Virus record (IMG/VR): IMGVR_UViG_3300031873_001115
Span: 1-25,333 of that record
Length of the DNA stretch: 25,333 nucleotides
DNA from: a virus
Reading direction: 5' to 3' (one strand)
Part shown: positions 1 through 25,333 of the stretch, in pieces
How positions within the stretch are numbered: the first letter of the stretch is position 1
Layout of the letters: every line of letters begins with the position of its first letter
Translations under genes and position numbers: made by a program
Notes under the pieces: model-generated
Database searches by the model: none
The model's input: the letters and a program-made list of their open reading frames with translations, nothing else
Told to the model about the DNA's origin: nothing

Positions 1-2
1 TG

Positions 3-341
3 TTGGCTGCGGAGTGTGATGACTTGGTGTTCCTGACAGGCCGTCCAGAGACCACCCGCGGAGTGACCACGGAATGGCTCGGAAGGCATTTCGGCATTCG
101 TCCAGCTACTGATAGGCTTTGGATGCGTACTGCGCATCACGGACATACCTCGTCTGCCCTCGGGCGGGTAGCCTTCAAGTTTTTGGTTATGTCGAAGTGG
201 GTCTGTCCGCTCTTCCACCGCTCGGAGTTCATCTTTGTGGACGACGAGGAAGACAATTTACGCATGTTTAGTATCCACTTTGCCGGGAAGGTTTTCAAAG
301 CACCGGGGTGTTGGTATGAATTGACTCGCGGGGGCTTATGA
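3..341 (+). CDS. HAD-superfamily phosphatase, C-terminal part (5' partial)
   Basis: The reading frame is open to the left edge, so the gene starts outside the window; the TTG at base 3 is unlikely to be the true start. The visible 112 residues carry the late HAD motifs. The stretch FLTGRPETTRG followed by WLGRHFGI matches the motif II region of polynucleotide-kinase-phosphatase (PseT-like) and related HAD phosphatases. EFIFVDDEEDNLRMF is the acidic motif IV that holds the magnesium. The nucleophile motif DxD should lie upstream and cannot be seen. Family knowledge suggests a phosphate monoester hydrolase, possibly a nucleic-acid 3'-phosphatase; substrate is unknown. It ends in TGA one base before the next gene's GTG, so the two are probably co-transcribed. 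It sits oddly at the head of a structural operon. Confidence 0.6.
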   Translation: MAAECDDLVFLTGRPETTRGVTTEWLGRHFGIRPATDRLWMRTAHHGHTSSALGRVAFKFLVMSKWVCPLFHRSEFIFVDDEEDNLRMFSIHFAGKVFKAPGCWYELTRGGL

Positions 342-1256
342 GTGCCACATTGGAAGCCACCATATAAAGTACGTCGGTCTACGCATTTGCTGAGCTATGC
401 GGTTCGGCAAAACTATACCTTACTAGAGACTGGTGGAGAGGCTGTCTACTTACTGAAGCGCATGCGTCGAGCCAACGAAGTATTCCAGGTTAAGACGCGT
501 CGAGTTGATTATATAGAAAAAACCATTACTGCTAGCGCTTCCGGCACGTACTCTTTGGACGCGGATACGGGTTACTACCGCTACCGTCTGTGGGAAGACG
601 GTGTCGATCAAGTAACTGAATACCCGGATGTTGGTGTATTTACTTGCACAGTAGCAGCATCCGGCGGTTCTTCCGTTTGGGAGCCGGCGGTAGACAAATA
701 TAGCTTCATCAGCAACCGCAACGAGTATGCTTTCGACATCTACCGCAATCAGCTGGATACCAGCGGCAATCCTATCGCGGATGCTATCTATTTAGTTTTC
801 AATACGCCGCCGTTCACGGTTTCCAATAGTGTCTACCTAAAATATGGCTCCATTAACCCATCGGTGAATTTCAACCAAATGCAGCCAGATGTCGATAACT
901 ACGACGGTTTCACCGAGTCGCTGTTCTCATTCAAACAATGGTACCAGCACGATATTTTTGTGAGAACCAGGCATTCTGCAAACAGTTTCTTACTGGCGTT
1001 TCCGGGCGTCCTGACTGACATCACACTGAGTGAATCCGGCTTCTTGCGCCAATCGAAATCAGACTATTGGACCACGCCGCCGCCGTATTCACCGGCCATA
1101 GTGGAGCACGACGTGGTGGTGCGTTCCTCTGGCGAGCGCTATCAGGTCACTAACTATACCCCTATTTATATAGAAGACATCCTAGTTAGCCAGCACTTCG
1201 ACATGGGTGAACTAGACCCAAAAAGTAGCATCTACTTGATAGGGATTGATACCTGA
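342..1256 (+). CDS. Unassigned phage structural protein, neck or tail-completion candidate
   Basis: I do not recognise a family. The 304-residue product begins at GTG directly after the stop of the upstream gene and overlaps the next ATG by one base, so it is translationally coupled on both sides. The sequence is rich in Tyr, Ser, Thr and Asp with alternating hydrophobic residues, suggesting a beta-sheet virion protein. There is no signal peptide or membrane segment. In contractile-tailed phages the genes just before the sheath commonly encode head-tail joining, neck or tail-terminator proteins; position alone suggests that here. It could equally be a decoration or head-completion protein. 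Confidence 0.55.
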   Translation: MPHWKPPYKVRRSTHLLSYAVRQNYTLLETGGEAVYLLKRMRRANEVFQVKTRRVDYIEKTITASASGTYSLDADTGYYRYRLWEDGVDQVTEYPDVGVFTCTVAASGGSSVWEPAVDKYSFISNRNEYAFDIYRNQLDTSGNPIADAIYLVFNTPPFTVSNSVYLKYGSINPSVNFNQMQPDVDNYDGFTESLFSFKQWYQHDIFVRTRHSANSFLLAFPGVLTDITLSESGFLRQSKSDYWTTPPPYSPAIVEHDVVVRSSGERYQVTNYTPIYIEDILVSQHFDMGELDPKSSIYLIGIDT

Positions 1257-1861
1257 TGGCAATTACTATGCAATATCGGGCGATGCAGTTCGTGAAGGAT
1301 TACTTCGTGAAGTTCCTGAACATGGTTTTCCTGGCAAACGAGAAGGGGTCCTTGCAGTTCACAGACGGTACGGTGGAAATAAAGTTCTCGCGTACACCCC
1401 AAGCTGTTCGTACGTTTAGCTGGACCTCTGAAATACTCCCGGCCATTTTGGTCGGTGTTTCAGGTGGAAAATTTGTGGAACGCACGTTTGCTAAGAACCT
1501 GTTGGACAACGAGGCTGTTGCAGATGATGGGCAGTATTATTACCACGGCGGGGACATAGACCTGACCGTCGATTTTGCCATACGTGCCAGGACCGTCCCT
1601 GAGTGTGACAACATAACTGACATCACCTGTATCTTTCTTTCACGCGGTGAGACTAAAGATTTTTTCCTGAGGCACGATATAAAGTTGCCTGAGCCACCAT
1701 CAATAAGCGGTGAATCGGCTCTCGAGCACCTCATAGACCACCCAATCTATGAGGTCCGTCTCAGCATGCCGGTGCACTGTGGTTGGGTCGAGAAGACCCC
1801 TCTTGAGGAGCGACTTATTGAAATTTACACCGACGTTGATTTGTGGGTGGACGTCAATTAA
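1256..1861 (+). CDS. Unassigned phage structural protein, possible tail terminator/completion protein
   Basis: This 201-residue product overlaps the previous stop by one base (TGATG) and is followed by a 54-base gap before the sheath gene. No catalytic motif, signal peptide or membrane segment is visible. The N-terminus is helical and amphipathic (about residues 7-27), the rest looks like mixed alpha/beta. The size and the place immediately before the sheath fit a tail-terminator or tail-completion protein of myoviruses, but no family signature supports this. The antisense frames that are open here are shadows. Confidence 0.55.
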   Translation: MAITMQYRAMQFVKDYFVKFLNMVFLANEKGSLQFTDGTVEIKFSRTPQAVRTFSWTSEILPAILVGVSGGKFVERTFAKNLLDNEAVADDGQYYYHGGDIDLTVDFAIRARTVPECDNITDITCIFLSRGETKDFFLRHDIKLPEPPSISGESALEHLIDHPIYEVRLSMPVHCGWVEKTPLEERLIEIYTDVDLWVDVN

Positions 1862-1915
1862 AGTTCGTCTTTTCATCAACGGATAAAATGGGGAAGACTT
1901 GCGAGGAGCCACAAA

Positions 1916-3283
1916 ATGGCGGAAAGAATTCCTGGAATCATTGTACGCGTCGTGGATGATACCGGCATAATCCCGCCGCCAGTCTTCCAGCGCTATCCAA
2001 TGTACATCGGCTGCGGCGATCCCTACCGGCAAGTGAGCGATGTGAAAATCGTTCGCTCTTCCGGGTCGGTGGACGACATTCCGGCACTCACCACCATCAA
2101 TGACATAGTGTCTGTCGGTGACCTGCCGGGAATCTCCAAGTATGTGGAGTCCACCGATTACTATCTGGTGGCCGGTTCAAACCAGATAGCTTGGCAGCCA
2201 GCTGGGGATAAGCCTACTCTCGGGGACACCTTTTATATCACCTACACCGAATCCCGTGCAGCCTCGGCTTACCAAGCCACTCTGTATTTCGATGAGAACT
2301 TGGTGTACGAAGATCACGGTGGGACCACCCGCACCAACGGTACCCTCAACCATCTGACCCAAGCGGCCAAACTAGGCTTCGATAACGGCGCCAAGGGTTT
2401 GATGGTGCTGCAGCTGGATGACCGCAATTTCTCAGACCCCTACAGCCCCACCAACTCCGAGTTGGAAACGGCTTTTTTGGCCGCCGTCTCCGAATTGGAA
2501 CTCATCGCTGACTATAAACTACTGCTCGTGGGTCTGTCTTCCGGGACACTGCTCACTACCACCGCGGCCAATATCCTCTTCAACCATGCGGTGTTGGCGT
2601 CTCAGCCTGAGAATAAGCAAGAACGCTCGGTTTTGATGGCCATGCCAGCTAGCACCACTTTCACCCAGTATGCCGCAATCGCGCAAACCTACGCACATGA
2701 GCGCATGTGCGTTCCAGCGATCCCGTCAAGTCTACAAATGACTGGGGTAACCGGGTCATACGACAACCGGTTCTATAACTCCGGTCTGGCGGGCAAACTG
2801 TGCTCTACGCCCATCGGCGTCACTATCTGCGACGAGATAATTTCAGGAGTCACGTTCACCGATAACTTCACCGTGAACACGCTCAACTTCTTGGTACAAA
2901 ACGGAGTCTCGCCGGCTAAGTCGCAAAATGGGGTCGTACGCAACGTAATGGCTATTACCAGCAATACCACGTCTGCACTGACAGAGGATATGGGAGTGCA
3001 AGATGTCAAGGACTACGTAAAGAAATACTGGCGTGAAGGGCTGTGGGCAGTTTATAAAAACAAGCCCATCACTCGGGACCTACCGAGCCAGATGAACGGT
3101 TCTTCGATCAATATGCTAAGTAAGCTGATTGAAGACACTATCATTACCGACTACAGGCGCATCTCCACGCGACAGGATGGGACTGAGCCGCGCAAGCTGA
3201 AAGTGTCTGGGCAGATAAAACCCATCTTCTGTACAAACTGGGTGGATGTCACGTTCACCTTCGTACTAAGCTTCGCTGCATAG
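1916..3283 (+). CDS. Contractile tail sheath protein
   Basis: The 455-residue product polymerises around the tail tube and contracts at infection. The length is typical of compact myovirus sheaths. The C-terminal 90 residues show the family's most conserved part: WREGLWAVYK, then LIEDTIITDYRRIS, then a basic stretch and VSGQIKPIFCTNWVDVT, matching the sheath C-terminal domain that contacts the tube. The N-terminal MAERIPGIIVRVVDDTG resembles the extended N-terminal arm that links neighbouring subunits. The ATG has a GAGGAG Shine-Dalgarno at 1903-1908. The next gene is the tube protein, 9 bases downstream, the usual sheath-tube order. Confidence 0.92.
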   Translation: MAERIPGIIVRVVDDTGIIPPPVFQRYPMYIGCGDPYRQVSDVKIVRSSGSVDDIPALTTINDIVSVGDLPGISKYVESTDYYLVAGSNQIAWQPAGDKPTLGDTFYITYTESRAASAYQATLYFDENLVYEDHGGTTRTNGTLNHLTQAAKLGFDNGAKGLMVLQLDDRNFSDPYSPTNSELETAFLAAVSELELIADYKLLLVGLSSGTLLTTTAANILFNHAVLASQPENKQERSVLMAMPASTTFTQYAAIAQTYAHERMCVPAIPSSLQMTGVTGSYDNRFYNSGLAGKLCSTPIGVTICDEIISGVTFTDNFTVNTLNFLVQNGVSPAKSQNGVVRNVMAITSNTTSALTEDMGVQDVKDYVKKYWREGLWAVYKNKPITRDLPSQMNGSSINMLSKLIEDTIITDYRRISTRQDGTEPRKLKVSGQIKPIFCTNWVDVTFTFVLSFAA

Positions 3284-3292
3284 AGGTGAGAT

Positions 3293-3757
3293 ATGGGCTA
3301 CCCACAAACTGCGGTACCGCCTTCAGCGCACTCAGTATGGTACTCGTATAGCATGCACGTGAACGGTGCTGCTATAGGCAGCTTTGAGCGGTTTGGTGTC
3401 CGAAGTACCCGTACTGTTGAGGAGATCAGGGAAATCCTCTTTGCGCGCGGTCCAGAGGTAGTGGAACTTGTGTGGGGCGGTACCTCCACCTCCATAGACC
3501 TGTCTTTTACCGAGCTGTACCAAAAGCAGTGCTTCGAGGCCATCGGCTACAATGTTTATGCCCTTGAGGACATGAACTTTTACTTCAACATCACAGAGAT
3601 CATGACGCTCCCGACCAGCACTGGTGGCAAGCGCATCATTGAGTACGTCGATTGCGTGGCGTCTGACTGGGGCAAGGACCTGGACATTGGCGGGACCAAG
3701 GTCGTGGAAACCATTACCATTAAGGTGCGCAAGGTACAAGGTCGTCGAGAGAGTTAA
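3293..3757 (+). CDS. Tail tube protein
   Basis: The 154-residue product follows the sheath gene, the standard place for the tube protein that forms the DNA conduit. The size (about 17 kDa) and beta-rich character fit the family. The C-terminal part, with IIEYVDCVASDW, then DLDIGGTKVVETITIKVRKV, matches the end of tube proteins, where a strand-turn-strand closes the barrel. A Shine-Dalgarno (GAGGTGAG, 3283-3290) precedes the ATG by two bases. The next gene starts on the last base of the stop codon. Assignment rests on context, length and the C-terminal pattern. Confidence 0.82.
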   Translation: MGYPQTAVPPSAHSVWYSYSMHVNGAAIGSFERFGVRSTRTVEEIREILFARGPEVVELVWGGTSTSIDLSFTELYQKQCFEAIGYNVYALEDMNFYFNITEIMTLPTSTGGKRIIEYVDCVASDWGKDLDIGGTKVVETITIKVRKVQGRRES

Positions 3758-4068
3758 TGCGTATTCGGTCTATTGATATCCTCTCACAGCAAATCCCGCA
3801 AAGACTGTCGGACGCGGACAGGGAGACGTTACGCGTCTTCCTAGAGAAGCTCGCAAACGGTGTGGCCACTCTTCGCCCTTTAGTGGAGTTACTGGACTCC
3901 TTGAAAAATAAGGATACGGAAACCATCAATAAGTACATGCAGGAATACGATAAAAACAAGACCAATATTTGGCGCTTCATAAAAGAGATACCAGCCGACT
4001 TGAAGGATAGGGTGCAGCGCTTGTTAGCAGATGCTGGGGCAATTACGAGTACTCGAGTGCCGAAGTAA
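3757..4068 (+). CDS. Small helical tail-operon protein of unknown function
   Basis: The 103-residue product overlaps the tube stop by one base (TAATG). It is highly charged and predicted almost wholly helical (for example LSDADRETLRVFLEKLA and NKYMQEYDKNKTNIWRFIKE). No motif is recognised. It lies between the tube gene and the tail-assembly chaperone gene, a position where myoviruses often have a small assembly factor. An accessory chaperone or tube-initiation factor is possible, without direct support. Confidence 0.6.
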   Translation: MRIRSIDILSQQIPQRLSDADRETLRVFLEKLANGVATLRPLVELLDSLKNKDTETINKYMQEYDKNKTNIWRFIKEIPADLKDRVQRLLADAGAITSTRVPK

Positions 4069-4089
4069 GACGAAACGAAAAGGAACACC

Positions 4090-4602
4090 ATGACAGCTGA
4101 GCCTACCGAATCAGTCCCATACACTCCTGTTGCCACCGACCGGGACACCGCGGTATTAGAAGATTTGTTCCTGCTGGGGTACACCACTTCAGAGCCAGTT
4201 ACCATCTACAAAGATGAGAAGACAGAAATACGGGTCCAGTATCGGACTTTGCTCCCATATGAGCACCGCGAGATAGCACAGGCCGTAGCTAGCTTCACAT
4301 CCCCGGTGGCGCAGTATATAACTGAACAAATAGAGACTCTGGCCCGTGCCGTGGTAACAATCAACTCCATGCCGTTGCAGCTGAATTTGGACGACAAGAA
4401 GAGTTTCCAGTTGGAACACCGCAGAGAGCCCACACCCTTGGACCAGGCTCGCCATGTGATGACCAAAAAGATCCGTTCCAAGTACATCCTGGACGTCATG
4501 TTCGACGCGTATATAGAGTTTGTGGAAGGCATAACCAAGCACTTCGAGGAACTTAAAAAAAAATTGAATCAGACCCGTACTTCCGAATCGACCTCACCCT
4601 GA
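4090..4602 (+). CDS. Tail assembly chaperone (gpG-like), zero-frame product
   Basis: The 170-residue product lies between the tube and tape-measure genes, the classical site of the lambda gpG/gpGT-type chaperones that coat the tape measure during tail assembly. The body (residues about 20-150) has the acidic helical character of these proteins, including YRTLLPYEHREIAQAV. Near its end the codons for KKK are written as nine adenines (4555-4563), a -1 slippery site. The zero-frame stop is TGA at 4600-4602. AAGGA at 4080-4084 supports the ATG. Family assignment depends on gene order plus the frameshift architecture, since chaperones are poorly conserved in sequence. Confidence 0.75.
   Translation: MTAEPTESVPYTPVATDRDTAVLEDLFLLGYTTSEPVTIYKDEKTEIRVQYRTLLPYEHREIAQAVASFTSPVAQYITEQIETLARAVVTINSMPLQLNLDDKKSFQLEHRREPTPLDQARHVMTKKIRSKYILDVMFDAYIEFVEGITKHFEELKKKLNQTRTSESTSP
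4555..4563 (+). promoter_or_regulatory. Probable programmed -1 ribosomal frameshift site
   Basis: A run of nine adenines contains the heptamer A-AAA-AAA (4557-4563) in the correct phase of the 4090 gene. After a -1 slip, reading resumes at 4563 with ATT GAA TCA and continues without a stop through the frame that ends at 4937. Lysine tRNA slippage on A-AAA-AAA is the textbook bacterial -1 signal and is used by many tail-chaperone genes. Confidence 0.75.
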
Positions 4603-4937
4603 TACACCATTTCCGCGTACTGCCCACAGATCCTAGATACCGTAACTTAAACTTGCTGCAAAAGATGGTGTTGTTATCGATGGTGGACTATTATGACACT
4701 AGGGAAGAGTCCCTGCAAAAGGTGTTAGAGGGCATGAACCCAAACCCGCAGGCGGGAGACACACAAGCAGAGCGCGGGCATGCTCCTATTAGGGGGCGGT
4801 ACAATAGCGAATTCAAGCAGCACTCGGAAAGTGCTAAACAGACCGGGCGGCCACAATTATCACCTGAAATGCAAGCGGCCATAGAACACTTCTACAAACG
4901 CAACCAACCAAAGACAGATGAGGAAATAATTGGCTGA
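4563..4937 (+). CDS. Tail assembly chaperone frameshift extension (gpT-like part)
   Basis: This frame has no stop between the slippery site and 4937. Slippage would join residues 1-158 of the 4090 gene to 124 more residues, giving a fusion of about 282 aa. The extension begins IESDPYFRIDLTLIHHFRVL and contains a conserved-looking helix around LLQKMVLLSMVDYYD, then a low-complexity charged linker. The internal ATG at 4653 has no convincing Shine-Dalgarno and would lose the first 30 residues, so an independent gene is less likely. The extension ends 8 bases inside the tape-measure gene, as in other phages where the fusion binds the tape measure. Confidence 0.72.
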   Translation: MESDPYFRIDLTLIHHFRVLPTDPRYRNLNLLQKMVLLSMVDYYDTREESLQKVLEGMNPNPQAGDTQAERGHAPIRGRYNSEFKQHSESAKQTGRPQLSPEMQAAIEHFYKRNQPKTDEEIIG

Positions 4938-7083
4938 TACTCTAAGCGTGGACCCGGCTTCTTTCGAGCGAGCCAGCGTTGCCTTGCAAAATATGCAGAG
5001 CAATTCTCGGCAAGTGCGCGAAGAACTATCTAATAGCCTACGTGCCTTACAAACTTACTCCGATTTAGCTGAACGCCTCAAAAACGCACCAATAGTAGAT
5101 CCTAAAGCCCGCCAGGCACTACAAGATCTAGGTAAAGAATTGGAGAGGATAGGCGTTACTAAAGAAGCAATTTCAGCGGCGGCCGGTAAGGAGACTGTGG
5201 CTTACGGCAAGCTGGGTCTTTTGGATAAGATACGCGTGCGCATGGCTACACTACAAAATGAGCAAAAGAAGCGCCTAGTGTTCCACAATGGTCAATTAGT
5301 TACGCTGGAGTCTAAGCAGGTTTCATTACAACAGGCTGCTCTCAATCTCTCCAAGCAGGGCGCCAGTTACATGAAAAACACCGCCATGGGGGCTGTGCGA
5401 TATGCCACTTCCATGGGCGGTATTGAGCTGTCTTTGATGGGCATCGTGGCGCTTTTGCTTAAGATGGCCGATGAGAGTAACAAACTGGGGGCCATGCAGA
5501 AGCAAGCTGCAGCCCAATGGGGCGACACCAATACCAAAATAAAAACCGCCAGTGCTGCCATGCGGACACTAATGGGCAACTACCAAATGTCCGTGGATGA
5601 AGCAGGTTCCTTGGTGGTGTCCTTGGCGCGGGTGGGCGTGGAAGAAGAGAATGTAAAGCGGTTGTCGGAAGAAGTTGTAGCTATCGAAAAAGTGCACGGA
5701 TTGGGGGCACAAGAGACCGCGCAAGCTGTGACGGATGTAGCCGACAGCTACGGGATGGCGGCCGACCAAGCTTCGCTATTCTTGCGGTCTGTGCGGGAAG
5801 CTACTAAAACTATCCCCGGTCTATCAATGTCTGAAGTCACTGCCGACATGCTGGATTTGGTGCGCACTACCCGGGCCTATAACACTGACTTGCTCGGTGT
5901 GGCGGCCATGTACAATACTCTAATGAATAAAGACATAGCCAAAAAGCTGGGTTTAGGTGATCTGCCTAAGGCTGCACGCAAAGAGCTGGCTATGACTGTG
6001 GCCGGTTTCAGCGAAAAACTATCGGACGGTCTGAAAGCAGCGCTCGGGCAAGAAGAAGGCATGACCCTAGCTGAAGCTCTCATGAATTTCGAGAAGATGG
6101 ACCCAGCCAAGAAATTTGTGAAGATGGCCCAATTCATCACCAAGAACGTTGCTCAATTTACGGGGGCGGAGCAAGAATTCGCCGTTCGCCAGTGGTTGAA
6201 AGAATTCGGCTTCCAGAGTTCCGACATTCAAGAGACGCTGCAGAAAGCGTTTGCGTCTGGTGGTTTCAGCGCGGAAGGCTTAGAAGGTGTGCTGCAAGAA
6301 GTTGGTAAACAGCGCGATATACTGGCCAAGGCTGGGGAAAATGACGCCGTAAACCGCGCCAAGCTATTGGCAGAGGCACAGGGTATAGCCGCGGGGCTCA
6401 CTGGTTGGGAAGCTAAGCTTGAGAACTCTGTCCGAAACGCAATCTTAGGGAGTGCGGATTTTGCCTCGCTAAAGAAATCCATAGACGCTATACTGGAATG
6501 GATGAAGGAAAAACTACCGAAACTAGCCCTTGACATGATTACACTATTGAGTGCTTTGGTACGGTACTTTTATGGCTCAGAGAAGTTCGAACAAAGTCAG
6601 AAAGAGGGTAGGATGGCACGTGAAGTTGAACCAACACTCGAAGCCGGCTATGCCAGATTTGGCGAAGTACAGAAAGCCATGCCGCCCGCAATATCTGCAG
6701 AAGTAGCCTCTGACCGCCTATTCGGCGAAAAAGCGCTGGACCCGCTCGTGGAAGCAGTAAAGCAACTGTCTCCAGCTTATGCGGCAACAATTGAAGCGCA
6801 AGGCGCACCAGGTGGGCGTTCCCAGCGCGCTGCAGCTATTGGTATAGCACTGTCGCAAGTGAGGCATGAACCAAATATAGAGGCAGGGGTCACGGATGAA
6901 ATAACGGAGCTAGCAGAGGCCTTGGCCACCAAGAATATGAATAAAGTAATGCTGATACTGCGGGCACAGCTCCATGAACGCTCTCAGTTAGAAAAGCAAG
7001 GGGAGAAAGCAACTAGACACGCGAAAAGCTCGCATAGCCCATACGGTTATAAGAATCTCCCCCGAAATTTAGAGGGTAGATAA
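4930..7083 (+). CDS. Tail tape measure protein
   Basis: The 717-residue product sets tail length and is ejected ahead of DNA. It is the longest protein in the tail-assembly block, mostly helical and rich in Ala, Lys, Glu and Gln. A hydrophobic segment lies at residues 162-179 (GGIELSLMGIVALLLKMA) and another near 535-560; such membrane-active stretches are typical. At about 0.15 nm per residue the tail would be roughly 105-110 nm. The TTG start is chosen because GAGG at 4920-4923 is well spaced and because an 8-base overlap with the chaperone frame is normal. The C-terminal 30 residues are basic. No lysozyme or peptidase domain is visible within it. Confidence 0.9.
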   Translation: MADTLSVDPASFERASVALQNMQSNSRQVREELSNSLRALQTYSDLAERLKNAPIVDPKARQALQDLGKELERIGVTKEAISAAAGKETVAYGKLGLLDKIRVRMATLQNEQKKRLVFHNGQLVTLESKQVSLQQAALNLSKQGASYMKNTAMGAVRYATSMGGIELSLMGIVALLLKMADESNKLGAMQKQAAAQWGDTNTKIKTASAAMRTLMGNYQMSVDEAGSLVVSLARVGVEEENVKRLSEEVVAIEKVHGLGAQETAQAVTDVADSYGMAADQASLFLRSVREATKTIPGLSMSEVTADMLDLVRTTRAYNTDLLGVAAMYNTLMNKDIAKKLGLGDLPKAARKELAMTVAGFSEKLSDGLKAALGQEEGMTLAEALMNFEKMDPAKKFVKMAQFITKNVAQFTGAEQEFAVRQWLKEFGFQSSDIQETLQKAFASGGFSAEGLEGVLQEVGKQRDILAKAGENDAVNRAKLLAEAQGIAAGLTGWEAKLENSVRNAILGSADFASLKKSIDAILEWMKEKLPKLALDMITLLSALVRYFYGSEKFEQSQKEGRMAREVEPTLEAGYARFGEVQKAMPPAISAEVASDRLFGEKALDPLVEAVKQLSPAYAATIEAQGAPGGRSQRAAAIGIALSQVRHEPNIEAGVTDEITELAEALATKNMNKVMLILRAQLHERSQLEKQGEKATRHAKSSHSPYGYKNLPRNLEGR

Positions 7084-7821
7084 ATGGGAATAGCTAATTT
7101 CGCTGTTGATATGCTGCTCCCAGAGAGCGCTACGGAAAGACTGATTTTCCGGCGCTTTGACGGTAAAGCACTTGCTCGGTATGCTGAAAACGGAACAGCC
7201 CCCAAGCCGTCTGATATACAGACCGTGGTGTTGCAAGTCAACCCAGCTTCAATATCCTGCAGTAGCCAAAAAATCATCAATAAAGTACCTACCAATGCCC
7301 CCGGCCGGTTTGTGGTGTGGGACTGGGGCAACGATTTGACAGTTTATACCATTAGGGGCCAAACTGGCATGTTGTTACCTAACGTTATATCGTCTGGGTT
7401 CGATCCTGGTAAAAGTATTATTGATGGAATAGTGCAGCAGTTGGACCCAGAGAACGCGGTAGCTACTCAAGTAAATACCTATAAGGGTGCCTTGGCGGAT
7501 GTGGCGGCTTTCGGACAAGATATACTGATGCGAGGTCTTGGGTATTTCGAGCTGCTGGAGTTGTCCCCCAAATACCGGGCGTTCACGCGTCTGCAGGAGG
7601 TGTACAACCGGCTCGATGCCGATCGGGATATCCTAACGTTGGAACTCGGGAAAAGTGTGTACCGCGGGTATTTCACTGAGTTCACCTTCGAAGTGACCAA
7701 AGAAAGTCCTTGGAACTGGAACTACGATATAGGCTTCGTTTCGATGAGCAATATAGTGGACCCGTTCCAAAAAGACGATGAGGAATTCCCGGCAGATGTG
7801 GCATTAGTGGCGGACGAATGA
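7084..7821 (+). CDS. Putative tail-tip/baseplate protein following the tape measure
   Basis: The 245-residue product starts directly after the tape-measure stop (TAA ATG) with GAGGG at 7073-7077. The middle, QTVVLQVNPASISCSS followed by VVWDWGNDLTVYTIRGQTG, resembles the region of phage tail-tip/baseplate proteins in which an NPxSI segment and a GxTG loop lie on a beta-barrel. The second half is helical. The family link is weak; order (tape measure, this gene, hub, spike) makes a hub-proximal role likely, comparable in place to T4 gp53/gp48-type or LysM-type XkdP proteins, though no LysM repeat is evident. Confidence 0.6.
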   Translation: MGIANFAVDMLLPESATERLIFRRFDGKALARYAENGTAPKPSDIQTVVLQVNPASISCSSQKIINKVPTNAPGRFVVWDWGNDLTVYTIRGQTGMLLPNVISSGFDPGKSIIDGIVQQLDPENAVATQVNTYKGALADVAAFGQDILMRGLGYFELLELSPKYRAFTRLQEVYNRLDADRDILTLELGKSVYRGYFTEFTFEVTKESPWNWNYDIGFVSMSNIVDPFQKDDEEFPADVALVADE

Positions 7822-9939
7822 ATGTCTGGTCAGACTCAAATACTAAATTTATTGATGTCGCGGTTCTACTCCGAATTCCTGCCCGGAGGTCCTACTGAGA
7901 TACTGGAATTTGTGGAGCGGTGGGTGCACCTAAAAGATGCTATCCCGCACGTAGAAAACGGATACCTGGCAGCTGTCCCATCAAATTTCTTCCACCCAAA
8001 AGTCGTGTGTTGCTTCGATTTCACCTATAAGTTTGTGGGAGATGGTTTCGTTTCCCCGACAGGTATAGAATCTCAGCGCCCAGTATCTGAGGCTACGCTC
8101 TTGCGGGTTTCGGCGCAGCTGCAGCGCTTTTTCAAATACTACTACGATTATATCCTTGGATACTATAATAAGCGTGATCCGCAAAAGGAGCTACGTAAAA
8201 ACATCAATGATGTACAGATCAATACGGAAGAAGACGCCAATCTCTTCGTGAATTATGTTATCAACTTTTATTTGTCCAGCATTTCCGTAGACCAAAACCT
8301 CAATGATATCGGCACATGTTCGTTAACGCTCACGGACAACACCGGGTACAGGTTCGGGAAAACACTACGGCTATTCTTCGACGAAACTTTCTCGATACTG
8401 CGCCAATTGTTCGCGCCCATGGTGCGAATGAGTATATGGTCCAGCGGCAGGCTATATACCAACTGGATGTTTCCGCTGTTCGAAGGACATATCGTCTCGG
8501 TGGAGCCTTCCAACGCTGCTGGGTTCGGTTCCCTCAGTATAACGGCAAAAGACGTGCTGGAAATAGCCCGAATCAGTACCGAGATGGTCAGCCCGTCAGT
8601 GCTGCAGTGGAAGGAATTACAGAAACAAAATTACATCAATATTTACTCGCAGCCCTTTTTCGGCGTAGATCACATGGAGATTTTCAAGATGATGTTCCTG
8701 GGCGGGAAACTGACCTGGGACCCCAAAAAGCAACGCTTGGGTCCAGAGGATCCCGGATTTCAGAAGACAAAAAACACCAATTTTTCTGCGCTCGGCAATT
8801 TTGACTATGCCAGCGATGATGGCGGTAAAAAGTGGCCTTGGGAAATCACTGAAAACAATGCTGTACCTTACAAGCAGTTCAATCTAAAACGTGCACTCCA
8901 GGACCTGAAATCTAGCAGAGCACGCTATGCTGTGGCTTGGGGCTTTGGGATGACTCCTTTTCGCTCTACGTCTACAGCATCGGGGCAGACCTACACCGCG
9001 GAATTTGCGGGTCGCTTAGAAGTGCTGCAAAATATAGCTGAGTTGGTATATTTCAACTTCTACGTGGATGGGCGCGGGAATGTGCACTACCATCCCATGC
9101 GCATGGCTAATCAGTATATAGGCTGCGACATTTTCACAAAAAAGAAATATAAAGGTGCTGGGTATTCAGAAGCTATCCACCCAGATCCGTTTTGGCAGTC
9201 ACAGCTTATTCTCGAGGAGGAGTCCACTAATTTTGCCAAGCGTGTCAACGTAGAAGAACTGGTGACTTTCCTGAAGGTGTCTGGGCAACCAGCCTGGATT
9301 ACCGGTAATCAACCACAACCCGAATTGATGGGGTTGGTGGGTGCGGCGGCGGATTTTGATTTGATGGCTCGGTTCGGTCTACGGCGCCGTACCCCACAGT
9401 GCCCACTCTTGAATTGGGCCGTAAAGCTGCCCGGAGTGAATGGTAAGCCGTACTATCTAACAGACATGATAGCTAAGGCTTTACTGCAATACGCTAACGC
9501 CGAGCTATACACTGCCAGTGCCACCCTCATTTTCCGACCTGAACTTAGTTTGGGCCGACCAATGTTGTCAGTGCGCGATAACAGCGTGTTCTTCCTACAA
9601 TCGATAAGTCATTCTATCGATATAAACGGGCAGGCTTCCACTACCATAGGCGCCTCGTTCGGTAGGAAATTCTGGCAGACTCCACGTGATTTGACCAGCT
9701 TCATGATAATTTCGCAGAAAATCTATGAGAGCAACAAGACGCTACCGCTCCTTCCCGCAAACGCTACACCAGAAGACGTACAAAAATACTACGAGGATAA
9801 CTTTGGTCTAACGCAAGTGCCAGTTGCTGAGTGGACTGCAGATCTCGACAAGCGGGATCAGCTCTTCCAGAAATTGGAGGAGCAGATGTCTAAGGAAAAG
9901 CAATCCGAAACGACTACGTCTGAGGACCAGGAGTGGTAG
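7822..9939 (+). CDS. Putative baseplate hub protein (gpD/gp27-type)
   Basis: The 705-residue product starts immediately after the preceding stop (TGA then ATG). Residues about 150-255 hold the hub-type barrel signature: YLSSISVDQNLNDIGTCSLT, then FEGHIVSVEPSNAAG and SITAKDVLEIARIS. A second copy of barrel-like sequence lies around residues 560-620. The C-terminal tail is highly charged (KEKQSETTTSEDQEW). The gene lies just before the central spike gene, exactly where hub trimers that carry the spike are encoded. It is larger than P2 gpD or T4 gp27, with an extra central domain (about 270-450) of unknown fold. There is no visible lytic domain. Confidence 0.7.
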   Translation: MSGQTQILNLLMSRFYSEFLPGGPTEILEFVERWVHLKDAIPHVENGYLAAVPSNFFHPKVVCCFDFTYKFVGDGFVSPTGIESQRPVSEATLLRVSAQLQRFFKYYYDYILGYYNKRDPQKELRKNINDVQINTEEDANLFVNYVINFYLSSISVDQNLNDIGTCSLTLTDNTGYRFGKTLRLFFDETFSILRQLFAPMVRMSIWSSGRLYTNWMFPLFEGHIVSVEPSNAAGFGSLSITAKDVLEIARISTEMVSPSVLQWKELQKQNYINIYSQPFFGVDHMEIFKMMFLGGKLTWDPKKQRLGPEDPGFQKTKNTNFSALGNFDYASDDGGKKWPWEITENNAVPYKQFNLKRALQDLKSSRARYAVAWGFGMTPFRSTSTASGQTYTAEFAGRLEVLQNIAELVYFNFYVDGRGNVHYHPMRMANQYIGCDIFTKKKYKGAGYSEAIHPDPFWQSQLILEEESTNFAKRVNVEELVTFLKVSGQPAWITGNQPQPELMGLVGAAADFDLMARFGLRRRTPQCPLLNWAVKLPGVNGKPYYLTDMIAKALLQYANAELYTASATLIFRPELSLGRPMLSVRDNSVFFLQSISHSIDINGQASTTIGASFGRKFWQTPRDLTSFMIISQKIYESNKTLPLLPANATPEDVQKYYEDNFGLTQVPVAEWTADLDKRDQLFQKLEEQMSKEKQSETTTSEDQEW

Positions 9940-11064
9940 ATGCCCAAAATCAGCAGTGCACCTACTGCGGTAGCTGTTTTGCCGGCAGAAGTTATAGCCA
10001 TTTACCCGGCCGATAGGGTAGTCGATATCCGCTGGCTTTCGCAGGAGGGCGGTAAGCGTGGTGTTGTAGTAACTTCTAGCCACGGGGATTACTCTTTTCC
10101 AGCAGTTGGTGACACTGGTCTCGTATTGCAGTACGGATTCAACTTCTTTTATATTGGCCGGATAGACATCAGCTATGCGGCCAAATTAGCTGGAAACGTG
10201 CGCAGCAAACTCACCGGGCAAAAGTTACGTCCCACGGAAGTCGATGGCGGAGAAGCACATCTCGAGAACGTGGCCGCCAAGTCCTATGTGCGCTTTTCAA
10301 ATAACGGTGACTTCAGCCTCTTGAACGCTTTCCGCGAAGGGCTGAAGTATATGCGCAACCTGCGCCGTACAACTATTTCTGCTAAAACGATGGAGTTGTT
10401 TGGTAACGGCATAAAGATAATGTTTGGGACCGCCATCCGCAACCCGGGCACTGGCGAAATACCACCTCCTGGAACCAGCGGTGGGAAGGTCATAGAATTC
10501 CTGCTACAAATTGCCTACCAAGATATACAAACAGTTCGGTTCCACTTAGGAGAAATAGTCGATCTGATTGCCGGGACAGTGCCAGAAATGAGCAGCTTCG
10601 GGGCCCGGTTGAAAGCGCTGCTGGAAGTTACCGCTGGACCGGCGCCTTTGGCTTCTCTGAAAATGGATGAAGTTGGTAACGTGGAGGTTACTTCCGCTAC
10701 TGGGCAGATAAAAACATCGTCCCTTGGTCCAACGACCATAGACAGCAAAAGCACCCTTTCCGCTAGCGCAATCGGTATAGCTTCTATTGATGGACAATTG
10801 GTTCAGCTAGGCGGGTCAGTTGAACAAGTAATAAAAGGTACATCATATGTAAGTAAAGAAAGTGAATTTTTAACACAACTAAACACGTTTACAGCAGCAC
10901 TTACTGGGTTTTTTTCAGCGACTGCATTAAGTCTCACTGATCCTGTCTTGGCTAGCGCAGCAGGGGCTATGGCTGCGCCTGCAGCAACTTTTACTGCAGC
11001 AGTAAATAAATTTTTGTTGACAGATCTTCCTGCTACTTTATCCACTAAAACTTTTGTGGGCTAA
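9940..11064 (+). CDS. Baseplate central spike protein (gpV/gp5-like)
   Basis: The 374-residue product begins with an OB-fold type domain (residues 12-75: AEVIAIYPADRVVDIRW, then YSFPAVGDTGLVLQYG), as in gpV and the gp5 N-terminus. A middle region (about 225-285) of short alternating strands, NVEVTSATGQIKTSS and onward, fits the triple-stranded spike helix. The C-terminus, VQLGG then VIKGTSYVSKESEFLTQL, matches the helical end common in long phage spike proteins. No lysozyme domain and no HxH iron-binding tip motif are present, so a separate tip protein may exist elsewhere. GGAG about 7 bases upstream supports the ATG. Base composition changes sharply near 10810. Confidence 0.82.
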   Translation: MPKISSAPTAVAVLPAEVIAIYPADRVVDIRWLSQEGGKRGVVVTSSHGDYSFPAVGDTGLVLQYGFNFFYIGRIDISYAAKLAGNVRSKLTGQKLRPTEVDGGEAHLENVAAKSYVRFSNNGDFSLLNAFREGLKYMRNLRRTTISAKTMELFGNGIKIMFGTAIRNPGTGEIPPPGTSGGKVIEFLLQIAYQDIQTVRFHLGEIVDLIAGTVPEMSSFGARLKALLEVTAGPAPLASLKMDEVGNVEVTSATGQIKTSSLGPTTIDSKSTLSASAIGIASIDGQLVQLGGSVEQVIKGTSYVSKESEFLTQLNTFTAALTGFFSATALSLTDPVLASAAGAMAAPAATFTAAVNKFLLTDLPATLSTKTFVG

Positions 11065-11066
11065 TC

Positions 11067-11933
11067 ATGCGCGGGGTCATTTTGGCCGGCGGTGCCGGGA
11101 CAAGACTCTACCCGGTCACCAAAAGTGTTTCAAAGCAGCTTTTACCTATTTATGACAAGCCCATGATTTATTACCCGCTGTCTGTCTTGATGCTGGCAGG
11201 GCTACGTGAAATATTAATCATCAGCACGCCTGAAGATATTCCGCTCTACCGGAAATTACTAGGAGATGGAAGCCGTTTAGGGTTGTCTTTTAGCTATGCT
11301 GAGCAACTGCGTCCCAAAGGGCTAGCGGACGCGTTCGTACTGGGAAAAGACTTCCTGCGTGGAGAGCCGTCCTGTTTGATACTGGGCGACAACATCTTCT
11401 ATGGCAGTCATTTCTCGAACCATCTGGACGCTGGTAAATCTTTGCAGAAAGGTGCGCTCATTTTTGGCTATCCAGTTAAGGACGCACGCCAATTCGGTGT
11501 TGTGGAGTTTCAGGATGGGAAGGTAATTTCTTTAGAAGAAAAACCAGTTGAGCCGAAGTCACACTATGCGGTCCCGGGGTTGTACTTCTACGACGGACAG
11601 GCTCCTGAGTTTGCTGCTAAGTTGCGCCCATCCGCCCGGGGTGAACTGGAAATTACAGACCTGAACCGTGAGTACATGCAGCGTGGGCAATTGCAGGTGG
11701 AAATACTTGGGCGCGGCCTTGCTTGGTTGGACACCGGATCCTGCGATGGATTGCTGGATGCGTCCAATTTCGTACAAGCTATACAAAAGCGCCAAGGTCT
11801 ATATGTAGCCTGCATTGAGGAAATTGCCTTCCGAATGAAGTACATTACTGCTGCCCAGTTAATGGGTCTAGCTGACGAACGTACGGACTATGGAAAGTAT
11901 TTGGCTGTCTTGGCCAGGGAAGGAACCAAATGA
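11067..11933 (+). CDS. rfbA: Glucose-1-phosphate thymidylyltransferase (RmlA)
   Basis: The enzyme joins dTTP and glucose-1-phosphate to give dTDP-glucose, the first step of dTDP-rhamnose and related deoxysugar pathways, in the cytoplasm. All family landmarks are present: GGAGTRLYP (residues 8-16), KQLLPIYDKPMIYYP (23-37), GLADAF (85-90), GDNIFYG (107-113), EEKP, then GLYFYD, RGELEITDLN and WLDTGS. The 288-aa length is normal. It starts 3 bases after the spike gene, on the same strand, with only a weak Shine-Dalgarno, suggesting coupling to late transcription. It is the last gene before a strand switch. Its pathway partner rfbC lies 1.5 kb away on the other strand; rfbB and rfbD are not in the window. 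Confidence 0.97.
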   Translation: MRGVILAGGAGTRLYPVTKSVSKQLLPIYDKPMIYYPLSVLMLAGLREILIISTPEDIPLYRKLLGDGSRLGLSFSYAEQLRPKGLADAFVLGKDFLRGEPSCLILGDNIFYGSHFSNHLDAGKSLQKGALIFGYPVKDARQFGVVEFQDGKVISLEEKPVEPKSHYAVPGLYFYDGQAPEFAAKLRPSARGELEITDLNREYMQRGQLQVEILGRGLAWLDTGSCDGLLDASNFVQAIQKRQGLYVACIEEIAFRMKYITAAQLMGLADERTDYGKYLAVLAREGTK

Positions 11934-11935
11934 GC

Positions 11936-11983
11936 CTGAGGGAGCCCCCAGCGATGGGGGAAGACTGCAAGAGGCTCCCTCAG
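11936..11983. terminator. Probable bidirectional terminator hairpin
   Basis: An 11-base perfect inverted repeat, CTGAGGGAGCC (11936-11946) and GGCTCCCTCAG (11973-11983), encloses a second small CCC/GGG hairpin. It fills the 53-base gap between the convergent stops of rfbA (+) and the CDF transporter (-). No long T tract follows on either strand, so intrinsic termination is likely but not certain. Confidence 0.6.
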
Positions 11984-11986
11984 TCT

Positions 11987-12898
11987 CTAGCCTTGAGTCC
12001 TAGGTCCACCGTTTGGTTCAATATGGAGTATCACATCAGCCCCGGGCAGGATTTGTCGCACTTCCTGCTCGATAGCGTCTGCAAGTGCGTGGCTCTGGCT
12101 GAGACTTGCGCCCGCTTCCATACACAATACCGCGTCTATGAAGATCTTAGGCCCGCTACGCCGCACTCTGACGCGGCTAACGCGCCTCACGCCCGGCAAG
12201 TACATAGCCTTCAAAATTTTATCGTTGATCCCCGGCGGCACTTCGTCTAGTAAGTCGGCGACGGTCTTTCGCCCCAATCGACAGCTCAGCCAGACAGCAA
12301 TCACGGATACGCTGAGAGCCGCTACGGCATCAGCGTGCAGGAGCCAGAACAGACCGGCACGGTCGCCTATCCATGCAAGGGCCAGACCAATGAGCACGAC
12401 CCCTGACGACCAAATATCACTCGAAAAGTGCAGAGCGCCGGCTTCCAGGGATTGACTATTGTGTTTGCGGGCCACCCGGTAGAGTTTGCGGGCTAGCACA
12501 ACGTCCACAACGATTGAACCCGCCATAACCCCGAAGGCCCAAACTGAAGGCTCTACCCCAGTCCTGTTTTGAACTAGGCGCTCGATAGCCTCAGCGGCAA
12601 TCCAAACACAAGTACCAAGGAGCAACAGCACTTGGAACAGGGCCGACAGGTTCTCCACTTTCCCATGGCCGTAGGGGTGCTCGAGGTCGGCCGGCCGTGA
12701 CGACACCCGGATGGCGCACCAAGCCGTCGCTGCAGCAACTAAGTCGAGCCCAGAGTGGGCCGCCTCAGAGAGAATTCCCAGGCTGTCTGTTACCAGCCCC
12801 ACGCACAGCTTCGTGCCCGCCAAACCAGCCGCTGCAACGACGGAAGCCAGTGCTATGAACTGTTTCTCACGGTCATCCCGGGTTACGATTTGGGTCAC
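11987..12898 (-). CDS. Cation diffusion facilitator (CDF) family metal transporter
   Basis: The product should be an inner-membrane antiporter exporting zinc or similar divalent metals. Using GTG at 12898 it has 303 residues. TM2 carries H48-xxx-D52 (SEAAHSGLD) and TM5 carries H157-xxx-D161 (HFSSD), the paired HD/HD sites typical of Zn/Cd-type CDFs. The loop HPYGHGKVEN (74-83) and the C-terminal metallochaperone-like domain (GVRRVSRVRVRR to VILHIEP) are family hallmarks, so the gene is full length and looks intact. GTG is preferred over upstream starts because AAAGG lies 8 bases before it and it limits overlap with the upstream gene. The gene is GC-rich relative to its phage neighbours, suggesting recent acquisition. 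Confidence 0.93.
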   Translation of the reverse strand: MTQIVTRDDREKQFIALASVVAAAGLAGTKLCVGLVTDSLGILSEAAHSGLDLVAAATAWCAIRVSSRPADLEHPYGHGKVENLSALFQVLLLLGTCVWIAAEAIERLVQNRTGVEPSVWAFGVMAGSIVVDVVLARKLYRVARKHNSQSLEAGALHFSSDIWSSGVVLIGLALAWIGDRAGLFWLLHADAVAALSVSVIAVWLSCRLGRKTVADLLDEVPPGINDKILKAMYLPGVRRVSRVRVRRSGPKIFIDAVLCMEAGASLSQSHALADAIEQEVRQILPGADVILHIEPNGGPRTQG

Positions 12899-13313
12899 AA
12901 CTCTGACCTTTCTGTGGCCCAGCCCGGAGTTCTCCGAGCGTGCTTTCGCGGACCACCGCATCGCCAGGATACCACTCGATCCTACAGCTGACATACTTCT
13001 TCACCCAATCCAGGAGAAGATCATCGAGGGCCTTTTCTGCTTCATCCTCGAGCCCCTGTTGGATGCTCACAACATCATCATAGTAGATGTCTCGGTTCAC
13101 TCGCTCCTCCAATACGGCGAGTGTTTCGGGTACGTCTCCGAGTTGGTTTGCCCATTCCTCAATCTTCATGTCCTTCACTGTCATTATCGTCACTCTGGTC
13201 TCGTCCCCGTATGTTTTGCAGAACTCCAGGAGGTCTTGAATTGCTTCAGCTATGAAGTCAAAAGGACCTTTGCTTTCCGAAAACCTATCTGCAAAATTCC
13301 AGCAATACGGCAC
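12873..13313 (-). CDS. Acidic protein of unknown function
   Basis: I recognise no family. The 146-residue product starts at GTG with a strong GGAGGG (13318-13323) four bases upstream, which fixes the start. It is rich in Asp and Glu, with helical segments such as FIAEAIQDLLEFCKTYGDE and DEAEKALDDLLLDWVKKYV. No membrane segment is seen. Its end overlaps the proposed CDF start by 26 bases, so the two are probably translated together. A link to metal export is suggested only by adjacency. Confidence 0.65.
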   Translation of the reverse strand: MPYCWNFADRFSESKGPFDFIAEAIQDLLEFCKTYGDETRVTIMTVKDMKIEEWANQLGDVPETLAVLEERVNRDIYYDDVVSIQQGLEDEAEKALDDLLLDWVKKYVSCRIEWYPGDAVVRESTLGELRAGPQKGQSCDPNRNPG

Positions 13314-13367
13314 GGCACCCTCCTACAGGTGCTTCCATAGATCGTAGTCATCTGACACTAGAATAGC

Positions 13368-13383
13368 CCCATGCGCGCATGGG
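13368..13383. repeat. 16-base perfect palindrome in intergenic gap
   Basis: CCCATGCG and CGCATGGG are joined without a spacer in the 126-base gap between rfbC and the acidic-protein gene. It lies about 55 bases upstream of the GTG at 13313. A spacerless palindrome fits a dimeric protein's operator better than an RNA hairpin. On the - strand the gap also holds TACAAT (13412-13417) as a possible -10 box, without a clear -35. On the + strand an AT-rich tail follows it, which could support antisense termination. Confidence 0.4.
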
Positions 13384-13439
13384 TTAATTTATTAGGCCAC
13401 GCCGTAGCTTTATTGTATTTCGCCCCGTTGAGACCGGGT

Positions 13440-13925
13440 CTAGTAAGTGTGAGTCTCTCTCAGTGTGGGCAGTGTTTGGTCTTTGTCTGAAAGTATCGCC
13501 GTCCTTGGCCATGGGATGCGCAGATCGCGGTCATTCCAAATGATACCGGACTCATCCTCAGGATGATAGAAATCAGAGCATTTGTATAGCACAGTAGTGT
13601 TGTTATCTAAAGCCTGGAAGCCATGCGCGAACCCAGCCGGGATAGATATCCAATCAAGAACGCTGAGACGCTTATACTCTGCTTTCTTGAAGCTGGGAGA
13701 CTCCGTGCGAAGGTCTACCCACACGTCGAAAATTTCCCCGCTGAGCACTATTACAAATTTTGCTTGTGGGTGTTTTGTTTGTAGGTGAAGGCCGCGAACA
13801 GCCCCAAAACACGATACCGATATATTGTCTTGAACGTACGGTGTATCCCCCTGTCGGAACAGTTCTGCGAAGTAACCACGGTCGTCTGAAAATTTGCGGA
13901 GCTTCCCCCAAGAAATCGTCTTCAT
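13440..13925 (-). CDS. rfbC: dTDP-4-dehydrorhamnose 3,5-epimerase family protein (RmlC)
   Basis: RmlC epimerises dTDP-4-keto-6-deoxyglucose at C3 and C5 on the way to dTDP-L-rhamnose. The cupin shows the family core: DRGYF (15-19), QDNISVS (32-38), RGLH with presumed catalytic H47, K56, GEIFDVWVDLR (63-73), IPAGFAHGF (95-103), Y114 in LYKCSDFY and SGIIWND with D132. The common NYY is DFY here, so Tyr to Phe next to the active-site Tyr could alter specificity. At 161 residues it is slightly shorter than usual. ATG at 13925 is chosen because GGAGG lies 4 bases upstream; a longer start at 13946 would run into the tRNA. Alternative role: a 3- or 5-epimerase for another dTDP-sugar. Confidence 0.93.
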   Translation of the reverse strand: MKTISWGKLRKFSDDRGYFAELFRQGDTPYVQDNISVSCFGAVRGLHLQTKHPQAKFVIVLSGEIFDVWVDLRTESPSFKKAEYKRLSVLDWISIPAGFAHGFQALDNNTTVLYKCSDFYHPEDESGIIWNDRDLRIPWPRTAILSDKDQTLPTLRETHTY

Positions 13926-13945
13926 ATTGCCTCCATTAAAGAACA

Positions 13946-14018
13946 TGGGCCCAGCAGGGATCGAACCTGCACCCTACCGGATATGAGCCGGCTGCGCTAC
14001 CATTTGCGCCATGGGCCC
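13946..14018 (-). tRNA. tRNA with anticodon CAT, probably tRNA-Ile2 (AUA) rather than Met
   Basis: The 73-base cloverleaf is complete: acceptor GGGCCCA/TGGGCCC, D stem GCGC/GCGC with G18G19, anticodon stem GCCGG/CCGGT around loop CTCATAT, five-base variable loop, T arm GCAGG/CCTGC with TTCGATC, discriminator A73, no encoded CCA. A paired position 1-72 excludes a typical initiator, which also needs three G-C pairs at 29-31:39-41. C4-G69 and C5-G68 are the pairs that TilS uses to pick tRNA-Ile2 over elongator Met in E. coli. The phage genes here use ATA codons often. Its 5' half overlaps the end of the zinc-ribbon gene, and rfbC starts 20 bases after its 3' end. Confidence 0.95.
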
Positions 14019-14228
14019 ACTTATTTTCTTCCAGCAACCAGGACCACAGTGCTCTTCTTGTCCAGCATAGCGCTGGCCACATACTGGACACTGGATTGCT
14101 ATGAAAGATTTAGCTATTAATGGTGCACGAAAGCGCACTCCACACTCACATTCTAGTTCACCATACCCGTGCTCTTCGCATGGCGACTCACCAAAGTCGT
14201 CACAGGTACACTTCACGTGCTCATCCAT
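13974..14228 (-). CDS. Small zinc-ribbon protein overlapping the tRNA gene
   Basis: The 84-residue product has CxC and C near the N-terminus, then CECG and CPVCG 18 residues apart (about residues 27-51) and two more Cys (HCGPGC), the pattern of a zinc ribbon. ATG at 14228 overlaps the upstream stop by 8 bases (ATGGATGA), indicating coupling; a longer in-frame start at 14444 would bury it in the neighbouring gene. The last 14 codons and the stop are encoded by the first 45 bases of the tRNA gene. Function unknown; small ribbons of this type often bind nucleic acid or partner proteins. Confidence 0.65.
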   Translation of the reverse strand: MDEHVKCTCDDFGESPCEEHGYGELECECGVRFRAPLIAKSFIAIQCPVCGQRYAGQEEHCGPGCWKKISGPMAQMVAQPAHIR

Positions 14229-14670
14229 CGAGCCCATCCAGCTCGGCTTGTAACTCCGCCCGCCGTGTCTCGACTTCCTTCGCGAAGTAGTCACGTACCA
14301 GCTGGATGGCAGGTTCAGGGATCTGCTTAGCGCGCAGCCGCTCTTCCCAGCCTTCGTGTGGCTCGTCGTGATAGTTAGACGGATTTTTTTCGCCAACGAT
14401 AAAGCAATCTGGACTCGAGAAAACTTGCTTATCTTCGAACACAATATAGGGGCGTACTTCTACGGGGCTATCCTCGCAACACCCGCAATTATGTCGAATA
14501 TCGACCTGGTCTGCAATCGGATTCACCTTGGAACTCACCAGCCTTTCCTGACTCCAGCGATCGACGCTGACCTCAAGGTCGGGAAAGTGCTCGCACAGCC
14601 GAGTTATCTCGGCCAGTTTCTTTTGTGCCTTCGCCAATTTCTCTTGGGCTTCTGCCAGCGGATTTTTCAC
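14221..14670 (-). CDS. Coiled-coil protein of unknown function
   Basis: The 149-residue product starts at GTG overlapping the methyltransferase stop by three bases (GTGA), with GGAGGG just upstream. Residues 4-28 form a clear heptad coiled coil (AEAQEKLAKAQKKLAEITR). The centre contains HNCGCCEDSPVEVRPYI, a Cys-rich beta hairpin with possible metal binding. The C-terminal part is again helical and charged. No family is recognised. Tight coupling to the methyltransferase and the zinc-ribbon gene suggests a shared process, but none can be named. Confidence 0.7.
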   Translation of the reverse strand: MKNPLAEAQEKLAKAQKKLAEITRLCEHFPDLEVSVDRWSQERLVSSKVNPIADQVDIRHNCGCCEDSPVEVRPYIVFEDKQVFSSPDCFIVGEKNPSNYHDEPHEGWEERLRAKQIPEPAIQLVRDYFAKEVETRRAELQAELDGLDG

Positions 14671-15578
14671 GAACCCTCCGAAAGTCTTTCCTTGGCCAAA
14701 TCGAAGAATTGTTGCTCGACTTCTATTCCTACGAAACGCCTACCGGTATCCCGCGTTGCTACCCCGGTGGTACCGCTGCCCATGAAAGGGTCAAGCACTA
14801 CTCCACGCGGTGGGCAAAATAGCTCGCAGAGATATTTCATTAGTTCGAGGGGTTTCTGGGTGGGGTGCTTGTTGGCATATTTTTCTTGCCCTTGATTGAC
14901 TTTTATACAGTAAAAGTATTTGGCTCGAGCCTCCAACTGTTCCGCGGTTTGCTCATCCACTACCACGTTTCTCGGCCACCTACCTTTACTGGAAACAGTA
15001 TGGTAGGGTGTACCTGCACCGCCACCAAATGGCTTGGCCCCTTCATCCCATCTGTTGATGAACACTTCTTCATCGCCAGTACGTTGGATGTTTATCCCGC
15101 CAGTGCCCCATTTGGCCACGTTTTCTGAGAGAGTACCTTCCGGGGGCTTTCTGGCCACCACGACGGGTTCAAAGCTCGGCCTAAGGGCAGTACCGCGACC
15201 ACCACCAAGATCGTGGCTCTTTGGAAACCCACCGTTGTGCAGCCAGGCAATAGAGTCTACAATCTCCAATCCAGCTAGCCGCATACCGACAGTGAGTAAG
15301 TCAAAAGTCCTTGGACTGCCGAAAGCTACAGTAAAAGCGCCGGGTTTCATTACGCGACAAACTGCGCCCCAGTGACTAGGGTTAGGTAGATTGTCCCAGC
15401 CTTTTAGGCTTACCGAATACGTACCGGCCAACCAGCTACCCAGCAGCTTGTCTACCAATATCTTTTCAGATATACCGTAGGGGGGATCAGTGATGACTGC
15501 GTCAATGGAATTGTCCGCATAGAGACACAGCACTTCTCGGCAGTCACCCTTGTGCAACTTCAGCCGATCAGGTGCCAA
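14667..15578 (-). CDS. DNA methyltransferase, beta class (N6-adenine or N4-cytosine)
   Basis: The enzyme transfers a methyl group from S-adenosylmethionine to an exocyclic amino group in DNA. Catalytic motif IV is DPPY (31-34) and the AdoMet-binding motif I is DPFMGSGTTG (263-272). This order, IV before I, with the target-recognition region between (about 120-215), defines the beta class (N6_N4_Mtase family). HPTQKPLELM is the usual motif X segment before motif I. The 303-aa length is normal. The start is TTG, with a weak GAGA upstream and a 19-base overlap with the peptidase gene. No restriction endonuclease gene is adjacent, so it is probably an orphan protecting phage DNA or marking packaging/transcription. 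Target sequence unknown. Confidence 0.95.
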   Translation of the reverse strand: MAPDRLKLHKGDCREVLCLYADNSIDAVITDPPYGISEKILVDKLLGSWLAGTYSVSLKGWDNLPNPSHWGAVCRVMKPGAFTVAFGSPRTFDLLTVGMRLAGLEIVDSIAWLHNGGFPKSHDLGGGRGTALRPSFEPVVVARKPPEGTLSENVAKWGTGGINIQRTGDEEVFINRWDEGAKPFGGGAGTPYHTVSSKGRWPRNVVVDEQTAEQLEARAKYFYCIKVNQGQEKYANKHPTQKPLELMKYLCELFCPPRGVVLDPFMGSGTTGVATRDTGRRFVGIEVEQQFFDLAKERLSEGS

Positions 15579-16162
15579 GGTATCTCTGCCATCGTTACCG
15601 CAGCCAGCAGCTCTGGGAGCGGGTCAACATAAACTTGCTTTCCGCCCAGAGTCTTGCGGAGAGTTAGATGTAAATGCGGACCGGTAGAATCTCCGGTAGA
15701 CCCCACTTCTCCAATAATATCTCCAGCTTCCACTACAGACTTAGGTTTCAGAGGAGATAACGCATATAAATGGCAGTACCCGCTCGACTGCACCGGACCT
15801 TCGTGGTGGGCAATAATTACGGAATTGCCGCCTCCATGACCGCCGTGCTTAACCTTGGGGTCAAACCAGCTCTTAGTAACTACCCCACTCCACGGAGCGT
15901 GGATGGGAGTTCGTGCCGCTTTCGGTAAGTCTTGCCCGTTGTGATACTGTATCCACGGGTGCCTGTCTTTACTAGTCACGCCACACGTAGGGCACATCCG
16001 GTTGTACTCATAGTCAACCACCTTCTTGCAATCGGGGCAAACTTCATGGATGGGATGTGCACGGAGGCCAAAGAAAAGTCCGCGTGGGGCATTAGGATCA
16101 AGCTTTTTTTGGAGTAGAACTTGTAGGTCATTATATAAGTCCGCCCAAAGAATCCAGTCCAC
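15560..16162 (-). CDS. M23 family peptidase (LytM-type), with zinc knuckle
   Basis: The 200-residue product should cut peptidoglycan cross-bridges or stem peptides. Zinc ligands of the family are visible: H74-xxx-D78 (HNGQD) and H163-x-H165 (PHLHL), with the catalytic-site H131 in YCHLYAL. GSTGDSTGPHLHL is the family signature. Residues 42-60 carry CPDC and CPTC, a four-Cys zinc knuckle inserted before the catalytic domain, which is unusual for a phage lysin. There is no signal peptide or membrane segment, so export would need a holin or virion delivery. GTG start is supported by GGAG 7 bases upstream. It lies one base after the DHH stop. It may be the endolysin or a virion-associated lysin. 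Confidence 0.93.
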   Translation of the reverse strand: MDWILWADLYNDLQVLLQKKLDPNAPRGLFFGLRAHPIHEVCPDCKKVVDYEYNRMCPTCGVTSKDRHPWIQYHNGQDLPKAARTPIHAPWSGVVTKSWFDPKVKHGGHGGGNSVIIAHHEGPVQSSGYCHLYALSPLKPKSVVEAGDIIGEVGSTGDSTGPHLHLTLRKTLGGKQVYVDPLPELLAAVTMAEIPWHLIG

Positions 16163-16163
16163 G

Positions 16164-17069
16164 TTATTTCTCCAGTGTGTTGAGCAGTTGGAAGACTTGG
16201 TCGATTATTGATTGACGTAGCAATATTGGAAAGCCGGCTGCGTGTACGTGCCCTCCACCACCAAAGCGTAGGGCTACTGTTGATATATCAACACTGTCCC
16301 GGCCTCGGCTATATAAACCGCAGTTATTAAACATTACGTTTGCAACCACCACGTAATGCAGATCCGGTTCTCGCTCCAAGATGGTGTGTGCCACATCGGC
16401 GGAATGTTCACTCGAGATCACCACCAGGAACGTGTTCCCGGAACCGTCCATAAGCCGCTGGGCTTTGGTTGTTTGGCGCTCAATCACATTATTTATATAA
16501 TTAGTGCGCTTTTCCCTAAGAACACCCAACAGTTCTGCTTGTGTTTCGTCTGTCTTTGCATTTCTAGAAAAGGCTGTGTGGAATCTACAGCTACCCCAAA
16601 AAGTATGTAGGGAATTTAGCGCCTCTCCCCGTGCCCTATATTCCGAATAGAGACGCCAGAGGTCCCAAGCCGTAACAGCCTTGGAGAGTTCCCCGTAATT
16701 CCAGGAGTCGAGCATGTCCTTGTGCAGCACTTCTGTGAAAACCAGTTCAGTGGCTGACACTTCGGTACTAAAGGTGGCCCAAGAGAATTTGGTGATGAAT
16801 TTCTTGGTGATGTGATGGTCGATCAGCTGTACATTTTTTCCTTGCTTTACGGCGGAGTCTATCTGATCGCACGTGCCTTCTGATGGGCTAATATCGGTTA
16901 TATATAGTCGGTCGTCGTTACTTAAGCCCTTCAGCGCCCCCAGTACCCTATTGTCGATGTCGTCGTAGTTGGTGCTATGTATTTCGAAGCGATCTATGCG
17001 TAGCCCAGCAACCAGTAAGGCGGCGCAAGCTGACCCGTCCAGATCGGTATGGGTGATGATGGTATCCAT
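16164..17069 (-). CDS. DHH/DHHA1 phosphoesterase (NrnA/NrnB-like)
   Basis: The 301-residue product has the full DHH metal site: HTDLDG (H7, D9, D11), D59 in ITDIS, and D84-H85-H86 in LIDHH, with D136 as the likely fourth-motif acid. The DHHA1 substrate domain is intact and ends in RFGGGGHVHAAGF (GGGGH at 270-274). Family members hydrolyse short oligoribonucleotides, pAp or linear/cyclic dinucleotides in the cytoplasm. Here it could recycle nanoRNA or degrade a nucleotide second messenger; the sequence does not decide. It is the first gene of the - strand block, divergent from the baseplate operon, and has no strong Shine-Dalgarno before its ATG. Confidence 0.92.
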   Translation of the reverse strand: MDTIITHTDLDGSACAALLVAGLRIDRFEIHSTNYDDIDNRVLGALKGLSNDDRLYITDISPSEGTCDQIDSAVKQGKNVQLIDHHITKKFITKFSWATFSTEVSATELVFTEVLHKDMLDSWNYGELSKAVTAWDLWRLYSEYRARGEALNSLHTFWGSCRFHTAFSRNAKTDETQAELLGVLREKRTNYINNVIERQTTKAQRLMDGSGNTFLVVISSEHSADVAHTILEREPDLHYVVVANVMFNNCGLYSRGRDSVDISTVALRFGGGGHVHAAGFPILLRQSIIDQVFQLLNTLEK

Positions 17070-17118
17070 TCCAGCATTATGTACCAGGGATGGTGCACTT
17101 AGTAAATTGCCGCTAATT

Positions 17119-17155
17119 AAAGGAGCACAATCCTGGTGTCTTACACTAAGACACT
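17119..17155 (+). promoter_or_regulatory. Shine-Dalgarno separated from its start codon by a hairpin
   Basis: AAAGGAG (17119-17125) is the only good ribosome-binding sequence before the ATG at 17156, but lies 30 bases upstream. Between them GTGTCTTA (17136-17143) and TAAGACAC (17147-17154) form a perfect 8-base-pair stem with a 3-base loop. Folding removes 19 bases and leaves about 11 bases of effective spacing. The arrangement resembles the noncanonical ribosome-binding site of T4 gene 25. The 86-base divergent gap (17070-17155) must also hold promoters for both directions; I see no convincing -35/-10 pair. Confidence 0.5.
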
Positions 17156-17620
17156 ATGGCGCTATCTGACCTCGAGAACCAAGAATGCCTATGCTCCTGG
17201 GTAAACGCGCTAGGTTCCGGTCCAAAAGTCCAACTCCGGGCGTTCGTGGCTGGGGCCAGGGTCATCATAGAAGCCGCCAAAGTCAATTGGCTACTGGTCA
17301 ATGCTGATTATGAAGATATAGCCAAAAAGCAAGGGCTGGAGCTAGTGCTAACCCTCTACAGACAGGCTACTGCCCCTATCGAAGCGCCATTAGTGTATTT
17401 GACTAGTATAACCGCACCTTATGCAGACTGCCCGCCGGTGGCTACGTTATCTCAAACGATGAATGCCCTGAAAAAGTTTGTGCTGGGGCCTGTGAAAGAT
17501 TTGGATCGGGAAATACAGGACTACTCTGACGCAATAGAAATCAACCAAGCCACTGCTGAAACGCTTGACCGGCTGATAGGGTTTCTCGACGATATCCTTG
17601 ACGCCATAGATATCTGCTAG
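17156..17620 (+). CDS. Unassigned baseplate-operon protein
   Basis: I recognise no family in the 154-residue product. It is predominantly helical, with the C-terminal half (about 100-153) forming long amphipathic helices such as DLDREIQDYSDAIEINQA. Several Cys occur (CLCSW near residue 11, DCPP, and the last residue). It is the first gene of the resumed + strand tail block and is followed by baseplate wedge genes, so a baseplate or tail-assembly role is likely. Its ATG has no adjacent Shine-Dalgarno; initiation probably relies on the hairpin-bridged site upstream. Confidence 0.65.
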   Translation: MALSDLENQECLCSWVNALGSGPKVQLRAFVAGARVIIEAAKVNWLLVNADYEDIAKKQGLELVLTLYRQATAPIEAPLVYLTSITAPYADCPPVATLSQTMNALKKFVLGPVKDLDREIQDYSDAIEINQATAETLDRLIGFLDDILDAIDIC

Positions 17621-17629
17621 GAGGCGGCG

Positions 17630-18358
17630 TTGTCTGACGTACCTTTTCAGACGGAAATTGCTATCAGCGTGCCGTCAGCTGAGCGCCTACATTCCACCAT
17701 CAACCTATCGCCCACTGGTGATATCAGGCTAATTACTGGCCGCGATAAGTTGATTACGCAGATGCTACGCGCCTTGGTTAGCAAAAGCGTCTTCACAGAC
17801 GGTGTCATCAATTCCACCAGTGATAGCTTGCGGAACATCAGGGCCCTGGTAGTCAATACCTTTCGGAAATTTCGTTCAAATCAGATAAACTACGTGCAGG
17901 AAAGCGACCCTGACCTAACTGGCTTCGCTATCTACCGCAAAGCTGCAGGCTCTGATGATTCTTACGCGAAAGTGTCCGGTAATGGCGTCACCAATAAATT
18001 CACAGACACCGGTTTAGAGAATGGTAAAACCTATTCATATGCAACTACACGAGTTTTCAAGAACATTTTTGAAACTCAGTTTGTGGACACTACCGATATA
18101 ACTCCATCATCTTTTACCAAAAATCTAACAATTGTCTCGAAATCGGCGGCTTGTTTTATTTCTGGAAATGGTCAGGTGGAGATATACGTGGATTTCCGGA
18201 AGCGTTTCAAGGCGTCTGAACTCCTCAATAAAATACTTGAAGTACAAGTAATACAAGATTCCGTAGAACCGCGCAAATATGCTGTACAAGTCAAAATAGA
18301 AGATGTTCGCGGCAGCTTAGTGAGTGTATCATCTGTGCGGCGGGCCCGGCTGACCTAG
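17630..18358 (+). CDS. Baseplate-associated protein with fibronectin type III domain
   Basis: TTG at 17630 is fixed by AGGAGG (17619-17624) five bases upstream. The 242-residue product has an N-terminal part (1-85) with SPTGDIRLITGRDKLITQ, resembling the start of gp25/gpW-like wedge proteins. A fibronectin type III-like domain follows (about 92-155), seen as LTGFAIYRKAAG, then FTDTGLENGKTYSYATT. The C-terminal 80 residues are beta-rich and unassigned. Fn3 domains are common surface modules of tail and baseplate proteins that bind carbohydrate weakly. The J-like gene starts 8 bases after its stop. Confidence 0.6.
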   Translation: MSDVPFQTEIAISVPSAERLHSTINLSPTGDIRLITGRDKLITQMLRALVSKSVFTDGVINSTSDSLRNIRALVVNTFRKFRSNQINYVQESDPDLTGFAIYRKAAGSDDSYAKVSGNGVTNKFTDTGLENGKTYSYATTRVFKNIFETQFVDTTDITPSSFTKNLTIVSKSAACFISGNGQVEIYVDFRKRFKASELLNKILEVQVIQDSVEPRKYAVQVKIEDVRGSLVSVSSVRRARLT

Positions 18359-18366
18359 GAGAAACT

Positions 18367-19776
18367 ATGGCTGACACCAAATCGCTACAAACATTGATAG
18401 CTGAAGTCAAGGTGTTTATTCGTACGAAAAATAGGTCACTGGACGTTAGCAACAACAGCCTTATAAATGACATCATACTGACACCTTATGGGGTCGCGGG
18501 AAAGCTACTCATGGATCAAGTGGAGGTAGCTAAAAACCTCCACATCCTGTCTTCCCTCACCGATACCGATTTAGATAATGAAGGCACGAACTACAATAAA
18601 GAGCGTAGCGGTGGCGTCTACGCTGCTGTGGACCTGACGTTCTATGCTACCACAAAGCCGACTGCGGAAGTAGTGATTCCAGCTACGGCACAGGCACAAA
18701 CCGCGGGCACGGCTTTCAGTACGCCCGTAACTTTTACAGTCGATGGCGAGTCACGCTTCGCACTGGCTGATGTGGACGCGTATTATTCACATGACCGAGA
18801 CCGTTATGAGTTTACGTGTTCGGCCACCTGTGATGAAACTGGTACCGGCGGAAATGTTAGTGCCAACACCGTATCTATGCTAGTTGGCGGTATTTCACAG
18901 ATTAACGGAGTCTCCAACCTTACGGCTGCGGTTGGTGGTTCTGACCAAGAGGAGGATGACGATTTACGGGAGCGCATCAGACTAGCTAAGTTGGGGCGGT
19001 GTCTAAACGTCTCCAACGGTATCAAAGGTTACCTTGCTGGTTTGGGTTTCGTGGACTCCCACGTAATTCGGGTTGAGGAGGCTGGTTACGAGCGGGCGTC
19101 AGGGGTAGACGCTTTCGTGGTTGACTACTCGTCCGAAGTACAAACCGATGCTTTTATATATGATCCAGCGCAACAACGTTACTATTTCACAAAGCGCCCG
19201 GTGCGGGAAGTTACGGTAGTGCGGTCTGCCGCTATTGGAACGTTATCCACCAGTCAATATGCGGTAACTGTTGATTCCACATCGCCCATGCGCCGCAGTG
19301 TCTATGCCCAGGACTTCATAGAATTCATGGCACCGCTAGTCGTTGGTGATACCCTCTCTGTCTCCTATAACTATTCCTCGGCTATTTCTCAGGCACAAGC
19401 TACTTTGAACCTACCAGACAACCGCGTTCTAACGGCGGACATCCTAGTGAAGCGGGCATACCCACTCTCGCTTTTCTTGAGCGCTTCACTGACCCTCAAA
19501 GCTAACGCGGATGGTCCCTCGACCCGCAACAAATGCCGGAACGCGCTGTCGCAGTTTTTGTCATCTTACCGTCTCGGCGATGACGTGCAAAAGAGCGATC
19601 TGATAATAGTCTTGCAACAAGGGTATGGCGACTACCCGGTAGACAGCGTGGATGCTGTCACCATCAGCAGCTTCTATCTACTAGACGAATGGGGCAGCGC
19701 TTACACTGCTACCAATGACATTATTGCGGTAGGCGATAAAGAGCACGCCATTTACGGTAGCGCTACGGTGGTCTGA
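18367..19776 (+). CDS. Baseplate wedge protein, baseplate J-like
   Basis: The 469-residue product belongs to the baseplate J (P2 gpJ / T4 gp6-core) family. The diagnostic segment is GTGGNVSANTVSMLVGGI, then GVSNLTAAVGGSDQEEDDDL and RERIRLAKLG (about residues 155-218). The N-terminal helical part and C-terminal region starting SLFLSASLTLKANADG are in family order. The protein forms the wedge ring that joins hub to tail fibres and triggers sheath contraction. AGGAG precedes the ATG by 4 bases. Its stop overlaps the following spike gene by one base (TGATG), tying receptor-binding proteins to wedge expression. Confidence 0.9.
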   Translation: MADTKSLQTLIAEVKVFIRTKNRSLDVSNNSLINDIILTPYGVAGKLLMDQVEVAKNLHILSSLTDTDLDNEGTNYNKERSGGVYAAVDLTFYATTKPTAEVVIPATAQAQTAGTAFSTPVTFTVDGESRFALADVDAYYSHDRDRYEFTCSATCDETGTGGNVSANTVSMLVGGISQINGVSNLTAAVGGSDQEEDDDLRERIRLAKLGRCLNVSNGIKGYLAGLGFVDSHVIRVEEAGYERASGVDAFVVDYSSEVQTDAFIYDPAQQRYYFTKRPVREVTVVRSAAIGTLSTSQYAVTVDSTSPMRRSVYAQDFIEFMAPLVVGDTLSVSYNYSSAISQAQATLNLPDNRVLTADILVKRAYPLSLFLSASLTLKANADGPSTRNKCRNALSQFLSSYRLGDDVQKSDLIIVLQQGYGDYPVDSVDAVTISSFYLLDEWGSAYTATNDIIAVGDKEHAIYGSATVV

Positions 19777-22100
19777 TGGTAGCGTATACGTCAGCAGCCA
19801 ATGGTGAGTGGAATGTAGACGCCACCTGGGGTGGTGGCGGACACCCTCAGGCTGGGGACACCGCTACTATCAACCATAACGTATATGTAGACTCCAATGT
19901 TGTGGTTGGTAACAGCCCGGCTAACGACACCACCTATGTTGTGCTCATCAACAATGGTGGTGTACTGCGTTGGGAAAATCCGCCGTCAGGTAACTGGACT
20001 TTTGAGTGTCGCGGAAATATTCGCGTTGCTGAAGGGGGGACGTTTACAGTTGGTACAATAGCTTCCCCCATCCTGGCAGCGAACACAGCTGATGTGTATT
20101 TCCCAATGGCAGGCGCCTGGCACTGGCGGATCTATAACCAAGGTGGGGTAGTCGAAATATGTGGTGCATCTGCTTATCATATGGCAGACGCCAACAAACA
20201 ACGTACTAGGTTGAGTGCTTCATGTACCTCGGGAGCTGTGACATTTACTGTTGAGGACGGCGTAGACTGGTCAACCAATGATTATGTTGTGATCGGTCAC
20301 GGTGGTAACGCTGCGACCGCTATGGTACCCGCTACGTACCAATCGGAACGTGTGCAGGTTACCAAGGTAACAGCCAGTTCATACTCGGCGGTACTTGCGT
20401 ATGCACACCAGGCTGGAGATTTTATCTTCAACACTGAACGCAATGTTCGAGTTCGAGGGCTTGATAATACTCATGGAATCAGACTTTATTCAACACATGG
20501 TGCAAGTGCGACTGCCGCAAACGCTAAAACGTGTTTGTCTTGGATGAAATTCAGGTATGGTGGGACGACTTCAAGTGACACATACTCAGCTGTGGTCCAT
20601 CAACTTCAGTCTACATCTCAAGCCTATTCGGTATCTGCGGACAACTTTTGTATTGATAGTGTCGTCTTTGATGAGAGCGGTGCGCGTGGTGCATCGGTAT
20701 CAACTGCACAGTGTATCACACTTAACAATACTGTTCCCTATGCAGACCCTGAGTGCATCTCAAATGTGCATGCGTTCGATTTTGATAGAACTATAAGTAT
20801 AGGCGCTAGTTTTCTATACGAACTGACTGTCCGCAAACTTACTGCCGTGCGTATAGGAGGAGCCTCGGTCTATAACCTGAGCGCACGGTTGACATTAGAT
20901 GAGTATTGGTACAACAATAATGACTGGACTAATGCTGCATCGTATGGAGTGCAAGGTACACTCAGTCAATTATCAAATTTCAAGTTCCACTGCGGGTATA
21001 TTGGTTGTCAAACATCTGGCAGTTCCGCAGTTGTAGCAGCCTGCGAAATGGCAATAACACAAGGAGCGATCCAGCATTTTTACACTCACGGACTTTATAT
21101 AAATTTCCCACAACACATGAAGGTAAAAAATGTGGATTTCTATGAATGTCGAAATACTGGGTATATGTCAGCAAATTTCCATCCACGAGCAAAATTCGTT
21201 GGGTGTAATTTTGATAAATGTGGCTTCAACAATGCTTCAAATGATGGTGCAATTTCAGGGATGGACGCTTATGTAGAAAACTGTACATTTGGACTGAACT
21301 CCAGAAATACACGCAACAATATTGTTATGTACAATGGTGGAGCTACTTATGACCCATCGGGCAGGGTGATTGCACGCAACTGCGCTTTCAAGGAGCCGTT
21401 GAATTGGTCAGCCACAATTGGTGTTTACCGTTATTACAAAAAAGCCATGTTTTGGTCTGTGGCGCAGTACAATATGCAAGATTGGCGAGGAAGAGTTTTG
21501 ATGAATGTAACACCCGGAGAAATTCGAGATTGTACTGTTATTGATTCCACCGGCGTAGACCAATGGGCCATTGATTACGGTTCTTCTGTAACACAAATAA
21601 TTAACGGCTGTTGCGGCGGTGAGGTCAGAAACAACCCAGCTCCGTCTGGCGGTTGGCTGGACAGCACATTTCAACGCGCCATTTTGCCCTTTCACGGTTC
21701 ATTACCCATGCAAATGAATAGGCACCTCACTATTCGGATACCTGCTACGGCAGGACAGACCGTCACGGTCAATTTATCCATGCGAAAAATAGCTGACGGG
21801 AAACACGCATTACCAAATATACGGCTTGAGGGGCCTGGTATTTACAGCACAGCCACAATGACAGCAGGACTTCTCAACACTTGGGAAGAATTAACTGTCA
21901 GTGGCGTTGCTACTCATACTGGAACGTGCCAGCTTTTCGTGTCTGGGGGAAGCAGCATTTCAGGTTATGGTAGTATTGGAAATGGTGGAGTTAGCTGGAC
22001 CAACGATCCACAAGCTGCGCCCGTGGGTTTGAACGAAGACGAAATGTTTGGAGTTACAGTTTACGCAGACGGCTTATTAATCAGTATTACGGGGCCATAG
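19776..22100 (+). CDS. Tail spike/fibre protein with G8 and CEMIP-like N-terminal half and beta-helix (copy 1)
   Basis: The 774-residue product begins with a G8-like domain (about 11-128): GEWNVDATWGG, PQAGDTATI, then NIRVAEGGTFTVGT. Residues 129-230 follow the segment seen after G8 in CEMIP/TMEM2 proteins: TRLSA, VDWSTNDYVVIG, ERVQVTKV, LAYAH and ERNVRVRGLD. Residues about 250-600 are short repeating strands with Cys and Asn ladders, typical of a right-handed beta-helix. Residues about 640-774 resemble a beta-sandwich and recur in the next gene. Likely a trimeric tail spike that binds or cuts a surface polysaccharide; active-site residues cannot be assigned. The centre (20400-21600) is AT-richer than the wedge genes. 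Confidence 0.72.
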   Translation: MVAYTSAANGEWNVDATWGGGGHPQAGDTATINHNVYVDSNVVVGNSPANDTTYVVLINNGGVLRWENPPSGNWTFECRGNIRVAEGGTFTVGTIASPILAANTADVYFPMAGAWHWRIYNQGGVVEICGASAYHMADANKQRTRLSASCTSGAVTFTVEDGVDWSTNDYVVIGHGGNAATAMVPATYQSERVQVTKVTASSYSAVLAYAHQAGDFIFNTERNVRVRGLDNTHGIRLYSTHGASATAANAKTCLSWMKFRYGGTTSSDTYSAVVHQLQSTSQAYSVSADNFCIDSVVFDESGARGASVSTAQCITLNNTVPYADPECISNVHAFDFDRTISIGASFLYELTVRKLTAVRIGGASVYNLSARLTLDEYWYNNNDWTNAASYGVQGTLSQLSNFKFHCGYIGCQTSGSSAVVAACEMAITQGAIQHFYTHGLYINFPQHMKVKNVDFYECRNTGYMSANFHPRAKFVGCNFDKCGFNNASNDGAISGMDAYVENCTFGLNSRNTRNNIVMYNGGATYDPSGRVIARNCAFKEPLNWSATIGVYRYYKKAMFWSVAQYNMQDWRGRVLMNVTPGEIRDCTVIDSTGVDQWAIDYGSSVTQIINGCCGGEVRNNPAPSGGWLDSTFQRAILPFHGSLPMQMNRHLTIRIPATAGQTVTVNLSMRKIADGKHALPNIRLEGPGIYSTATMTAGLLNTWEELTVSGVATHTGTCQLFVSGGSSISGYGSIGNGGVSWTNDPQAAPVGLNEDEMFGVTVYADGLLISITGP
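19809..19841 (+). repeat. 33-base direct repeat, copy 1
   Basis: The stretch encodes WNVDATWGGGG in the G8-like domain and is identical, base for base, to 22143-22175. Flanking sequence has diverged, so either strong constraint or recent gene conversion has kept it. Confidence 0.9.
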
Positions 22101-22109
22101 CGAGGCAGC

Positions 22110-24725
22110 ATGGTTGCATATACGAGCAGTGGTACTGGAAATTGGAATGTAGACGCCACCTGGGGTGGTGGCGGATTCCCACAAGCTGGAGACACGGCTA
22201 CAATTCGAGCCGTGGATATAGTAACAATTGTCCAGAACGAGGCTCTCGGTACTGACCCAGCGAATTACACGACTTACGGACTAGATATTTACGGTACACT
22301 CAAATGGGCGACAAACGCAACATGCACACTCACGTGCACGACAAATATTCGCATACGAGTTGGGGGCACCCTCGAAATCGGAAGTGAACTCGCCCCCATC
22401 AACGTAGACTATAAAGCCACTCTTTATATGGCTGGTACTTACGGCCGTCGGATTCTATTAGACACAGACTCTGATGGTGGCAAAGGTACGCTTCGCATGC
22501 ACGGTGCTGTTTCTTATCATATGGCTGACGCCACGAAGCAGCGTGCTCGGCTCTTGAGCGATGTTGCCCTTGGTCCTGCAACGATTACACTTGACGCCGA
22601 TACAGATTATTTAACCGATGCTGAATTGGGCGGGGGTAACGGAGACACGATTTGGCTCGGTAGTGGCGGAAGCCGGACAACAGTAGTCATGACTGATGGT
22701 GGTGCTGATATCGCCGGTTTTGGAAATGAACAGGTCCGATTATTAACGAAAGTCAGTGCAAATACGTATACAACAACTTTAACATACAACCACAATGCTG
22801 GAGATTTAGTAGTCCATGGCGAGAGAAATGCCATTATCTTGGGAGTGCTGAATAACGGCTTTGAGATTTACCAAACTATAACTCCACGACAGAATTCTAT
22901 TCAGTTTACACTCAGTGCCGTTGGGTACGTTCCTGCTGTTCCAGGTGATGTGGGGCGGCGCGTAGGTGCTGGCGCAGGCAACGGTTGTATGAGTTCTTAT
23001 TTTAACGGTGTGCCCCCCTCGTGGACGGTAAGTTTAGATACTGGTGATGACTGGCCGACAGTTGGGGATTGGCTGCAAATTCAGGGAGGATCCGGTTATG
23101 GACGACTTTCTGCTCTGACGCCGACACAAGCACAGTTTCAGAGTTCTGCAGGTGGGGTGGATGTGCGGTGGGCCAAATTCAAATATGGTGGTGCAGAAGA
23201 CGCAGGATTTGCTTCACGTAATGTTTTTTACTTTATAAATACGTTCATGGGGTCCACAAAAATTGTTAATGGTATGTACATATTTAAAAACGTGTTATTC
23301 GATACACCGGGGTATTCATCCGGGAGTACAACGAGCTACGGGGTTCTGTTTTATGCCCATTCGCGCATAAACGTCACCGCTGAAGACATCGATGAAGTAC
23401 ATGCTTATGGATATTTAGGGACCGTGAGTTTGTCTTCCGGTGGATCTGGTGTATGTTCCGGTCTTTTTACTGTCGGACACCTAACAGGTATTCATACAAA
23501 AGCTGTTCTAGCACTAGCTGCACTGGCAAAAGTAAACATCAAACGTATATGGCACTCGTTCACAGGAGGTGCTGCGTCTGCATCAGATGGATCTCTAATG
23601 TCATGGGGCTCCGCCTTTACTCTTTCAGATATTGTTTCTGCACGTGCTCCACTTTATGGCATATACACACAGAATCCGTCAAACAACGAAATGGCTGCAG
23701 CGACGTGTGAAATATTGGGTGGTGAAATACTTAACGGGACTTATGGAATAAGTAGCTCGAATAAGGTCCAGAGTATGTATGTAAAGAACGTGTATTTTAG
23801 ACACATGTATTATGACGGTGCTTTTTTAGGTGGTCAATGCAGTCGTATAACTTTCGACAATTGTGAATTCCACAATTGTATCCGCCAATCCGCCTCTGTC
23901 CTTGGTGGTGGAATCCGCATAAACTCATTTTCAACAGCAGGTACGCCGTCCAATGTTACCCTCAGGCGCTGCAAATTTGGGACAGACGAACAAAACCATC
24001 GCCGGAACATCTCGTTAGGTGTGGCTACTTTGCGCTATAATACAGGTCGGATTTTGATCGAAGGTTGTATTTTCAAAAAGCCATTTTGGAATGTAGCTGA
24101 ACCGTCTTACAGTACCTGGGGTGAGTGGCGCTCCGCGATTGTTTTTCCGGAGTATGCAGACATTACTCCCCTAACAGACGAAATGTGGTTGCGTGGAGCA
24201 ACCCTGGAGATTGTTGACCCGACAGTATATGATGCGGCCGGTGTGGAACGCTGGGCAACAGCATACCCGGGCATCACACGCATGGCTCGGGTGGGTAGTG
24301 GCGGCGAAGTATGGAATGAAAATTCCGTACTCATCGACGACACAATTGGCGTAAAAATTACGCCGTTTTCCAATAAAGTGCCGTGCCCTGGGACGTATGC
24401 TGTTCCGTTACAGATTCCTGTAACTGCGGGGCAAAACCTGCAAATACAAGTTCAATTCCGGAAGACACGTGCCATTACTTCCGCCACAGAACGCCCGTCT
24501 TTACACGCTTTTGGGTGCGGTATTGACACAAGCCAAGTTATGCCGGATGTAACAAACGTGTGGACGACACTATCTATTTCAGAGACCGCGACATATTCGG
24601 GCATGGTCCGTGTGTGGTTTGAAGCGGGCGTCAACTATTGGAAAATCGTCGGCCCTTCTCGACAGCCCGAAGACCCGTGGTGGATGACTGTATATGTTGA
24701 TGGAATGGTTGTTACGTATACTTAA
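22110..24725 (+). CDS. Tail spike/fibre protein with G8 and CEMIP-like N-terminal half and beta-helix (copy 2)
   Basis: This 871-residue paralogue of the preceding gene starts 9 bases after its stop, with GAGG at 22102-22105. The G8-like domain (10-130) has NWNVDATWGG, PQAGDTATI, then RVGGTLEIGS; GTLRMHGAVSYHMAD (126-140) and GERNAIILG (237-245) match copy 1. An insertion of about 80 residues (roughly 258-345, including DTGDDWPTVGDWLQIQGGSG) separates this half from the beta-helix; copy 1 lacks it. The beta-helix shares CKFG, RRN and CIFKKPF landmarks. The C-terminal domain (about 760-871) again has PVTAGQ and MTVYVDG. Tandem spikes of this kind usually broaden host range. Enzymatic activity is not shown by the sequence. 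Confidence 0.72.
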   Translation: MVAYTSSGTGNWNVDATWGGGGFPQAGDTATIRAVDIVTIVQNEALGTDPANYTTYGLDIYGTLKWATNATCTLTCTTNIRIRVGGTLEIGSELAPINVDYKATLYMAGTYGRRILLDTDSDGGKGTLRMHGAVSYHMADATKQRARLLSDVALGPATITLDADTDYLTDAELGGGNGDTIWLGSGGSRTTVVMTDGGADIAGFGNEQVRLLTKVSANTYTTTLTYNHNAGDLVVHGERNAIILGVLNNGFEIYQTITPRQNSIQFTLSAVGYVPAVPGDVGRRVGAGAGNGCMSSYFNGVPPSWTVSLDTGDDWPTVGDWLQIQGGSGYGRLSALTPTQAQFQSSAGGVDVRWAKFKYGGAEDAGFASRNVFYFINTFMGSTKIVNGMYIFKNVLFDTPGYSSGSTTSYGVLFYAHSRINVTAEDIDEVHAYGYLGTVSLSSGGSGVCSGLFTVGHLTGIHTKAVLALAALAKVNIKRIWHSFTGGAASASDGSLMSWGSAFTLSDIVSARAPLYGIYTQNPSNNEMAAATCEILGGEILNGTYGISSSNKVQSMYVKNVYFRHMYYDGAFLGGQCSRITFDNCEFHNCIRQSASVLGGGIRINSFSTAGTPSNVTLRRCKFGTDEQNHRRNISLGVATLRYNTGRILIEGCIFKKPFWNVAEPSYSTWGEWRSAIVFPEYADITPLTDEMWLRGATLEIVDPTVYDAAGVERWATAYPGITRMARVGSGGEVWNENSVLIDDTIGVKITPFSNKVPCPGTYAVPLQIPVTAGQNLQIQVQFRKTRAITSATERPSLHAFGCGIDTSQVMPDVTNVWTTLSISETATYSGMVRVWFEAGVNYWKIVGPSRQPEDPWWMTVYVDGMVVTYT
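22143..22175 (+). repeat. 33-base direct repeat, copy 2
   Basis: Identical to 19809-19841, in the same frame and domain position of the paralogous spike gene. It could mediate deletion or recombination between the two spike genes. Confidence 0.9.
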
Positions 24726-24742
24726 TAAGGTAGGTACTTTGT

Positions 24743-24997
24743 ATGTCTTCCTTCACCACAGACGGCGCTTTTCCGTACTATTTATGGACCAGTCCGGAAC
24801 TGGTTGTGGACGGCGCCACTCCACTGGGCCGGGTAACCCCTGCACCTCCTATACCGCCCTCCGCTGTGGCCGAAATCCTAATTGACTCAGAAGTTGTTTG
24901 GTCGTCCTTAACCTCCACATCTCAACAGCAGCTTAGCTTCGACGTCCGCAACTTTATAGGCAACCACACCATCACGTTTAGGATTAGAGCAATATGA
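24743..24997 (+). CDS. Small beta-rich tail-region protein
   Basis: The 84-residue product starts at ATG with AAGGTAGG about 8 bases upstream. It has a Pro-rich linker (TPAPPIPPSAV, about 32-42) followed by alternating strands (AEILIDSEVVWSSL, then SFDVRNFIGNHTITFRIRAI). No family is recognised. It may be a small fibre-associated or trimerisation protein. The next gene's ATG overlaps its TGA (ATGA), so the two are coupled. Confidence 0.65.
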   Translation: MSSFTTDGAFPYYLWTSPELVVDGATPLGRVTPAPPIPPSAVAEILIDSEVVWSSLTSTSQQQLSFDVRNFIGNHTITFRIRAI

Positions 24998-25333
24998 ACA
25001 TAATCTGGGTTTCAAAACAGGGTTCTGACACTACCGGAGATGGGTCGTACGACAAGCCTTATCTGACTATCGATGAGGCCTTGACGCATTTTACAGGCGG
25101 GGACCAAATAAGAATACTGGATGGTACCTATACGCCGACCGACAGCATAGTGATCAGTGGTAAAGAAGGCAGTATTTTCGCAGAGAACCCGCAGGCAGTG
25201 TACATCCAGCCACAGAAGACCAGTGTACACGCGGCTGGGGTAGCCATTCTAGATTCCACTAGATTTCTGCTGTACGGTGTGAACGTTTTGCAAGCCGCGG
25301 ATTCTGCTGGCAATCTGATAGGTATATACGCAG
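24994..25333 (+). CDS. Right-handed beta-helix tail fibre/spike protein (3' partial)
   Basis: The frame starts at ATG 24994 and is open to the right edge, so only the first 113 residues are seen. The opening, IIWVSKQGSDTTGDGSYDKP then YLTIDEAL, GGDQIRILDGTYT, matches the N-terminus of DUF1565-type parallel beta-helix proteins, in which a GSDxxGDGS motif precedes the first coil. The following residues form regular short strands. It is probably a third receptor-binding or polysaccharide-active protein of the same tail-fibre cluster. Confidence 0.72.
   Translation, partial: MNIIWVSKQGSDTTGDGSYDKPYLTIDEALTHFTGGDQIRILDGTYTPTDSIVISGKEGSIFAENPQAVYIQPQKTSVHAAGVAILDSTRFLLYGVNVLQAADSAGNLIGIYA

What the first reader, a model, noticed from the sequence alone, without database searches (positions are those of the whole stretch)
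19776..24725. Tandem phage spikes with a G8-plus-CEMIP-like architecture
Both proteins open with a Gly-rich beta segment that fits the G8 domain, followed by the strand pattern (LSA, GDxIVIG, AERNVxxxG) found after G8 in the hyaluronan-degrading CEMIP/TMEM2 proteins, then a beta-helix. The motifs are read from the sequence; the family link is by pattern memory. If right, these would be viral relatives of a fold best known from animal hyaluronan metabolism, used here on bacterial surface glycans.
Basis: partly seen in the sequence, partly recalled or inferred. Interest (0 to 1): 0.75.

Follow-up and report, generated by a model that had tools for sequence, protein, structure and literature searches.

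The report
Phage tailspikes with G8/TMEM2-like N-termini
Two neighbouring genes of an uncultured contractile-tailed phage encode spike proteins that begin with a G8 domain, until now known mainly from animal proteins of hyaluronan and kidney biology, and the same opening turns up, mostly unlabelled, at the very start of phage proteins in dozens of environmental virus contigs.

Summary
Two tandem ORFs directly follow a baseplate J gene in a contractile-tail phage. Pfam G8 matches spike 2 well above its cut-off (E 2e-8); spike 1, a paralog (40% identity over the N-terminus), falls just below it. A profile of nine phage N-termini finds human TMEM2 (8c6i) as its best match among all PDB sequences (E 1.8e-4), across G8 and again after TMEM2's lectin insertion. 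The predicted N-terminal model also has TMEM2 as best structural match (Z 10.6, 183 residues, 26% identity). But the stretch after G8 ("GDxIVIG") is not specific to CEMIP/TMEM2: it resembles the 'rider' barrel of phage K1 lyase and other phage structural proteins. The TMEM2/CEMIP lectin-like domains are not detected. Conserved ends (about 40% identity), a variable middle (22%), beta-helix matches and baseplate synteny fit receptor-binding tailspikes; enzyme activity is inferred, not shown. Related N-termini occur in 88 viral-contig stretches and in one cultured phage (Curvibacter PCA1, 'hypothetical protein'); sampled members are almost absent from PHROGs. Best label: tailspikes with a G8-plus-rider beta-helix start, akin to TMEM2's N-terminus but not CEMIP/TMEM2 family members.

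The parts
18367..19776 (+). Baseplate J-like protein (baseplate wedge), gene immediately upstream of the spikes
   Evidence: Pfam PF04865 E 6.8e-15; phrog_6 E 5e-28; 48% identical to the J gene upstream of the tandem spikes in L006
19776..22100 (+). Spike 1 (774 aa)
   Evidence: ORF; paralog of spike 2; 36% identical over full length to L006 first spike
19824..20075 (+). Spike 1 G8 segment (residues 17-100)
   Evidence: Pfam G8 18.2 bits, sub-cut-off; 21.5 bits, E 3e-6 in six-frame search of the record
20196..20495 (+). Spike 1 post-G8 small barrel (about residues 141-240), rider-type
   Evidence: by alignment to spike 2, whose barrel is modelled
20523..21575 (+). Spike 1 putative beta-helix body (about residues 250-600, boundaries approximate)
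   Evidence: by alignment to spike 2
21633..22097 (+). Spike 1 C-terminal beta-sandwich region (about residues 620-774)
   Evidence: by alignment to spike 2
22110..24725 (+). Spike 2 (871 aa)
   Evidence: ORF; model m092c135b9e42
22158..22520 (+). Spike 2 G8 domain (residues 17-137)
   Evidence: Pfam G8 34.4 bits, E 2.3e-8, over cut-off; pLDDT near 90 over most of it; TMEM2 8c6i is the top listed structural match and covers it together with the barrel
22530..22841 (+). Spike 2 post-G8 small barrel (about residues 141-244), rider-type
   Evidence: VIA-align: TMEM2, tail tube 9n71, K1 lyase 7w1d/7w1c, P22 coat 9pgg
22878..23154 (+). Spike 2-specific insert (residues 257-348), fold not modelled
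   Evidence: pLDDT about 30-45; absent in the six other aligned members
23157..24209 (+). Spike 2 right-handed beta-helix body (residues 350-700)
   Evidence: Pfam Beta_helix E 2.7e-6; phrog_2234 tail spike E 2e-4; structural matches
24312..24722 (+). Spike 2 C-terminal beta-sandwich (about residues 735-871), CBM4-like by Foldseek
   Evidence: Foldseek CBM4-2 2y64 E 1.6e-4, TMt 0.44; range assigned from the model's strand pattern

Best explanation
The two proteins are baseplate-attached tailspikes (receptor-binding proteins) of a contractile-tailed phage. Shown by computation: the protein starts with a G8 domain homologous to that of human TMEM2, followed by a rider-type small barrel and a right-handed beta-helix, and it ends in a beta-sandwich resembling carbohydrate-binding modules. 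Inferred: as in TMEM2, G8 forms the first rungs or cap of the continuous beta-helix, and the N-terminal module is the constant end that assembles on the virion. The variable beta-helix recognises, and probably cleaves, a host surface polysaccharide, with the C-terminal sandwich helping to bind it. Two diverged copies would give the phage two receptor specificities.
For: G8 in spike 2 over cut-off and in 8 of 9 related N-termini at E up to 1, five of them over cut-off. Nine-member profile has TMEM2 8c6i as top PDB sequence hit, E 1.8e-4, next hit E 0.23, with the match resuming after TMEM2's lectin insertion at WKPGDQIVV...RNIVIQGE. N-terminal model: TMEM2 Z 10.6, 183 aligned, 26% identity, rmsd 6.8; the other listed rows cover only residues from about 133 on, apart from one at Z 7.7 with 114 aligned. 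Whole model: TMEM2 Z 15.1 with 480 aligned, among tailspikes and depolymerases. Spike genes follow Baseplate_J in the window, L003 and L006, in tandem in two of these. Mean pairwise identity: G8 40%, post-G8 39%, helix 22%, C-term 40%, the pattern of receptor-binding proteins. Tail sheath and tape measure genes show a contractile tail.
Against: No acidic residue is invariant within the helix body (residues 355-699) of the seven aligned members, so a shared catalytic site is not supported. Helix and C-terminal parts of the model are of moderate or low confidence. No separate particle-binding domain precedes G8, so the anchoring mode is unknown. Trimerisation was not tested. N-termini related to this one also sit on short proteins (about 340 aa) that are unlikely to be the same kind of spike. 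Foldseek with the N-terminal model alone gave no match at E below 0.001.
Confidence: 0.7

Rival explanations
1. Ordinary phage tailspikes whose N-terminus only resembles G8 because both are the generic start of a beta-helix; no special kinship with TMEM2.
For: The post-G8 segment matches many phage proteins (tail tube 9n71, AP22 lyase 4y9v, K1 lyase rider). Whole-model ranks 1 and 2 are tied between the Pam1 tailspike and TMEM2. The Curvibacter-type profile A8 does not list TMEM2.
Against: Pfam G8 over cut-off in several members; TMEM2 is the top PDB sequence hit for two overlapping profiles and the top structural match of the N-terminal region, with 26% identity and sequence order kept across TMEM2's insertion.
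Confidence: 0.15
2. True polysaccharide depolymerases that degrade a uronic-acid-rich capsule (possibly hyaluronan-like) with an active site homologous to that of CEMIP/TMEM2.
For: Same domain order; long structural overlap with TMEM2 through the helix (480 residues); other structural neighbours include capsule lyases and depolymerases.
Against: No invariant acidic residue within the helix body; lectin-like domains not detected; the TMEM2 active site itself is unassigned (PMC10206443).
Confidence: 0.08
3. G8 plus barrel is a virion-attachment module only, with unrelated bodies swapped behind it.
For: L026 shares only residues 1-177 with the Curvibacter protein; many loci share only residues 1-41; always at ORF residue 1 in nearly all loci whose match begins there.
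Against: In TMEM2, which attaches to no virion, G8 is part of the helix itself (PMC10206443); the same start is used in phages with quite different neighbouring genes.
Confidence: 0.3

Closest known systems
TMEM2/CEMIP2 ectodomain (PDB 8c6i)
   Same: N-terminal G8, then a small barrel or sandwich, then a right-handed beta-helix; top sequence-profile and N-terminal structure match
   Different: TMEM2 has a lectin-like domain inserted at the start of the small barrel and a second C-terminal one; the window spikes have neither detected. It is a membrane-anchored animal protein
Klebsiella phage K1 lyase (NTUH-K2044-K1-1 ORF34, PDB 7w1c/7w1d)
   Same: Tailspike beta-helix with a 'rider' barrel on an early rung and a C-terminal sandwich (PMC8822698); Foldseek top match of the whole model
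   Different: K1 lyase starts with a collagen-XVIII-like trimerisation domain in place of G8
Curvibacter phage PCA1 UZZ64504.1 ('hypothetical protein')
   Same: Same G8-like start; 28% identity to L003 over the N-terminus, E 2e-4; profile comparison of the two groups gives 99.9% probability
   Different: Different body; different gene context (after a gene labelled tail fibre, near portal and terminase)
Fibrocystin/PKHD1 G8-PbH1 regions
   Same: G8 followed by parallel beta-helix repeats (PMC13424714)
   Different: Two G8-helix units inside a huge receptor-like animal protein; not compared directly here

Membership tests
G8 domain family (Pfam PF10162) | Match to the curated profile over its cut-off | tested here: met
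   Spike 2 34.4 bits against cut-off 22.9; spike 1 18.2 (not met alone, linked by 40% identity to spike 2)
G8 domain family (Pfam PF10162) | Conserved glycines and strand pairs | tested here: met
   Eight invariant Gly across nine phage members, though their one-to-one match to Pfam's eight was not checked; mostly-beta model at high confidence over most of G8
CEMIP/TMEM2 family | G8 at the start of a continuous beta-helix | tested here: met
   model only, no solved structure
CEMIP/TMEM2 family | Lectin-like GG domain inserted after G8 | tested here: not met
   No Pfam match other than G8 and Beta_helix at E up to 10; the loop is short in both window proteins. L006 second spike carries an insert of about 150 aa without a Pfam match at this position
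CEMIP/TMEM2 family | Second C-terminal lectin-like domain | tested here: not met
   C-terminus is a CBM4-like sandwich by Foldseek; no GG match
CEMIP/TMEM2 family | Hyaluronan binding or cleavage | not testable with these tools
   needs assay; disputed even for TMEM2
Phage tailspike / receptor-binding protein | Gene beside baseplate genes | tested here: met
   After Baseplate_J in the window, L003 and L006; not so in L004 and L009
Phage tailspike / receptor-binding protein | Right-handed beta-helix with tailspike-like fold | tested here: met
Phage tailspike / receptor-binding protein | Trimer | not tested
   no multimer prediction available
Phage tailspike / receptor-binding protein | Depolymerase activity or conserved catalytic acids | tested here: inconclusive
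   No invariant acid within the helix body among seven members, but substrates may differ
K1-lyase Rider domain (PF24149) | Match to the curated profile over its cut-off | tested here: not met
   Not listed for the window spikes; sub-cut-off in relatives L026 (15.9 of 27 bits) and L009 (12.3). Structural match Z about 8

The most novel reading that the evidence does not exclude
The G8-barrel-helix start is an old module shared by phage tailspikes and the animal TMEM2/CEMIP/PKHD1 proteins, possibly acquired by animals from phage or bacterial sources, and the phage spikes keep a glycan-processing groove equivalent to TMEM2's unassigned active site.
Probability: 0.12. Interest if true: 0.85.

Novelty: new variant of a known kind. 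Interest (0 to 1): 0.55.

Why it matters
It links a domain studied in animal hyaluronan metabolism and polycystic kidney disease to a widespread but unlabelled phage spike architecture. Phage spikes are easy to express, so they could serve as simple models of what G8 does. The lectin domain of TMEM2 then appears as an addition within a scaffold that phages use without it, which narrows the search for the minimal functional unit. It would also let annotators label many environmental phage receptor-binding proteins.

Tried and rejected
Direct phmmer of each spike against PDB sequences gave nothing meaningful; profiles were needed. tblastn of spike 2 against cultured phages and plasmids found nothing. 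Delftia phage RG-2014 hit rejected: it spans two ORFs and neither has a G8 match. Foldseek with the N-terminal model alone was uninformative (best E 5.6e-3, mostly ATP-synthase barrels and alanine racemases); TMEM2 emerged only in the second-look alignment. The Curvibacter-type profile A8 hits phage tail tube and AP22 lyase in the post-G8 part, not TMEM2, which shows that the post-G8 motif is not TMEM2-specific. NCBIfam gave nothing. A tree of the seven spikes pairs window spike 1 with L006 first spike (94/95, just below the starred level) but does not settle spike 2. Papers joining G8 with phage: none relevant among those listed.

Full report
What is there. The window is an IMG/VR virus record of 25,333 bases. 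It holds a contractile-tail module: tail sheath 1916-3283, tape measure 4930-7083 and Baseplate_J 18367-19776. Two tandem ORFs follow, 19776-22100 and 22110-24725. They are paralogs, 40% identical over the first 240 residues and about 24% over most of the rest.

G8. Pfam G8 (PF10162) matches spike 2 at residues 17-137 with 34.4 bits (cut-off 22.9) and spike 1 at 17-100 with 18.2 bits. Relatives found in IMG/VR (L003, L004/L005, L006 twice, L009/L010) carry the same start; G8 is over cut-off in L003, L004, L006 first spike and, in the second group, L024, when the N-terminal part or the protein is scanned. Eight glycines are invariant in the nine-member N-terminal alignment.

Link to TMEM2. The profile of seven full-length spikes has TMEM2 8c6i as best PDB sequence hit at E 0.0082. 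The nine N-termini give E 1.8e-4, next best 0.23, and the alignment skips TMEM2's lectin insertion and resumes at WKPGDQIVV ... LTRNIVIQGE. The predicted full-length model has TMEM2 at Z 15.1 with 480 residues aligned and 16% identity, the longest alignment among the listed rows, tied in Z with Pam1 tailspike. The N-terminal model alone (pLDDT 81.6) has TMEM2 first at Z 10.6, 183 residues, 26% identity, rmsd 6.8, while nearly all other listed matches begin at about residue 133 or later. According to the TMEM2 structure paper G8 is part of the continuous beta-helix, with a small sandwich and a lectin-like domain inserted after three turns (PMC10206443).

The post-G8 segment is not a private CEMIP/TMEM2 mark. 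It matches the rider barrel of K1 lyase, a phage tail tube (9n71), P22 coat protein and AP22 lyase. The K1 lyase paper describes the rider as a barrel on rung 2, similar to the P22 coat I-domain, that stabilises the trimer and takes part in sugar binding (PMC8822698). In L006 second spike an insert of about 150 residues sits where TMEM2 has its lectin-like domain, so this loop tolerates insertions; its own fold is unknown. No GG lectin domain was detected in the window proteins.

Function. Mean pairwise identity is 40% in G8, 39% in the post-G8 barrel, 22% in the helix and 40% in the C-terminus. Conserved ends with a variable middle, baseplate synteny in three records, Beta_helix and tail-spike family hits and tailspike structural neighbours together point to receptor-binding tailspikes. 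The C-terminus resembles CBM4. No acidic residue is invariant within the helix body, so enzymatic action is inferred only from the fold.

Spread. A profile of the Curvibacter-type group retrieved 88 viral-contig stretches, 80 kept. In most of them the module starts the ORF; bodies range from about 340 to 1490 aa. Of 38 representatives, including the window's spike 2, 15 match G8 at E up to 0.01 and only two matches to any PHROG were listed. Profile comparison shows that the window group and this group are homologous over residues 1-246 (99.9%). Among 50,697 phage records one cultured phage, Curvibacter PCA1, was found to have it, labelled hypothetical.

Limits. Seven to nine sequences feed the models; helix confidence is moderate; no multimer; bacterial G8 proteins could not be reached, so direction of transfer is open. 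Whether InterPro already lists viral G8 entries could not be checked, so the novelty claim rests on the paper library and PHROGs only.

Noticed in passing
window 11067-16162: Compared with L003 and L006, whose baseplate region runs from the equivalent of 9940-11064 to the DHH gene with at most one small extra ORF, the window carries about 5 kb of extra genes here: RmlA-like nucleotidyltransferase, a cation-efflux protein (GC 58% in that kilobase), dTDP-rhamnose epimerase-like, tRNA-Met, DNA methylase, M23 peptidase.
   Followed up: partly
window 24743-24997: Small ORF after the spikes starts with a 'TDGAFP' motif also seen in the ORF after the spike in L009 (8340-8927) and, more loosely, L006 (11840-13621); function unknown.
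   Followed up: no
window 24994-25332: Next gene, cut by the window end, looks like another beta-helix protein (DUF1565 sub-cut-off, phrog_4577 tail protein), with similar ORFs in L003 and L006.
   Followed up: no
L006 9066-11831, about residues 165-320: Insert of about 150 aa between G8 and the post-G8 barrel, at the same position as the lectin-like insertion of TMEM2; no Pfam match.
   Followed up: partly
L004 5735-7273: ORF with the look of a TnpB-type transposon protein upstream of the spike gene, which here lies away from baseplate genes; judged by eye only.
   Followed up: no
L085, L089, L090, L099: Short proteins (about 340-350 aa) that share only the first 41 to 99 residues of the G8 opening with the query; their role is unclear.
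   Followed up: no
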